A stretch of 64,000 nt of DNA from Acidobacteriota bacterium. Its GTDB lineage: Bacteria; Acidobacteriota; Terriglobia; Acidiferrales; UBA7541. The notes under the pieces are model-generated. The model was not told the DNA's origin. It searched no databases and saw nothing but the letters and a program-made list of their open reading frames with translations. Each line of letters begins with the position of its first letter. Positions within the stretch are counted from its first letter, which is position 1. The stretch covers positions 110,285 through 174,284 of the forward strand of contig PMTV01000014.1 in NCBI GenBank assembly GCA_003167215.1, read 5' to 3'. Positions 1-64,000 of this stretch are shown piece by piece. The translations under genes and the position numbers were made by a program.

Positions 1-82
1 TCTTAACACGTCCCACGCCCCCAGCCACGACCCACCCAGATCACTAAAATGACTCTCAACGCGACCCTCTCCCCCGCCTGTC

Positions 83-103
83 ATTCCGAGCGCAGCGAGG
101 AAT
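83..103. repeat. Imperfect palindrome ATTCCGAGCGCAGCGAGGAAT, probable copy of a dispersed intergenic repeat (the 'CHSERSEES' type when translated)
   Basis: Sequence tgtcATTCCGAGCGCAGCGAGGAATct; outer 5 bp ATTCC/GGAAT pair. It lies outside the adjacent TPR CDS, and spurious ORF 49..1620 reads CHSERSEES across it. Confidence 0.45.
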
Positions 104-172
104 CTGCTCTTCTCTTTTTTGAGCACGACACGGAGCGAGCCGGCCAGCCGCTGCTCCGCATTGCGAACGCAA

Positions 173-1486
173 TCAAGGCCGCGCGACGTGCCCGGAAAGC
201 GCCGCCAGAGCGCGCTGGTAGTCGGGCTCGTCCGGCGAAAGCGCCGCAGCTTTCTTGTACGCCGCCAGCGCATGCTCCTTGTTTCCACGCTGTTCGTAAA
301 TCGCGCCCATTTCGAAAAATGCGTCCGACTCCTTCGGATTCACAATCGTGGTTCGTTCGAAAACCGCGAGCGCTTGCTCCGGCTTTCCTTGCTTCTCAAA
401 GATCTTCCCTTGCACGTAAAGAAAATCCGGTTGATAAGGATCGTGCTCCAGCGCTTTCGAAATCGACTCGCTCGCTTTCTCAATATCGCCCGCCGAGTAA
501 TATAGTTTTGCAAGCTGCGAATACGCCGCGCCATACGTTGCGTCCTTCGCAATGGCCTGCTGCAACAGTTCCAGCGAGCCGGCGAAATCATTCTTTAACG
601 CCAGCTCGTTCGCTTGCTGCACCAGGTGCTTCGCCTGTGTCTGGTTTTCTTTCGTCTCGCGATCGTTTTTCGAAGAGGCTTCAAACGCCGCCAGTGTTTT
701 CTGCGCCTGCTCGGATGCTCCCGAGCATTCGTACGCGCGGGAAAGCAAAAACAATGTCTCCGAATCCTCTGACGACATTTCGAGGAGAGGTTCGAGTGTG
801 GCAATCGCCCGCCGGCAACGCTCCTCGGTTTGTTCGGCTGCTTCGCCCTGCGGCGCGCGCAGAAGAACTTTACCCAGCAGCAGTCGGCCCCGCGAATTCC
901 GCGGCTGCAGCTCGACAACTTTCACTGCATCCGGCAGCGCCGCTGCGTCCTGATTCCGGTCGGAATAAATTTTTGCCCGCGTGTAGTAAGCGAGAGCGTT
1001 CTTGGGGTCGCGCGCCAGAACCTTCGCGATTTGCGCCAGCGCGCTGTTCAAATCTCCCTTCGCCTGGTAAGCGACAGCCAGCCGGTTACGCGATTCGACA
1101 TCTGAAGGCGCAATCGCAAGCGCCGCGCGCAAATGCGCTATCGCTGCGTCATAAGTCTGCAGTTCTATTTCGAGATCGCCGAGCGCGGCGAGCGGCTTTG
1201 CGCTCCGCGCATGTTCGGCGCGAGCACGTTCCAGAATTTGTTTTGCTTCGGCGTAGTTGTGCACGCCGCGATAGGCTTGCGCGAGGCCGATTTCGGCGGC
1301 TAGATTCTGCGGCGAGACCCGCAATGCCTCGTCGTAACTCGCAATTGCTGCGGCCCAATCTCCCGCAAACGCTTTGGCATCCGCCTGCCGCCTCAGTTCC
1401 TGCGCTTGCTGCAAAGGCGCTTGCGCGTTTGCCGAGGAGCTTCCAAGCAGCAAGAGAAACCCGCAGAAAAGAAATCTATGAAACAT
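173..1486 (-). CDS. TPR-repeat protein with signal peptide
   Basis: ORF 173..1570; likely start at internal Met MFHRFLFCGFLLLLGSSSANAQA (signal peptide). Repeated TPR pattern, e.g. AAYSQLAKLYYSAGDIEKASESISKALEHDP. Confidence 0.8.
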   Translation of the reverse strand: MFHRFLFCGFLLLLGSSSANAQAPLQQAQELRRQADAKAFAGDWAAAIASYDEALRVSPQNLAAEIGLAQAYRGVHNYAEAKQILERARAEHARSAKPLAALGDLEIELQTYDAAIAHLRAALAIAPSDVESRNRLAVAYQAKGDLNSALAQIAKVLARDPKNALAYYTRAKIYSDRNQDAAALPDAVKVVELQPRNSRGRLLLGKVLLRAPQGEAAEQTEERCRRAIATLEPLLEMSSEDSETLFLLSRAYECSGASEQAQKTLAAFEASSKNDRETKENQTQAKHLVQQANELALKNDFAGSLELLQQAIAKDATYGAAYSQLAKLYYSAGDIEKASESISKALEHDPYQPDFLYVQGKIFEKQGKPEQALAVFERTTIVNPKESDAFFEMGAIYEQRGNKEHALAAYKKAAALSPDEPDYQRALAALSGHVARP

Positions 1487-1603
1487 GGGCGAAGTATAGC
1501 ATTCGCACTTTGCCTTTTCGCTTGACGCGCGTAGCGCCAGAGAACTATAAGCAGCCACTGCACGACTCATCCATCACGCGCTGGTGCTACCAAGAGGAAT
1601 TTA

Positions 1604-2584
1604 ATGTTCACGCCGCATGACGCAACCCTGGCTTTGATCATGATGGTAACCAGTGCAATCTGCTGGGGTTCCTGGGCCAATACCTTCAAAGGCGTGAAGA
1701 ACTACCGTTTCGAACTGTTCTACTGGGACTACGCGGTCGGAATTTTTCTTACCTCACTGATTTTTGCATTCACGCTGGGTAGCAGCGGAAACAACTCTTC
1801 TAGTTTCTTGAACAACGTGCACGCGGCCGACGCTTCCAATATCGGCTGGGCCTTGCTCGCCGGAGTGATCTTCAACCTCGCGAACCTGCTCCTGGTCGCC
1901 GGCATCGATATGGCGGGTTTGGCCACCGCTTTTCCTGTCGCCATCGGCATCGCCCTGGTGGTCGGCGTGGCCCTGAGTTACGTTCAGCAACAAAAGGGCG
2001 ATGTAAGGATGCTGGCAGCAGGCGTATTGTGCGCCGTCGTCGCAGTAATTCTCGACGGAAAAGCTTATGGCGAGGTAAGCAAGGGCAAAGAAGTCTCGCG
2101 AAAGAGCATCATCACCTGCATCGTCTCCGGCGTGCTGATGGGGCTGTGGGCTCCCTTCTCCACTCGCGCTCTCACGCACGGAAACACGCTCGGGCCCTAC
2201 AGCATCGCTGTGTTTCTCACCGGTGGCGCTCTGCTCTCCTGCTTTATCTGGAATGTGTATTTCATGAAGAAGCCGCTCGTGGGCTCGCCGGTAGGCTTCG
2301 GCGGATTTTTTCGCGGCCCCACCAGCGGCCATTTGCTTGGCCTCACCGGCGGAGCGATATGGACCACCGGAACTGTTTTCAACCTGGTGGCCGCAAACTT
2401 CACCGGCGTCGCAATTTCCTATGCCATCGGCCAATCTGCACCGATGGTCGCGGCGCTGTGGGGCATCTTCGTGTGGAAAGAATTCGCCGGAGCAAACAAA
2501 CGGGCGACGGCCTTCCTCGCCCTGATGTTCATTTTTTACATCCTGGCAATCCTGCTTATCGCCCGCGCCAACACCGCGAGCTAG
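1604..2584 (+). CDS. DMT/GRP-type (sugar or ureide permease-like) transporter
   Basis: 326 aa, about 10 hydrophobic helices, CWGSWANTFKGVKNYRFELFYWDYAVG N-terminus; RBS-like aagagga just upstream. Confidence 0.7.
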   Translation: MFTPHDATLALIMMVTSAICWGSWANTFKGVKNYRFELFYWDYAVGIFLTSLIFAFTLGSSGNNSSSFLNNVHAADASNIGWALLAGVIFNLANLLLVAGIDMAGLATAFPVAIGIALVVGVALSYVQQQKGDVRMLAAGVLCAVVAVILDGKAYGEVSKGKEVSRKSIITCIVSGVLMGLWAPFSTRALTHGNTLGPYSIAVFLTGGALLSCFIWNVYFMKKPLVGSPVGFGGFFRGPTSGHLLGLTGGAIWTTGTVFNLVAANFTGVAISYAIGQSAPMVAALWGIFVWKEFAGANKRATAFLALMFIFYILAILLIARANTAS

Positions 2585-2602
2585 CCGTGGAACTCTCACA
2601 AG

Positions 2603-4024
2603 TTAGATCGGCGGGCGACGGAAGCCGCCGCATGCATCTTCAATTTTCGCGGCGACCGCGAGCACGGCTTCCTCTTCCCACGGGCGGCCAACAATCTGCA
2701 CGCCGATTGGTAAGCCCTCTGGAGAGCGGCCTACCGGAACCACCGCAGCGGGATTCCCCAGAAGGTTAAACCACTGCGAATAGCTCATCGCTTTCAAATA
2801 CTCGACTTTGCGCTCTTGTACCGTCCATTCCCGTTCGCCGTGGCGGAACGCCGGCACGGCACACGCCGGGCATATAAGTATGGGGAACTCTTCCATCTTT
2901 GCCAGCAGGTTGGCGCGGAGCACGTCGCGAGCGAGAAGCGTGTTCAAGAGTTCCTGCGCGGTGAGCGGAGGCAGTTCGGCAACTTTCGCGCGAAATGCGC
3001 GCAAGATGGGACTCAACTCCGCTTCGTGACTTTCGATTGTCGGCGCAAAGGCCATCTGGCCCGCGCGCCCGAACAGATTCCACCAGAGTTGCCACACTCG
3101 GTCGAGATTCTGAGGCCGCCACTCAGCCACCTGAAATCCCTGGCTACGCAAAGCTTCGACTGCGGCGCGCACGGCTGCGGCGGTTTCAGGAGTGACGGGG
3201 GTCGCATCGTCATCCACAAAATAGGCCACCCTGAGTTCCCGAATTTCCTGCGCGCTCCAACGCCTCAGTGGAACCGGAGCAGACGCCGGATCGCCGGGAT
3301 CTGGCCCGGCCATCACCTCAAACAGTCTTTCCACATCTCGAATCGTGCGCGCCATTGGACCAACCACTCCGAGCTGCGCAAACGGCCCCGCGGACCCGGG
3401 GAAATGCCCGGTGGAAGGAATGCGGCCGGGTGTCGGCTTCAGCCCGCAAATCCCAGTGTAGTGCGCGGGTATGCGAATCGATCCTCCACCGTCACTGCCC
3501 ACTCCTCCGGCGGAGCAACCCGCAGCGATGGCCGCCGCTTCGCCACCACTTGAGCCGCCCGGCGTGCGCGAAAGATCCCATGGGTTATTCGTTCGCCCAT
3601 AGAGCAGGTTGTCGGTTTCGTATGCCATCAGAAATTCCGGCACGTTTGTATTTCCCAGAATGATGGCGCCCGCCGCCCGCAGCCTTTTCACCAGGGGCGC
3701 ATCTTCGGGAGGAATATTTCCCTTCCTTAAGATGCTGCCGCATTCGCATGGTAAGCCCGCGACGTCGATAGAACTCTTAATTGAGATTGGCACACCGTGG
3801 AGCGGGCCGATAGAATTTGATTTTGCGCTGGAGCTGAGCGCGGCCTCCGCAGACTTCGCCTGTTCGCGCGCTCGCTTTTCATCGACCGTGACGAATGCGT
3901 TCACCTTTGGATTCAACTGTGTGATTCGGGCCAGGTGCGCGTCGACTAATTCGACCGGAGATAATTTCTTGGCGCGAATACGTTCAGACATTTCAGTGAG
4001 CGAGATGTAAACGACGTCGTCCAC
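2603..4024 (-). CDS. Amidase (amidase-signature family)
   Basis: Signature [32 protein letters not shown] and a conserved Lys region ([14 protein letters not shown]). Confidence 0.9.
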
Positions 4025-4209
4025 TTCGACCTTTCTCCTATTTCGCGAGCCGCCGAGTCTAACACGCGCGACGCAATTAAGCCGCGTCAGCGAAAATGAA
4101 CCGCGATTGACAGGCCTTCAACTTAGGGTGAGAATTTTGCGTTCGACTGGAACCCAAGAATTTTGCCCACTCTAAACATTCCATTAATGGCGACATCACA
4201 GAGCGCGCG

Positions 4210-7083
4210 ATGAGAGGGCCTAGGATGATGTTGCTCGCCGTTTTGTTCGTGACGGCCGCGTATCTTTTCGTGTGGCCCGCAGCGAACGTCCCTTACTTTG
4301 CTGCGGTGATACTGCACCTGGCGGCGGGCATAGCACTTCTGATTCTTCTGGTATTCACGCTGCGCGGAATTTTGCGCGGTGGTTCGACGACGTCCCGTAT
4401 CGGCTGGATCCTAATTGCGACCGGAGGCGTGCTGGGAGCTGTACTAATAAAGACCGGCACGCGCCGCGACGAATGGCCGCTGCTTTACGCTCATATCGGG
4501 GCATGCGTGGCTGGGGGCGCACTGCTGGCCTCCGCATGGGCGGACAAGCACGGTTTTCTTGCGAGGAGGCCGGCAGCGGGACTGCTCCGCAGCACGAGTT
4601 TCCTTCTCCTGGCGGGGTTACTTGTTTTCGGCGCGCGCTGGATACGGACGACTTCCTGGGAGCGCGGGCACCGGATCGAAAATCCGGCGATCGCGCCGGC
4701 TTCCATGGACAGCGAAGGCGATGGGCCGAGCGGACCGTTTTTTCCGAGTTCGGCGCAGACTGCGCACGGCGGGCAAATTCCCGCGAATTATTTTACGGAG
4801 TCCGATTCCTGCCAGCGCTGCCACGCAGACATTTACAAAGAATGGCAAGGTTCGGCGCACCATTTTTCTTCCTTCAACAATGCTTGGTATCGCAAGAGCA
4901 TCGAGTACATGCAGGACACTGTCGGAGTAAAACCGTCGAAGTGGTGCGCCGGATGCCACGATCCTGCGCTGCTTTATAGCGGCATGTTTGACCGTCCGAT
5001 CCGCGAAGTTGAAAATACGCCCGCGGGCCAAGCCGGCCTCGGCTGCATGATGTGTCACTCGATCGCAAGAGTGAAAAGCACGATGGGTCAGGGAGATTTT
5101 CAGCTGGAGTACCCGGCACTACATCGCCTGGCCGCGAGCAAGAATCCGCTAGTCCGGCGGCTGCACGATTTTCTGACCGAGCTAAATCCCGAGCCCCACA
5201 GGCGCGTTTTCTTAAAACCCTTCATGCGGACACAAACGGCGGAGTTTTGCTCAACGTGTCACAAGGTACATCTCGATGTCCCGGTAAATCACTACCGCTG
5301 GGTGCGCGGTTTCAATGAATACGATAACTGGCAAGCGAGCGGTGTTTCGGGCGAAGGCGCGCGGTCGTTTTATTATCCGGCCAAATCCCAGTCGTGCGCG
5401 GACTGCCATATGCAGATGACCCCCTCCGGGGATGCTGGAAATGTCGCCGGCAAAGTGCATTCACACCGCTTCGTCGCCGCGAACTCGGCGCTGCCGTATG
5501 TGAATGATGACGCCGCGCAGTTGAACGAAACCGAAAAGTTTCTTGCGGACCAGGAAGTGAGCATTGATATTTTCGCGATATCGCCGGAAAGTACCGCGGT
5601 GGCGGCCGGTGCCCTGAGCCAAGCGAATGCAGGATCTTCGGTGAATCCGCCCACGCCTACACTTGCAACGACGTTTGCGGTCGGCGAAGAAGCGGAAGCG
5701 TCCATTCCAGCAAATGCTTCGCAAGAATCCGCGACGCCGGTCGCGTTGCTGACTGCTCCACTGAATCGCACTACCGCGTCGGTGCGCCGCGGAAAGACAT
5801 ATCGAGTGGATGCAGTTGTGCGCACGCGCAAGTTGGGGCATTTCTTCCCCGGCGGCACGGTGGATGCGTTCGATTGCTGGGTTGAGCTAAAAGCTGTTGA
5901 TGACGCGGGCCACACAATTTTCTGGAGTGGCCGTGCCGAAGATGATGGAAAAGGTCCGGTGGATCCCGGCGCGCATTTTTACCGTTCGCTGCAAATCGAC
6001 GGCCATGGCAACCCGATCAACAAGCGCAACGCCTGGGCTACGCGCGCGGTGGTTTACGTCCATCTGATTCCGCCCGGCGCCGCGGACACGGTACATTACA
6101 GGCTGCAAATTCCATCGAACGCCGGCGGGAAAATACATGTCACCGCCGAAGTGAACTACCGCAAGTTTTCCTGGTGGAATACGCAGTTCTCTTTTGCCGG
6201 CGCTCGCGGTCCGAAGGAACCAAGCGCTGAGCCATCGCCGAATTTTGACGACGCTCATTATGTTTTCACCGGCGATCCAGCGAAGATGCCGGGGGGCGCC
6301 AAGGGCATCCCCGCGCTGCCTGTTGTAGTGATGGCGGAAACTAGTGTGGATTTAAATGTATTGAGCGAAAAGGCCGCGGAACCTGAACCCAAGGTGGTTC
6401 TGAGCCGCGAAGATTGGACGCGGTGGAATGATTACGGCATCGGGCTATTTCAGCAGGGCGACTTGACCGGGGCCGGCGGGGCATTCGAGAAAATTACGCA
6501 GATTTTTTCCGACAATCCCGACGGGTGGGTGAATGTCGGGCGCGTCCGCGTCCAGGAAGGACATTTGGCGGCTGCTCGCGAAGCGCTCGAGCACGCACTA
6601 GCGCTGAGTCCGCATCTTGCGCGGGCTCATTTTTTCTACGCGAAGGCGCTGCGTAACGAAGGCCACTATGATGAAGCCGCCGAGCACCTGCGCGAAGTCC
6701 TGGCGCAATATCCGCGCGATAGAGTGGTGCACGACGATCTCGGGCGCATCTATTTTCTGCAACGGCGATATGCTGATGCGGTAAAGGAATTCGACGCAAC
6801 CCTCGCAATCGATCCCGAAGACCTGGAAGCAAACTACAACTTGATGCTGTGCAATACGGGACTCGGCCGCCCGGACGTCGCGAGCGAGTTTCAAAAGCGC
6901 TATTTGCGTTTCAAAGCCGACGAGTCAGCGCAAACGCTGACGGGGCCTTACCTGCGAACGCACCGGGACGACAATGTGGAACGGCAGCCGATACACGAGC
7001 ACGTTTCTGCACTAGAGCCGAACCGAAAAAATAACGCGGCGAAATATCAGGGCGTCTCCGGCCGGGCGAAGGATTCCGATTGA
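4210..7083 (+). CDS. Membrane-anchored multiheme cytochrome c with C-terminal TPR repeats
   Basis: Several N-terminal hydrophobic helices; five CxxCH motifs (CQRCH, CAGCH, CMMCH, CSTCH, CADCH); C-terminal TPR units (DDLGRIYFLQRRYADAVKEFDATLAIDPEDLEA). Confidence 0.85.
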   Translation: MRGPRMMLLAVLFVTAAYLFVWPAANVPYFAAVILHLAAGIALLILLVFTLRGILRGGSTTSRIGWILIATGGVLGAVLIKTGTRRDEWPLLYAHIGACVAGGALLASAWADKHGFLARRPAAGLLRSTSFLLLAGLLVFGARWIRTTSWERGHRIENPAIAPASMDSEGDGPSGPFFPSSAQTAHGGQIPANYFTESDSCQRCHADIYKEWQGSAHHFSSFNNAWYRKSIEYMQDTVGVKPSKWCAGCHDPALLYSGMFDRPIREVENTPAGQAGLGCMMCHSIARVKSTMGQGDFQLEYPALHRLAASKNPLVRRLHDFLTELNPEPHRRVFLKPFMRTQTAEFCSTCHKVHLDVPVNHYRWVRGFNEYDNWQASGVSGEGARSFYYPAKSQSCADCHMQMTPSGDAGNVAGKVHSHRFVAANSALPYVNDDAAQLNETEKFLADQEVSIDIFAISPESTAVAAGALSQANAGSSVNPPTPTLATTFAVGEEAEASIPANASQESATPVALLTAPLNRTTASVRRGKTYRVDAVVRTRKLGHFFPGGTVDAFDCWVELKAVDDAGHTIFWSGRAEDDGKGPVDPGAHFYRSLQIDGHGNPINKRNAWATRAVVYVHLIPPGAADTVHYRLQIPSNAGGKIHVTAEVNYRKFSWWNTQFSFAGARGPKEPSAEPSPNFDDAHYVFTGDPAKMPGGAKGIPALPVVVMAETSVDLNVLSEKAAEPEPKVVLSREDWTRWNDYGIGLFQQGDLTGAGGAFEKITQIFSDNPDGWVNVGRVRVQEGHLAAAREALEHALALSPHLARAHFFYAKALRNEGHYDEAAEHLREVLAQYPRDRVVHDDLGRIYFLQRRYADAVKEFDATLAIDPEDLEANYNLMLCNTGLGRPDVASEFQKRYLRFKADESAQTLTGPYLRTHRDDNVERQPIHEHVSALEPNRKNNAAKYQGVSGRAKDSD

Positions 7084-8828
7084 AGAACGAGCGCCCGCGC
7101 CGGACATGGACATTTGCAGCGTGTGCTGCGAACGCTCTTGTGATTTTCTTTGCGGCCAGTGAGTTAACCGTAGCGGTGGGCGTGCCGCAAAAGAGCACGC
7201 TGCCCTCCGCTAGCGGATATGCAACGCAATTTGAGGACGTGACGCGTGCCGCGGGAATTCACTTCGTTCACAATAGCGGCGCGTTCGGCAAAAAGTGGCT
7301 ACCTGAAACGATGGGTTCAGGCGTGGCATTTCTGGATTACGACAACGACGGCTGGCAGGATATTCTCTTTGTGAACGGCACTGCGTGGCCGGGGCACGCC
7401 GGCCGCCACACGACTCTCGCGCTGTATCACAACAACCACGACGGAACTTTTACTGATGTCACGCAGAAGGCCGGACTCGCGACGGAAATCTATGGCATGG
7501 GAGTGGCCATCGGCGATTTCGACAACGATGGCTACGACGATATTTTCATCACCGCGCTCGGGCAGAGCCATTTGTTCCACAACAACGGCGATGGATCGTT
7601 TACGGACGTGACGAAGAAGGCCGGCTTGTGGGGGCCGAACGAATTCAGCACCAGCGCCGCCTGGGTGGATTACGACCGCGACGGGCATCTGGATCTGGTA
7701 GTCGCCAATTACGTGCAGTGGTCGCCAGAGAACGATATTTATTGCGCGCTCGACGGAAAAACAAAATCGTACTGCACGCCGGAGCCTTATAAGGGGAGTT
7801 CGATACGTCTCTGGCACAATCGTGGAGATGGAACGTTCGAGGATGCGACTCAGAAAGCCGGACTGTACGACCCGGCCTCGAAGAGTCTGAGTGTGGCAAT
7901 CCTCGACACGAATCAGGACGGCTGGCCGGACATTCTAGTAAGCAACGATACGCAGCCGAACAAGCTTTACATAAATAATGGAAACGGAACATTTTCGGAA
8001 AAAGGCGTGCAGGCGGGCATCGGATACAGCGAGGACGGAATCGCTCGTGCCGGAATGGGCGTGGACGCCGGAGACTACGATCGTTCCGGATATCCGAGCG
8101 TGCTCATCACGAATTTTTCGAACCAGATGCTTGCGCTTTACCATAACGAGCGCAACGGGCTGTTTGTGGACGACGCGCCTCAATCGGACGTGGGCCACGC
8201 AAGTTTGCTGACGCTTGGATTTGGGTGTTTCTTTTTTGACTACGACCTCGATGGCTGGCTGGATATCTATATTGCGAACGGCCATATCGAAGACGCCATC
8301 GAAAGAGTGCAGCCGCGCGTGCGCTACGCGGAACCGCCGCACCTTTTTCATAATCTCGGCGATGGGAAATTCAAAGAGGTGACGACATCCGCCGGGGCAT
8401 CTTTTGCCGCACCTCGCGTGGCACGAGGCGCGGCCTACGGCGATATCAATAATGACGGCGCGCTCGATGTGCTGGTAGCAACCAATGGCGGGCCTGCTGC
8501 TTTGTTCCGCAATGCTGGTACGACAAATCATAGTTTGCGAATCAAGCTAACCGGAACGAAATCGAATCGCGACGGAATCGGCGCTGTCGTGCGTGTGACC
8601 GCTGGAAATGACACGCAATCGCAGATGTTACGCAGTGGGTCGAGCTATTTGTCCTCAAGCGAGCTGGTTGTGACTTTCGGGCTCGCCTCGCATACGCAGG
8701 CCGACGCCGTCGAAATTCGATGGCCGAGCGGGCAATCGGATCACTTAAAAAATGTGGCGGCGGATCAGATCGTGACCGTGGAAGAGGGCCGCGGGGCAAT
8801 TGCGGCAAAGCCGCTCGCGAAACGCTAG
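7080..8828 (+). CDS. CRTAC1-like FG-GAP/VCBS repeat protein with ASPIC/UnbV C-terminus
   Basis: Repeated DYDNDGWQDI-type motifs; C-terminal SLRIKLTGTKSNRDGIGAVVRVTAG...SYLSSSELVVTFGL...WPSG; start overlaps the upstream stop by 4 nt. Confidence 0.85.
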   Translation: MKNERPRRTWTFAACAANALVIFFAASELTVAVGVPQKSTLPSASGYATQFEDVTRAAGIHFVHNSGAFGKKWLPETMGSGVAFLDYDNDGWQDILFVNGTAWPGHAGRHTTLALYHNNHDGTFTDVTQKAGLATEIYGMGVAIGDFDNDGYDDIFITALGQSHLFHNNGDGSFTDVTKKAGLWGPNEFSTSAAWVDYDRDGHLDLVVANYVQWSPENDIYCALDGKTKSYCTPEPYKGSSIRLWHNRGDGTFEDATQKAGLYDPASKSLSVAILDTNQDGWPDILVSNDTQPNKLYINNGNGTFSEKGVQAGIGYSEDGIARAGMGVDAGDYDRSGYPSVLITNFSNQMLALYHNERNGLFVDDAPQSDVGHASLLTLGFGCFFFDYDLDGWLDIYIANGHIEDAIERVQPRVRYAEPPHLFHNLGDGKFKEVTTSAGASFAAPRVARGAAYGDINNDGALDVLVATNGGPAALFRNAGTTNHSLRIKLTGTKSNRDGIGAVVRVTAGNDTQSQMLRSGSSYLSSSELVVTFGLASHTQADAVEIRWPSGQSDHLKNVAADQIVTVEEGRGAIAAKPLAKR

Positions 8829-8834
8829 AATGGC

Positions 8835-11800
8835 TTGGATACTTCCTCTGAGGATTGCATGACGCGTTTGAAGTCGCGGCTGCGGTTGGCCCGCACAATT
8901 GTTGCTTTGCTAGTGATAACGGGCGCGCCTGCCGGCGTTCTTCCCGGTGCAGCGCAGCAAATGAAGCGCGCTCATGCACCCAAATCCGCTGACCCAACCC
9001 CTGCTGAGCAGGAGGAAGCACGGGCAGCTTCGCACGCGCAAATCATACGCGAAAATAATTTCGGCGTGGCGCTGATGAACCGCCAACAATTCGAACAAGC
9101 GCTGGGGAAATTTCAGCGTTCTTGCATTCTGGAACCGCAATCCGATGTCGGCTGCGTGAACGCGGGAATCGCGCTGCTGAATATGCAGCGATTTGACGAA
9201 GCGCGGCCGATCCTGTCGAAATCGGCCGAGCGCGATCCTCGGAATCCACGCGTTTGGTTCAACCTGGGCCTTCTCGAAAAAGCCCTCGGCAATTCGGACG
9301 CTGCAATCGAGAATTTTCAAAAAGTAGCGCAGCTCGATGCGTACGATGCCGATGCACAATATTTTCTTGGCTTGGTGTATTCGCAAGAGCACGAATACGA
9401 CAAGGCCATCGCTGCGTTCACGCACGCCATCGAGTTAAATCCGTTCCAGGTTTCAGCGGAATTCGGCGTGGCACAAGCCTTGCAGCGAAAGGACGATACG
9501 GCGCGCGCGAAAGAGCATTTCGACCGTTTTCAGCATTTGATCTCAGAGAAACTCGGCAAGCCCGTAAGTTTTATTTATGGCGAGCAGGGAAAATATTCGC
9601 TCGCGGAATCGATGATGCCCGCTCCCGAACCAGTACCGCCTGCTGTTCCCGTGCATTTTGTGAACGTCACTTCTCTTTCTGGGTTGCCGGTGCGTTTGGA
9701 AGCGACCCAAGCGGAACAGAGGACGCCTTCGAATGCAACGAAACGGCCCGGAAAAGTGGTTCGCGAAGAAGTTGCACCCGAATCGGTAGCGTCTTTTCTT
9801 GGCAGCGGGGCGTGCATTATCGACTACGACGGTGATGGGCGGCCGGATATTTTTCTGGTCGATGCGGACGGCCAGGGCAATGCAGCGCTGTACAAGAATG
9901 AAGGTGGCGGGAGATTTGTAAACGTCACGAGACAGGCGAAACTGGAAATTCATGGCTTAGGGATGGGATGCGCCGTCGGTGATTACGATAATGACGGAAT
10001 GCCCGACCTCGCGGTCAGCACGAATGGCGGCGTTTTGCTTTTCCATAACGAAGGAAAAGGTACGTTCAAGGACGTTACCAAAGAAGTTGGAATTGAAATG
10101 GTCGGGCTCGCAATGGGCGTGACGTTTATCGATTACGACCACGATGGCGATCTGGATCTTTATGTGACACGCTTCAATGATTTTCCGCTCGCGAATTCCG
10201 CGGAGCCATTTTCATTTCCGGCTGACGCCACGGCTGCCGGAAATGTTCTGTGGCGGAATAATGGCAATGGAACATTCACCAATTGGACGGCCGAGTCGGG
10301 GCTCGCCGGTAGTGCGCCTTCCGTCGGCGCGATCGGAAGCGATCTGAACAACGACCGGGCGATCGATTTCGTCGTTACCGGATGGCAGAAGGCGCCGGTC
10401 GCATTCATGAATCCGCGCGAGGGACTTTTTCAGGCTACCACTCCATGGGCCACCGATATGCCGGCTCCGACGGCGGGCGTCACGGCTCTCGATTTCGACA
10501 AGGATGGTTGGATGGACTTGGCATTCACACACTGGGGAACGCCCGGGCTGAGCTTGTGGCGCAACGTCCAAGGAAAATCATTTGAACGAGTTCCGCTTCC
10601 GGATTTGGAGTGGATGCGCGGCTGGGGCGTGGCGGCATTGGATTATGACGACGACGGATGGATGGACCTCGTCGCAGTAGGCGAGAATTTTTCTGGGGAC
10701 GGGCGGATCGTCTTGCTCCGAAACGAAGGCGAGAAGGGGTTTCGCGACGTGACTTCCGAAGTGGGACTGGACAAAATTGTGCTGCACAATCCGCGAGGAG
10801 TGATCGCGTTCGATTTTGACGGCGACGGTTCCACGGATTTGCTGATCACGCAGAATCATTTGCCGCCGGTGCTTTTGAAGAACGAAGGTGGCAACCGTTA
10901 CAACTGGCTGCGAATGGAATTCAAAGGCACCAATGACAACAAGACCGGGATAGGCACAAAAGTTGAGATGAGCGCCGGAGCGTTGCAACAGAAGTGGGAG
11001 ATCACGGGCGCGTCAGGCTACCTGGGCCAGGGTTCCACGGATATTTTGGCGGGGCTTGGATCGGAACGCGGCGTGGACGTAGTTCGGCTGCTGTGGCCCA
11101 CCGGCGTCCTGCAAGATGAGATGGAAATTCCCGCGCTAAAAACGGACCGTATTACGGAGATTGACCGGCGCGGCAGTTCGTGTCCGATCGTGTTCGTTTG
11201 GAACGGCCGGAAATTCGAATTTCTCGCGGACATGATTGGCCCGGGGATCGTCGGACATTGGATCGCTCCAAACCAACACAACACGCCCGACCCGGAGGAA
11301 TATTTCAAAGTTGCAGGATCGCAGGTGGAAGCGAAAGATGGCCTCATTCAGTTTCGCATGGTCGAGCCGATGGAAGAGCTGGACTACCTCGATCAGGCGC
11401 GGCTCATTGCTGTAGATCACCCTTCGGACGTTGAGGTTTATCCCAACGAACGTTTCATGACCAATCCGCCGTTCCCGAAATTTAGAGTGATTGCGAGTTT
11501 CGAAGCGCATCCGCCGCTCGGCGCGTGGGACGACGGCGGGCACAACCTGTTGCCGCTGCTGGTCGAGCGAGACCATAAATATGTGACCAGCTTTGCCGAC
11601 GCGCCGTACGCTGGCTTCGCCGCGATGCACACGATCGAGCTCGATATCGGACCATGGGATCCGTCGCGTCCGCTGCGTCTGCTGATGGACGGCTTTACCG
11701 ATTATTTCAGCGCTAGCTCGATGTACGCGGCGTGGCAGGCTGGAATACAGCCGGTGCCGCCCTACGTCGAGATGCTTGACGATTCGGCGAACTGGGTTCG

Positions 11801-12476
11801 CGTAGTGGACGATATGGGATTTCCGGCCGGACTTTCGCGAACGATGATCGCGGATCTGACCGGAAAGCTGCCGCCGGGGACGCGGTTCATTCGCATCACC
11901 ACAAATCTGAAAATTTATTGGGATCGCATTCGCGTGGACAATTCCGCGGAGGATACGCCGTTCAAGACGACAGAAGTTCCGCTGGCCAAGGCGTATTTGC
12001 AGTTTCTCGGCTATCCGCGCGTGGTGGAAGGAAATCCGCGCAACGATTTGAGCTATATCTATGAGGACGTCAGCGAAACCGGGCCGTACACGCGGCAGAC
12101 CGGGAACTATACGCGGTACGGCGACGTCACAGATCTGCTTCGCGCGCCGGACGACGAATACGTGATTTTTGGTTCCGGCGACGAAGTAGTGGTCGATTTC
12201 GACCCCACGCATTTGCCGGAACTGCCGGACGGCTGGGCGCGCGACTATTTCTTCTATGCCAACGGATTCGCGAAGGACATGGATTTTTACGCAGCGCACG
12301 GCGACACTGTCTCGCCACTTCCCTTTCACACGCTCGTGCCTTATCCGTATCCGCAGGGAGTGGGCTATCCCGAGGATGAGCGCCATCTGAAATATATGTT
12401 GGAGTACAACACGCGCGGCGTTGCGGGCCCTGCGGGCGACAGCTTCCGATTCGATTACCCGGAAAAGCAGCCCTGA
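8835..12476 (+). CDS. Large TPR + FG-GAP + ASPIC/UnbV protein with a further C-terminal region of unknown function
   Basis: 1213 aa; likely start at ATG 8859 (MTRLKSRLRL). N-terminal TPR, middle FG-GAP (DYDGDGRPDIFLV), UnbV-like EFKGTNDNKTGIGTKVEM, then about 400 aa not assigned. Confidence 0.8.
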   Translation: MDTSSEDCMTRLKSRLRLARTIVALLVITGAPAGVLPGAAQQMKRAHAPKSADPTPAEQEEARAASHAQIIRENNFGVALMNRQQFEQALGKFQRSCILEPQSDVGCVNAGIALLNMQRFDEARPILSKSAERDPRNPRVWFNLGLLEKALGNSDAAIENFQKVAQLDAYDADAQYFLGLVYSQEHEYDKAIAAFTHAIELNPFQVSAEFGVAQALQRKDDTARAKEHFDRFQHLISEKLGKPVSFIYGEQGKYSLAESMMPAPEPVPPAVPVHFVNVTSLSGLPVRLEATQAEQRTPSNATKRPGKVVREEVAPESVASFLGSGACIIDYDGDGRPDIFLVDADGQGNAALYKNEGGGRFVNVTRQAKLEIHGLGMGCAVGDYDNDGMPDLAVSTNGGVLLFHNEGKGTFKDVTKEVGIEMVGLAMGVTFIDYDHDGDLDLYVTRFNDFPLANSAEPFSFPADATAAGNVLWRNNGNGTFTNWTAESGLAGSAPSVGAIGSDLNNDRAIDFVVTGWQKAPVAFMNPREGLFQATTPWATDMPAPTAGVTALDFDKDGWMDLAFTHWGTPGLSLWRNVQGKSFERVPLPDLEWMRGWGVAALDYDDDGWMDLVAVGENFSGDGRIVLLRNEGEKGFRDVTSEVGLDKIVLHNPRGVIAFDFDGDGSTDLLITQNHLPPVLLKNEGGNRYNWLRMEFKGTNDNKTGIGTKVEMSAGALQQKWEITGASGYLGQGSTDILAGLGSERGVDVVRLLWPTGVLQDEMEIPALKTDRITEIDRRGSSCPIVFVWNGRKFEFLADMIGPGIVGHWIAPNQHNTPDPEEYFKVAGSQVEAKDGLIQFRMVEPMEELDYLDQARLIAVDHPSDVEVYPNERFMTNPPFPKFRVIASFEAHPPLGAWDDGGHNLLPLLVERDHKYVTSFADAPYAGFAAMHTIELDIGPWDPSRPLRLLMDGFTDYFSASSMYAAWQAGIQPVPPYVEMLDDSANWVRVVDDMGFPAGLSRTMIADLTGKLPPGTRFIRITTNLKIYWDRIRVDNSAEDTPFKTTEVPLAKAYLQFLGYPRVVEGNPRNDLSYIYEDVSETGPYTRQTGNYTRYGDVTDLLRAPDDEYVIFGSGDEVVVDFDPTHLPELPDGWARDYFFYANGFAKDMDFYAAHGDTVSPLPFHTLVPYPYPQGVGYPEDERHLKYMLEYNTRGVAGPAGDSFRFDYPEKQP

Positions 12477-12636
12477 TTTAGGGTCGCGTGATTTAAACTG
12501 GGTCGCCATTGGGAAATCTCTAACGAGTTCCAGCTCAACGCACTTTGCCGTTTCCACTAAGTCCTCATGGCTTGATTGCAGGCGGGTGGCGTGATAATTT
12601 TGTATCTTCATTCGGAATTGCAGCAAACCACTCACG

Positions 12637-15033
12637 ATGTTGCCGTCGAAGCCAAACGATCACATTTCGAATGTTTCACAGGGCGAGCAAGACGCCTCCG
12701 CTGCCGGTGCGCGCGAACGTGTGTTCTGGAGGGTGGAAGGGAGCCTGCTGAATCTGACGGCAGTGCGGCCTGTGGCCTTTTTTGCGTGGAACTCGCAAAG
12801 CTTTTTGCAGCGGTGGACGCGCCGGGGAGGGATGGCTTTTCTCGCGATTGCGCGGCCCTTTCTTTACTGCACGAATCGCGTGTTCGCGACGCGGCTATTG
12901 CACAGCATTCTGCGCGGAGTCAGCCGCGATCGGCTGGACCTGTTGGGCGAAGAATTCTTTGAATATTTCCTGAAGCCGCGCCTGAAAAAAGAAGGGGTGG
13001 ATAAACTGGCGAAAACTCTGGCTTCGGGCGCGCCTGTGGTTCTGGTGAGCCAGGGCTTGGACCACATCATGCGGCCGCTCGCAAAGCATCTCGGCGTGCG
13101 GCAAATTGTTTGCAACCGTCTGGATTTTCGCAATGGCATGGCCACGGGACGCCTGCTCGATCCGGTAATCCGTCCGCGCGGCGCGTTCGCGAAAATCACG
13201 GGCAGGCAGCCGGACGGCAGGGTCTCGCGCAAAGCGCTGATACGCATTTTAGGATTCGCGAAACACCCCGGAGCGCTGGATGAAGCAATCCAAACGGACG
13301 AGCGCGCAGCACCTAAGGTCCATTTGCCGGTGGTTCATTTTGATTCCGGCAATGGTCTCAGACCATTTTCAGTGCGCGAGACGTTGCGCGGGAAAAATAT
13401 TTTGCTGATTGGAGCAACGGGATTTATCGGAAAAGTCTGGCTGTCGAATTTGCTGACCGACTTGCCGGAGATCGGCCGCATTTACCTGCTGGTTCGGCAC
13501 AACCGGACGGTAACTGCTCTGCAGCGATTTCAGCGCAAGATTGAAGAGTCTCCTGTCTTCGAGCCACTAGCCGAACGATACGGCAGCCGCTTTGCGCAAT
13601 TTTTACGCGAACGGATCGAAGTGGTCGATGGCGACGTCAGCACACCGGACCTGGGGTTTTCGCCCGAAATGCGCCAGCGGCTCGCGCGCTCTGTGGATGT
13701 AATCGTCAATAGCTCCGGGCTGACGGACTTCAATCCGGATTTGCGCGACGCGCTGGCGATGAACGTTCGCTCGACGGTATACGTACTGAATTTCCTGCGT
13801 GAATGCGATCATGCGTCCCTGCTGCATCTTTCCACCTGTTACGTGATCGGGCGCCGCGACGGCCGAATCCTGGAAACACTTCTGAAGAATTACACGCCCG
13901 TCGTCCTGCGCGATTATGACGCCGAAAAGGAATGGCAATCGCTCGAATCGCTGGTCCTCCAGACGGAAAAGCGCGCGGAGTCTGGAGAAGTGGCCGAAGA
14001 GCTTCGCCGCGCTGCGCTGAAAAAAGAGCACGCCGCAAAAGACCTTCACGGGGCGGCGCTGGAAAATCAAATTCGCAAAAACCGTGTCCGCTGGCTTCGC
14101 GATACCTTGACCGATGCGGGCTCGAGCCGCGCGAATGAACTCGGATGGCCGAACACTTATACGTTTACCAAAAGCATGTCGGAATCATTGATCCGACATT
14201 TTCTGGACCAGAATCCCGACGCGGCGATTGCGGTGGTGCGGCCGGCCATCGTGGAATCGTCCATCGAAAAACCCTTCCAGGGCTGGAATGAGGGCATTAA
14301 TACTTCCGCCTCGCTTTCTTATTTGCTCGGAACTTTCTTCCGCCAACTGCCGACGAATGAGAGCAAGTCTCTCGACCTGATTCCGGTGGACCTGGTGTGC
14401 CGGGGCATGACGCTGATCGCGGCGGCGCTAATCGCGCGACGCAACGCTCGCGTCTATCAACTGGCAACTTCCATCGCGAACCCGTGCGACATGCGCCGAT
14501 CAATCGAGTTGACGGGCTTGGGGCACCGTAGATTTTATCGCGCGCAGACGGATTTGAATCAGCGGATGCGCTTAAAATTCGATGCTATTCCCGTTTCAAA
14601 AGCGCGGTATGACAAGCTTTCGGCCCCGGCCCAGAGAACCATCGTGCAGGCGATTAATCGCGCGGCGGAGCCGTTTGCTTCGCGTCCGCCTCTCGCTCGG
14701 CAGGAACGCGATCTTGAAAAAGTAATCAAGCTAATTTCCCTGTTCGAACCATTCATCCTGCACAACGATCACAATTTCGAAGCGGTGAACGTCGAACAGT
14801 TAAGCGCCGCGCTGCCCGCCGCGGAACAAGCCGATTTCGGCTATGACGCACGCGCGCTTGATTGGTGGGACTATTGGATCAACGTGCACATTCCGGCCCT
14901 GCGAAAGTGGTGCTATCCTCTCATCGAAGGACGCCAACTGGAATCTCGTCCGCGGCGCTCCGTGCAACTCGCGGGACAACCCGAGACGAATGCCGCGGAA
15001 GCGGCGAGTTCGGCTTCCACAGCGGCGTCCTGA
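12637..15033 (+). CDS. Degenerate HAD-like domain fused to an NAD(P)-dependent fatty acyl reductase (extended SDR, male-sterility type)
   Basis: N-terminus [13 protein letters not shown] aligns with the HAD motif FFDVDGTLL but lacks the Asp residues; Rossmann [25 protein letters not shown] (YxxxK) catalytic motif. Confidence 0.75.
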
Positions 15034-15041
15034 CACACAAC

Positions 15042-16211
15042 GTGGCCATCCTTCTGACCGGATCCACCGGCTATATTGGCGCACATATCGCGTCGAACCT
15101 GCTTGCGGGCCATTCCGAGCCGCTGAACCTGCTGGTCCGCGCGCGCAGCGAGCAAGAAGCGCAGGAACGTCTCTGGCGCTCGCTGCAACTGCATCTGGAA
15201 TTCGCGCTTTTCGAAGAATATTTGAATTCACGCGTCAATATATTCCGCGGCGATCTGACGGATGCGCACTTCGGCCTTGCTGACGACGATTACACGCGCC
15301 TGGTCCACACCACCGATTCGATCATTCATTGCGCTGCATCGCTGAATCGCAAGTCCGAGAAAAGCTGCCTCAACGTGAATCTGCGCGGGACGCTGGAAGT
15401 GATTCAACTCGCGACGCGCGCTCGCGACCACCATGGGCTTCGTAGGTTCAGCCACGTGAGCACGGTGGCCGTCGCAGGGCAGCGTTTGGACGAAGTGGTC
15501 CAGGAAGACACCGCAATCGATTGGAACCGCTCGGACTACGATCCCTACGCGCGCACGAAAAAATTCTGCGAACACATGGTCCGGCAGTTGCTACCCGACG
15601 TCCAGCGCACGATTTTCCGGCCAAGCATCGTGCTGGGAGATAGCCGCCGTCCGGAGACGAACCAATTCGACATGGTTCGCGCGTTCGTCTTCTTGGCCGG
15701 GCTTCCGGCTCTTCCCTTCCGGCCTACAGCGCGCATCGATATCGTGCCGGTGGACTTCGTCGCCGATGCGGTTGCGACGCTGCATCAGAAAGAACGGCCT
15801 GCGCACGAAATCTATCATTTATCCTCGGGTACGGATTCCGAGACATTCGTGGAATTGACGGATGCGCTTTCCAAAGCACAGGGAAAACGCGGTCCTGTCT
15901 TCGCGCCGAGCCTCGAAGGTCCGTCGTCCAAAATGGTGAACGCGCTCGCGGGCCGCGCAGGAAAAATCGGCGGACTGGCCACACTAATGAAAGTATTTCT
16001 TCCCTACCTGGTGTGGAACACAGTGTTTGACAATAGCCGCGTGGTTGAAGAAATGGGCCGCCGTCCCGCGCCGTTTTCGCAATATTGTTTTCCCCTGCTG
16101 AAATTCAGCCGCGAAAATAATTTTCTGTATAAGTACCGCAACTGGCCGCCGGAGACTTCCGCACATAACGCGTCACCTGAGGCCAGCGCCGCGCGGGATT
16201 CCGGCCGATGA
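15042..16211 (+). CDS. Thioester-reductase-like / extended SDR family oxidoreductase
   Basis: GTG start at 15042 gives [26 protein letters not shown] catalytic motif. The ORF-track ATG at 14862 would overlap the upstream CDS by about 170 nt. Confidence 0.75.
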
Positions 16212-17632
16212 CCGACCTTTTTCTCGAGGGCTGGGTCAGCGGCCTGATTGAATTAAACAAGCTCGAATGGATGCTGGGTGCCGGCGAATCGTGGAAGCCC
16301 GGCACGAAGCTAAAACTGCTGTTTGCAACCTACAATGGTACGCGTAACACGGGTTCTGATGTGCGCGTGGAAGAAATCCTGCGGCAGGTGCGGCGCATCC
16401 TGGGCCCGGAAAACGTCGCTCTTAGCGTGATGTCGCAGAGTTTCGATCTTACGCGCGGTTATTTTGGCGACGCGAAACAAGTGTACCTTCCCGACGTCTT
16501 TCCTCCATTTCTGCATTCTGAGGTGAGAAAAAATGACGGCGTGGTGGCGTGCGAAGGTTCCATGTTCAAGAGTAAATTCGCCAATGCGCTGACCACAATG
16601 ATGATCGGGGCCCTGGGTATCGCCGCAGCACAAAACAAGCTTAGCGTCGCATTTGGCGCCGAAGCGGGCGAAATGGATCCGCTGCTGCAGAAGATGTGCG
16701 GGCGATATTGCCGCGATTCACTGGTGATCACCCGCAATATCGAGTCGCAAGACGTTCTCGGTAAGCTCGGGGTTCCTACGGAACTGGGAACTGATACAGC
16801 GTGGACCTTCGAACCACTCGGCCCGGAATACGGACGCAAAACGCTGCTTGATGCGGGATGGGACGGGAAATTGCCGGTGCTTGCGATATGTCCCATTAAT
16901 CCATTCTGGTGGCCGGTGAAAGCATCGCTCGCAAAATGGATGGCGCATTCGTTTACTGGAGCTTACAAGGATAGCTATTACCGCACGATTTATTTCCATC
17001 GTTCGGGACGCGAAGTGGATGCCGCGTATGAGAAATACTTGACGGCTATGGCAAACGGCGTTGCGCGCTACAAACAATCACGCTCAGTTTTCCCCATTTT
17101 GATCGCCATGGAAATGCTCGACCGCGATGCATGCGAGCGTGTGGCGCAGAAACTCGGCGGCGCTCCCGTTTTCGCATCGGACCGATATAACATGTACGAA
17201 CTCGTGAGTATCTTGCGAAGCTGCGACCGGATGCTTTCTTCGCGTTACCATGCCATCGTGACGTCGATGCCGGCGGGCGTCCCCTCGGCGGGAGTGACGA
17301 TGGACGAGCGCATACGCAATCTAATGCGCGAACGCGGGCATGAGAATCTGTTGTCGCGCGTGGACGACCCTGATCTGGAGGATAGAATCGTTGCGTCGCT
17401 CAATGTCCTTGATTCCCAAACTAAAGAAATTCAAGACGCCATTGGGCGGACCGTCGCTCGTAATCTGCAATTGATGGCGCGCATGGGCGTCTATTTCGAG
17501 GAGCAGGTCGCGCGACGATATCCCGAGTTCCCTGTCCGCCGCGGCGTGCTCGCGTGGCAGGATTACCTCCCGCCGCTCAGTGACGGCCTGTGCAGATTGC
17601 TCGAAAAGCACAGCGGTGTGCCGGCATGTTGA
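16208..17632 (+). CDS. Polysaccharide pyruvyl transferase family protein
   Basis: [20 protein letters not shown] and [30 protein letters not shown] patterns; 4-nt overlap with the upstream CDS. Confidence 0.7.
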
Positions 17633-17644
17633 AGGCTGCGTAGC

Positions 17645-19309
17645 ATGACCTTTCTAGAAAACATTTTCGAAAGACTTCAACAAGCCGGCCCTGCGCCGGT
17701 CTTGCGCGAAATACGACACGGCAAAATGAATTCCGTATCGGGAGACGAGTTGCTGGGTATGGTGCAGGAGGCCAGGAACTTCCTGATCTCACGCGGCATG
17801 AAAAGAGGAGATCGCTGCGCTCTGCTTGCCTCGAACAGCATTCGCTGGGTGGCGCTGGATCTCGCCATGATGGCCGAAGAGATCATCGTTGTGCCGTTGT
17901 ATTCGCGCCAAGCCCCTGCGGAGCTGGTCGCCATGATGAAAGATTCATCGCCCGTGCGAATCTGCTGCTCCACTGCTGCGCGTTCCGCAGAAATCAAGAA
18001 TCACTGGGCGGCAGCGCCTCACATAACGCTGCTCGATAGCATCTTCGCCGGCGAGACTCAGAAGCCCACGCCGCCCAAACATCACGCGGATTCAGATATC
18101 CTGACGATCATCTACACCTCCGGAACGTCGGGCGAGCCAAAGGGCGTTGTGTTAAATGCAGGAAACGTAGCCCACATGTTGGGGTGTACAAACGCGCGCC
18201 TCGATCAGCTCATGGGCCAGCACGCTGCCGCCAAGGCGCCGGACGAAATCTTCCATTACTTGCCATTCTGTTTTGCGGCCTCTTGGATCCTGCTGCTCAC
18301 CGCTCTATCGCGGAGCAGCGTGATGACGCTTTCGACGGACGTCTCGAAACTGAGCGATGATTTAAAATTGTGCACGCCGGATTATTTTCTGAACGTTCCC
18401 ACGCTTCTTGAGCGAGTGCGCGGCAAAATCACCGAGACGATTCAGAAGCGCGGAGGTTTTGCGGCCCTTGTTTTCGCGCGCGCGCAGCAGGCATATCTGC
18501 GTCAACGGAATAGCGATTCGCGTTTGTTCGACCGGCCGTGGTTAGGGCTCGCAAAACGGATAATGTTTCCGGAGATTCGCAAGAGCATCGGGACAAGATT
18601 GAAGGCGTTGATTTGCGGTTCCGCCCCGCTCTCAATCGAAACACAACTTTTTTTTATGATGCTCGGAATACCTGTGCTGCAGGCATACGGACTCACGGAA
18701 ACGACGGCGATCTGCACGCTGGACGATCCGCTACACGCCGTACCAGGGCGCGTGGGGCCGGCAGTTCCCGGAGTCGAAATGAGGCTGACCGAAAGTGGAG
18801 AGATTTTGGTTCGCGGTCCGAATGTATTTCCAGGCTATTGGCAGCGCCCGGAGGCCACAGCAAAGGCCATCCAGGACGGCTGGTTTCACACAGGCGATCA
18901 AGGTGATGTCGACGCAACAGGAAACTGGCGCATCACGGGACGCTTAAAAAATCTCATCATCCTAAATTCGGGGCACAACGTTGCGCCCGAACCGCTAGAA
19001 GAAGAGCTGGCGCGTCATGTACAGGAGGCTCAACGGATCATCCTGGTTGGGAATCAGCGAAGCTTTTTGGCAGCGTTGGTGACTGCCACTTCTTCGAATG
19101 GCTTAACGGATGCGGACGTGCAGTTCGCAATCGAACACGTAAACGGCGATCTGCCGCACTACAAGCAGATTCGAGCGTTTGTCATTCTTCCAGAGCCGCT
19201 CAGTGCGGAAAACGGGTTGTTGACGACAAATGGCAAGCTCAAGCGCGACGCAATCGCAACGCGCTTCTCGGCTGAGATCGAGCAGCTCTATCAGAAGAAA
19301 CCTGCATGA
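17645..19309 (+). CDS. AMP-dependent acyl-CoA/ACP synthetase (long-chain type)
   Basis: P-loop-like LTIIYTSGTSGEPKGVVL; QAYGLTETTAICT; GWFHTGDQGDVDATGNWRITGRLKNLI. Confidence 0.9.
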   Translation: MTFLENIFERLQQAGPAPVLREIRHGKMNSVSGDELLGMVQEARNFLISRGMKRGDRCALLASNSIRWVALDLAMMAEEIIVVPLYSRQAPAELVAMMKDSSPVRICCSTAARSAEIKNHWAAAPHITLLDSIFAGETQKPTPPKHHADSDILTIIYTSGTSGEPKGVVLNAGNVAHMLGCTNARLDQLMGQHAAAKAPDEIFHYLPFCFAASWILLLTALSRSSVMTLSTDVSKLSDDLKLCTPDYFLNVPTLLERVRGKITETIQKRGGFAALVFARAQQAYLRQRNSDSRLFDRPWLGLAKRIMFPEIRKSIGTRLKALICGSAPLSIETQLFFMMLGIPVLQAYGLTETTAICTLDDPLHAVPGRVGPAVPGVEMRLTESGEILVRGPNVFPGYWQRPEATAKAIQDGWFHTGDQGDVDATGNWRITGRLKNLIILNSGHNVAPEPLEEELARHVQEAQRIILVGNQRSFLAALVTATSSNGLTDADVQFAIEHVNGDLPHYKQIRAFVILPEPLSAENGLLTTNGKLKRDAIATRFSAEIEQLYQKKPA

Positions 19310-20109
19310 AGACATTTCAAGGCAAGACACTTTCGTGGCGGATTGCCGATGGCGTGATTGAGCTGACGCTCGATCACGCTCCGTGCAACGAAATCGGCTT
19401 GGCCATGCTGGCTGATCTCGAACAATTCGTCGCCGCCCTGGGCACATTAAAAGACGAGGCGCACGCGCTGATCATTTTCAGCGCTCGGAGCGAAGGCTTT
19501 TGCGCGGGCGGTGACCTGCGCGAACTCTTTCGTCTTTCCCAAGAAGTTACCGGTGCAGAGCGGCTCAGCGGCCTGCGCAACTTTATCGAACGCATTCACC
19601 GCGTGATGAACGCCCTGGATGAAGCGCCATTCACTACGATTGCCGCGGTCAACGGACTCACGTTTGGCGGCGGCTTCGAACTTGCGCTTACGTGCGATCT
19701 GATCGTCGCGGATAAAATGGCGCGTTTCTGCTTTCCGGAGTTGCGCTTGGGGCTGATACCGGGGTTCGGCGGTATTCCGCGCCTCAAACGGGACTTGGGA
19801 AACGCGGTTGTTCGCGACCTAATTCTCACTGGCCGCAGCATTAACGCTGCCAAGGCGCAATCTGCCGGTATCGTCAGCCAAGTAGCGGCCGAAGGAGACT
19901 CGCTCCGTGTGGCACGTGAAACAGCCGCCCAATTGAAAAAGTTTGACCAAAACACGGCTTTGGCCGCCAAGCGTTTTATCAAACAGATCCCGCACGAAGA
20001 GTTGCGACGCGAAATTGATATCTTTTGCGAGCTATTCATGCGGCCGGCCGTTGAAAAGGGACTGCGAAAGTTTGTGGAAAGCAAAGACGCGTTGCCCTAT
20101 CTGCCGTAG
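19306..20109 (+). CDS. Enoyl-CoA hydratase/isomerase family protein
   Basis: Crotonase fold signatures SEGFCAGGDLRELF and VNGLTFGGGFELALTCDLIVADKMARFCFPELRLGLIPGFGG; 4-nt overlap with the upstream CDS. Confidence 0.88.
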   Translation: MKTFQGKTLSWRIADGVIELTLDHAPCNEIGLAMLADLEQFVAALGTLKDEAHALIIFSARSEGFCAGGDLRELFRLSQEVTGAERLSGLRNFIERIHRVMNALDEAPFTTIAAVNGLTFGGGFELALTCDLIVADKMARFCFPELRLGLIPGFGGIPRLKRDLGNAVVRDLILTGRSINAAKAQSAGIVSQVAAEGDSLRVARETAAQLKKFDQNTALAAKRFIKQIPHEELRREIDIFCELFMRPAVEKGLRKFVESKDALPYLP

Positions 20110-20167
20110 CTTTTAGGACGGAACGCAGCGGCGGAATTGCGGCTCTATTTGTGGCAACATAGAAGCT

Positions 20168-20410
20168 ATGAGCTCCTTACAGAGCACGACCGAAGAAGTA
20201 CTACGGCTCGCAGCTGAACACTTCAAGGTGCCGCGAGAGCAACTTGCTCCCGACGATGATTTCTTCAAGAAACTCGGCATCAACAGCCTGCAGGCCCTCG
20301 ATTTGCTCACGCGAATCGAGCACCACTTCAAAATCGAGCTTCCTGACTACGAGCTTCAGGGCGTCAGCGATTTCCGCACGCTCGCCGAGCGCATTCAGTT
20401 GCGCCTCTGA
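20168..20410 (+). CDS. Acyl carrier protein
   Basis: 80 aa; phosphopantetheine site [25 protein letters not shown]. Confidence 0.85.
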
Positions 20411-22119
20411 TGCTTAACCTCCGCGAATATCGGTCATTGGGCGAAGCTTTGCGCGCGGCGTTGGAGCGCTGGCCCAATGAGGTTTGCCTGATCGAAGCGG
20501 ACCGCGAACGCGAGAACGCGCGATTTACCTATCGTCAATTCCAGGAAGCTGCGCTGCCGCTCGCGAGCGCGTTGCAGGGTGCGGGGCTTCAGAGCGGCAC
20601 GCGTGCTGCGATTATCATGACCAATCAGTCGAAATGGCTGATTTCCGCCTATGCAATTTTCTTCTGCGGTGGCGTACTTGTCCCGCTCGATTACAAGCTC
20701 ACCGCTGCGGAAGAACTCCAACTGCTAGCGCATTCGAAAGCTGAGTTTCTAGTCGTCGAATACCATCTCTGGCGCGCGATCATGCAGACGGAGCGGTTTA
20801 AGGATTTGGCTACTCGTGTTGTGCTCGTGACAGAAGCTCCCGGCGGCGCTGATCTTGGCGGCGCAAACCGCTGGGAGGAATTCATCGCGGCTCGCGAACC
20901 AGTCTTTACGCCACGAAGCCGCCAAGACCCGGCCTGCATCGTCTATTCGTCGGGCACCGGAGGGAGGCCCAAGGGCTGCCTCTTAACGCACGAAAATTAT
21001 CTTGAACAGTGCATAGCGCTGACTGCGTTGTACCCTTTTTCGCCGGGCGTGCGTTATTTGAGCATCTTGCCGACGAATCACGCGATTGATTTCATGATTG
21101 GGTTTATCGGCCCATTCACTTGCGGCGCGGCCGTGGTGCATTTGCGCACACTGCGCCCGGAATATATTCGCGAGGCTTTTACACGCTACAAAATTACTTA
21201 CATGACTCTCGTGCCGATGATCTTGAAGAATCTGGAACGCGGGCTGCGGCAGCGATTCGCCGATTTGCCAAAGGTTCGGCGTGGGGTTCTGAATGCTCTC
21301 ATTGCGACAAACCGCGCGCTCACGCGCCGGCGGCCAAATCTAAGATTGAGCCGAGCTCTGCTTCGCCAGGTGCACGGCGCTTTTGGCGGCGAATTGCGTG
21401 CGTTCTTTGTTGGCGGAGCTTTCACCGAGCCATCAACGCTTCAGTTTTTTTACGATCTGGGAATCCCGGTAGGAAACGGATATGGCTGCACGGAGGCCGG
21501 CACAGTCATCACGGTGAACGATTTCAAACCGTTTCGCGCTGATACCGTCGGAAGGCCGCTTCCAGGAATGGGAGTTAAGATTCTAAGCCCAGACGCCGAA
21601 GGAATCGGCGAAGTGGCCGCGCGCGGCAAAACGATCATGTCGGAATACATTGATGACCCTGAAATGACGGCGCAAACGATCGTGGATGGCTGGCTGATGA
21701 CCGGCGATTTGGGCCGCATCGACGCCACGGGTCACTTGCAGCTTTTCGGCCGCAAGAAAAACATGATCGTCACCGAAGAGGGCAAGAACATTTATCCCGA
21801 GGATATTGAGACCGCCTTCGAGGGCCTTGCGGTCAAGGAGTTTTGCGTGTTCGCGGCAAATTACCTGTGGCCGGCGCGTACGCTGTCGGGGGAGCAATTG
21901 GTTATCGTGCTTCATCCCGAAGCTGGGCAAGCAATCAGCGAGGATTTGGTTAGGAACCTTGCCGGGCGCAATCGCCGGCTGCTGAATTACAAACGCATCA
22001 GCGGCTACCTCGGATGGGAGCGAGATTTTCCGTTGACGGCATCTCTTAAAATTAAGCGCGGCGAGTTGGCGGAGCAGATCCGGACAAATTTCGACCGGTC
22101 TGCCGTGGTGTCTCTGTGA
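20410..22119 (+). CDS. AMP-dependent acyl-CoA/ACP synthetase
   Basis: [69 protein letters not shown] overlap with the ACP stop. Confidence 0.88.
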
Positions 22120-22153
22120 GAGCGGTGCATCGCCGCGTTATGGAGCCGGCCTG

Positions 22154-23062
22154 GTGATCCAACCACACTTTCTCGCGATCGTGAATCCGGCAGCGGGCGG
22201 CGGGCGATGCGGCAGATTTGAACGCGCTACTTTAGGCCGGGTTCGGCGCGCTGGGATTGAGATCGAGGTCGTTGAAACTTCACGCCGCGGGGACGCTACC
22301 GACATCGCTCGCAAGGGCTATAACAAAGGGTTCCGTAAATTCTTAGCTGTGGGCGGAGACGGAACTTCCTTCGAAATCTTAAATGGGCTTTTCCCTGAAG
22401 CACTGTCTTCCACCGCAAGAGTTGCTCTCGGTTTTTTGCCCCTGGGAACAGGAAACTCGTTCCTCCGGGATTTCACCTCGCAAGGTGTCGAATATACGAT
22501 TGCAGCCTTGAAGTCCGGAAAACGCCGCCCATGCGACGTGATTCGCCTTCGGCACTCTCAGGGCGAACTCTATTTTATAAATTTACTTAGCCTGGGGTTT
22601 CCGACCGAGGTCGGGGAGACGGCTAACCGCCGATTCAAGCGTTGGGGTCAGCTCGGGTATATTTTCGCGGTTTTCACACGCTTGTTGGCACTGAAGCATT
22701 CCTCATTTCCCCACCGTCTGGATAATTCGAGCGAATGGAATAGTAATCGCGCGCTGTTCCTCTCGTTTAGCAACAGCAAGTTCACCGGCGGTAAAATGAT
22801 GATCGCGCCACAAGCGGACTCCACAGATGGCTCGATCGAGTACGTTCGATGGGGACCGGTCGGCCGGCTCGGCTTGCTCAAGGCGCTTCCCACGCTCTTT
22901 AGCGGAACTCACATCCAGCATCCGCTCGCTTTTCGTGCCGGCGCGAAGAAAATTGAATTTCGCTTAGATGGGCCGGTCAACGTGATGATCGATGGTGAGA
23001 TTCTGCGCCTCGAATGCCGCTCCATCGAAATTCTGCCCGGCGCATTCGACGCGATCGTATGA
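22154..23062 (+). CDS. Diacylglycerol kinase-like lipid kinase
   Basis: GTG start; FLAIVNPAAGGGRCGRFERATLGRVRRAGIEIEVVETSRRGDATDIAR; AVGGDGTSFEILNGLF; LGFLPLGTGNSFLRDF. Confidence 0.88.
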   Translation: MIQPHFLAIVNPAAGGGRCGRFERATLGRVRRAGIEIEVVETSRRGDATDIARKGYNKGFRKFLAVGGDGTSFEILNGLFPEALSSTARVALGFLPLGTGNSFLRDFTSQGVEYTIAALKSGKRRPCDVIRLRHSQGELYFINLLSLGFPTEVGETANRRFKRWGQLGYIFAVFTRLLALKHSSFPHRLDNSSEWNSNRALFLSFSNSKFTGGKMMIAPQADSTDGSIEYVRWGPVGRLGLLKALPTLFSGTHIQHPLAFRAGAKKIEFRLDGPVNVMIDGEILRLECRSIEILPGAFDAIV

Positions 23063-23805
23063 GAAAGATCTACCTCACCCTTCGCGCGCTTCTTTTGTGG
23101 GCCGTCAGCGGGATTCATTTTGCACTGGTCTGCACATTCCTTCTTTTTCTCGCGGTTTTCATAGATCCGCGAAAGAACGACTTGCCGCAGCGCGTTTTCT
23201 TCCGCAATATTCTGCGTCTCATCGGAGTGCGATTTGAAGTCCATCGCTCGCTGGGTTTTGATCCCCAGCGGACGAGCATCTTTATTTGTAATCACGTCAA
23301 CATTTTTGATCCTTTCGTGGTTTACTCTGCCATTCCACAATTCTTTCGCGGCTTCGAACTCGAATCTCATTTCAAGATTCCCATCTATGGCTGGTTGATG
23401 GGCCGGTTCGGAAATATTCCCGTTCCAGATGCGCCCAGCCGGCAAAGCCTGGAAACCATGACGAGCCGTGCCAAGAAAGCGCTGGATTCAGGAGTCAGCT
23501 TGATCGCCTTCCCCGAAGGGGCGCGGACGCGCGACGGCCACGTGCACCTTTTCAAGAAAGGGATTTTCAATCTTGCGCACAAATTTGGAATTCCCATTGT
23601 GCCGGTAAGCATCGCCGGCTCGTACCAATTTTTTCGAACCGGCAATTGGATGCTGTATCCGGGGAAGATCACGGTTTACGTGCACGATACGATTGAAACG
23701 GCAAACGTCGAGCGAACCGAACTCGATGATCTACGGCGGCGGGTTCAGGAGATCGTGTCGATGCCGGCGGAAAAATCGTTACAAGAGAACCCGCCTGAAG
23801 GCTAA
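23059..23805 (+). CDS. 1-acylglycerol-3-phosphate acyltransferase-like (PlsC family)
   Basis: ATGA overlap with the upstream stop; FICNHVNIFDPFVV (NHxxxxD) and IAFPEGARTRDG (FPEGxR). Confidence 0.88.
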   Translation: MRKIYLTLRALLLWAVSGIHFALVCTFLLFLAVFIDPRKNDLPQRVFFRNILRLIGVRFEVHRSLGFDPQRTSIFICNHVNIFDPFVVYSAIPQFFRGFELESHFKIPIYGWLMGRFGNIPVPDAPSRQSLETMTSRAKKALDSGVSLIAFPEGARTRDGHVHLFKKGIFNLAHKFGIPIVPVSIAGSYQFFRTGNWMLYPGKITVYVHDTIETANVERTELDDLRRRVQEIVSMPAEKSLQENPPEG

Positions 23806-24458
23806 GTGGCGTTGATGTCGGGAAGTGTCCGGCCGGCGCGCAGTTCTTGCCAAGTGTAAGCCACGCGGTGGATAACCGTGATGGTCGAGATTGTCGCGAT
23901 CACCCACAGCACTTGCGCCATGCGATTGAATACACCTCCGATGATCAGCAGGACGAGCCGCTCCGGCCGTTCCATAAAGCCGACTTTGCACAGAGGGATG
24001 AGCGATTCCGCGCGCGCCCTTGAATAACTCACCATAAACGAGCTGGCCATCGCTACGGCGGCGAGTGCCATGTAAAACGATCTGCCAATCAGCGTGTAGT
24101 AAACGACCAGGCCCATGTAAAGAGCGAGATCGGAGTAGCGGTCGAGCGTTGAATCCAGGAAGGCGCCGAAGGCGGTGACACGTCCCACGCGGCGCGCCAC
24201 TTGTCCGTCGGCCATGTCGAGAAACCCAGCAAGAAAAAGTACGGCTGCAGCTTGGCGGAATCGCCCCATGGCGAAAAGCACAGCAGCCCACGAATTCACG
24301 GCCAGCCCTAAAAACGTAAACATATTGGGCGTGATGCCGGTCGCGGCCAGCCCGCTTACCACATGGCGTAATAGCCATCCGCCGCCTTCGCCGATCCAAT
24401 ATGTGATCGGACGCTTCCGCCCTGCCCGCTCGGTTGCCATCGTTTGAAAATAATACAC
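23802..24458 (-). CDS. CDP-alcohol phosphatidyltransferase family protein
   Basis: DMADGQVARRVGRVTAFGAFLDSTLDRYSD matches the DGxxAR-x8-Gx3Dx3D motif; convergent 4-nt overlap with the PlsC stop. Confidence 0.88.
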   Translation of the reverse strand: MYYFQTMATERAGRKRPITYWIGEGGGWLLRHVVSGLAATGITPNMFTFLGLAVNSWAAVLFAMGRFRQAAAVLFLAGFLDMADGQVARRVGRVTAFGAFLDSTLDRYSDLALYMGLVVYYTLIGRSFYMALAAVAMASSFMVSYSRARAESLIPLCKVGFMERPERLVLLIIGGVFNRMAQVLWVIATISTITVIHRVAYTWQELRAGRTLPDINAT

Positions 24459-24526
24459 TGGAACCGCGCATACGGATACGACCGCTCCGAGTCACGGCTT
24501 GTGTCTGAATTGAAGGAGGGCGAAAA

Positions 24527-25204
24527 TTAGCGCGGCTGTAAGCGCATTGCCGGGACATTCGTGGAATAGCGTAATTTAGGTTCCGTGAACTTTTGCACTT
24601 CTTCCGGAGTGAATCCCGGGGCAACCTCGCGGAGAACCAAGCCTTCCGGGGTCACGTCAATCACCGCAAGGTCGGTAATAATCGTATCCACACAGTCAAT
24701 GGCCGTGAGCGGGTAGCTGCAGGTCTTTACAATTTTAGGCGAGCCGTCTTTTGCAGTGTGTTCCATGGTCACGATGAGTTTTTGCGCGCCGACTGAAATG
24801 TCCATCGCGCCACCGATTCCGCCGGCGCCCTTCGCGCCCGGGATGCGCCAATTCGCGAGGTCTCCATGTTCCGAAACCTGAAGGCCGCCGAGTATACAGA
24901 TATCGAGATGGCCTCCGCGGGTCATCACGTGAGCATCATCCTGTGAAAAATACGACCCGCCGGGAAGTAGCGTGACGGGAACCTTCATCGCGTCGACTAG
25001 ATCGAAATCTTCTTCGCCGGGCTTCGCGCGCGGTCCCATTCCAAGGATTCCATTTTCGCTGTGAAAATAGACAGTCACTTGCGAAGGAACGTAAGCCGCG
25101 ATCAGATTCGGAATGCCCCAGCCTAAATTCACGTACGCGCCATCCGGCAACTCCAGGGCAGCTCGTTCGGCAATCTGTTCTCGTGTGAGCCGTGCTTTAG
25201 GCAT
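24527..25204 (-). CDS. 3-oxoacid (3-oxoadipate-like) CoA-transferase subunit B
   Basis: Start at MPKARLTREQ; VYFHSENGILGMGPRAKPGEEDFDLVDA (active-site SENG); GGHLDICILGGLQVSEHGDLANW; overlaps subunit A. Confidence 0.9.
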   Translation of the reverse strand: MPKARLTREQIAERAALELPDGAYVNLGWGIPNLIAAYVPSQVTVYFHSENGILGMGPRAKPGEEDFDLVDAMKVPVTLLPGGSYFSQDDAHVMTRGGHLDICILGGLQVSEHGDLANWRIPGAKGAGGIGGAMDISVGAQKLIVTMEHTAKDGSPKIVKTCSYPLTAIDCVDTIITDLAVIDVTPEGLVLREVAPGFTPEEVQKFTEPKLRYSTNVPAMRLQPR

Positions 25205-25877
25205 ATCGCTTCCCCTCGGCCTGAACGATACGATCGACAAATATGGAAGGCGTAATGATGGCTTCGGGATCGAGCTTTCCCGTACCGACGATCTCCTCCA
25301 CCTCGGCAATCGTAAATTTTGCCGCCGTGGCCATAATCGGATTGAAATTCCGCGCCGCCTTGTGATAAATCAAGTTTCCCATGTGGTCCGCGCGGTACGC
25401 CCGAATGAATGCATAATCCGCGCCCAGCGCCTGCTCCAGGATGTAGCGCTTCCCTCGAATCACGCGTTCCTCTTTACCGCTCGCAATCTCGGTTCCCACA
25501 CCAACGGGCGAGAAAAATGCGGGAATGCCCGCGCCAAACGCGCGCATGCGCTCGCACAGAATTCCTTGCGGCACGAGTTCCAGCTCGATTTCTCCGGCGT
25601 CAAATTGTTCCTGAAAATATTTTGCGCCAGGCCCGGGAAACGCCGCCACGACTCTGCGAATCTGCCTGTTCTTAAACAGGAGCCCCAGTTCCCCTTCGCC
25701 GGTGCCGCAATTATTGCTGATCACGCTCAGATTTCGCGCGCCCTGCCGCGCAAGAGCTTGGATCAGGTTGTTGGGAAAGCCGGCTCCGCCGAAACCACCG
25801 AACATAATCGTTGCGCCATCGGGGATGTCCGCTACTGCAGCATCTATTGTGGGATAAACTTTCTCTTTTGAAGTCAT
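25197..25877 (-). CDS. 3-oxoacid (3-oxoadipate-like) CoA-transferase subunit A
   Basis: TIMFGGFGGAGFPNNLIQAL; ELVPQGILCERMRAFGAGIPAFFSPVGVGT; AARNFNPIMATAAKFTIAEVEEIV. Confidence 0.9.
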   Translation of the reverse strand: MTSKEKVYPTIDAAVADIPDGATIMFGGFGGAGFPNNLIQALARQGARNLSVISNNCGTGEGELGLLFKNRQIRRVVAAFPGPGAKYFQEQFDAGEIELELVPQGILCERMRAFGAGIPAFFSPVGVGTEIASGKEERVIRGKRYILEQALGADYAFIRAYRADHMGNLIYHKAARNFNPIMATAAKFTIAEVEEIVGTGKLDPEAIITPSIFVDRIVQAEGKRYA

Positions 25878-25964
25878 CTTGGCGGCGTCTGAGTCTTAAT
25901 CATGGAGGGCCTGGATTCTGTGTCCTGCGATAATACGGCAACTTGCACATTTTTTGAAATGCTC

Positions 25965-25997
25965 GGGCGGCGCCCGGCAGCCTATGGGCGCCTGCCC
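25965..25997. other. GC-rich hairpin between tRNA-Leu and the CoA-transferase genes
   Basis: GGGC-GGCGCCC (ggcagcctat) GGGCGCC-t-GCCC: 11 bp with a one-nt bulge. Confidence 0.5.
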
Positions 25998-26059
25998 CGG
26001 TATTTCCGTTCTAAGCCGTGAAATCCATCTCGCGATGTTCGAAACCTCACGGAGTTTGG

Positions 26060-26144
26060 TGCCCGGGGTGGGGGTCGAACCCACACGTCCCGTAAAGGAC
26101 AGGGGATTTTAAGTCCCCCGCGTATGCCATTCCGCCACCCGGGC
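26060..26144 (-). tRNA. tRNA-Leu (anticodon UAA)
   Basis: Reverse complement GCCCGGGTGGCGGAATGGCATACGCGGGGGACTTAAAATCCCCTGTCCTTTACGGGACGTGTGGGTTCGACCCCCACCCCGGGCA; acceptor stem GCCCGGG/CCCGGGC, long variable arm, GGTTCGACCC T-arm; CCA encoded at 26057-26059. Confidence 0.96.
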
Positions 26145-26321
26145 TTTGCCGCTGTAAACCTATACTATCAAAAGTCTTACTGCAACATTGGGGCTCTCGG
26201 TCGGTTCCCGAGTCCCGAGGCTCGCCCAGGTCATTGCCCCCTGGAAGCAAAGGCCACGCAAGGAGTGCCAGACAAGAACCGGCGGCCCCAGCAACCCAAT
26301 ATCGCGCGTTGGGGACTATCG

Positions 26322-27347
26322 TCAGAAAATAGCTTTCTCACGGACTCTTGCGAGGAATTTGAGATCCGTCGTCACGGGGACATCGCCGGCCGTTGTCACG
26401 ATCGCGGGACGCGACTTTTTGATGAAAGCGTGGAAGAGTTCCAATAAGGTTTCCGCGGCTGATGCCTCCGGCTGAAATGCTTCGGGACTTAAAGCAATAC
26501 CCAGATTGGCGAATCCCGACGAAGGAACCATCTCCCATGCGCTGAATGCTGACGCGGCCAGTGCCGGACATATGACGCAATCCCAATTCTGCTGAAAGAT
26601 AACCTGCTTGTTTTGGGCGAAGGAATGGCTGTCCATGATCTGCAGAACCGGAAGTGCCTCATAAAACCGCACGATGTTAATTGCCGGCGCAAGCAATGAT
26701 GCCCAGGCCTCGCGATATTCGGCCGATAGCACTGGCAGAATATCTTCCTGGATGAAGATCACACTCGCGCCCGCTTCCACAAATTTGGAAGCAATCTGCG
26801 TGATAGTTGCGGCCGCCAGCTCCAACACTGCATCGGTAAAATCCTCGCGTCGTGCTGCATTCCCTTGCCGCAGTCCAGTAATTCGCGCTGCCAGCGTGAA
26901 CGGACCCGCTACTCCTGCCATCAGGAGAGGTTCATCGCGCAGCAGTGACTTGAGCCGGCGAATTGCTTCGACCGCAACGGTGACGCGAGTGCTTTTCGCT
27001 GCGTCTTCCGGCGACCGAAGGCCTTCCGGAACTTCGCCTTTCTCTGCGTGGTGCGGCCATTGAATCGCGGGCGGCTGGTCGCCGGTCTTCCATTGCAGAA
27101 CGGCGCCGAGCGCTTCCGCTTCGAGATAAGGATCGAAGTAGCAAGCGACCCCGTCCGAGCGCAGGTGGCTGCGGATTTGTCGCAGCGAATTGGAGATTTT
27201 TGTGGGGTTCCCGAGAAATTCGCGCAATGGAAGATTTTCCACTTTGGCGCCGAGCGAAAACACGATGGGCAAGAATAGCGGCCGCGTCTGCGGAATTCCT
27301 TGCAGCAACCCTTTAAGCATCTGACGCGGAGTGGAATTCTCCGTCAT
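26322..27347 (-). CDS. Uroporphyrinogen decarboxylase (UROD)/methyltransferase family protein
   Basis: 341 aa, UROD-fold pattern (LLMAGVAGPFTLAARITG; KFVEAGASVIFIQEDILPVLSAEYREAWASLLAPAINIVRFYEALPVLQIMDSH). Confidence 0.65.
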   Translation of the reverse strand: MTENSTPRQMLKGLLQGIPQTRPLFLPIVFSLGAKVENLPLREFLGNPTKISNSLRQIRSHLRSDGVACYFDPYLEAEALGAVLQWKTGDQPPAIQWPHHAEKGEVPEGLRSPEDAAKSTRVTVAVEAIRRLKSLLRDEPLLMAGVAGPFTLAARITGLRQGNAARREDFTDAVLELAAATITQIASKFVEAGASVIFIQEDILPVLSAEYREAWASLLAPAINIVRFYEALPVLQIMDSHSFAQNKQVIFQQNWDCVICPALAASAFSAWEMVPSSGFANLGIALSPEAFQPEASAAETLLELFHAFIKKSRPAIVTTAGDVPVTTDLKFLARVREKAIF

Positions 27348-27350
27348 CGC

Positions 27351-29411
27351 TTAAGGCCGGAAGCAAGGCCCGGTGGACTTCGCGTCCGGCCAAGTGCCGT
27401 AATACTGCAAGATTTCTTTGGGGGGACTCAATTTGCTCCATTGCTTCTGGAATTCATCGAATGGCTTACCGCGCGCCAGGCGGGCGCGCCGTTCTTCGTC
27501 CCTAAGTTGCTTGGTTTTTTCCGCATCCAGTTTGCGGCGCACAGGATCGTATGCAATGCGATAGACATTTTGCGCCGTCCCATCCGAGATGATCTTCTTC
27601 TTCACGTCTTCCAGAATCTCCAGGGGATCGCGCTCGAGCGGATCTCCGTAGCCCGGGCCGCCGCCGCTGAAACCGAATAGCAGATCACCTTCCTCATACA
27701 CCTTGGGAGTGCGCGCAATTAACTCCATAGTCCAATTGCCTTCGATGGTGTGCCCCTCCAGGATCGTGCGGGAGTCCATGGTGAGGTTCGGATTGGCTTC
27801 CGCCATCTGCTTCAGCAAATCCGCCTTGCGTATGCTGATCCCAGGAATGGGCGAAGAAGCGTATCCGCCGAAAAGCGGCTGGCCTAGCGGGACCTTACTG
27901 CCGTTTCCCATGCACAGCGAAACCAGGTTGGGAACTTTGTGAATCATCCATTGCTGCACACCGCCGGAACCGCCGCGATGAAGCCCCGGGCCGCTCGAAT
28001 CTTTCCAATGCTGCGATAGCGTCACCGTAACGGGCAATTCGCTTTCCACCTGCTCGGAATCCGGCGCTCGGCCAAACGCGCACCACGCAAAGCCGTAAGC
28101 GTCCATGCCGTCTTCAGCGGAGCGCCCTCCTTGCCCTTGCGTGTTCAACGAAAACGAAAGTACATCCGAAACAGCGAGGTTCCACTGCGAGTGCCCCGCG
28201 CAAATTTGCGCTGTGTGCTGGCTACCGGGCGCCGCAGCCACTTGTCTCCAGAGTCCGGCGCTCGAAAATACCATCTTCGCGAAACTATTGTGCGTCGCGT
28301 TGCGCGCCTGCATTCCGATATACACGCAGCAACTCGTGGCCGCCATTTTGTCCGGGTTGAGGATGATTCCTTCCGGAAAAAGAAAATCGATGGGCGCGAA
28401 CGTGGAGCTGGATATCGGCAGGTCGTGGAAAATATATTCGTACATGAAATTGGCGATGTGGCCGACGACCGCTTGCGGATGCACGTTGTAGGAAGAGGGG
28501 TTTTCCGGCGAAGTGCCTTCAAAATCGAAGACAAGTCCGCCGTCTTTCTTCGTGAGCGTCAAATAGCAGGCGCGGACCAGGGCCGGCGTCCAGCCAATCG
28601 CATCATTAAACACCACGGCTCGGAATTTGCCGTCGGGAAGAGCTTTGATTTTCTTTCTGGCTCCCGCCTCGGCTGTTTCACTCATCTTGCGCATCAAGCC
28701 GACGACATAGTCCGGCCCGCGTTTTTCGGCAAGCTCCAGCACGCGGACTCGTACGCGGTCGGCAGTGGTACAACGCGCGCGCAAATCGGAAATGAACATG
28801 GCCGGCGCCCGCAAACCGTACACCGTGTAAAATTCCAGAAAATCATTGCGAATCTCGAAGTTCTCCCCGATTTTAATGGGAGGAAGATTCAACCCTTCCT
28901 CGAATCGCGATTTTGCGCTGACCGGCATGCCGCCGGGTTCAATGGCACCAGTTTCCGTGGTGTGCAGCGCAGCAGTCCCCCATCCCAGAAGCTGCCCTTT
29001 ATAAAAAATGGGCATGAGCGCCACTTGATCTGGATTGTGAATGCCGCCGTAGAGAGCGTCGTTGGTGTACCAGATATCCCCGTCGCGGATTCCCGGATTT
29101 TGTTCGTAATATTTCAAAATAAATTTAATGACAATAGGCTGAATGATGGCGTGCAGGTATGTGCCGCAGGATGCGTTTATCAGATCCCCGCCGGCAGTAA
29201 ACAGCGCCACCATGGAATCGCCCGAGACGCCGAAATAGCTTCGCGACGCTCGCACGAACACTTCCATGGCCTCATCGAGAATGTCGTTAGTCACCTGCAC
29301 GCCAATTTCGTAATCGCCCTGAGCGATTTTCGCCGCGCACTGTTTTTCATAAGGCGTGGCTGGGGCTGGTTTGAGCCATGCCAGTTTTTCGGCAAGAGTT
29401 GGAATAGGCAT
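27351..29411 (-). CDS. Hydantoinase B/oxoprolinase family protein (HyuB-like carboxylase subunit)
   Basis: VFVRASRSYFGVSGDSMVALFTAGGDLI; GDIWYTNDALYGGIHNPDQVALMPIFYKGQLLGWGTAALHTTETGAIEPGGMP. Confidence 0.88.
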   Translation of the reverse strand: MPIPTLAEKLAWLKPAPATPYEKQCAAKIAQGDYEIGVQVTNDILDEAMEVFVRASRSYFGVSGDSMVALFTAGGDLINASCGTYLHAIIQPIVIKFILKYYEQNPGIRDGDIWYTNDALYGGIHNPDQVALMPIFYKGQLLGWGTAALHTTETGAIEPGGMPVSAKSRFEEGLNLPPIKIGENFEIRNDFLEFYTVYGLRAPAMFISDLRARCTTADRVRVRVLELAEKRGPDYVVGLMRKMSETAEAGARKKIKALPDGKFRAVVFNDAIGWTPALVRACYLTLTKKDGGLVFDFEGTSPENPSSYNVHPQAVVGHIANFMYEYIFHDLPISSSTFAPIDFLFPEGIILNPDKMAATSCCVYIGMQARNATHNSFAKMVFSSAGLWRQVAAAPGSQHTAQICAGHSQWNLAVSDVLSFSLNTQGQGGRSAEDGMDAYGFAWCAFGRAPDSEQVESELPVTVTLSQHWKDSSGPGLHRGGSGGVQQWMIHKVPNLVSLCMGNGSKVPLGQPLFGGYASSPIPGISIRKADLLKQMAEANPNLTMDSRTILEGHTIEGNWTMELIARTPKVYEEGDLLFGFSGGGPGYGDPLERDPLEILEDVKKKIISDGTAQNVYRIAYDPVRRKLDAEKTKQLRDEERRARLARGKPFDEFQKQWSKLSPPKEILQYYGTWPDAKSTGPCFRP

Positions 29412-29435
29412 CTGTCTCCTCGATTTCTCGGCGAC

Positions 29436-31556
29436 CTAGCTTTCCAGTATGCCGAGGCCTCGCTCATCAATCGAAAAACGCATCGCCGGCGGAACAACGA
29501 GCGTGGTGTATTCGCTCTCGACGATTGCAGGTCCTTCCACCACGTTTCCGGGACGCAGCAATTCGTAAGTAAAAATTGGCGTTGTACGAAAATCTTTCTC
29601 CGTCGTCCAGTACACTGGTCGCTCGGCTTTCCGCGCAGCCGCCGGGCTGTGCCCTTCCAGCGTCATTTTCGGCATTTCAACCTTCTTCGTCGGGACGATC
29701 GCCTTCAGGATGAAACTCTCGATGAAGATTCCACCTTCCGGGTTCACCACAAACGGGCTGAAGGCTTTGCTGAATTCCTTGTTAAACGCATCGCAGATGG
29801 CGCGAACGTCTTCTACCGAGTGAATCGCCAAGAGCGGGGAGAGCGCTCTTTTTACGTGAAACTGTCCGCCATAGAGCATGTCCAGCTCGAGAACGAACGA
29901 CGCATCGTTCAGATTCAAGCCGTCGCCGGTCAAATCCCGCCGTGCCTGCTCGATAAGGTTCTCCACCGTCACGTTGAAGACTGAGAATTCGTTGGATAGC
30001 TTTTGGGTACCGGGCTCCATGAGCGTGAGCTTTTTAGACACTTCGTAAACGTGCATGATATCCATGGTCGAAGACCCGAACGCGCAGAACACGGGAGAAA
30101 ACGCGAAGGTCACGGCTTTCGGAATATCGGCCTTATATCCTTCCGCATGCGTGGGGCCCGCACCGCCGCCGACGAAAAGAATGAATTCCTCAGGGCTGTA
30201 GCCGCGGAGATGAACTTCCTTCATGATCGCGGAAGCCATGTTGCCGTTGACGATTTTTCGTATGATCACAGCGCCTTCTTCCACGCTGATTCCGAGCGGC
30301 TTGGCGATCTTGTCGCGCACCGCCTGAATCGCGCGATTCTTGTCCAGTCGCATCTTCCCGCCGAAATAGTATTCCGGGTTGAGGTAGCCGAGGACCACAT
30401 CCGCGTCTGTCACCGTAGGCTCGCTTCCGCCAAGATTGAAACAAGCTGGGCCGGGAATCGAGCCGGCGCTCCGAGGACCCACCTGTAGGCGGTTCTCAAG
30501 CAGCTTGTTGACCGACGCGATCGAACCTCCCCCGGCGCCGATGGAAAGCGTCTTGATCATGGTGATGCCGACCATCCAGCGGTCAATGATGGGCCTGAAG
30601 TCGTAACTGCGCACGCTGTCTTTCACCACCAGGCCCACGTCGAAGCTGGTACCGCCCATGTCCGTCATCACCACATTTTGATATCCCAGAGTTTTTGCCA
30701 CATGATGCGCGCCCATTAGCCCGGATACTGGTCCGCTGTTGAACGTGCGGCTGGCAGCGGTGCGAAAGACTTCGGCGATTCCACCGGAACTCTGAATCAT
30801 GAGGAGCGGTTTGGAGTAGCCTTTCTCGCGCAGCTTGTCCCACATGGCGGAAAGTTCGATTTGCATGGACCGCTGCAGGTAGGCATCGAGAATTGCGGCC
30901 ATGGTTCGCTCGTACTCACCGAGCTTTCCAACCACTTGTCCGGCGAGGACCACCGGCAGATAGCCAATGTGAAATTCTTTGTACTCGTCGCGAATAATTT
31001 CCTTCACCCGTCGCTCGTTCACCGGATTCAGAAAACCCCAAAGCAACGAGACCACAAATCCGCGCGCACCACGGCTGGTGAGATAGCGAACTTTTTCACG
31101 CAGGTCGTTTTCATCAAGCGGCCGGATCACTCTGCCGCGCGAGTCCACGCGCTCTTTTACGCCGACGATCATGTCCCGCGGTATCAGCGGTTCCGGCTTG
31201 TTCTGAACGGCAAGATTCCTGCGCTCGGAAACACGCGTGCCGTCGATCCACTGTGCGCCCCGGCCGATCAACACTACGTCTTCATGGCCTTCGGTCGTGA
31301 TCAACCCCAAACGCGGGCCTTTCTTTTCAATCAGGCGGTTTAGCGCGATGGTTGTCGAGTAGCGGATCATTTCGATGCCCGGCAGCAGATCTTCAATCTT
31401 CATGCCCAGCGCTGCCGCACCGTCTTCAATCACGCGCGTAAAGCAGACGGAAAGATCGTACGGGGTCGTCGGAGACTTTTTGATCAGAGCCTTCCCGTTA
31501 TAGTTGAGGACCAGATCGGTGAAGGTCCCGCCGACATCGATATCGATAGAATTCAT
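29436..31556 (-). CDS. Hydantoinase A/oxoprolinase family protein (HyuA-like carboxylase subunit, copy 1)
   Basis: IDVGGTFTDLVLNYNGKALIKKSPTTP; MTDMGGTSFDVGLV; GAGGGSIA; FVGGGAGPTHAEGYKADI. Confidence 0.9.
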   Translation of the reverse strand: MNSIDIDVGGTFTDLVLNYNGKALIKKSPTTPYDLSVCFTRVIEDGAAALGMKIEDLLPGIEMIRYSTTIALNRLIEKKGPRLGLITTEGHEDVVLIGRGAQWIDGTRVSERRNLAVQNKPEPLIPRDMIVGVKERVDSRGRVIRPLDENDLREKVRYLTSRGARGFVVSLLWGFLNPVNERRVKEIIRDEYKEFHIGYLPVVLAGQVVGKLGEYERTMAAILDAYLQRSMQIELSAMWDKLREKGYSKPLLMIQSSGGIAEVFRTAASRTFNSGPVSGLMGAHHVAKTLGYQNVVMTDMGGTSFDVGLVVKDSVRSYDFRPIIDRWMVGITMIKTLSIGAGGGSIASVNKLLENRLQVGPRSAGSIPGPACFNLGGSEPTVTDADVVLGYLNPEYYFGGKMRLDKNRAIQAVRDKIAKPLGISVEEGAVIIRKIVNGNMASAIMKEVHLRGYSPEEFILFVGGGAGPTHAEGYKADIPKAVTFAFSPVFCAFGSSTMDIMHVYEVSKKLTLMEPGTQKLSNEFSVFNVTVENLIEQARRDLTGDGLNLNDASFVLELDMLYGGQFHVKRALSPLLAIHSVEDVRAICDAFNKEFSKAFSPFVVNPEGGIFIESFILKAIVPTKKVEMPKMTLEGHSPAAARKAERPVYWTTEKDFRTTPIFTYELLRPGNVVEGPAIVESEYTTLVVPPAMRFSIDERGLGILES

Positions 31557-31939
31557 TCGGCGGCCTCCAGGCGCTGTTCGCGAATCACGAACTCTCCCTT
31601 TTGCAGTCTTTCTTTCAACCGGTCCACATCAATTTCTATATCGTGCGTGATGGGATGCCCGGGAGGCAGGTATTCCGTCTCCACTTGCGTACCGCAGCCC
31701 GGACAATAAAATTCGACGATGCGGACCCAAAGCGGGTCGGGAGAAAAATTGAATGCTCCGGAAACCAGCGGCGGATGAATTTCCCGTGGATCGCGATCGT
31801 GAACCAAACAGCCCTTTTTGTAATTCTCTCGGGCCGGGCCGATTACGCGATTGCAACGGTTACACATCCACTGTTCGCTATCGAGATCCAAATCGAGGTA
31901 CTCAGTGATGCGTAGACGATTTTTTTGCTGTGTGGCCAT
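31553..31939 (-). CDS. Acetone carboxylase gamma-like small subunit
   Basis: 128 aa with two CxxC pairs (CNRC, CPGC): WMCNRCNRVIGPARENYKKGCLVHDRDP...VRIVEFYCPGCGTQVETEYLPPGHPITHDIEID; 4-nt overlap with the next gene. Confidence 0.75.
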   Translation of the reverse strand: MATQQKNRLRITEYLDLDLDSEQWMCNRCNRVIGPARENYKKGCLVHDRDPREIHPPLVSGAFNFSPDPLWVRIVEFYCPGCGTQVETEYLPPGHPITHDIEIDVDRLKERLQKGEFVIREQRLEAAE

Positions 31940-31966
31940 TGAGCTTTCCTCTTTCGGCGCGGCCGA

Positions 31967-34102
31967 CTAAACCTTTGGGGAAACGCGGCTGAGCGAGCCG
32001 TTTCCGAAACGGTCCATTATCATTTCCCATCCCTCGGGAATAAAATAGGTGCTGTTCACGTCTTCGAGCACTGCACACCCACTGACTCGGTTGCCGGGCC
32101 GCAATGCTTCCCAATTGTAAATTTGCGCTTCGCCTTTGCTGCTGCCCCACAAAACCTTGCGCGTCCCCTTGCGCGCGTGCGACGAATCGGGGCCTTGCAA
32201 CGGGCGTTCGACCAGCCGCGGCTTGGGCATCCCTTTCTTCACCGATACGCGGATCAGCTCGAGCGAAATCGGGCCGTCTGGCGCGCCTCCAGGATTCCCG
32301 AGGGCCTTGGCGAGCGCCGCTTGCAGATCCTTCTCGCTGCGCAGAGACGATTCCGAGCAAGGCACCGAGATTGAGCTGTGGCCGTTTCGAGATACATCCA
32401 TTTCGTAGGCGTAACTAATCCCATCAGGACGAATGCCTTCACCGAGAAGATCCTTCACGCCTTCCGCTTTCATTTCCTCGATCATCTGCCGAATTCGGAT
32501 GAGGCCGACATCTGAAATCGCGACCCCTGCTAGCGAGCCTTCGTACAGATGAGAAATGTCGGAGACAGAAGAGCCGAAAGCGCTGAATACGGGTCCCAGA
32601 GAAAATAATTGCACGCGATTGAGCCCCGCTTTTTCCGCTACGCCGCACGCGAACAAGCTGCCGTTACCTCCGTAAGCGAAGAGAATCGATTTCGACCAAT
32701 CCCGGTTCAGCCCTTTTTCGGTGCTGACGATCATGTTCGCGACAGATTCGAAGGCTCGGTCGAGGACGATCCGGCAGGCTTCCTCAATCGTCAAGTTCAG
32801 CGGCCGCGCCACTGATTCAGCAATCACCTTGCGAGCCAATTCCAGATCGATCGTTTTGGCTCCGCCAAGAAAATAATCCGGATTGATTAGTCCTGCTGCG
32901 ACGAACGCGTCGGTGAGCGTCGGCTGATCCCCTCCGAGCCCGTAACACGCAGGCCCTGGAAATGAACCCATGCTCTCCGGACCCAACTGAACACTCGCCT
33001 TTTCGGCATTCGGGAGAGGTTTCACCACGCTGCCGCCGCCCAATGCGATCGAATGCAAATCAGGAAGCGAGATCGCTACGGGGATGCCGAAAAAATCGGA
33101 TGGCCTGCGGTAGATCGGTTCGCCGTTGAGCAGCACGCTGATCTTCGCGGTGGTCCCGCCAATATCCATCGAGATCACGTCATTGAAACCGTAAGCCTTT
33201 GCCAGGTAGGCGCTGGCATGAATTCCCAGAATCGGTCCGGATTCGATCGTATCAATCGCCTTGGTCTTGGCGATTCCCGCCACGCCACCATTGATATGAC
33301 TCACCAAAAAAGTGCCGGTGTACCCGGCACTTTGGCGAAGGTCATCCTCAGCCTTGAACAGCGTCGCCGCCAGCGCTCCATGCGTGTACGTATTGATCAG
33401 CGCGGAATACGTGCGCGTTTGGTCCTCCGCGGATTTGGAAATATCGCTCCCGGCTAAGACCGGCACAGAACCCAGGAAATGATCCGGATACTGTTGGTCG
33501 ATGATTCGTTTGACGGCGATTTCCCGCCGGGGATCACGATGCGAACCTTCCAGGCTGACGCAGATGCGTCGCACGCCGCTTTCCAGAAGTTTGCGCGCGG
33601 CATTCATGATCTCGGGCTCGCCCGCAGAATCATTCACGCCGATTACATCCTGCTCGGATATCAGGCGATTTAAAACGCTGCTGCGGGGCTCTTGTCCATA
33701 AAGGTCTTTCTGGTGACCTTGGGAGACCAGCAAGCCGATGCGGGGGCCTCGCGATTCCGCCAGCACGTTGGAAGTGATCGTAGTGGACCAGCGAATCAAC
33801 TCCACGTTTTCGAGGAATTCATTCGTGCCGGGGAAATCCAGTTTCGCGGCTCCTCGGGACAGGCAGTCAAACAGGCAAACGGTCAAGTCGTGCGGGGTGG
33901 TATCCACTTTCACGCAGAAGATTTCTTCACCGCTAGTGAAAATCCCGTCCGTTAGCGTTCCGCCGACGTCAATGTCCACTGTCCACACAGCAACCTCACC
34001 TGGCCTGGGGATTATTTCTTCTGGATTCGCAAAACTTGCGCACATGGTTTCGCTGCGTAAAGCTGATCGAGAGTTGCGGCACGTCGATTGAGAACCGCAC
34101 AC
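31967..34102 (-). CDS. Hydantoinase A/oxoprolinase family protein (HyuA-like carboxylase subunit, copy 2)
   Basis: VDIDVGGTLTDGIFTSGEEIFCVKVDTTPHDLTVC; SMDIGGTTAKISVL; ALGGGSVVKPL; FAYGGNGSLFACGVAEKAG. Start codon uncertain; the real start is probably 33989-34045, near or past the ligase stop. Confidence 0.85.
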   Translation of the reverse strand: MCGSQSTCRNSRSALRSETMCASFANPEEIIPRPGEVAVWTVDIDVGGTLTDGIFTSGEEIFCVKVDTTPHDLTVCLFDCLSRGAAKLDFPGTNEFLENVELIRWSTTITSNVLAESRGPRIGLLVSQGHQKDLYGQEPRSSVLNRLISEQDVIGVNDSAGEPEIMNAARKLLESGVRRICVSLEGSHRDPRREIAVKRIIDQQYPDHFLGSVPVLAGSDISKSAEDQTRTYSALINTYTHGALAATLFKAEDDLRQSAGYTGTFLVSHINGGVAGIAKTKAIDTIESGPILGIHASAYLAKAYGFNDVISMDIGGTTAKISVLLNGEPIYRRPSDFFGIPVAISLPDLHSIALGGGSVVKPLPNAEKASVQLGPESMGSFPGPACYGLGGDQPTLTDAFVAAGLINPDYFLGGAKTIDLELARKVIAESVARPLNLTIEEACRIVLDRAFESVANMIVSTEKGLNRDWSKSILFAYGGNGSLFACGVAEKAGLNRVQLFSLGPVFSAFGSSVSDISHLYEGSLAGVAISDVGLIRIRQMIEEMKAEGVKDLLGEGIRPDGISYAYEMDVSRNGHSSISVPCSESSLRSEKDLQAALAKALGNPGGAPDGPISLELIRVSVKKGMPKPRLVERPLQGPDSSHARKGTRKVLWGSSKGEAQIYNWEALRPGNRVSGCAVLEDVNSTYFIPEGWEMIMDRFGNGSLSRVSPKV

Positions 34103-35919
34103 TGGTTTAGCGAGCCTTTGTCGGTGATTTCGCCGCCATCCAGTGAAGGCGGCTCCTGCACCACCATCGCTCTCGTGACGCGAGTGGAACTCCCTGTGGC
34201 ATTCACAGCAAAGCTCTCGAGCAACTCTTGAAAACGCCGGTGCACGTTTGGATGTCCGAAAATCTCTGCTGCGGATGAGGAGCGCTCAAGCCCCAAGCAA
34301 AGAGCGCGACATTCATCGATATCTCCAAAGATCATCAGGCCCACTTCATCTCGATCGTGGCCGGTTACAACCACGTCGCGGACAAATGGGGCGAAGTGGC
34401 TCAGAATCCTGCCGCGAAGAGCACCCACGTTGACCCATGTCCCGCTCGAAAGCTTGAAATCCTCTGAAAGTCGCCCATCAAACTCGAAACCTTTGTTCAC
34501 ATCGGACGGATCCACGAAACGAAGCGCATCTCCGAAGCTGTAGAACCCTTCTTGATCAAATGTCTTTCGCGTGAGTTCCGGTTGGCGCCAGTAACCTGGT
34601 GTTACATTTGGTCCGCGAACTCTCACTTCGAGTTTCTTGCCACATGGCACAAGTTTGGCCTCAACACCGGGAATAGGAATACCGACGACGCCTGCCCGGT
34701 CGGTTTCCCAGGTGGCTTGGATGGCCATAGGGGAAGTCTCCGTGGCGCCGAGGCCGGAGACCATCACGATTCGCTCGCCACAAGTCTCAAGCGCCAGGGC
34801 TCGGTAAGCATCCCAGACCGGCTGCGATAAGCCTGCGCCCGCATAAAACAAGAGACCCAGGCGGCGGAAGAAATTTTCACGAAGCTTTGTTTCTCCGCGC
34901 AGGGCCGGCAGCAGATCCTCATAGCCTTTAGGAACGTTGAAGTAAACCGTCGGAGAGATCTCGCGCAGATTGCGAATGGTTTCTTCGATGAATCCGGGAC
35001 CCGGCTTGCCGTCGTCAATATAAAAACTCCCACCATTGTAAAGGGCGATGCCCACGTTGTGGTTTCCGCCGAAGGTGTGATTCCAAGGAAGCCAGTCCAC
35101 CAGCACAGGAGGCTCGTCCTGCAGAAAACAAAATACCTGCGCGATCATTTGCTGATTGCAGCAGATCATCCGGTGCGTGTTGATGACAGCTTTGGGCATT
35201 CCGGTCGAACCGGAAGTGAAAAGAAACTTAGCCACGCTATCAGGCTTTATCTGTTGGCGCGCGGCAGCTAAGCCGGCTGTCGGCGCAGTAGCCAGGAGGT
35301 TGGCAAACAGGGTTGCCTTTCTCCCCTTTGGGGCAGCGCTCGTAACCACGAGCTCGGTATCCCTGCTGACAACTGCCTCGATAGCGCTGCCATACCGCTC
35401 GCCGTTCGAGGCAAATACCAAACCCGGTGTGAGGATGCCCAGCGTATGCCGCAGCCGGCCGAAATCTTTGGAAACCAGCGAATAGGCGGGCGAAAGGTGC
35501 GCTGTAGGAACTCCTACGTGCTGTCCAGCCAACATGAGCACCAAATGCTCGAGATCGTTCTCGGAGAGAATTGCTACGGGTCGCTCGGCCGACAGGCCTC
35601 GGTCCAGCAAAGCTTGTCCGACACTTTCCACTGCCGCGAGCACTTGTGCATAGGTAAGCCTTCGCCATTCCCTGCTCACATCCCTCTGAGCGGCGCAAAT
35701 TCTTTCCGGAAACGCCTTCGCCCAATGGACCAGGCGATCCGTAAGAACTTTCGGATACGGACCTAGCGCTTCATCTGGGCGCACCAGTAATGTTCCGTCG
35801 GCCAGCTTTTCAACGGACGCTCCGGAAGTCCGGAGCCGCACTTGGCGGACGCCCGCGCCCCCAATCCGGTGCTGCACGCGCGGGCTGTTCTTGGCGTGAC
35901 TCGAGTTCATTGTTTCCAT
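34012..35919 (-). CDS. AMP-binding ligase, feruloyl-CoA synthase-like
   Basis: KFLFTSGSTGMPKAVINTHRMICCNQQMIAQVFCFL; LVDWLPWNHTFGGNHNVGIALYNGGSFYIDDGKP; FEFDGRLSEDFKLSSGTWVNVGALR. Confidence 0.82.
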   Translation of the reverse strand: METMNSSHAKNSPRVQHRIGGAGVRQVRLRTSGASVEKLADGTLLVRPDEALGPYPKVLTDRLVHWAKAFPERICAAQRDVSREWRRLTYAQVLAAVESVGQALLDRGLSAERPVAILSENDLEHLVLMLAGQHVGVPTAHLSPAYSLVSKDFGRLRHTLGILTPGLVFASNGERYGSAIEAVVSRDTELVVTSAAPKGRKATLFANLLATAPTAGLAAARQQIKPDSVAKFLFTSGSTGMPKAVINTHRMICCNQQMIAQVFCFLQDEPPVLVDWLPWNHTFGGNHNVGIALYNGGSFYIDDGKPGPGFIEETIRNLREISPTVYFNVPKGYEDLLPALRGETKLRENFFRRLGLLFYAGAGLSQPVWDAYRALALETCGERIVMVSGLGATETSPMAIQATWETDRAGVVGIPIPGVEAKLVPCGKKLEVRVRGPNVTPGYWRQPELTRKTFDQEGFYSFGDALRFVDPSDVNKGFEFDGRLSEDFKLSSGTWVNVGALRGRILSHFAPFVRDVVVTGHDRDEVGLMIFGDIDECRALCLGLERSSSAAEIFGHPNVHRRFQELLESFAVNATGSSTRVTRAMVVQEPPSLDGGEITDKGSLNQCAVLNRRAATLDQLYAAKPCAQVLRIQKK

Positions 35920-36068
35920 AATATCAGTAGGAATGGTTTTGCAGACCCCCGGTTATGGGCAGGCACAACTGTTATGCGGTACAAGATAAGTAGCACACAG
36001 AAAACCGTCACCGGCCGGGAAGCGTCCGGTCGCAAATCGCAGGCCGGACCCTCCCCCGCCGACAGGCG

Positions 36069-39000
36069 CTAGAAAGCGAACTTAGCCGCGAACTGGAATT
36101 GCCGCGGGTTCAGCATGGTCCTGGGGGCGCCGAATAGACCATTCGGTACCGGCGGGCTTGGCACCGGCGCCAGGTTCGGACAGGTGAATGTGGCTGGATC
36201 CGTGGGATTGAAGTCGGCAGCTTGGGCCTGAGTCTCTCTGGTGGCCTTGTCTCGGTAGTTCCTTGGGACCGCTGTGCCTCCGCATATCACTGCGGCGCCG
36301 TACACTGAAGTCACTTCGTCCACGTTCGGCCGATTGAGTAAGTCGAATGCGTCAACCATCAAGTCGAGTCTCAGACGTTCCCTAATCTGGAAGTAACGAG
36401 AGATGCGCAGATCCCATGAGTAGAGAGGATCGCCGTAGTAGGTGTTCCTACCCAGGTTTCCAACGCGGTCAGTGACGGGATTCGTATCGCCATTGGCATC
36501 GAACCCGACGAACATGGTAAAGGGGCGCCCAGTCTGCAACGTGACGATGCTGCTCATCGAGAAGTTGCGCAGGATGCTATGGATGGGCGTAGTTCCCGTA
36601 AAATTCGTTACGAACCGCTGACGCACGTCTTGGTTCGAATTCGCCCGTTCCAGCCCGCGATTGTAGAGGTCCTGCGGCGTGCTGACGAAGGTTGTAAACG
36701 TGCCATCGTCGAGCGTGTGTGAAAAAGTGTAGTTCGCGTTGAGGCTGAAATACTGTCCGGCCCTCTCGGTCACCTGGAGCGTCAGACCGTTGTAAACGGA
36801 ATTTCCTGTATTGTCCGTGGAATACAGAAGACCGGCATTATCGTATGCCGCACCACCGCCTGCTACGCCTGCGGCACCGAAATAGGCCTTACCAGCGGGC
36901 CAGCCGGCAGGAGGCGCCGGAGTTGGCGCGCAATTTGGGATACCAGGATTAATGGTAGGGACTGTCGTGCCGGCCGGGGCACCAAATGGCGGGCAGACAT
37001 TCAGGTTCGACGCACGGACTAGATGGTGCGCCGCAACCCAGAGATATCCAGCGCTGACGGTAAGTCCATGTCCGATTTCCCGGTCGATCTCAAGATTGGC
37101 CTGTTCCGAATAAGGGATTTTGCTGTCGTGCTGCACCATGCCCGCGCCCGCAGTGCACGATGGCGGGCAGGGCCCGGTAATGAATTGCGCCGGCACCTGG
37201 CCCGTGGTGACCAAAGTTGCCGCCGCGTTGGCGGGAAGTAGGAATGTGGGTGGACCGGCCAATGGCCCCGGCGTCAACTGGTTCAGAACCCACGTCGCTG
37301 TGTTTGCACCTTGCCGGATTCCCGGCAGCGTCTCCCCAGGAATTATTACCGGCCTTTGCGGCTGAGTGATGAACAAGAAAGACAGGTTGTAGCGATCATC
37401 GAATAGACCCGCGCCAGCTCGCACCACTGTCTTGTTGTTCGGAGACCAAGCCAAACCGAGGCGAGGCTGGACACCGTTATAGTGAGGATTGATCTGCTTC
37501 GACAATCCCGACTCGAAATCGTATCGGATACCATAATTAACCGTCAAACTGGGCCTGACCCGCCACTGATCCTGAGCGTAGAATCCATAATAAGCGTGAT
37601 CGAGAGTTTCGGAAAAGTTCCCCGTTTCGGACGGGAGATACGCATTCTTCCAATTTGTCGGAATTGGCGGTGGAGTTGGAAGCTGACCGCTCGGAGGATT
37701 GGGCGCGCTTCCGACCGGAGCTCCCCAAAAGACGATCGGAACGCCGTTCAATGGATCGAGCGGATTGGGCCCCGGAACGGCAGGGAAACCTGTCGAAGTC
37801 GGACACTGTCCGTCGGCAGGATTCGACGGAATATCCGCGGTCGTATCCACGAAGTTGGCAAAATCCACCAGGCAATTGAGACCGGGCAACACGATCCTCA
37901 TCGGGGTGAATCCAGGCCAGATCACAAAATTGTTGACGTAGTTGTAATCGACACCGAACTTCGCAACGTGGTTTCCTTTCACCCACGATATGTTGTCAGC
38001 GAGTTGGAAGCGGCTTTCGTAAATGGCGTCGAAAACTCCGAAGTTGTGACCGAACAAAAGCGTGTTAGGGATATCAAGATTGGGCTGGCCCGTGACTCCG
38101 GGAAAATTATAGTGGCGTCGCGCGTATTGAGCCAGAACGCTATTCACCAGGTTGGGCTTAATTATCGTGCTCACCGTACCCACCAGAGATTGATCCCGAA
38201 GGAATAAATTATGGCCGCTGCTGGGGGCGCCAATGCCGCCGCCATCCAGCGTGCTGCCTACTAACTGATTCAAATCGCGTCCATCTTCGACGTTGTAACG
38301 CAGACTCAACCGGTTGTTGGAATTGATCTGATAATCAGCTTTGATGATGCCGTAGTCGTTGTCCTTGGTCTTTAGGATATTGGGATTCTCCGGCGCAATT
38401 CCCAACGCCGCTTTTGACTCATTGATCAAATCCAGGTTTTGATAAAACACGCCCGGAAAGGTTGGCGATTCCCCGCGCCTCTGGCCTTCGTAATTCGTAA
38501 AGAAGAAGAACTTGTCCTTCTCGATCGGCCCTCCGAGCGACGCGCCGAATTGATTTTGACGCAGCGTATCGTCGTCCGGCGAGGGCTGGAGAAGCGACCG
38601 CGCGTCGGTCGCGTTGTTCTGCAAATAATCATATACCGTGCCATGAAATTCATTTCCGCCCGATTTCGTAACAATGTTGACGATGCCGCCCAGTGCGCGG
38701 CCGTACTCCGCGCCAAATCCGTTGTTCACCACACGAAATTCCTGTACCGATTCCTGCGGTGGCGTGGACCGTTGGGAACCTGTCACGGTGTTGACGTTGT
38801 CTGCGCCGTCCACTGTGATTTCATTGCTGAGGTCTCGCATACCACCAAAAGAAACTCGGGTTGACTCGAATTCCGTAATGGTGGACTGCAGGCTGGTGCG
38901 GCCCGTGGCCACACCGGCGGTCAGCAGCGCAAAATCGGTGAATAGCCGGCCACTGATTGGCAAATCGTTGATCTGCTTCGTGTCAATCACTTGGCTGATT

Positions 39001-39404
39001 TCTGTCTTGGTCGGCTCAATAGTCGGCGCTTCTGTGCTGACGATAACTTCTTCTCCGTGCGCCTCAACTTTTAAAGTGATATTAACTGTAGCTGTCTGGC
39101 CGACGCTCAGTATGGTCCCCGTCTGCGTGTACTTCGAGAAGCCTTTAAACTCGGCCTTGAGTTCATAGCGCCCGGGAGGGAGATTGGGTATGGCGTAATA
39201 GCCGGATTGGTCGGAGGTAGCGCTGTACATGGTATTCCTATCCATTTCGCGCAGGCTAATGGTGGCGCCGCTCACAGTACCGCCGCTTGCGTCAAGCACG
39301 GTTCCGTTTAACGACGCTACGCTGGTTTGCGACCACGTTGGATCTGCATAACTAAACAGAATCGCAATCGCTAAAATAGCAAACAGCCCAGTACGTATCC
39401 TCAT
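36069..39404 (-). CDS. TonB-dependent receptor, Oar-like, with N-terminal carboxypeptidase-regulatory-like domain
   Basis: Signal peptide; VASLNGTVLDASGGTVSGATISLREMDRNTMYSATSDQSGYYAIPNLPPGRYELKAEFKGF; plug-like NDLPISGR and barrel end PRTMLNPRQFQFAAKFAF. Confidence 0.88.
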   Translation of the reverse strand: MRIRTGLFAILAIAILFSYADPTWSQTSVASLNGTVLDASGGTVSGATISLREMDRNTMYSATSDQSGYYAIPNLPPGRYELKAEFKGFSKYTQTGTILSVGQTATVNITLKVEAHGEEVIVSTEAPTIEPTKTEISQVIDTKQINDLPISGRLFTDFALLTAGVATGRTSLQSTITEFESTRVSFGGMRDLSNEITVDGADNVNTVTGSQRSTPPQESVQEFRVVNNGFGAEYGRALGGIVNIVTKSGGNEFHGTVYDYLQNNATDARSLLQPSPDDDTLRQNQFGASLGGPIEKDKFFFFTNYEGQRRGESPTFPGVFYQNLDLINESKAALGIAPENPNILKTKDNDYGIIKADYQINSNNRLSLRYNVEDGRDLNQLVGSTLDGGGIGAPSSGHNLFLRDQSLVGTVSTIIKPNLVNSVLAQYARRHYNFPGVTGQPNLDIPNTLLFGHNFGVFDAIYESRFQLADNISWVKGNHVAKFGVDYNYVNNFVIWPGFTPMRIVLPGLNCLVDFANFVDTTADIPSNPADGQCPTSTGFPAVPGPNPLDPLNGVPIVFWGAPVGSAPNPPSGQLPTPPPIPTNWKNAYLPSETGNFSETLDHAYYGFYAQDQWRVRPSLTVNYGIRYDFESGLSKQINPHYNGVQPRLGLAWSPNNKTVVRAGAGLFDDRYNLSFLFITQPQRPVIIPGETLPGIRQGANTATWVLNQLTPGPLAGPPTFLLPANAAATLVTTGQVPAQFITGPCPPSCTAGAGMVQHDSKIPYSEQANLEIDREIGHGLTVSAGYLWVAAHHLVRASNLNVCPPFGAPAGTTVPTINPGIPNCAPTPAPPAGWPAGKAYFGAAGVAGGGAAYDNAGLLYSTDNTGNSVYNGLTLQVTERAGQYFSLNANYTFSHTLDDGTFTTFVSTPQDLYNRGLERANSNQDVRQRFVTNFTGTTPIHSILRNFSMSSIVTLQTGRPFTMFVGFDANGDTNPVTDRVGNLGRNTYYGDPLYSWDLRISRYFQIRERLRLDLMVDAFDLLNRPNVDEVTSVYGAAVICGGTAVPRNYRDKATRETQAQAADFNPTDPATFTCPNLAPVPSPPVPNGLFGAPRTMLNPRQFQFAAKFAF

Positions 39405-39422
39405 CGGTCACCCCTTTTATTT

Positions 39423-39438
39423 CTCCAGCCAACTGGAG
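39423..39438. promoter_or_regulatory. Small hairpin CTCCAG-ccaa-CTGGAG just upstream of the TonB receptor start
   Basis: Perfect 6-bp inverted repeat 19 nt upstream of the start codon, in the presumed 5' UTR. Confidence 0.3.
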
Positions 39439-39660
39439 CAAACCCCTGCCTCGTGTTGGTATTCCCAGCCAAATTTGCAGCAGGTCTAACGCCTGTGCCG
39501 CAGTTTGTCAAGCACTTTAATCGTCCGCTTGTGCGAATATCGGTCGCATTCATAATTCGATTTTATAACCTGAATAAATCAGCCCACTGGCAGCCAAAGA
39601 GAAATCCGGACTGCTAGTAACTCTTCGTTCGCCTTCTTCCAATCTTCGGCTACCGCCGCT

Positions 39661-41229
39661 TCAATGCACACTCCTGTCTCGGCTCACCCAAAAGGGCCTG
39701 CGGAGCGCTTTCTTGTCGGTCTTCCCAGCCGCAGTTTTTGGGATCGCATCAGTAAATGCCACGGACTTGGGCGCCTTCACGCCCCCGAGTTTCTCTTTGC
39801 AGTGCGCGATGACGGCATACTCACTCAACGATTCTCCTGCATGCAGCACCACAATTGCCTTCACCGCTTCGCCCCATTTCTCGTCCGGCACGCCGATGAC
39901 CGCGCACTCGTGAACTTGCGGAAGCGCCATCACGCCGGCTTCTACTTCCGCGCAGTACACATTGAAGCCTCCGGTAATGATCATGTCTTTCTTTCGGTCG
40001 ACGATGTAGAAGTAGCCGTCTTCATCCCGGTAGCCGATGTCGCCGGTGTGATGCCATCCATGGGTGCGAATTTCAGCGGTGGCGTCGGGAAGTTTGTAAT
40101 AGCCACGCGTCACCAAAGAGCCGCGCGCGACAATTTCGCCGGGTGTGTTAGCAGGCAGAAGGCGCCCCTCTTCATCCATTATCGCAAGGGTTACAGCAGA
40201 CGTCGGCTTGCCGCAACTTCGCAGCCGCTCGATATGTTCTCCGCCGGCAGCCGCGGCAACAGTTTTCTGATCCAGCCAGGTCAGCAGCATCGGCGCTTCC
40301 GTCTGGCCGTAGCTTTGGCACATGCATGGTCCAAACACTTCGACGGCTTTCTTGAACTTGTCCGGAGAAACCGGCGAAGCCACGATTAAGAAAACGCGCA
40401 AGCTCGAATAGTCAAAATCACTCAATTGCGGATGGTTGAGCAGCGCATACAGCGCAGTGGGCGGCAAGAACATGTGCGTGACGCGGTATAGTTCGATGTT
40501 CCTCAAAACGTCAAGCGCGTCGAATCCCGGCATGACCACATTGGTAGCGCCGAGCGAGGTCATCACGAAGGCCACCACGCCTGCCGCGTGTGAAAGCGGC
40601 GCGCTCGTCAGGCAGACCCGGTCAGTCGTATCGCCCGCCCAGTATTGGCCGGCCATTTCCGTCATGGTTCCCCACGCGAGATCGGTAACCATCACTCCCT
40701 TGGCCGCTCCCGTAGTTCCGCCGGTGGGGACCAGGCCCATCAGACGTTCTGGATTTCCGTATGGATCTCCCCAGTCGATCTCCGCTGCGTTCGAGCCAAC
40801 TTGCATAAATTTGTCTAGCGACGGATTCGGACCATCCTCCGCGTCGATGCAGATCCAATGTCGCAGCGTCGGAACGCGCACTTTGAGTTCTTCCACTTGA
40901 TCGCGGTAGCTGCTGTGATAAAAAAGCCAGGAAACTTCTGCGTAAACCATGTATTCAGCATTGGCTTCTGGCGCATTCCGGGAATTGATCGGAACCCACA
41001 CCGCGCCTGCGCGCAGCACCCCCAACATACAAAACAAAACACGCGCGTCATTTGGCGAATAAATCGCGGCGCGTTCTTCCCCGTTCAATCCATTCGCACT
41101 CATCGCGCGCGCGATTCGGCGCGTGATCTCCCGCATCTCCTGATATGTATAACGGCTCTCACCGTCGATGATCGCAGTCCGCCCCGGGCACGCGTCTGCG
41201 CCTTTGTCGAAATAATCTATCGCGCGCAT
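39661..41229 (-). CDS. AMP-binding acyl-CoA synthetase
   Basis: MGLVPTGGTTGAAKGVMVTD; QSYGQTEAPMLLT; GWHHTGDIGYRDEDGYFYIVDRKKDMIITGGFNVYCAEVE. Confidence 0.9.
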   Translation of the reverse strand: MRAIDYFDKGADACPGRTAIIDGESRYTYQEMREITRRIARAMSANGLNGEERAAIYSPNDARVLFCMLGVLRAGAVWVPINSRNAPEANAEYMVYAEVSWLFYHSSYRDQVEELKVRVPTLRHWICIDAEDGPNPSLDKFMQVGSNAAEIDWGDPYGNPERLMGLVPTGGTTGAAKGVMVTDLAWGTMTEMAGQYWAGDTTDRVCLTSAPLSHAAGVVAFVMTSLGATNVVMPGFDALDVLRNIELYRVTHMFLPPTALYALLNHPQLSDFDYSSLRVFLIVASPVSPDKFKKAVEVFGPCMCQSYGQTEAPMLLTWLDQKTVAAAAGGEHIERLRSCGKPTSAVTLAIMDEEGRLLPANTPGEIVARGSLVTRGYYKLPDATAEIRTHGWHHTGDIGYRDEDGYFYIVDRKKDMIITGGFNVYCAEVEAGVMALPQVHECAVIGVPDEKWGEAVKAIVVLHAGESLSEYAVIAHCKEKLGGVKAPKSVAFTDAIPKTAAGKTDKKALRRPFWVSRDRSVH

Positions 41230-41322
41230 TCTTAATCGTCTTCTCTCGGTACTCCAGCCATTCGCTGCATCACTCGTTTTGCTTAAAACTCCGCGGTGAG
41301 GACGATTCGTCCAAAGCAGCCC

Positions 41323-42435
41323 TCACGAAAGGAGTTTTGCCTTCACGAATCCGTGGCTTTCGAGCGCCCCGAGAAGTTCACGATGTCCAAATGCAGACGT
41401 GGGCGAAGCGAAACCAACCTTCCGCGGCGCAGCATGGATCAAATGGTGCGCGGCAAACGCTTGCAAGAGCCCGGTCTGCCGATAAGCGCAGGTCCCAAAC
41501 ATCACGCACTTGGCGAAGGATGTCGTTCCGCGCCCGACGACCACATCGATCGTTCGGTGCTCTCGAGTGTTTTCCCGCGACGGGGTTCCGGCTTGCACAG
41601 AGTTAGCCATCTCTGAGAGCTTTCGCTCTTGCTCCTCTTTGGCCAAGGGCCGAATCTCCTTCTCGTAATGTATTTCTGTCGCCAGGACATTCTCCATGAG
41701 CTGTCGATCCAGTATTCCACCCATCGACCGCACGTTCGCTACCTGCGGATGATCCTTGTACCAAACCGGGTGCGGGAAACCTCCCCACGCCAGCGCCAGT
41801 TGCGTTTCGACTGAACTCGGCAAAATCGCCTCATGCCCCCTCGCGCGCACCCAAGGCTTATAGCGATGCTGTTCCAGGTAACAAGCCTCCGTTTGTATCA
41901 CGGCAAAAATCGTTTGCGTGGAACCGAACGTCGGCGCACCCTTGAACATTGACAAAGTCTCGAGCGTGTCGATGCCGCTAGTCTCGAGGCATATTTGAGC
42001 GGCAATATCGCTCGTGGCTGACATATATGCCGTCGCTGGAGCGGCCAGCAGCCCCGCGCGCGCGAACTTCTCGCCCCACTTTTCGGAAACTTCTCTTAGC
42101 CACGCTTGTTCCCCGCTGATGTCAATGTAATGGCATCCCGCACCGAGGCAGGCCTCGATCACCCGAGGCCCGTTGTAAAGAAATGGACCGACGGTGTTGC
42201 ACACCACTTTGGCGCCTGCGAACAATTTCTCCAACTCCGCGGCCGAATTGCCGGCTTCTGCGATCTCGTAATCCGCGGTTTCAATACCGGGCACGTGACT
42301 CAACACTTGCTCGATTTTTTTTCGATTGCGGCCGACCGCCAGAAACGGAACGTTGTATTCTCGAAGGAATTCCGCGACCAGGCGTCCTGAAAAGCCGCTT
42401 GCTCCATACAGAATTACGGGTTTCTTGTCGGCCAT
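41323..42435 (-). CDS. Saccharopine dehydrogenase / trans-acting enoyl reductase family protein
   Basis: Start MADKKPVILYGASGFSGRLVAEFLREYNVPFLAVGRNRKKIEQV; VVCNTVGPFLYNGPRVIEACLGAGCHYIDISGE. Confidence 0.82.
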   Translation of the reverse strand: MADKKPVILYGASGFSGRLVAEFLREYNVPFLAVGRNRKKIEQVLSHVPGIETADYEIAEAGNSAAELEKLFAGAKVVCNTVGPFLYNGPRVIEACLGAGCHYIDISGEQAWLREVSEKWGEKFARAGLLAAPATAYMSATSDIAAQICLETSGIDTLETLSMFKGAPTFGSTQTIFAVIQTEACYLEQHRYKPWVRARGHEAILPSSVETQLALAWGGFPHPVWYKDHPQVANVRSMGGILDRQLMENVLATEIHYEKEIRPLAKEEQERKLSEMANSVQAGTPSRENTREHRTIDVVVGRGTTSFAKCVMFGTCAYRQTGLLQAFAAHHLIHAAPRKVGFASPTSAFGHRELLGALESHGFVKAKLLS

Positions 42436-42582
42436 CGCATTCCTCGCTTCGGTGAGCACATTCGCAGAAGGCTCCCGGCAGATTTCACCGGCCCTTCCGA
42501 CCTCGTAAACTCGGCATACTATGCTAAAGTCGCTTTTTGGCTAGTAGGAACCTTTCAGAAACCTGGTATCGGGAGTCCCACC

Positions 42583-42909
42583 ATGGAAGACAAATCCTAT
42601 TGCGCGGTAGAAATCACAGCTGACATCATCGGCGGAAAATGGAAACCGATGATTCTCTTTTACCTTCAAGATCAGACCCGCAGGTTCGGCGAGATTCACA
42701 GGTTGATACCGAGAGTGACGAAGAAGATGCTCACTCAACGGCTTCGCGAACTGGAAACCGGAGGAATCGTTCACCGCAAAGTGTTTGCACAAGTTCCGCC
42801 TCGCGTGGAGTACTCACTCACGAGACATGGTCAAAGTTTGCGGCCGATTCTGGAATTGATGTCGAAGTGGGGAGACCGGCATCGCTCGCGCTACGGTGGC
42901 GCTCAGTAA
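42583..42909 (+). CDS. HxlR-family transcriptional regulator
   Basis: YCAVEITADIIGGKWKPMILFYLQDQTRRFGEIHRLIPRVTKKMLTQRLRELETGGIVHRKVFAQVPPRVEYSLTRHG. Confidence 0.92.
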   Translation: MEDKSYCAVEITADIIGGKWKPMILFYLQDQTRRFGEIHRLIPRVTKKMLTQRLRELETGGIVHRKVFAQVPPRVEYSLTRHGQSLRPILELMSKWGDRHRSRYGGAQ

Positions 42910-42946
42910 CTGGTTTCTACTGAGCGTGGATCAATGGAAGCAACAA

Positions 42947-43816
42947 TCAGTTCAACAGCATAGAAAGTTCCTGAGCTGCAGCGCGAAGTTGCGGGAGGAA
43001 TTTAGTCTGCAGCTCCTGGATGGAGAGGCGATGTGCGTGCGCCCCAACGTTCAGTGCCGCCACTACTTTTCCGCTTGGATTCTGGATGGGAACCGCCATG
43101 GAACGCAGACCAACTTCAAGTTCCTGATCGACGAGCGAGTAGCCGTTACGCAGGACGAGGCGCAGCGCCTGCCTTAATTTCTCCACGCTCACAATCGTTC
43201 GGTTCGTGTGGCGGGTGAGCCGAACGCGTTCAAAAAAAGACTCCAACTCGGCAGCCGGCAGGTTCGCCAGCAACACGCGGCCCATGGAGGTGCAAAACGC
43301 AGGCAATCGGCTGCCCACTCCCAGGTCGATGGACATGATGCGGGTTACGTTTGCGCGCGCCACATAGATGATATCGAGCTCTTCGAGAGTCGCGATAGAA
43401 CAGGATTCGTGCAACACGCGGCTGATATGTTCCAAAACAGGCTGGGCGGATGCCGCGAGCGGCATAGAGGAAATGTAGGAGTGGCCGAGTGCCAGGATAC
43501 GAGGCTGAAGAAAAAAGTGATGGCTGTCGTCGGAACCGGCAAAACCGAGTTTTGTAAGCGTGTAAAGACATCGGCGCACTGCTGCTCGCGAAAAACCCGT
43601 CTTGCTGCTCACTTGCGAGATGGTAAGCTGGCGCTTCTGCGTCGAGAAGGCCTGTATCACCGCCAAGCCGCGCGCCAAAGAGGTCATGAAGTTTGGATCC
43701 CCCGTGCAGTCATCGAAGAGCGTGGATGGCGTCAACAGTTCGGGAGCCGGTCTTCGAGCGGACGGTACACCTCGTGATTGTTTCTCGGCACCTGTGCGAG
43801 GATTGGCAGGGGACAT
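42947..43816 (-). CDS. IclR-family transcriptional regulator (PcaR/PobR-like)
   Basis: MTSLARGLAVIQAFSTQKRQLTISQVSSKTGFSRAAVRRCLYTLTKLGFAG; SCSIATLEELDIIYVARANVTRIMSIDLGVGSRLPAFCTSMGRVLLA. Confidence 0.92.
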   Translation of the reverse strand: MSPANPRTGAEKQSRGVPSARRPAPELLTPSTLFDDCTGDPNFMTSLARGLAVIQAFSTQKRQLTISQVSSKTGFSRAAVRRCLYTLTKLGFAGSDDSHHFFLQPRILALGHSYISSMPLAASAQPVLEHISRVLHESCSIATLEELDIIYVARANVTRIMSIDLGVGSRLPAFCTSMGRVLLANLPAAELESFFERVRLTRHTNRTIVSVEKLRQALRLVLRNGYSLVDQELEVGLRSMAVPIQNPSGKVVAALNVGAHAHRLSIQELQTKFLPQLRAAAQELSMLLN

Positions 43817-43888
43817 GGGCTCTCCGCTCGGAAGTCGGGAAGGATACCCTACTCGGCCGATATGCGCACGGAATTTCGATAATCGGTC

Positions 43889-43917
43889 TTGACAAAATAT
43901 CCCTCCCTTGCATTAAT
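43889..43917 (+). promoter_or_regulatory. Candidate sigma70-type promoter for pcaHG
   Basis: TTGACA (43889-43894), 17-nt spacer, ATTAAT (43912-43917), in the divergent iclR/pcaH intergenic region. Confidence 0.45.
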
Positions 43918-44036
43918 TCGTCTTAACTTCTGCGTTTTCGCCTGTGCATTAAAAGCGGTGCGGAGACCACCCTGCTTTTGTAACATCGCAGGAAGACTCG
44001 GGTTCCGTGACTCGGCGGTTGCAAGGAGGAAGTGGC

Positions 44037-44741
44037 GTGGCCAAGATTGTTACATACCGGAGGCCAAATCCGGACTCGCAGCCCCCTTATCTGCATCCAA
44101 CGTATATCTCCTCTATCAAACGCGCGCCTTCAAAATCTCTGATTTATTTGCCGCACACGCTCTCGGAAGTCACCGGACCCTCGTTCACGGAGGCGGCAAT
44201 TGATGTGAAAGCCTGCGACCTCACGCGCCAACACTCGGGCAATCCGCTCGGCGAACGCATCATCGTCAGCGGGCGGGTAATGGATGAAGATGGAAGGCCG
44301 CTGCAGCATTCACTCATCGAAGTCTGGCAGGCCAATGCCGCTGGCCGGTATTTGCATAAGCGCGACCAGCATAATGCTCCTCTGGATCCGAACTTCACCG
44401 GATCCGGGCACACCCTGACGGACGCGGAGGGACGCTACCGATTCGTAACCATACGCCCCGGCTCATATCCCTGGGGGAACCATCACAACGCCTGGCGGCC
44501 GGCACACATCCATTTCTCGCTTTTCGGCCCGGCCTTCGCATCGCGTTTGGTGACTCAGATGTATTTTCCAGGCGATCCGCTGTTGCCCTTCGATCCAATC
44601 TTCAACTGCACGGCGGATGAGAACGCACGCAATCGGCTAATCTCGCTGTTTGATTGGGAAACCACAATTCCATCCCAGGCGCTGGGCTTCAAATTCGACA
44701 TTATATTGAGCGGGCGCGAAGCCACACCCATGGAGCCTTAG
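44037..44741 (+). CDS. pcaH: Protocatechuate 3,4-dioxygenase beta subunit
   Basis: GTG start preceded by AAGGAGG; IEVWQANAAGRYLHKRDQHNAPLDPNFTGSGHTLTDAEGRYRFVTIRPGSYPWGNHHNAWRPAHIHFSLFG, with Fe-ligand Tyr/His pattern retained. Confidence 0.92.
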   Translation: MAKIVTYRRPNPDSQPPYLHPTYISSIKRAPSKSLIYLPHTLSEVTGPSFTEAAIDVKACDLTRQHSGNPLGERIIVSGRVMDEDGRPLQHSLIEVWQANAAGRYLHKRDQHNAPLDPNFTGSGHTLTDAEGRYRFVTIRPGSYPWGNHHNAWRPAHIHFSLFGPAFASRLVTQMYFPGDPLLPFDPIFNCTADENARNRLISLFDWETTIPSQALGFKFDIILSGREATPMEP

Positions 44742-44742
44742 A

Positions 44743-45318
44743 TTGAGTCGACAGCCAACAACATCACAAACCGTCGGCCCATTTTTCTCCATCGGTCTGA
44801 CGAGGATGAAACACGATGACTTGGTGGGTGCCGGCACATCCGGAGAGCGCGTAGTTATTGAAGGCCACGTCCTGGATGGCGACGGAGAACCGGTGCCCGA
44901 CGCTATTATTGAAATCTGGCAGGCAAACTCATATGGGAAGTACGCGCATCCCGAAGATCAGCAGGACAAGCCGCTGGAGCCAAGCTTTTCAGGCTATGGG
45001 CGCATCCCGACTGATGACGAGGGACAGTTTCGCTTCACGACGATCAAGCCGGGACCAGTGCCGGATCTGGATGGAAAGTTTCAGGCTCCCCACATTGTCG
45101 TCTCCGTGTTCGCGCGCGGATTGTTGCGCCGCTTGGTGACGCGGATTTATTTCTCTGATGAGCCGGCGAACGCGACAGACTTTGTGCTGAATTTGGTGGA
45201 AGCATCGCGGTGCGAGACGTTAATTGCCAAAAAGATCGCGGGCGTGAGCGGCAAGCTTGAATGGAATGTCATCCTGCAGGGACCAAACGAGACCGTTTTT
45301 TTCGATTGTGGACTTTGA
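44743..45318 (+). CDS. pcaG: Protocatechuate 3,4-dioxygenase alpha subunit
   Basis: TTG start; TTSQTVGPFFSIGL; IIEIWQANSYGKYAHPEDQQDKPLEPSFSGYGRIPTDDEGQFRFTTIKPGPVPD. Confidence 0.92.
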   Translation: MSRQPTTSQTVGPFFSIGLTRMKHDDLVGAGTSGERVVIEGHVLDGDGEPVPDAIIEIWQANSYGKYAHPEDQQDKPLEPSFSGYGRIPTDDEGQFRFTTIKPGPVPDLDGKFQAPHIVVSVFARGLLRRLVTRIYFSDEPANATDFVLNLVEASRCETLIAKKIAGVSGKLEWNVILQGPNETVFFDCGL

Positions 45319-45346
45319 CGCTCTCAGAGCGTGCTTTCCTATCTTT

Positions 45347-46447
45347 TTAGTTCCAAACACGCTTGGCCGTTTCAACCACCAGCCGCAGCTTGGCCCACTG
45401 TTCGTCCTCGGTTAACAGATTTCCTTCCATGGTAGAGGCGAACCCGCACTGCGGGCTCAGTGCGAGCTTGTCGATCGGAAAATGGCGCCCCGCCTGCTCG
45501 ATTCTCCGGACGAGATCGTCGCCATTCTCCAGTTGCGGCAGTTTCGAGCTAACCAACCCAAGCACGACCGTCTTGTTTTTAGGAATGAAGCGCAGAGGTT
45601 CAAAGGTTCCGGAGCGTTCGTCGTCGTATTCGAGGAGGAAGCGATCCGCGGCCATGGTGGTGAACAGTTTTTCAGCGATAGCGTCGTATCCGCCTTCGGC
45701 GTACCAGTGGCTGCGATTGTTTCCACGGCAAAGGTGCACCGCTAGCGTAACTCCAGGGCGCCGCGCTGCCTCAAAACAAGCGTTGTCGGCGCTGATGGAA
45801 TCGTCGAGCAGCGCGTCCGGATCAACTTTCATCTCCGCGCGGATCCATTCGCGCCATTTCGGGTCGAGGTAATAGCTGTAGCGCGGTGCATCGATCTGAA
45901 TATATTTCACGCCCTCGGCGGCTAGCCTGGCAAGCTCCGTTTTCATGATGCCGACGATGTCCCACAACAGCGCGGAATGATTTTCGTACACTTTGTCGGT
46001 GACGCCGCGCTTGAAGGAAATAGCCGGGAACTGCGTAGCGCTGGGCAGGGTCATTTTAATCGCACCGGGGCTATTCGCTTTCAGGAACGAGAGTTCATGT
46101 CCGGTGAGCGGGCGCACCTGGCGAAGCTTTGAAATCACGATACCGGTTACGCTGCTTTCACGAGCGCCTTTGGCTTCGCCAACTTTCCAGGAGCGCGCCA
46201 CAGCATCGCCCATGTCGAAACCTTCGACCGCATCGGTGAAATCGCTCATAAAATTTTGCCGGCGCAGTTCGCCATCTGTAAAAATCTTCAATCCCAATTC
46301 CTTCTGCTTGGCGAGAACGCGGAGGATTTCGCGGTCCTCAATCTCACGGAGGCGCTGCGGATTTTCCGCAGCATTTCGCCGGGCCTCTAGAAGCTCTTGC
46401 GGACGCAGAAAACTCCCTACTTGATCGGCTCGATATTCTGTGGACAT
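45347..46447 (-). CDS. Cobalamin-independent methionine synthase (MetE C-terminal)-like protein
   Basis: ADQVGSFLRPQELLEAR; LGLKIFTDGELRRQNFMSDF; YIQIDAPRYSYYLDPKWREW; VHLCRGNNRSHW; LALSPQCGFAST. Confidence 0.85.
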   Translation of the reverse strand: MSTEYRADQVGSFLRPQELLEARRNAAENPQRLREIEDREILRVLAKQKELGLKIFTDGELRRQNFMSDFTDAVEGFDMGDAVARSWKVGEAKGARESSVTGIVISKLRQVRPLTGHELSFLKANSPGAIKMTLPSATQFPAISFKRGVTDKVYENHSALLWDIVGIMKTELARLAAEGVKYIQIDAPRYSYYLDPKWREWIRAEMKVDPDALLDDSISADNACFEAARRPGVTLAVHLCRGNNRSHWYAEGGYDAIAEKLFTTMAADRFLLEYDDERSGTFEPLRFIPKNKTVVLGLVSSKLPQLENGDDLVRRIEQAGRHFPIDKLALSPQCGFASTMEGNLLTEDEQWAKLRLVVETAKRVWN

Positions 46448-46640
46448 TCGCTGGCCTTCCCCGGAGTTCCGTTTTACGAGTTGATGAGCGTAGCGGCTGC
46501 GGCGCGCGGTGTCAATTAGGCCGACGCGAGGGACTCAAAAATCCGCGGAGAGGCGCCGGATTGTCGCTGGACTTGCACTTATGGCAAGATGCGCTTGCAT
46601 GTCGTGGTACGAAACACGAGCCACTGCAAGGAGCGCTGCG

Positions 46641-47654
46641 ATGTTTCTGCGAGACGCTTGGTACGCAATCTCCTGGGATCACGAAATCAAGCACGCGCCG
46701 TTTGGGCGCACGGTTTGCGGCGAGCCCATCGTGCTCTATCGCCGAACCAACGGAGCGCTCTCGGCTTTTGAAGACTGCTGCCCGCACCGCCTGCTTCCGC
46801 TCTCCAAGGGCTATCTGAAAGGCGACCACTTGGTCTGCAAGTATCACGGCCTGGAATTCGACGAGTGCGGCCAATGTGTTTGGATGCCCGGCCAGCAAGG
46901 GATTCACAAGGAAGCCAAGATGCGGATTTATCCGGTAGCAGAACGCCATCGCTTCGTTTGGGTGTGGATCGGCGATCCCGCGCTGGCGGACGAAAAAAAG
47001 ATTCCCGATCTACGCTGGTGCTCCGATCCCAAATGGATCTTCGAAGGAAGCACCTATCACGTGAAATGCAATTACCAGCTTCTGGTGGACAACTTAATGG
47101 ACTTGTCACACGAAACGTACGTGCATCCTTCGAGCATCGGCCAGCACGAGATCGTGGAGGCGCCGATCAAGGTTGAATCGGACGACGCTTCTGTGACCGT
47201 GACGCGATGGATGTACAACATCGATCCGCCGCCTTTCTGGGCCGCAAATCTGAAGTCGCAGGAAAAATGCGACCGCTGGCAGATTTGTCAGTTTTCACTG
47301 CCTGCGAACGTGATGATCGACGTGGGCGTGGCGCTGGCCGGCACGGGGGCTTCGCAAGGAGATCGCTCGCGCGGCGTCACGGGAATCGTGGTGAATCTAA
47401 TGACGCCCGAAACGGAAACTTCCACCTGGTATCACTGGGGCATGGCACGCGATTTTCAGACTGGCGATCGCGGCCTTACGATGCGCATCCGCGATGGGCA
47501 GGCGGCTGTGTTTACCGAAGATCTGGAAATTTTGAACTCGCAGCAGGAAAACATTCTTCGCCGAACGGACCGCGATCTGCTCAATTTAAAGATCGATGCC
47601 GGCGGTGTGAATGCGCGTCGAATTATCGAGCACGAGCTTTCCCGGCAACGATGA
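46641..47654 (+). CDS. Rieske [2Fe-2S] aromatic oxygenase alpha subunit (vanillate O-demethylase-like)
   Basis: ATG 46641 with RBS aaggag; MFLRDAWYAISWDHEIKHAPFGRTVCGEPIVLYR; Rieske CCPHRLLPLSKG...CKYHGLEFD; LLVDNLMDLSHETYVHPSSIG. Confidence 0.88.
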   Translation: MFLRDAWYAISWDHEIKHAPFGRTVCGEPIVLYRRTNGALSAFEDCCPHRLLPLSKGYLKGDHLVCKYHGLEFDECGQCVWMPGQQGIHKEAKMRIYPVAERHRFVWVWIGDPALADEKKIPDLRWCSDPKWIFEGSTYHVKCNYQLLVDNLMDLSHETYVHPSSIGQHEIVEAPIKVESDDASVTVTRWMYNIDPPPFWAANLKSQEKCDRWQICQFSLPANVMIDVGVALAGTGASQGDRSRGVTGIVVNLMTPETETSTWYHWGMARDFQTGDRGLTMRIRDGQAAVFTEDLEILNSQQENILRRTDRDLLNLKIDAGGVNARRIIEHELSRQR

Positions 47655-47673
47655 GGCCTTTGATGTAAGTAGC

Positions 47674-47714
47674 GCCGGCGTCTCGCCGGCTCTTTTCTTC
47701 CACGCCGCCGAGAC
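47674..47714. repeat. Nested inverted repeat in the convergent Rieske/cupin intergenic region
   Basis: GCCGGCG-tct-CGCCGGC (47674-47690) followed by a T-rich tract; alternative 11-bp pairing of GTCTCGCCGGC (47680-47690) with GCCGCCGAGAC (47704-47714), one mismatch. Confidence 0.5.
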
Positions 47715-47792
47715 CGCTGATTTGCGCGTGCTCCTTCCGAGGTCGAAATGCCACACCTCTGAAGAAGTGAGCTACGTTCCACGCTCAGCGAT

Positions 47793-48293
47793 TTAGACCC
47801 AGAGCTTTTCGTTTATTTTTAGGCCGTGCTCGCGACAATATGAGACGTAATGGTTGATGAACCAGAAGACGTCCAGAGTTTCGAGCAAATTGTCTTGATC
47901 GTCGTAGAACTCAAGAGAAGCGTTTAGATAGAAGAAGGTTTTCATGCCATTGGGGTCGTCGGAAACCAGCGTGTGAATTGCTCCGGGATTCTCGCGGACG
48001 TAGCTTCCCGGCCTCGCCACCCAATCGTATTCGAGGTAGCGCCAACTGCCTTCGAGCGTGCAGGCGAAAACAGGGCCGCGATGCCGATGCCGCCCGAGCT
48101 TCCCTCCCTTCTTTACCCAAAGAATGTTGGCAAACGCGCCGTTGCGCACATCGAAAGCCAAATGCCGAATGTAAACGTTCTCCATGAAAGGCACGTACGG
48201 AGATTCTTCTTCGCTCCCGCCAATGTGGACGTCCGGGCAGGCGAACTCGCGCGTGGTTGCCTCTAAGCTGCTCGCAGTATCTATCTTCGGCAT
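47793..48293 (-). CDS. ChrR-like cupin, 2,4'-dihydroxyacetophenone dioxygenase-like
   Basis: ANILWVKKGGKLGRHRHRGPVFACTLEGSWRYLEYDWVARPGSYVRENPGAIHTLVS (HxH...E...H cupin metal pattern); C-terminal LDVFWFINHYVSYCREHGLKINEKLWV. Confidence 0.72.
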   Translation of the reverse strand: MPKIDTASSLEATTREFACPDVHIGGSEEESPYVPFMENVYIRHLAFDVRNGAFANILWVKKGGKLGRHRHRGPVFACTLEGSWRYLEYDWVARPGSYVRENPGAIHTLVSDDPNGMKTFFYLNASLEFYDDQDNLLETLDVFWFINHYVSYCREHGLKINEKLWV

Positions 48294-48368
48294 CTTGGCC
48301 TCCGCTTGATATGCGCCAATGAATTAACGCAGTGCGGTGCGAATGTCAATTCAGCAATTGTTGAGGGC

Positions 48369-50546
48369 CTACTTCGCTGCGCTGTGAGCGCTTTCTGCTT
48401 TCGTTTCGTTGGCGCGCGAAATCACGTAGGCACGAACGGATTCGGCATCTCGCCGTGAAAGTTCCTTCGCGAAGGAAACCATCCCATTCGGTTGGAGCAA
48501 GCCGTTCAGGACGATCTCGAACCACTGCTCGTTCGCCAGCGCGCTCGAATATCGCAGGTCTGGAAGGACCCCGCCGCTGACGGCGACATCGCCATGGCAT
48601 CCGGAACAAAATCGCTGGTATAGACGCTTACCGTTCTCGATGGTTGCTGCATTTGCCGTCGATTTAGGAGGATTTAAAACGGGCATGTCGATTTCTTGCA
48701 CGGGTGGCAGAGTCGAGTCCCCACCTAATTTGAAAGCAAGCATGCGTCCGATGTTTGGTCTTCTCCCAGCTTTCAAGGCGATCTCGCCCGTGGCCAACGC
48801 AAACACTCCGCCCCAACCGGAAAGCACCGCGAGATATTGTTCGCCCTTCACTTCGTAGGACACAGGGCCCGCCATTACACTCGTTTGAACCGCCATCGAC
48901 CATACTTTTTCGCCAGTGTCTGCGCGATACGCTTCGAAATGCCCATCCGCAGTTCCCTCGAAAACAAGATTGCCTGCGGTCGAAAGCGCACCGCCATTCC
49001 AGGGCACTGGGCGTTGCACACTCCAAACTTGTTTTTGCTGAATTGGGTCCCACGCGACCAAGCGGCCGGTTATGTTTTTGAGAATCGTCGTTTTGACTTT
49101 TGGATCTTGAGGCATGCCCGCGGCTGCGAAATCGATGCCATCATTCGTCGCGAGCGATTTCCATTCGAATTGCGGATCAGACTTGTACAGAAAACCAGCC
49201 TCCTGAATTGGAATGTAAACGAGTCCCGTGAGCGGGCTATAGGACATAGGCTGCCAACTGTGCGCGCCCAGCGGTCCCGGAACGACAGGCGTGGGATCCT
49301 GTCCCCTGGAATAACGCGCACTCGCGTTTTCCACCGGACGCCCAGTCTTTATATCGATCGCGCTCGCCCAGTTGACGAATGTGTACGGCTTTGCGGAAAT
49401 AAGCGCGCCTGTCGTGCGATCGAGCACGTAGAAGAATCCGTTTTTCGGGGCGTGGAACAAAATTTTCCGAGCCTGCCCACCAATTGGAATATCAGCGAGG
49501 ATGATTTGCTCGTCGGAATCGTAATCCCAATCATCCGCCGGATCTTCCTGGTAATGCCAGACGTATTCTCCCGTCTCCGGTTTGAGCGCGACGATTGAGC
49601 AAGTAAGAAGACCGTCTTCGCGCTTCGGATTCCGGTACTTTTCGTTCCACGGGCCGCCGTTCCCAGTCCCGATGTAGAGCAAATCAAGTTCAGGGTCGTA
49701 GACAATCGCGTCCCAAACTGTTCCGCCGCCGCCGTGCTTCCACCAATCTCCGCTCCACGTCTTTGCAGCCTGTTCAAGGATTGGGCTCTCAAAAGGTTTC
49801 GAAGGATCGCCCGGCACGGTGTAGAAACGCCAAACCAGACTGCCCGTTTCGGCGTCATACGCGGAGACGTAGCCGCGGACTCCCATCTCCGCCCCGCCGT
49901 TACCGATGATCACATTTCCCTTCACCACTCTCGGCGCGCCAGTGATCGTGTACCGCCATTTAGGGTCGATTGTCAAAGTCTCCCACACCTTATTCCCTGT
50001 TGCGGCATCGAGTGCGATCAGCCGGCCATCCAGTGTGCCGAAGAATATTTTTCCGTGCCACGCTGCTACGCCACGATTGACCACATCGCAACATGCGTTC
50101 ACACCCCATTCCGGCGGAACTTTCGGATCGTAGCTCCATAGCAACGCGCCGGTGGCGGCATCGAGAGCGAAAACTTTGCTCCACGCGGAAGTGAAATACA
50201 TTCTTCCGTCAACAACCAGAGGAGTTGCCTCCTGTCCGCGTCGCGTGTCCAGATCGAAATGCCACGCGAGTCCCAATTGTGCGACATTGTGGTCGTCGAT
50301 GTCTTTCAAGGTGCTGAAGCGCTGTTCGTTATATGTGCGGCCGTAGCTCATCCAGTTCCCCGGCTCTCGATCGGCGTTCGTAATTCGCGTGTCGTCAACG
50401 TCTGCCGCTTTCGCGCCGCTGTTCTCCGGCGATTCAACTGGCTTGCGAGAGCTGCGACTGCACCCCGAAATCGCCGCTAGGGCGACACAAATTGTGACAA
50501 TGGAGGAAATGCGGAAGGTAGTGTAAGTTCGTCCCATGCAATTCAT
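48369..50546 (-). CDS. PQQ-dependent alcohol dehydrogenase with C-terminal cytochrome c domain (quinohemoprotein), predicted lipoprotein
   Basis: Lipobox AISGC; vicinal Cys WGVNACCDVVNRG; catalytic DDWDYDSDEQ; beta-propeller GALLWSYDPKVP; heme motif CSGCH. Confidence 0.9.
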   Translation of the reverse strand: MNCMGRTYTTFRISSIVTICVALAAISGCSRSSRKPVESPENSGAKAADVDDTRITNADREPGNWMSYGRTYNEQRFSTLKDIDDHNVAQLGLAWHFDLDTRRGQEATPLVVDGRMYFTSAWSKVFALDAATGALLWSYDPKVPPEWGVNACCDVVNRGVAAWHGKIFFGTLDGRLIALDAATGNKVWETLTIDPKWRYTITGAPRVVKGNVIIGNGGAEMGVRGYVSAYDAETGSLVWRFYTVPGDPSKPFESPILEQAAKTWSGDWWKHGGGGTVWDAIVYDPELDLLYIGTGNGGPWNEKYRNPKREDGLLTCSIVALKPETGEYVWHYQEDPADDWDYDSDEQIILADIPIGGQARKILFHAPKNGFFYVLDRTTGALISAKPYTFVNWASAIDIKTGRPVENASARYSRGQDPTPVVPGPLGAHSWQPMSYSPLTGLVYIPIQEAGFLYKSDPQFEWKSLATNDGIDFAAAGMPQDPKVKTTILKNITGRLVAWDPIQQKQVWSVQRPVPWNGGALSTAGNLVFEGTADGHFEAYRADTGEKVWSMAVQTSVMAGPVSYEVKGEQYLAVLSGWGGVFALATGEIALKAGRRPNIGRMLAFKLGGDSTLPPVQEIDMPVLNPPKSTANAATIENGKRLYQRFCSGCHGDVAVSGGVLPDLRYSSALANEQWFEIVLNGLLQPNGMVSFAKELSRRDAESVRAYVISRANETKAESAHSAAK

Positions 50547-50710
50547 GCTAGTTGTGTCGCAGTCGCGGCAAACTTCTTTTCCGGAAAGAATGGGAGAGTG
50601 TACATCAACATCGGGCTCCACAGCTCCGGACGCCGCGGCCACACGGTGCCGGAAAAAGCTGACGTGGACGGAATCGTTGGGAATTAAATCCTATTAAACT
50701 GGGAAACGTA

Positions 50711-51580
50711 ATGAATACAACCGCAGGACTCAAAATTGAAAATCTCATCGCCATCGATACTCACGTTCACATCGAGTCGGATGGCGGCCACGAGGTGAAC
50801 GAAGCTGCACGCAAGTATTTCGGTGCCACCGGCGATGTTCCTAGCGGCCCGGCCATTGCTGAATATTATCGATCCCGAAAGATCGCGTGTGTCGTCTTCT
50901 CCGTTGACGAGCGGCTGACCGGCAGGAAGCAGATCCCAAATGACGAAGTTGCGGCTTTGGCCGCGGCGAACAGCGACATCATGATCGCGTTTGCCAGCGT
51001 GGATCCAACCCGCGGCCCCGAAGCCGTGAGCGAAGCTCGCCGTTTGATCGCTGCCGGTGGAATTCGTGGATTCAAACTGCACCCCCCGATCCAGCAATTT
51101 CACGCCAACGACCGAATAGCCTATCCGTTCTACGAAGTCCTCGCCGAAGCGCGCATGCCTGTGATTTTTCACACCGGGCACAGCGGCATCGGCACCGGCA
51201 TGCCTGGCGGCGGAGGTGTGCGGTTGAAGTACGGCAATCCCATGGATATCGACGACGTTGCGGTTGATTTCCCGGATATGCCCATCATCATGGCCCATCC
51301 GTCATTTCCCTGGCAGGATGAAGCCATTTCCATCTGCTTGCATAAACCGCAGGTCTATATCGACCTATCAGGTTGGTCGCCAAAATATTTTTCGCCGACG
51401 CTCATCCAGTACGCAAACACTCTGCTCAAACAGAAAATCCTCTTTGGTTCTGACTTCCCTCTCATCACGCCCGACAGGTGGTTAGCCGATTTCGAAAAAA
51501 TTGCCATTCGAGACGACGTTCGCCCTCTGATCCTGAAACAAAACGCAATTCGCCTCCTGAGACTGCATAAAGCGGATTAG
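50711..51580 (+). CDS. Amidohydrolase (amidohydrolase_2 / ACMSD-like decarboxylase superfamily)
   Basis: IDTHVHIES; GIRGFKLHPPIQQFHANDRIAYPFYEVLAEARMPVIFHTGHSG; MAHPSFPWQDEAI; ILFGSDFPLITPDRW. Confidence 0.87.
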   Translation: MNTTAGLKIENLIAIDTHVHIESDGGHEVNEAARKYFGATGDVPSGPAIAEYYRSRKIACVVFSVDERLTGRKQIPNDEVAALAAANSDIMIAFASVDPTRGPEAVSEARRLIAAGGIRGFKLHPPIQQFHANDRIAYPFYEVLAEARMPVIFHTGHSGIGTGMPGGGGVRLKYGNPMDIDDVAVDFPDMPIIMAHPSFPWQDEAISICLHKPQVYIDLSGWSPKYFSPTLIQYANTLLKQKILFGSDFPLITPDRWLADFEKIAIRDDVRPLILKQNAIRLLRLHKAD

Positions 51581-51596
51581 AACGGAACCAGCATTA

Positions 51597-54224
51597 CTAC
51601 GCGGCGAATTCGGTGAGGAGGGCAGAGCGCAGGCTGGTCTGATGGTCGACGGAAAGCTTCGCGCCGGAAGTAGTGAGATAGAAGACGTCGATGGCAGTCT
51701 CTCCTTCGGTCTCGATGATGGCGATTTCGATGTTGCACCCCTCGCGCGAAAAAACTGAGCTGATTCGATGAAGAAGGCCGGGCTGATCCTGCGCGACGAT
51801 CTCGACAAGCGTGCTCTGAGCGGAGCAAGTGTCGTCTATTTTGACCCGCGTCTCGACCTTTACTTTTGGTTGGCGGCGTTTTTCTGAGTGCAGCGGGTCG
51901 CGCAGCATTCGATTCAGGTCAACTTTTCCCGCCAGCACGTCCTGGATGCTCGATTGGAACCGCTCCCACTCCGGCAAGTTCAGTTCTAGCGTCCGAAAGC
52001 GGTCGGTGAAATAAAAAGTATCCACCACAATCCCGGCCTGGTTTGAAAATGCGGCGGCTTTGACGATGTTCATGCCCCAGGCTGCCAGAACACCAGCCAT
52101 GGTAGCGAAGAGAAACGCGCGGTCGCGAGTGACCAGAGTGAGTTCGTACCAGTGGCGTCCACGGCGCAAACTGATCTGCACAGGGTTTTTGTCCAGACGC
52201 GTAGCCATTTCCAAATGCGCCAGGACTTCTGCCGCCGGATGAGTGAGCAGATAGCGCCGCGGAAGTCCTTCGAGAAAAACATCGAGCCGCGGTCCAACGG
52301 ACACCGCGAAAGTGCCAAGGTGCGCCAGCACTTCGTCATGGGCGTCAACGTGGAGGCGCTGGTCCAGGCTGCGATTTAGGTAATTTGCGGTAGCGATGTA
52401 AAGCTGCCAGATGTTTTCCGCCTTCCATGGCGTAAGAGCCTCGGGATTGACGGCTTTGATGTCCGCGTAAGTCAGCAGGCATAGCATTTTCAGGCGTTCG
52501 GGCGTTTCCACTTTTTCGGCAAAAGCGCGCACCGTTTCCAGCTCGAAAATATCGCGGCGCAGAGCGGCGCTCATTTCCAAATGGCGGCCGATTAGAAATA
52601 GGACAGTTTCGCGATCCGGCGCATCCAGATCAAGGCGGGTCAGGGCGCTCTCGGCGATATCAACGCTGGCTCGAACGTGGTCGCCGGATTTCGCGCCTTT
52701 CCCGACATCATGGAAAAGCAGCGCAAGGTAGAGCAAGTCGGGCTGCTCGAGTTCCTCCAGGAGCTCGGCATAGCGCTGATCCCATTTCGACTGGGACTGG
52801 CGCAGAGCATGGAGATTGTCGATCGCTACGAATGTGTGTTCATCTACCGTGAAGCGATGAGAATAGTCACGCACCACCAACGCGTTGATTCCCTGGAATT
52901 CCGGGAACAGGAGCGTAAGCAAGCCGAGCGAATGCATCGAGCGCAAAGCATCCGCGGCGTGAGGAGCGGTGAGAATTTCCTGAAGCGGGTGCCACAGCTC
53001 GGCGCCTTTAGGTGGCGTGACTGCAAACGATGGAAGTGCTCGTTCGATCTGCAATTCCGTGTTGGAACTAAGACTCAACCCGTGGCGCGCCAGAAACCGG
53101 AAGGCACGAAGGATGAACTCGGGATCGTTGAGCGCCGCGGGATGGCGCAACGAAAGCATTCCGTCCTCGACGGAAAACTCCGCATTTGAAAGCCGCGATC
53201 GCAATTGCTGAAACTGGTGGTGAAGCGAAAGCCGCGCGGCGGGAATTTCCTCCAAAAGCTGAATGCAGACGCGATGGACTGCGCGCGCGTGACCGAAATA
53301 CAGGCGCATCCAATCGGAAGCGGTAAGCGGCTCATTGCCTCCATCGTTCGGCGGTTCAGCCGCAATGCGCGAATTTGCAACGCCGATACGATGAGTGGCG
53401 GCAGCGTCCTGAGATTCCCAGGTGAGCGTGTTATCGTCGCGGTTGTGCCGAAAATGCAGAAAGCATCGGATGGACACCAGAGAGTCCAGGGCCGCTTCAA
53501 ACTGCTGCTGAATCGAGACAGGTAGGATCGCGTTTTCGACAGGCCAGACGTGGTACTTCTCAATCGCCGCTAGAAGTGAAAGCCAGCTGACTACGTTGTA
53601 GTCGCGAAGACCGCCGGGGCCATCCTTAATATTTGGTTCGAGATGAAATACGGTACTGCCGAATTTGCCGTGGCGAGTGCGGGTAAGTTCTGCCAGGCGT
53701 TTCACAATCTGGTCGGACGCATGCGAGATGAGTTTCGGGATCACGTCATCGTGGAGTCGCGCGAAAAGCTGGCGGTCGCCGGCAAGAAAGCGGCAATCAA
53801 GCACGGAGATTGCAAACTCGGGATTCGCCGTGTCGAACTGGCTGCACTCGGCGAGCGTGCGCGTAGCCGGGCTGAGTTTTAGTCCTAGGTCCCAGAGTCC
53901 CTGTGAAAATCTCCGGATCGGATCTTTGAGCTTGGCTTCCGTCCCATTTCCTGCGTGAAGAAATAGGATATCGATATCGGAATAAGGGAAAAGCCAGCGG
54001 CGGCCGAAACCGCCAAGAGCGACGACTGCAAAATCCGACGGACCATCCGATTCGGAGCAGATGAATTCCTTCCAAAGACGTTCCATCATGCGTTCGATGA
54101 GTGCGGTGCGGCCCAGCAGCGCGGCGCGGCCCGAGCCTGTCGTAACAAATTGCTCGCGGATGCGCCCTGATTCCTTTTCATAAGAATTGCGCAACTCAGC
54201 AGTGAACGAGGAGTTTGTCGGCAT
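51597..54224 (-). CDS. glnD: [Protein-PII] uridylyltransferase/uridylyl-removing enzyme
   Basis: Nucleotidyltransferase [24 protein letters not shown] domain [16 protein letters not shown]-terminal tandem ACT domains; located next to amt/glnB. Confidence 0.93.
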
Positions 54225-54274
54225 CGAAGTTGGTTTTGGAATTCTTCGGTCGTGAGCCTTGTGATTTCGCCCGC

Positions 54275-55987
54275 CTAAACTCCCCGCTGCTGTGCCTGCG
54301 ACCCCGCGGTCAGCATTTCAACAGCGTCCTCGGGATACGCCAACATGCCGAACTGCGGCACATCGAGACCCGCCAGCTCGACTTCCCGTGTCACGCGCAT
54401 GGAGCGCCATGCATTCACGGCGGAGAAAATAATATAAGTCGCTCCGAATGCATAAATCGCCAAGAGCGTAGCGCCACCGAGTTGCACCAGGAACTGTGAC
54501 GAGTCGCCGTGAAGCAAACCGGTGACGCCTTGGCCTGTTTTGCCGAGGTACGCCGCCGTGCCCACGCCATTCCACCCGGCGCCGTATGTCCCATCGGCGA
54601 AGATCCCTAAAGAAACCGCGCCCAGCCAACCACAGTAGCCGTGAACGGAAATAGCACCGCACGGGTCGTCGATCTTGAGGATTCGTTCGTTGAAGAGTAC
54701 GCCTCCACAAACCACAATGCCTGCAATCACGCCGATGATCACCGATGCCGTGGGACTTACGAATGCGCACGGCGCAGTGATAGCTACCAGTCCCGCAAGC
54801 ATTCCATTGCAAGCCATGGTTATGTCAGGCTTGCCAAAAAGTTTGTACCACAGAAGCATCGCTGCGGCAGAGCCTGCCACTGCCGCGAGATTCGTATTCA
54901 CCGCTACAACCGAGATGCGAAGGTCCGTTGCACCGAGCGTCGAGCCGGGATTGAAACCCATCCACCCAAAGAGCAGAAGAAACGTGCCGGTAACGACGAA
55001 CACGATGTTGGAAGCCGGGAATGCCCGCGGCTTTCCATCCGCACCATACTTGCCAAGCCGTGGCCCAAGGATGAGCGCCAGCGCCATAGCGCAAAAGCCT
55101 CCGATACTGTGGACCACCGAGGAACCGGCAAAATCCACATAACCGTGACCGAGGTGCATGCTGGAGCCCAATTGGGAGAGCCAACCGCCTCCCCAGACCC
55201 AACAGCCGGAAATCGGGTAAAGGAAGGCGCCAATAAACAGCTCACAAAAAAGGAAGGCCCAGAAGGTGATCCGCTCGCAAATCGCGCCAACGATAATGTA
55301 GCCGGCAGTCTCCATAAACACGACTTCGAAGAGCGTCAAGCAATTGCTGCCCGCATCGTACGCTGGGCCCGTAAGAAAAAATCCCTTGCCTCCCAGAAAT
55401 CCCCATTGGCCGCTTCCAATCAGGAAATGATTCAGAGTTGGGACGCCACCGAGATTCGAGGGAGCAGCATTCACAGCCACAGCGCCGAATTGGAAAGCGT
55501 ATCCGACTGCGTAGTAAGCAAGGAATGCAAAAACGTAGGCCGCGAAGTTCAGCATCATCAGGTGCGCGGCATTCTTCTTGCGCACCAGCCCGCATGTCAG
55601 CAGAGCAAAGCCCGCTTGCATGAATAGAACAAGATAGCCGGTGAGAAGTGTCCACGAAAAGTTCGTCGCGATACGTGTGTGGCCCACGCCATCGGCAAGC
55701 TTCAGCGCCAGAGGTTCCCTGGCTGCCTGGGCTTGGAATTCTTCAAAGTCCTTCTTGCTCTTGGCGTAATCGGGCGCGTTCTTGTCAGTCGGCTCCGGCA
55801 CAACAAAGGGATTGCCGGCCGCATCGGCGACCGAAAACTTATCGCCCGTCGTAGTGCCCGCGGGATCGGGTTGCGATTGATCTGCAAAAACGAGATTCAT
55901 CGAGCCACAAAGAATTTGTGCAAGGACCAAGGCCGCAATCGACTTCGACATCCACTTTAAAGTGCGCCGAGGGAGTGCATATTGCAT
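54275..55987 (-). CDS. Ammonium transporter (Amt family)
   Basis: Start MQYALPRR with [68 protein letters not shown]. Confidence 0.94.
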
Positions 55988-56050
55988 CTGGAGCTCCTTT
56001 CCTGATTGAGGTAATGGCGGCGTTCGCTGCGCCATTCGTCAAGAAAATGT

Positions 56051-56395
<345 letters not shown>

Positions 56396-56684
56396 TTACT
56401 CCTTTTGTTCCCGATCGGAAAACCCGCCGTAGGCAAGAACGTATAGAACCTAGAAACACACGATCAGTCAAATAAAAAACGTTTATCGCTTGCATCAGCT
56501 TTCCGACGGTTGGTTGTAGGTCGCCAAAAATTAGGGCCGACCCCGGAATCAGAAGATTGCTGAACCGTCGGTCCGCGATTCCCTTGTGACACGGACATGG
56601 GCGCGAGCACCCGTGTATTCGGGAAGGCTGGTAGCGAGCGTTGTCATGGTGATAGCCTTGGATGGCTGCAGCGGGAACAAAAAA

Positions 56685-57614
56685 ATGCGTAAACCCATTG
56701 TCGTGGTTGGAAGCATCAACCTTGATCTCGTTGCGACTGCGGAGCGCGTGCCTCTACCGGGCGAAACTCTCACGGGCCGCAGCTTTTCAACTTTCCACGG
56801 TGGCAAAGGGGCCAACCAAGCTGTCGCGGCGGGCAGGCTCGATTACCCTGTCAGCATGGTAGGCAAGGTGGGTGATGATTCATTCGGCTCCTCCCTGAAA
56901 AGCGCGCTGCGCAAAGCCGGTGTGGACGTAAGAGCAGTCGAAACAGTGAAAGGTTCCTCGGGCGTCGCGCTGATCAATATTGGCGAGGACGGACAGAACA
57001 GTATTGTCGTGGTTCCCGGCGCAAATGGAAAGTTGCTGCCCAAGCATATAACGCAATCCGCTGCTCTTTTGCGCAAGGCTGGGATGCTTTTGACCCAACT
57101 CGAGATTCCGCTGATCACGATGGAGACCCTGGCGGTCTTCGCACACAAGAATGAAATTCCGCTGATGCTGGACCCCGCTCCCGCGCGCGAACTCCCGAAG
57201 GGATTGCTGCAATGCGCCACATGGATCACGCCGAACGAAAGCGAAACGCGCATCCTCTGCGGCCTTAGCGCCGGCGAGCCTGTAACCCCGGCGACCGCGG
57301 CGCGTTGCGCCGATCTGCTTTTGGAGTGCGGCCCCAAGAACGTTGTGATTAAGATGGGTTCGCAAGGCGCTTTTCTCGCCACTGCCTCGGGAATTCGGGA
57401 GATGATTCCGCCCTTCGTGGTGAAAGCTGTGGACACTACCGCTGCGGGAGATGCCTTCAACGCAGGCTTCGCGGTAAGTCTTCTCTCGGGTGCGGCGCCG
57501 GTGCAGGCGGCGCGCTATGCCTCGGCGGTCGCAGCCATTTCCGTCACGCGAATGGGAGCGCAGCCTTCCATGCCGTCCGCCCGCGATGTGGATCGGTTTT
57601 TGAAGCTGCAATAA
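56685..57614 (+). CDS. Ribokinase-like PfkB family carbohydrate kinase
   Basis: PIVVVGSINLDLVATAERVPLPGETLTGRSFSTFHGGKGANQAVAAGRL; DTTAAGDAFNAGFAVSL. ORF opens at 56586; start at 56685 preferred on homology pattern. Confidence 0.88.
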   Translation: MRKPIVVVGSINLDLVATAERVPLPGETLTGRSFSTFHGGKGANQAVAAGRLDYPVSMVGKVGDDSFGSSLKSALRKAGVDVRAVETVKGSSGVALINIGEDGQNSIVVVPGANGKLLPKHITQSAALLRKAGMLLTQLEIPLITMETLAVFAHKNEIPLMLDPAPARELPKGLLQCATWITPNESETRILCGLSAGEPVTPATAARCADLLLECGPKNVVIKMGSQGAFLATASGIREMIPPFVVKAVDTTAAGDAFNAGFAVSLLSGAAPVQAARYASAVAAISVTRMGAQPSMPSARDVDRFLKLQ

Positions 57615-57618
57615 AGCA

Positions 57619-58935
57619 TTATGGCTTGGGCTCTGCGGTTAGTTCCGGTTGCGGCAGGGCTTCGCCGCTGAGTTCGCTTTGTCGGCGTGCGCGGCTGGCG
57701 TTGAGCAAACGCGTTGCGGTATCAAGCTCTGCCTGCCCTTCTTTGGATCGGCCCACGCGCAACAAAATCTGGCCCTTCAAATTATGGTAGTTAGGATTGT
57801 CCGGCTCGATCGTGCGGGCGGAATCGATTGCAACTAAAGCCTCGTCGAATTTCTTCTCGTGCTGGTACACCCTGGCGAGTCCGAAATACGAACTCGCGAG
57901 ATGAGAATCCCGTCGCAGCGCTTCCCGAAAATTTTGCCCGGCCTTTTCGTCGTCCTGCAGATACAAGTAAACAAGACCGAGCCGGTCGTAGTTGAACGCC
58001 ACGTCGGGTTCCAGCGCGATGTCTTTCTCAAATTCTTCTTTAGCGTGAACAAAATCCGGGCGAACCAGGTACGCCAGTCCCAAATTGAAGTGGACGAAAG
58101 GAAGGTTGGGGTCGGATTGCGCGGCTTGCTCGAGCTCCGCAAGAGCCTTGTCATTTTCCTCGCGGTTCAAAAAGGCCTTGCCCATCAGCAGGTGGTATTC
58201 CGCGGTGTTCTGCCCCAATTCAACGAACCGCGTCAGCGCACGTTCTTGCAAGGCGTTATTCCCCGCTTTGTCCGCAGCGTTGCCGAGTACGTAGAGATAG
58301 TTCAAGTCCTCTGATTCCTGCGGCCACAAATCCTGAAGCGCACGCACCGCGTCGGCGTCGCGGTCCGTAAAGAAATAGCAAAGGCCGAGTAGGTAGCGCG
58401 CCTGCACGGAATCCGGATGGTCGCGCACAACAGATTCAAAGGGCGCGATCGCGGAACGAAATTCGCTTTGGCGGTAGTAAACCAGTCCGATGTTCAGGCG
58501 GATTCCGGAGACGCTGGGCGCAAGCTTTTCCGCCTTGTTCAGCAAATCCAGCGCCTGGGACCAGCTCTGACGGCGCATTGCGATCACGCCAAGATTTGCG
58601 TAAGCACCTGCCGAGTTGGGGTCCCGCTCAAGCACTTGCTTGAATAAGCTTTCGGCTTCGTTCAAATTCCCAGCGCGAAGGGCAGCTTCGCCGCTGGCGA
58701 AAAGCTCGGGGATGGCCGGTTGCTGCGCATCACTCCGAGCACCTTGCGACGAGGCTTGCCAGGGACCGGAAGTCGAAAAGCAAGAAGACAAATGCCCTGT
58801 CGAGGCGCGGGCTGAAGAGAAAAGGAACAAAACCGCGATCCACAACCTGATCGCTGAATACGCAATTCTAGAACCGGTTAGAATTGTGCCCTTCTTTTGT
58901 TTTGAATGAGTTGCAATCACGAAAAACGCTAGCAC
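57619..58935 (-). CDS. TPR-repeat protein
   Basis: Multiple TPR units, e.g. SAGAYANLGVIAMRRQSWSQALDLLNKAEKLAP; N-terminal hydrophobic segment. Confidence 0.82.
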   Translation of the reverse strand: MLAFFVIATHSKQKKGTILTGSRIAYSAIRLWIAVLFLFSSARASTGHLSSCFSTSGPWQASSQGARSDAQQPAIPELFASGEAALRAGNLNEAESLFKQVLERDPNSAGAYANLGVIAMRRQSWSQALDLLNKAEKLAPSVSGIRLNIGLVYYRQSEFRSAIAPFESVVRDHPDSVQARYLLGLCYFFTDRDADAVRALQDLWPQESEDLNYLYVLGNAADKAGNNALQERALTRFVELGQNTAEYHLLMGKAFLNREENDKALAELEQAAQSDPNLPFVHFNLGLAYLVRPDFVHAKEEFEKDIALEPDVAFNYDRLGLVYLYLQDDEKAGQNFREALRRDSHLASSYFGLARVYQHEKKFDEALVAIDSARTIEPDNPNYHNLKGQILLRVGRSKEGQAELDTATRLLNASRARRQSELSGEALPQPELTAEPKP

Positions 58936-59361
58936 GCCGTTTGGCGAATTTCAAGGATGTGTGCGTTGTGGACGGTCTAGTACTACGACGCAGTTCGCGC
59001 GCACTCTGACGCAAGGCGCGGAATTTCGCGACGCAGGTCCTATGAGCGCAACCTCAAAACCAGGACGCTTTAGGAATACGTGGCGGAAGCGGACGTCCCG
59101 TGATTGCTCTGCTGCACGCGGCGCCGTTATACCAGGGCGGCACAAAGCTTTTTTCGCTTGACATACGGCGGCCCATGAATTTTAATTCGTTTTAATAAAT
59201 TTAATAAAAGACACGGGTGGGGTGCCCAAGCGCATTTGGACTCCGAAGTCCTGAATCCGGTTTCGAGTATTCCCTATTCTCGCGGCTGTCCGGAATCTTG
59301 CGTGTTGAGCGCACAATTGCACATGCGTGACCTCTTGACTTTCAGATCGACGGAGACGGCC

Positions 59362-62300
59362 ATGAAATTTCTTCGCACCGCTTTCTGCTCGCTCATATTC
59401 CTTTTGTGCGCCTCAGCAGCGGCCTTCGCCCAGGACACTGGCACGTTCACCGGGACGGTCCATGACAGCTCGGGTGCAGTTGTGGTCGGCGCAGAAGCGA
59501 ATATTTCCAATTCTGCTATCGGAATGAATAAGACGGTAACAACGAATACGGACGGAGATTGGGTTACTCCCTACATTCCGAACGGTACATACAATATAAC
59601 CGTCACCGCGAAAGGGTTTAAGAAATACGAGGCCAAGGGTGTAGTCCTGCGAGTCGGGCAAACGGCAAAAGTAGATGTAACGCTCGAGGTCGGAGCGATC
59701 ACGAACGAAGTTACGGTTGTGGGCCAGGGCCTGGCGCAGGTCGAGACAGAATCGGCGCAGGTCGGCGGAGTGCTCACCGGGACTGAAATCACGCAACTGC
59801 AATTGAATGGCCGCGATTTTGCGCAACTTATAACGCTGACCCCTGGAGTAAACAACCAAACCGGTCAGGATGAGGGACAGGTTGGAATCGTCGGCAATAC
59901 CATCTTTTCGGTGAACGGAGGCCGCGGAGAAAACAACAACTGGGAAGTGGATGGCGGCGACGACATGGACAACGGCAGCAACAACTCGCTGAACGTTTTC
60001 CCCAGCATCGACTCAATTGCAGAAGTCCGTGTTCTGACCTCCAATTATGGCGCGGAATATGGACGAAATGCCTCCGGAACGGTGGAGACGGAACTCAAGT
60101 CCGGAACGAACTCCTTTCACGGAGACGTGTATGAGTTCGTGCGCAACGACCTTTTCAATGCAAAGAATTATTTTGATGGACCGGGTCCGACCCCGGAATA
60201 CAAGAAGAATGATTTCGGTTACACGCTGGGCGGCCCGATTTACATCCCCGGCCACTACAACACGGATAAGAGCAAAACATTCTTCTTCTGGTCGGAGGAA
60301 TGGCGGCTGGAACGCATTCCCAATACGTTCAATATCCCGGTTCCATCAAATGCCGAGAGAGGTGGGAACTTCAGCGACGTATGCCCGGGTCCGGATTGTC
60401 CCAACTTGCCCGGCGGCGGAACGCAGATTGCAACACCGCTGGATCCCAATGCACTGGCCATCCTTGCTGAGATCAACGCGCCCAATAGCACGACTGGTTG
60501 CCCTTCGACGATTAGTTCCTGCTACAACGCTGACATCATACAACCCACTTACTGGCGTGAAGAACTTCTGCGAGTGGACCACAACTTCTCCAGCAACCTG
60601 CGAGGCATGTTTCATTACATCCACGACTCCTGGAATACGGTTACGCCCACGACGCTGTGGTCCAACGCGACGCTGCCTTCGATTCAGACGAAATTTGTGG
60701 GTCCGACAACGAGCGCGGTCGCGCGGCTGGTGTACACGGCTTCACCGACACTGGTGAATGAATTCGTCTTCAGCTATACGGCCGACCACATTTTTCTCAC
60801 GAACGTGGGACCGTTCGCGCGCCCCGACAGCATGACGATGACCGGTATTTTCCCCGACTTTGGCGGAAAACTGCCGACGGTGAGTGTGAGCGGCAACCAA
60901 GCCTACGGGCAGGGATTTACTGCTGACCCGTCGGATGAGCCGTGGAACAATGCGAACCCGACGTACACCATCCGGGACAACGTCACCAAGATCATCGGCA
61001 AACACACTTTGAAATTCGGGGCCTACGCTGTGATCGCGCAGAAGAATGAATTCTCCGGCACGGGACTGGAAGGCTCGCTTTCATTCGATGCCACGAACAC
61101 GAACGTCACCACGGGAAACGCGTTTGCGGACTTGCTGCTCGGTAATATCTCGACCTTTTCGCAGGTAAATCTGGAACCAAAGTATTACAGCCGCTATCAA
61201 TTCGTGGAACCGTACATCAACGACGATTTTCACATCACGCCGCGGCTGACTTTGAACCTCGGGCTGCGCCTAAGTCTGTTTGGCACCTACTACGAAAAAG
61301 AGAAGAACACCTACAACTTTGAGCCCGGCGCTTTTAACCCTGCGAACGCGCCCGAACTCGACCCGGCGGGCTCGGGAGCTCTGGTGAATCCCATCACCGG
61401 GGCATTCCTTTCGCCGACAAACCCCGCCGATGCTCAGTTTTTGTACAACGGACTCGTTCAGTGCGGTGCTTCGGGCGCTCCGCGTGGGTGCATGAAAGGC
61501 CATTTATTCAATCCGGCGCCGAGAGTTGGGTTCGCCTGGGACATTTTCGGTGACGGAAAGACCTCGCTGCGCGGCGGCTACGGAATCTTCTTCGATCACG
61601 GTAATGGAAACGAGGGAAACAGCGAGTCCTTGGAAGGAAGTCCACCCTTTGTACTGAACCCACAGCAGCCGAACATCGCTGCGGGAGTGGGGTCCTGCCC
61701 CTCGAGCGGTACTGGATATACGTGCATCGGCGGTAGCGGAGCATTGGCTTACCCTCTTAGCCTGGTGGCCATTCCTACCCATGCCGTATGGCCGTATATG
61801 CAACAGTGGAATCTGAGTATCGAACGGGAAGTGTTTAAGAATACGGTTCTGCAGGTTGGATATGTGGGCAGCAAAGGAACCCATCTGGCATTGAACGTGG
61901 ACCAGAACCAGTTGCAACCGACCGCGACGTCTCAAAATCCCTACAATCCCGGCGAACCAATTGTGATACAGAACAACACCGGACAAGTGGTAAACACAAA
62001 CTGCAACACTCTGACGGTGAATGGCATCGCTCTAACGGGGCAGGCTGCCATTAATCTGGGGACCGCCTGCGGAAACGATCCGTCGCCATACCGTCCTTTT
62101 GTTGGTTATGGAACGATCACTCGCAAGTACTACGGGGCGGATTCGAACTACAACTCGCTGCAAGTTTCCATCCGGCGGACGATTGCGCCGTTGGTGGTGT
62201 CGTTGTCCTACACCTACAGCCATTCGATCGACGATGCCTCCGACTTGGCCGACCAGAACTTCGTAAATTCTTACGACTTGGCCGCGAACCGTGCGAGCTC

Positions 62301-62961
62301 GAACTTCGATGAACGCCATATTCTGACGTTCAGCTACGTGTACAGCCTTCCCTCGCACTGGGCGAGCGGATGGAAGAAGGTCGCATTGGCAGGGTGGCAG
62401 TATTCCGGGATAACGTCGTTTAATACCGGACAGCCCTTCAGCGTGTTGAATGGCGTTTTCGGCGACAATGCTGGAGTAGCCAACGGTGTGGGAACTAACG
62501 GCTCTTATGCTGACCTGGTTCCCGGTGTGAGTCCCTACAGCAAACCTTCGGCGGCCGCAATTGCAGCGCTGGTTCCGGGGACGGGCCCCCTGCTCTTCAA
62601 CCCCGCAGCCTTTGAAGCCCCGACCGGGCTGACCTTCGGAGACTCCGGCAGAAACCTGCTGAATAATCCGAGCCGATTGAACTTTGACATGGCAATGTTC
62701 AAGAACTTTCCGATTCACGAATCCATTTCGATGCAATTTCGCGTGGAAGCATTCAACATTTTCAACCACACGCAATGGGCGAGCAACAACGCAACGGCAA
62801 GTACGACGGGAAGCGGTGGTGACGCGTACAATACGATCTCCTGCTATGGAGGCCCCAGCAATTCCGCTGCGTATTCTTCGTGTCTTGGAAGCGGATTCCT
62901 GCAGCCGGAGGGGGCGCACAATCCCCGGATTCTCCAGCTTGGGTTGAAGCTGCTGTTCTAG
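59362..62961 (+). CDS. TonB-dependent receptor, Oar-like, with carboxypeptidase-regulatory-like domain
   Basis: Start MKFLRTAFCSLIFLLCASAAAFAQ signal peptide; GTFTGTVHDSSGAVVVGAEANISNSAIG; ITQLQLNGRDFAQLITLTPGV; barrel terminus HNPRILQLGLKLLF. Confidence 0.9.
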   Translation: MKFLRTAFCSLIFLLCASAAAFAQDTGTFTGTVHDSSGAVVVGAEANISNSAIGMNKTVTTNTDGDWVTPYIPNGTYNITVTAKGFKKYEAKGVVLRVGQTAKVDVTLEVGAITNEVTVVGQGLAQVETESAQVGGVLTGTEITQLQLNGRDFAQLITLTPGVNNQTGQDEGQVGIVGNTIFSVNGGRGENNNWEVDGGDDMDNGSNNSLNVFPSIDSIAEVRVLTSNYGAEYGRNASGTVETELKSGTNSFHGDVYEFVRNDLFNAKNYFDGPGPTPEYKKNDFGYTLGGPIYIPGHYNTDKSKTFFFWSEEWRLERIPNTFNIPVPSNAERGGNFSDVCPGPDCPNLPGGGTQIATPLDPNALAILAEINAPNSTTGCPSTISSCYNADIIQPTYWREELLRVDHNFSSNLRGMFHYIHDSWNTVTPTTLWSNATLPSIQTKFVGPTTSAVARLVYTASPTLVNEFVFSYTADHIFLTNVGPFARPDSMTMTGIFPDFGGKLPTVSVSGNQAYGQGFTADPSDEPWNNANPTYTIRDNVTKIIGKHTLKFGAYAVIAQKNEFSGTGLEGSLSFDATNTNVTTGNAFADLLLGNISTFSQVNLEPKYYSRYQFVEPYINDDFHITPRLTLNLGLRLSLFGTYYEKEKNTYNFEPGAFNPANAPELDPAGSGALVNPITGAFLSPTNPADAQFLYNGLVQCGASGAPRGCMKGHLFNPAPRVGFAWDIFGDGKTSLRGGYGIFFDHGNGNEGNSESLEGSPPFVLNPQQPNIAAGVGSCPSSGTGYTCIGGSGALAYPLSLVAIPTHAVWPYMQQWNLSIEREVFKNTVLQVGYVGSKGTHLALNVDQNQLQPTATSQNPYNPGEPIVIQNNTGQVVNTNCNTLTVNGIALTGQAAINLGTACGNDPSPYRPFVGYGTITRKYYGADSNYNSLQVSIRRTIAPLVVSLSYTYSHSIDDASDLADQNFVNSYDLAANRASSNFDERHILTFSYVYSLPSHWASGWKKVALAGWQYSGITSFNTGQPFSVLNGVFGDNAGVANGVGTNGSYADLVPGVSPYSKPSAAAIAALVPGTGPLLFNPAAFEAPTGLTFGDSGRNLLNNPSRLNFDMAMFKNFPIHESISMQFRVEAFNIFNHTQWASNNATASTTGSGGDAYNTISCYGGPSNSAAYSSCLGSGFLQPEGAHNPRILQLGLKLLF

Positions 62962-62991
62962 GCGACAAAAGACTTTACACAGGCTGTTCGA

Positions 62992-63022
62992 GGGCGCCCC
63001 GAGAAACGGGGCGCCCTTTTTT
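62992..63022 (+). terminator. Rho-independent terminator after the TonB receptor
   Basis: Perfect 10-bp stem GGGCGCCCCG (agaaa) CGGGGCGCCC followed by TTTTTT. Confidence 0.92.
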
Positions 63023-63100
63023 ATTGGGTGCGAACTGATCGTCTACGAGGAGTCCTTCTAACCGATCTGCGGACTTCGGAATAGGGCAGGCAAAAATATT

Positions 63101-64000
63101 TCAGGGAGCCGGCAGGGGTTTCGTATCGCGGATTCCCTTCCCTTCAACTAGCGTGTAGATGTTGTCAGGCGCCACATTCTGGAGCTTCTCGACCAAGCCG
63201 CTGGGCCATTGAACTTCCACGGAATCCAGGTTTGATTCCTTGCCTAACCCAAAATGCAGGCGCAGATCGTTTTGCGAGAGGTAGCTCGCGCCTCCGCGGA
63301 CTTCGTTGAACTGCACGAGCTTGCCCGCGCGCACGGTGACGCGCGCGCCAATCGCGGCGCGGTTGCTCTTCGTGCCGATGAGCTTGAAGAGAACGCGGTG
63401 ATTTCCGGCGACGCCATGATTCAGCAGTAGCGAGGGCGGCTCGCCCACATTCAAAAGCAGGACATCGATGTTTCCATCGTTATTGACGTCGCCGAACGCC
63501 GCGCCGCGTCGCGAAGCAAGCGGAATCGCATTGAGCCCGGCGGTTGCAGCGGAATCCGTGAACGTGCCGTCGTGATTATTCATGTGCAGCATCAGTGGCT
63601 CGCGATAGCGCGGGCCGGAATCCAGCGAGTCCATCTGCGGGTAAACGTGCCCGCTGGCGACGAAAAGATCGACCCATCCATCGTTGTCGAAATCGAAAAA
63701 CCCCGTGCCCCATTTCACGTAGGGATAGCTGGTCGTAGCCACGCCTGCTTTCCAACTGACGTCGTCAAAGCCCGTGGCGCCCAGATTGTGGTAGAGGCTG
63801 TCCCCTTGGTCCATGAAATTGGTGACGAAGATGTCGAGCCGGCCATCGTGATCGTAATCGCCAAAGTCCACGCCCATCGAGCCTTCGGCGTCTCCTTCGG
63901 CGCTTAAGGCCGTGCCGCTTTGCATGCCGACGTCGGTAAACGTGCCGTTGTGATTGTTGTGGTAAAGATAATTGGGGCCAGTATCGTTAGCGACATAGAG
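63101..64000 (-). CDS. FG-GAP/VCBS repeat protein with ASPIC/UnbV C-terminus, truncated by the window edge
   Basis: MGVDFGDYDHDGRLDIFVTNF; LFKLIGTKSNRAAIGARVTVRAG...SYLSQNDLRLHFGLG. The reading frame stays open and FG-GAP-like (YVANDTGPNYLYHNNHNGTFTDV) up to base 64000, so the gene starts outside the window. Confidence 0.85.
   Translation of the reverse strand, partial: LYVANDTGPNYLYHNNHNGTFTDVGMQSGTALSAEGDAEGSMGVDFGDYDHDGRLDIFVTNFMDQGDSLYHNLGATGFDDVSWKAGVATTSYPYVKWGTGFFDFDNDGWVDLFVASGHVYPQMDSLDSGPRYREPLMLHMNNHDGTFTDSAATAGLNAIPLASRRGAAFGDVNNDGNIDVLLLNVGEPPSLLLNHGVAGNHRVLFKLIGTKSNRAAIGARVTVRAGKLVQFNEVRGGASYLSQNDLRLHFGLGKESNLDSVEVQWPSGLVEKLQNVAPDNIYTLVEGKGIRDTKPLPAP

Follow-up and report, generated by a model that had tools for sequence, protein, structure and literature searches.

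The closest described system to the locus reported here is the acetophenone carboxylase of Aromatoleum aromaticum EbN1 (ApcABCDE plus the ligase Bal; PDB 5L9W, with ApcE in 9fou), which was the only characterised Apc when its structure was published in 2017, at which point the role of ApcE was unsettled. For hydroxyphenylethanones, the described pathways carboxylate a hydroxyaryl methyl ketone to an aroylacetate, which is converted to the aromatic acid by a CoA ligase and C-C cleavage (PMC9618137). In Rhodococcus rhodochrous GD02 (HpeHI-HpeCBA-D-E-F), the pathway employs a phenol-phosphorylating kinase and a phosphatase, together with a biotin-dependent carboxylase that is a homologue of XccBCA (PMC9618137). 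None of these belongs to the Apc type, which works without biotin. The same end result is proposed below for the present locus as for the GD02 system, AcvABCDEF of Sphingobium SYK-6 and XccBCA of A. aromaticum. Among open-access papers, we found none linking Apc to aromatic catabolism in the Acidobacteriota.

Analysis of a 64,000-nucleotide stretch of acidobacterial DNA (hereafter, the window) identified six intact, tightly packed ORFs on the minus strand between positions 26322 and 35919, in agreement with the six-gene operon described there in an earlier note. Pfam and NCBIfam assigned these ORFs to the AMP-ligase, Hydantoinase_A, Acetone_carb_G, Hydantoinase_A, Hydantoinase_B and URO-D families, corresponding to a ligase gene followed by the canonical apcA-B-C-D-E order. 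The junctions previously noted were recovered as well: apcC and apcB overlap by 4 nt (31553-31556), a 3 nt gap separates the apcD stop from the apcE start, and the likely ATG start of apcA at 34045 overlaps the ligase gene, which stops at 34012 (the longest apcA ORF runs from a GTG at 34102). More than 15 other acidobacterial contigs retain the A-B-C-D-E order, with identities of 56-86% for A, C and D and lower values for E, which excludes a layout arisen by chance. Assembly contamination is likewise unlikely, since the operon lies within a 431 kb contig and is present in seven other genomes of the same genus. Its two HyuA-type proteins and one HyuB-type protein are the only ones encoded in the 3.78 Mb host genome. 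A promoter and terminator scan of the 24-43 kb region returned sites no more numerous than in shuffled sequence.

From its gene content, order, homology, motifs, phylogeny and neighbourhood, we infer the activity, substrate and pathway order of this system: the operon probably encodes an aryl-ketone carboxylase of the Apc branch that has all five subunits (ApcA-E), depends on ATP and uses no biotin, together with a ligase activating its product; the carboxylase would act on 4-hydroxyaryl methyl ketones. For all five proteins the corresponding Apc model was the best NCBIfam match, with every score below the cut-off of these equivalogs (AcphenoCarb_ApcA-E), which denote the same function as A. 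aromaticum Apc, and 5L9W provided the best PDB sequence match for ApcA-D. The ApcA-like alpha' subunit, the proposed bicarbonate kinase (31967..34045, minus strand; 692 aa from ATG 34045), scored 646 bits against NF042960 (cut-off 1250), matched 5l9w_b best among PDB entries, at 40% identity to 5L9W ApcA, and contains the motifs DVGGTLTD, DIGGT and GSFPGP. The ApcB-like gamma subunit (31553..31939, minus strand; 128 aa) scored 197 bits against NF042974 (cut-off 250), matched 5l9w_C with E=2.7e-50 and carries the zinc cysteines C26, C29, C79 and C82. The ApcC-like alpha subunit, the proposed ketone kinase (29436..31556, minus strand; 706 aa), reached 1088 bits against NF042975 (cut-off 1500) and 1000 bits against 5l9w_B, and presents the ATP motifs and the Apc-alpha fingerprint KERVDSRG, while the ApcD-like beta subunit (27351..29411, minus strand; 686 aa) reached 897 bits against NF042976 (cut-off 1500) and 859 bits against 5l9w_A.

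The fifth protein (26322..27347, minus strand; 341 aa) had been recognized as a member of the UROD family, which it is, but not as ApcE, the epsilon subunit that completes the set. Its best NCBIfam match was the ApcE model NF042977 (84 bits; cut-off 450), and the top PDB fold matches of its AlphaFold model (pLDDT 89) were the ApcE chains 9fou_D/B/A (E 1.7e-15), with 20-22% identity in the structural alignment. Assignment of this URO-D gene to a corrinoid-type methyltransferase or haem enzyme was rejected, with ApcE ranking first in both the NCBIfam and the fold searches. A His-x-Cys zinc motif is a mark of MtaA-type enzymes; none was visible in the alignment of this gene.

The operon presents the features that delineate the Apc branch according to Weidenweber et al. 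(2017). The apcABCD(E) gene order is also kept in its acidobacterial relatives, the lengths of alpha, beta and gamma (706, 686 and 128 aa) approximate those in 5L9W (732, 684 and 129 aa), ASKHA ATP motifs occur in both alpha and alpha', the R/KERiDsxG signature is found only in alpha, gamma contains four zinc cysteines, and an ApcE subunit is present, with NF042977 as best, sub-cut-off model and 9fou as best fold match. Phylogenetic inference on ApcC alone, with SH-aLRT as support and without bootstrap, separated the acidobacterial sequences from Acx and Hyd and placed them within a fully supported group that holds A. aromaticum ApcC. The operon belongs to a deep clade, sister to all other Apc sampled, whose members come almost exclusively from uncultured Acidobacteriota. 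Identity between window ApcC and its A. aromaticum counterpart is 61%, compared with 31-32% for acetone carboxylase and the 6yra lactamase/oxoprolinase; firm grouping of the HyuA and HyuB proteins with hydantoinases or oxoprolinases, which the earlier note had named as grounds for abandoning its reading, was thus not observed, and its contention that the subunit set is that of an acetophenone carboxylase core rather than a simple hydantoinase is upheld by the Apc models, the 5L9W matches and the tree.

Acetone carboxylase AcxABC (PDB 5M45, 5SVB) shares the hydantoinase A/B core and the small zinc-binding gamma subunit, but is encoded by three genes without alpha' or epsilon, has alpha, beta and gamma chains of 717-727, 776 and 168 aa, and shows 31% alpha identity to the window protein. 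Similarly, the ATP-dependent hydantoinases, oxoprolinases and caprolactamase CapAB have the alpha/beta fold family and ATP use in common with the operon, but consist of two subunits (hyuAB, without gamma, alpha' or epsilon), with 32% identity to the 6yra alpha chain and caprolactamase models scoring far below Apc on the window proteins. On the basis of tree, lengths and gene set, both identities were rejected. With respect to A. aromaticum, the operon retains the five subunits, their order and lengths, the ATP motifs, the zinc cysteines, the bicarbonate-pocket residues and an operon-linked ligase, but its proteins have diverged (61% for C, about 40% for A, 20-22% for E) into the separate clade. 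In ApcA, the equivalents of the proposed bicarbonate-pocket residues E248, D274 and K281 are kept. In ApcC, the proposed ketone pocket (LFNPIKT) matches that of Apc at six of seven residues, the exception being a Gln344 to Lys substitution that is shared by all of the 24 clade members and absent from every other sequence sampled. This change is compatible with a phenolate-bearing substrate; as a single event in one clade, it carries reduced weight for the substrate reading.

The ligase gene in front of apcA (34012..35919, minus strand) encodes a putative aroylacetate-CoA ligase that qualifies as a member of the PRK12582 acyl-CoA synthetase subfamily (NCBIfam 782 bits, cut-off 777). Its identity to plasmid proteins is 44-54%, and feruloyl-CoA synthase is the name given to most of those that are annotated, in keeping with the type initially attributed to the ligase. 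Orthologues with 65-71% identity adjoin apcE in five other loci, and homologues with 40-44% identity lie beside the Apc operons of Pseudonocardia, Actinomycetospora and Sphaerisporangium, whereas the loci nearest to A. aromaticum in the tree have a PaaK-like ligase after apcE. Acidobacterial Apc loci carry one of two unrelated ligases and never both, the pattern expected if the operon needs a ligase. The side chain of 4-hydroxycinnamate has the same length as that of an aroylacetate, and the annotation of this ligase type for 4-hydroxycinnamates would count toward an aroylacetate substrate.

The functional cluster exceeds the six-gene operon, spanning about 24.5-50.6 kb of the window. Directly downstream, on the minus strand, lie pcaI-like (25197..25877; TIGR02429, 291 bits, cut-off 128.5) and pcaJ-like (24527..25309, with an upstream-extended ORF start; TIGR02428, 284 bits, cut-off 243.6) genes for 3-oxoacid CoA-transferase subunits A and B. 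Upstream of the ligase, also on the minus strand, are genes for a TonB-dependent outer-membrane receptor-like protein (36069..39404; OMP_b-brl_4/CarboxypepD_reg), with homologues beside 10 acidobacterial Apc loci, a second AMP-dependent acyl-CoA ligase (39661..41229; PF00501/PF13193), also near the Apc operon in three other loci, a DUF5938/saccharopine-dehydrogenase-like protein (41323..42459; PF19362), near it in five, and an IclR-type regulator of the PcaR/PcaU/PobR group (42947..43816; TIGR02431, 322.6 bits, cut-off 284.75). The plus strand encodes the beta and alpha subunits of protocatechuate 3,4-dioxygenase, pcaH (44007..44741; TIGR02422, 346 bits, cut-off 296) and pcaG (44743..45318; TIGR02423, 218 bits, cut-off 126), and a VanA-like Rieske oxygenase, a putative aromatic O-demethylase (46509..47654; PF19112 VanA_C, 180 bits), which matches no NCBIfam equivalog over cut-off and has an 83% identical homologue in another locus. 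A PQQ-dependent alcohol dehydrogenase fused to cytochrome c, putatively a 1-arylethanol dehydrogenase (48369..50642, minus strand; TIGR03075, 664 bits, cut-off 480), has relatives that bring its cluster to at least seven loci, counting the window.

In sister loci, apcE or the ligase gene is followed by genes for a thiolase, a 4HBT thioesterase and PobA. The window operon has no adjacent thiolase gene, and the best candidate in the host genome has 43-47% identity to the sister-locus thiolase. Elsewhere in the host genome, pobA lies on one contig beside a 4HBT gene, a 3-hydroxybutyryl-CoA dehydrogenase gene, pcaC and pcaD, and pcaB is also present away from the operon. In six of 14 operon-carrying relatives, pobA or pcaH is found no more than 25 kb from the operon, for which the chance probability is about 8e-7 with kinship left uncorrected. 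Relatives that lack the operon often have pobA as well (12 of 23).

By analogy with the A. aromaticum enzyme, one ATP would be spent by ApcC on phosphorylating the enol form of an aryl methyl ketone and a second by ApcA on phosphorylating bicarbonate. ApcD/ApcB would act as scaffold, and ApcE would join or close the two sites, allowing carboxylation of the phosphoenol to an aroylacetate. The ligase would convert this to aroylacetyl-CoA, and a thiolase and 4HBT thioesterase, adjacent in sister loci and encoded elsewhere in the host genome, would release the aromatic acid. The neighbourhood argues for a hydroxylated aryl ketone over acetophenone itself; the likeliest substrates would be 4-hydroxyaryl methyl ketones, namely 4-hydroxyacetophenone and perhaps acetovanillone, yielding 4-hydroxybenzoate or vanillate that PobA or the VanA-like enzyme, respectively, could convert to protocatechuate for the beta-ketoadipate pathway. 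The presence of the predicted carboxylase next to genes for 4-hydroxybenzoate and protocatechuate breakdown hence suggests that plant-derived hydroxyphenyl ketones are degraded by a route not described so far. Counting against a 4-hydroxy substrate, A. aromaticum Apc is described as highly specific for acetophenone, and the pathway by which this organism degrades 4-hydroxyacetophenone is an entirely different one (PMC4729919). With a likelihood somewhat under even, the clade marked by Lys for Gln344 may represent a third enzymatic answer to hydroxyaryl ketones from lignin and plants, in which a biotin-independent Apc-type enzyme activates 4-hydroxyacetophenone or acetovanillone directly, without prior phenol phosphorylation, and the ligase, a thiolase, a 4HBT thioesterase and either PobA or a VanA-like oxygenase connect it to the protocatechuate catabolism of uncultured soil Acidobacteriota.

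The 61% ApcC identity and the six shared pocket residues would also fit a plain acetophenone carboxylase with A. aromaticum specificity, leading from acetophenone through benzoylacetate to benzoyl-CoA beside unrelated protocatechuate genes, and acetophenone could come from 1-phenylethanol through the PQQ alcohol dehydrogenase. We consider this unlikely: in place of a benzoyl-CoA route the window has aerobic protocatechuate genes, and searches of the host genome recovered neither BoxB over cut-off nor any match to the class-I benzoyl-CoA reductase family, so that supporting genes for that route were not found, while PobA, 4HBT thioesterase and PcaHG accompany the operon and the Lys at the Gln344 position extends across the whole clade. 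A substrate from another ketone class is quite unlikely, be it an aliphatic ketone, a lignin ketone with an extended side chain such as propiovanillone, or a different aromatic, with the neighbouring aromatic genes then serving other compounds. The Apc branch is described as phylogenetically diverse, with only a single member characterised, and A. aromaticum Apc also accepts propiophenone and fluoroacetophenones (PMC4729919), but the linkage to PobA, PcaHG, 4HBT and feruloyl-CoA-synthase-type or PaaK-type ligases is repeated, and the pocket is otherwise identical to the one assigned to acetophenone.

An ATP-dependent amidohydrolase (lactamase, hydantoinase or oxoprolinase) instead of a carboxylase is highly improbable in view of ApcA, ApcB and ApcE, none of which occurs in hydantoinases by the criteria of Weidenweber et al. 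(2017), the tree position inside Apc and the retained E/D/K bicarbonate pocket, even if the core folds are common to both and relatives are automatically annotated as hydantoinase or oxoprolinase. A somewhat unlikely last alternative is a genuine carboxylase whose neighbouring ligase serves a separate pathway, as a hydroxycinnamate-CoA ligase, while the downstream pcaIJ-like CoA-transferase activates the aroylacetate. CoA-transferase genes also follow the Apc-like operon of Neorhizobium petrolearium, as they do here, but among acidobacterial loci pcaI adjacency is otherwise seen only in a near-identical relative, and the one-of-two ligase pattern points to the ligase. This alternative concerns one step only and overlaps with the carboxylase reading preferred here.

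This sister clade, deep, well conserved and equipped with all five subunits, offers an independent system in which the mechanism of double-kinase carboxylation and the function of ApcE can be examined. If the substrate reading is true, the known routes for hydroxyaryl ketones also gain one that is independent of biotin, and a specific aromatic-catabolic trait can be attributed to Acidobacteriota that are represented solely by metagenomes. The genes of this operon score under the annotation cut-offs and would be given the names hydantoinase, URO-D and feruloyl-CoA synthase; in relatives, automatic annotation places the core subunits in the hydantoinase/oxoprolinase family. In a phylum sample, the ApcB model gave no strong and five weak matches among 395 other genomes, and the operon is therefore rare outside its own family. 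Within the genus, it is present in 8 of 20 genomes, counting the host.

The operon comprises six intact minus-strand ORFs, all present and with the gene junctions that the earlier note had described: a ligase of the feruloyl-CoA-synthase (FCS) type (35919-34012), followed by ApcA-like (34102-31967, likely ATG at 34045), ApcB-like (31939-31553; 128 aa), ApcC-like (31556-29436; 706 aa), ApcD-like (29411-27351; 686 aa) and ApcE-like (27347-26322) genes. In a search of the whole host genome (3.78 Mb, 68 contigs, 95.7% complete), Hydantoinase_A and Hydantoinase_B genes were found as the operon copies only. On every character by which Weidenweber et al. (2017, PMC5214803) tell Apc from Acx and Hyd, namely the order of the genes, position in the tree, lengths of the subunits and motifs, the operon falls with Apc. 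The genes run in the order A-B-C-D-E, the alpha, beta and gamma subunits have Apc lengths (706/686/128), ATP motifs are present in both alpha and alpha', the KERVDSRG fingerprint occurs in alpha and is absent from alpha', and gamma carries four zinc cysteines. ApcC is one of the proteins for which the earlier note had called for a phylogeny; a 54-sequence tree placed this HyuA-type protein within the Apc branch (SH-aLRT support only), with the acidobacterial clade sister to all other sampled Apc.

The best NCBIfam matches of all five proteins are acetophenone carboxylase models, each scoring below its curated cut-off (bits/cut-off: ApcA 646/1250, ApcB 197/250, ApcC 1088/1500, ApcD 897/1500, ApcE 84/450); since these equivalog cut-offs are not reached, we do not equate this enzyme with A. 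aromaticum Apc. The top PDB sequence match for ApcA (40% identity), ApcB, ApcC (61%) and ApcD is 5L9W, the Apc core of that organism; the identity of ApcC falls to 31-32% against acetone carboxylase or the 6yra protein. The sixth gene had been assigned to the UROD family, its role as ApcE unrecognized. Its structure model, built from 35 homologues (mean pLDDT 89, pTM 0.91), retrieved as its top three PDB fold matches the chains of ApcE 9fou (E 1.7e-15; released in December 2025), followed by a Methanosarcina methyltransferase and uroporphyrinogen decarboxylases. These matches identify the gene as ApcE and complete the ApcA-E set.

Judged from sequence, the operon product likely works like A. 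aromaticum Apc, which has two ATP-dependent kinase sites and requires ApcE for activity (PMC5214803). By analogy with that enzyme, the ApcC site would form the enol-phosphate of the ketone and the ApcA site carboxyphosphate, and ApcE would be needed for activity. We transferred by alignment the residues proposed for the ketone pocket of Apc-alpha (L81, F281, N282, P285, I333, Q344 and T345) and the bicarbonate pocket of Apc-alpha' (E248, D274 and K281) (PMC5214803). The window shares its E/D/K bicarbonate pocket with 53 other sequences, 5L9W among them; its ketone pocket is LFNPIKT, that of 5L9W LFNPIQT. Lys344 is present in all 24 acidobacterial clade members and absent from every other sampled sequence, where the position is Q, E, D, H, Y, A or S. 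A basic residue here would suit a phenolate-bearing ketone; as Lys344 represents one ancestral change, it constitutes a lead rather than independent proof. A separate plasmid-borne Apc-like group (L011, L012, L014 and L015; Rhodococcus, Neorhizobium, Cupriavidus) presents a longer HyuB (about 750-776 aa), the pocket T.HPI.. and a bicarbonate site of S/D/D instead of E/D/K, and probably acts on a different substrate.

The operon lies among genes for aromatic degradation. Immediately 3' of apcE are a tRNA-Leu gene and, beyond it, pcaI- and pcaJ-like 3-oxoacid CoA-transferase genes; upstream of the operon are genes for a TonB receptor, a second ligase, a DUF5938 protein and a PcaR/PcaU/PobR-group regulator, and pcaH, pcaG, MetE-like, VanA-like Rieske oxygenase, cupin and PQQ alcohol dehydrogenase genes. 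The regulator, pcaH and pcaG score above cut-off, and the dehydrogenase above its family cut-off. This gene company recurs in sister loci: in the related genome G430, the neighbourhood (L113/L114) likewise contains TonB, second ligase, DUF5938, IclR, pcaH and pcaG genes, and in L020, L025, G418 and G431 a thiolase, a 4HBT thioesterase and PobA (542 bits in L020; cut-off 538.7) immediately follow apcE or the ligase. Elsewhere in the host genome, pobA adjoins 4HBT thioesterase, 3-hydroxybutyryl-CoA dehydrogenase, pcaC and pcaD genes on one contig (C10), pcaB lies on another (C65), and five thiolases score above cut-off, with 43-47% identity between the best of them and the thiolase of the sister loci. 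The host genome yielded only below-cut-off matches to BoxB and none to the class-I benzoyl-CoA reductase family. Across 37 genomes belonging to the window's family, fragments counted, pobA is found in 13/14 with the operon versus 12/23 without it (one-sided Fisher p about 0.01), and in 6 of the 14 the operon has pobA or pcaH no more than 25 kb away (P about 8e-7 under random placement, kinship ignored).

Genes for a proposed route are present. A PQQ dehydrogenase might, tentatively, oxidize a 1-arylethanol to the aryl methyl ketone, which Apc would carboxylate to an aroylacetate; the ligase would activate this to aroylacetyl-CoA, a thiolase would release aroyl-CoA and acetyl-CoA, and 4HBT would yield the aromatic acid. 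PobA and the VanA-like enzyme would convert 4-hydroxybenzoate and vanillate, respectively, to protocatechuate, for ring cleavage by PcaHG and beta-ketoadipate steps. Hydroxyaryl ketones are carboxylated by a kinase and a biotin-dependent carboxylase in Rhodococcus GD02 (HpeHI/HpeCBA, related to XccBCA; PMC9618137), and the variants in Sphingobium and Novosphingobium reportedly resemble such systems (PMC13101465); in A. aromaticum, Apc serves acetophenone, and 4-hydroxyacetophenone is degraded by an entirely different pathway (PMC4729919). Hence, an Apc-type enzyme acting on hydroxyaryl ketones, if confirmed, would be new within the open-access literature searched.

The operon ligase is a member of the PRK12582 group; the plasmid proteins with which it shares 44-54% identity mostly bear the annotation feruloyl-CoA synthase. 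A PaaK-like ligase is found in 10 acidobacterial loci, an FCS-type ligase in 6 and both together in none, consistent with the two types being alternatives for a single required step. A PaaK-like ligase also follows apcE in several loci that lie close to A. aromaticum on the tree, FCS-type ligases adjoin the Apc operons in Pseudonocardia, Actinomycetospora and Sphaerisporangium, and the two Pseudonocardia loci harbor both types.

Other genes recur around these operons. In at least five acidobacterial loci, the Apc and pca genes are accompanied by the DUF5938/saccharopine-dehydrogenase-like protein (window 41323-42459, minus strand). MetE-like proteins (cobalamin-independent methionine synthase catalytic domain; window 45347-46447, minus strand; L030 16147-18894; L018 4078-7768) recur next to acidobacterial Apc loci, at times with an AprA-type methyltransferase or c20, a protein of 481 aa that matches no Pfam family, and possibly handle methyl groups in connection with O-demethylation. 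A RutB-like isochorismatase-family hydrolase (288 bits, cut-off 378; L020 7266-7946, plus strand), with homologues in about 12 acidobacterial loci, lies immediately 5' of apcA in many sister loci and is absent from that position in the window.

The operon is present in 8/20 genomes of the window's genus, its own included, and in several genomes of its family (ApcD identity 80-99%); a phylum-wide sample of 396 genomes held no strong ApcB match outside the window's own genome. A single scan of GTDB species genomes (one per species), with an ApcB alignment as query, returned 80 loci, of which the best 20, together with L053, are the window's closest kin (70-81% ApcB identity), all labelled Acidobacteria, Acidiferrales or Terriglobia bar one deltaproteobacterial MAG (L029). 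Such kinship would place the window in Candidatus Acidiferrales. Contigs from MAGs labelled Klebsiella pneumoniae (L082 and L092) bear Apc operons similar to those in other Proteobacteria; either these labels appear to be wrong or the bins to be contaminated. In two haloarchaeal Apc-like loci (L010 and L067) the order is A-E-B-C-D, with the URO-D/ApcE gene between two HyuA-type genes and a PaaK-like ligase close by on the opposite strand.
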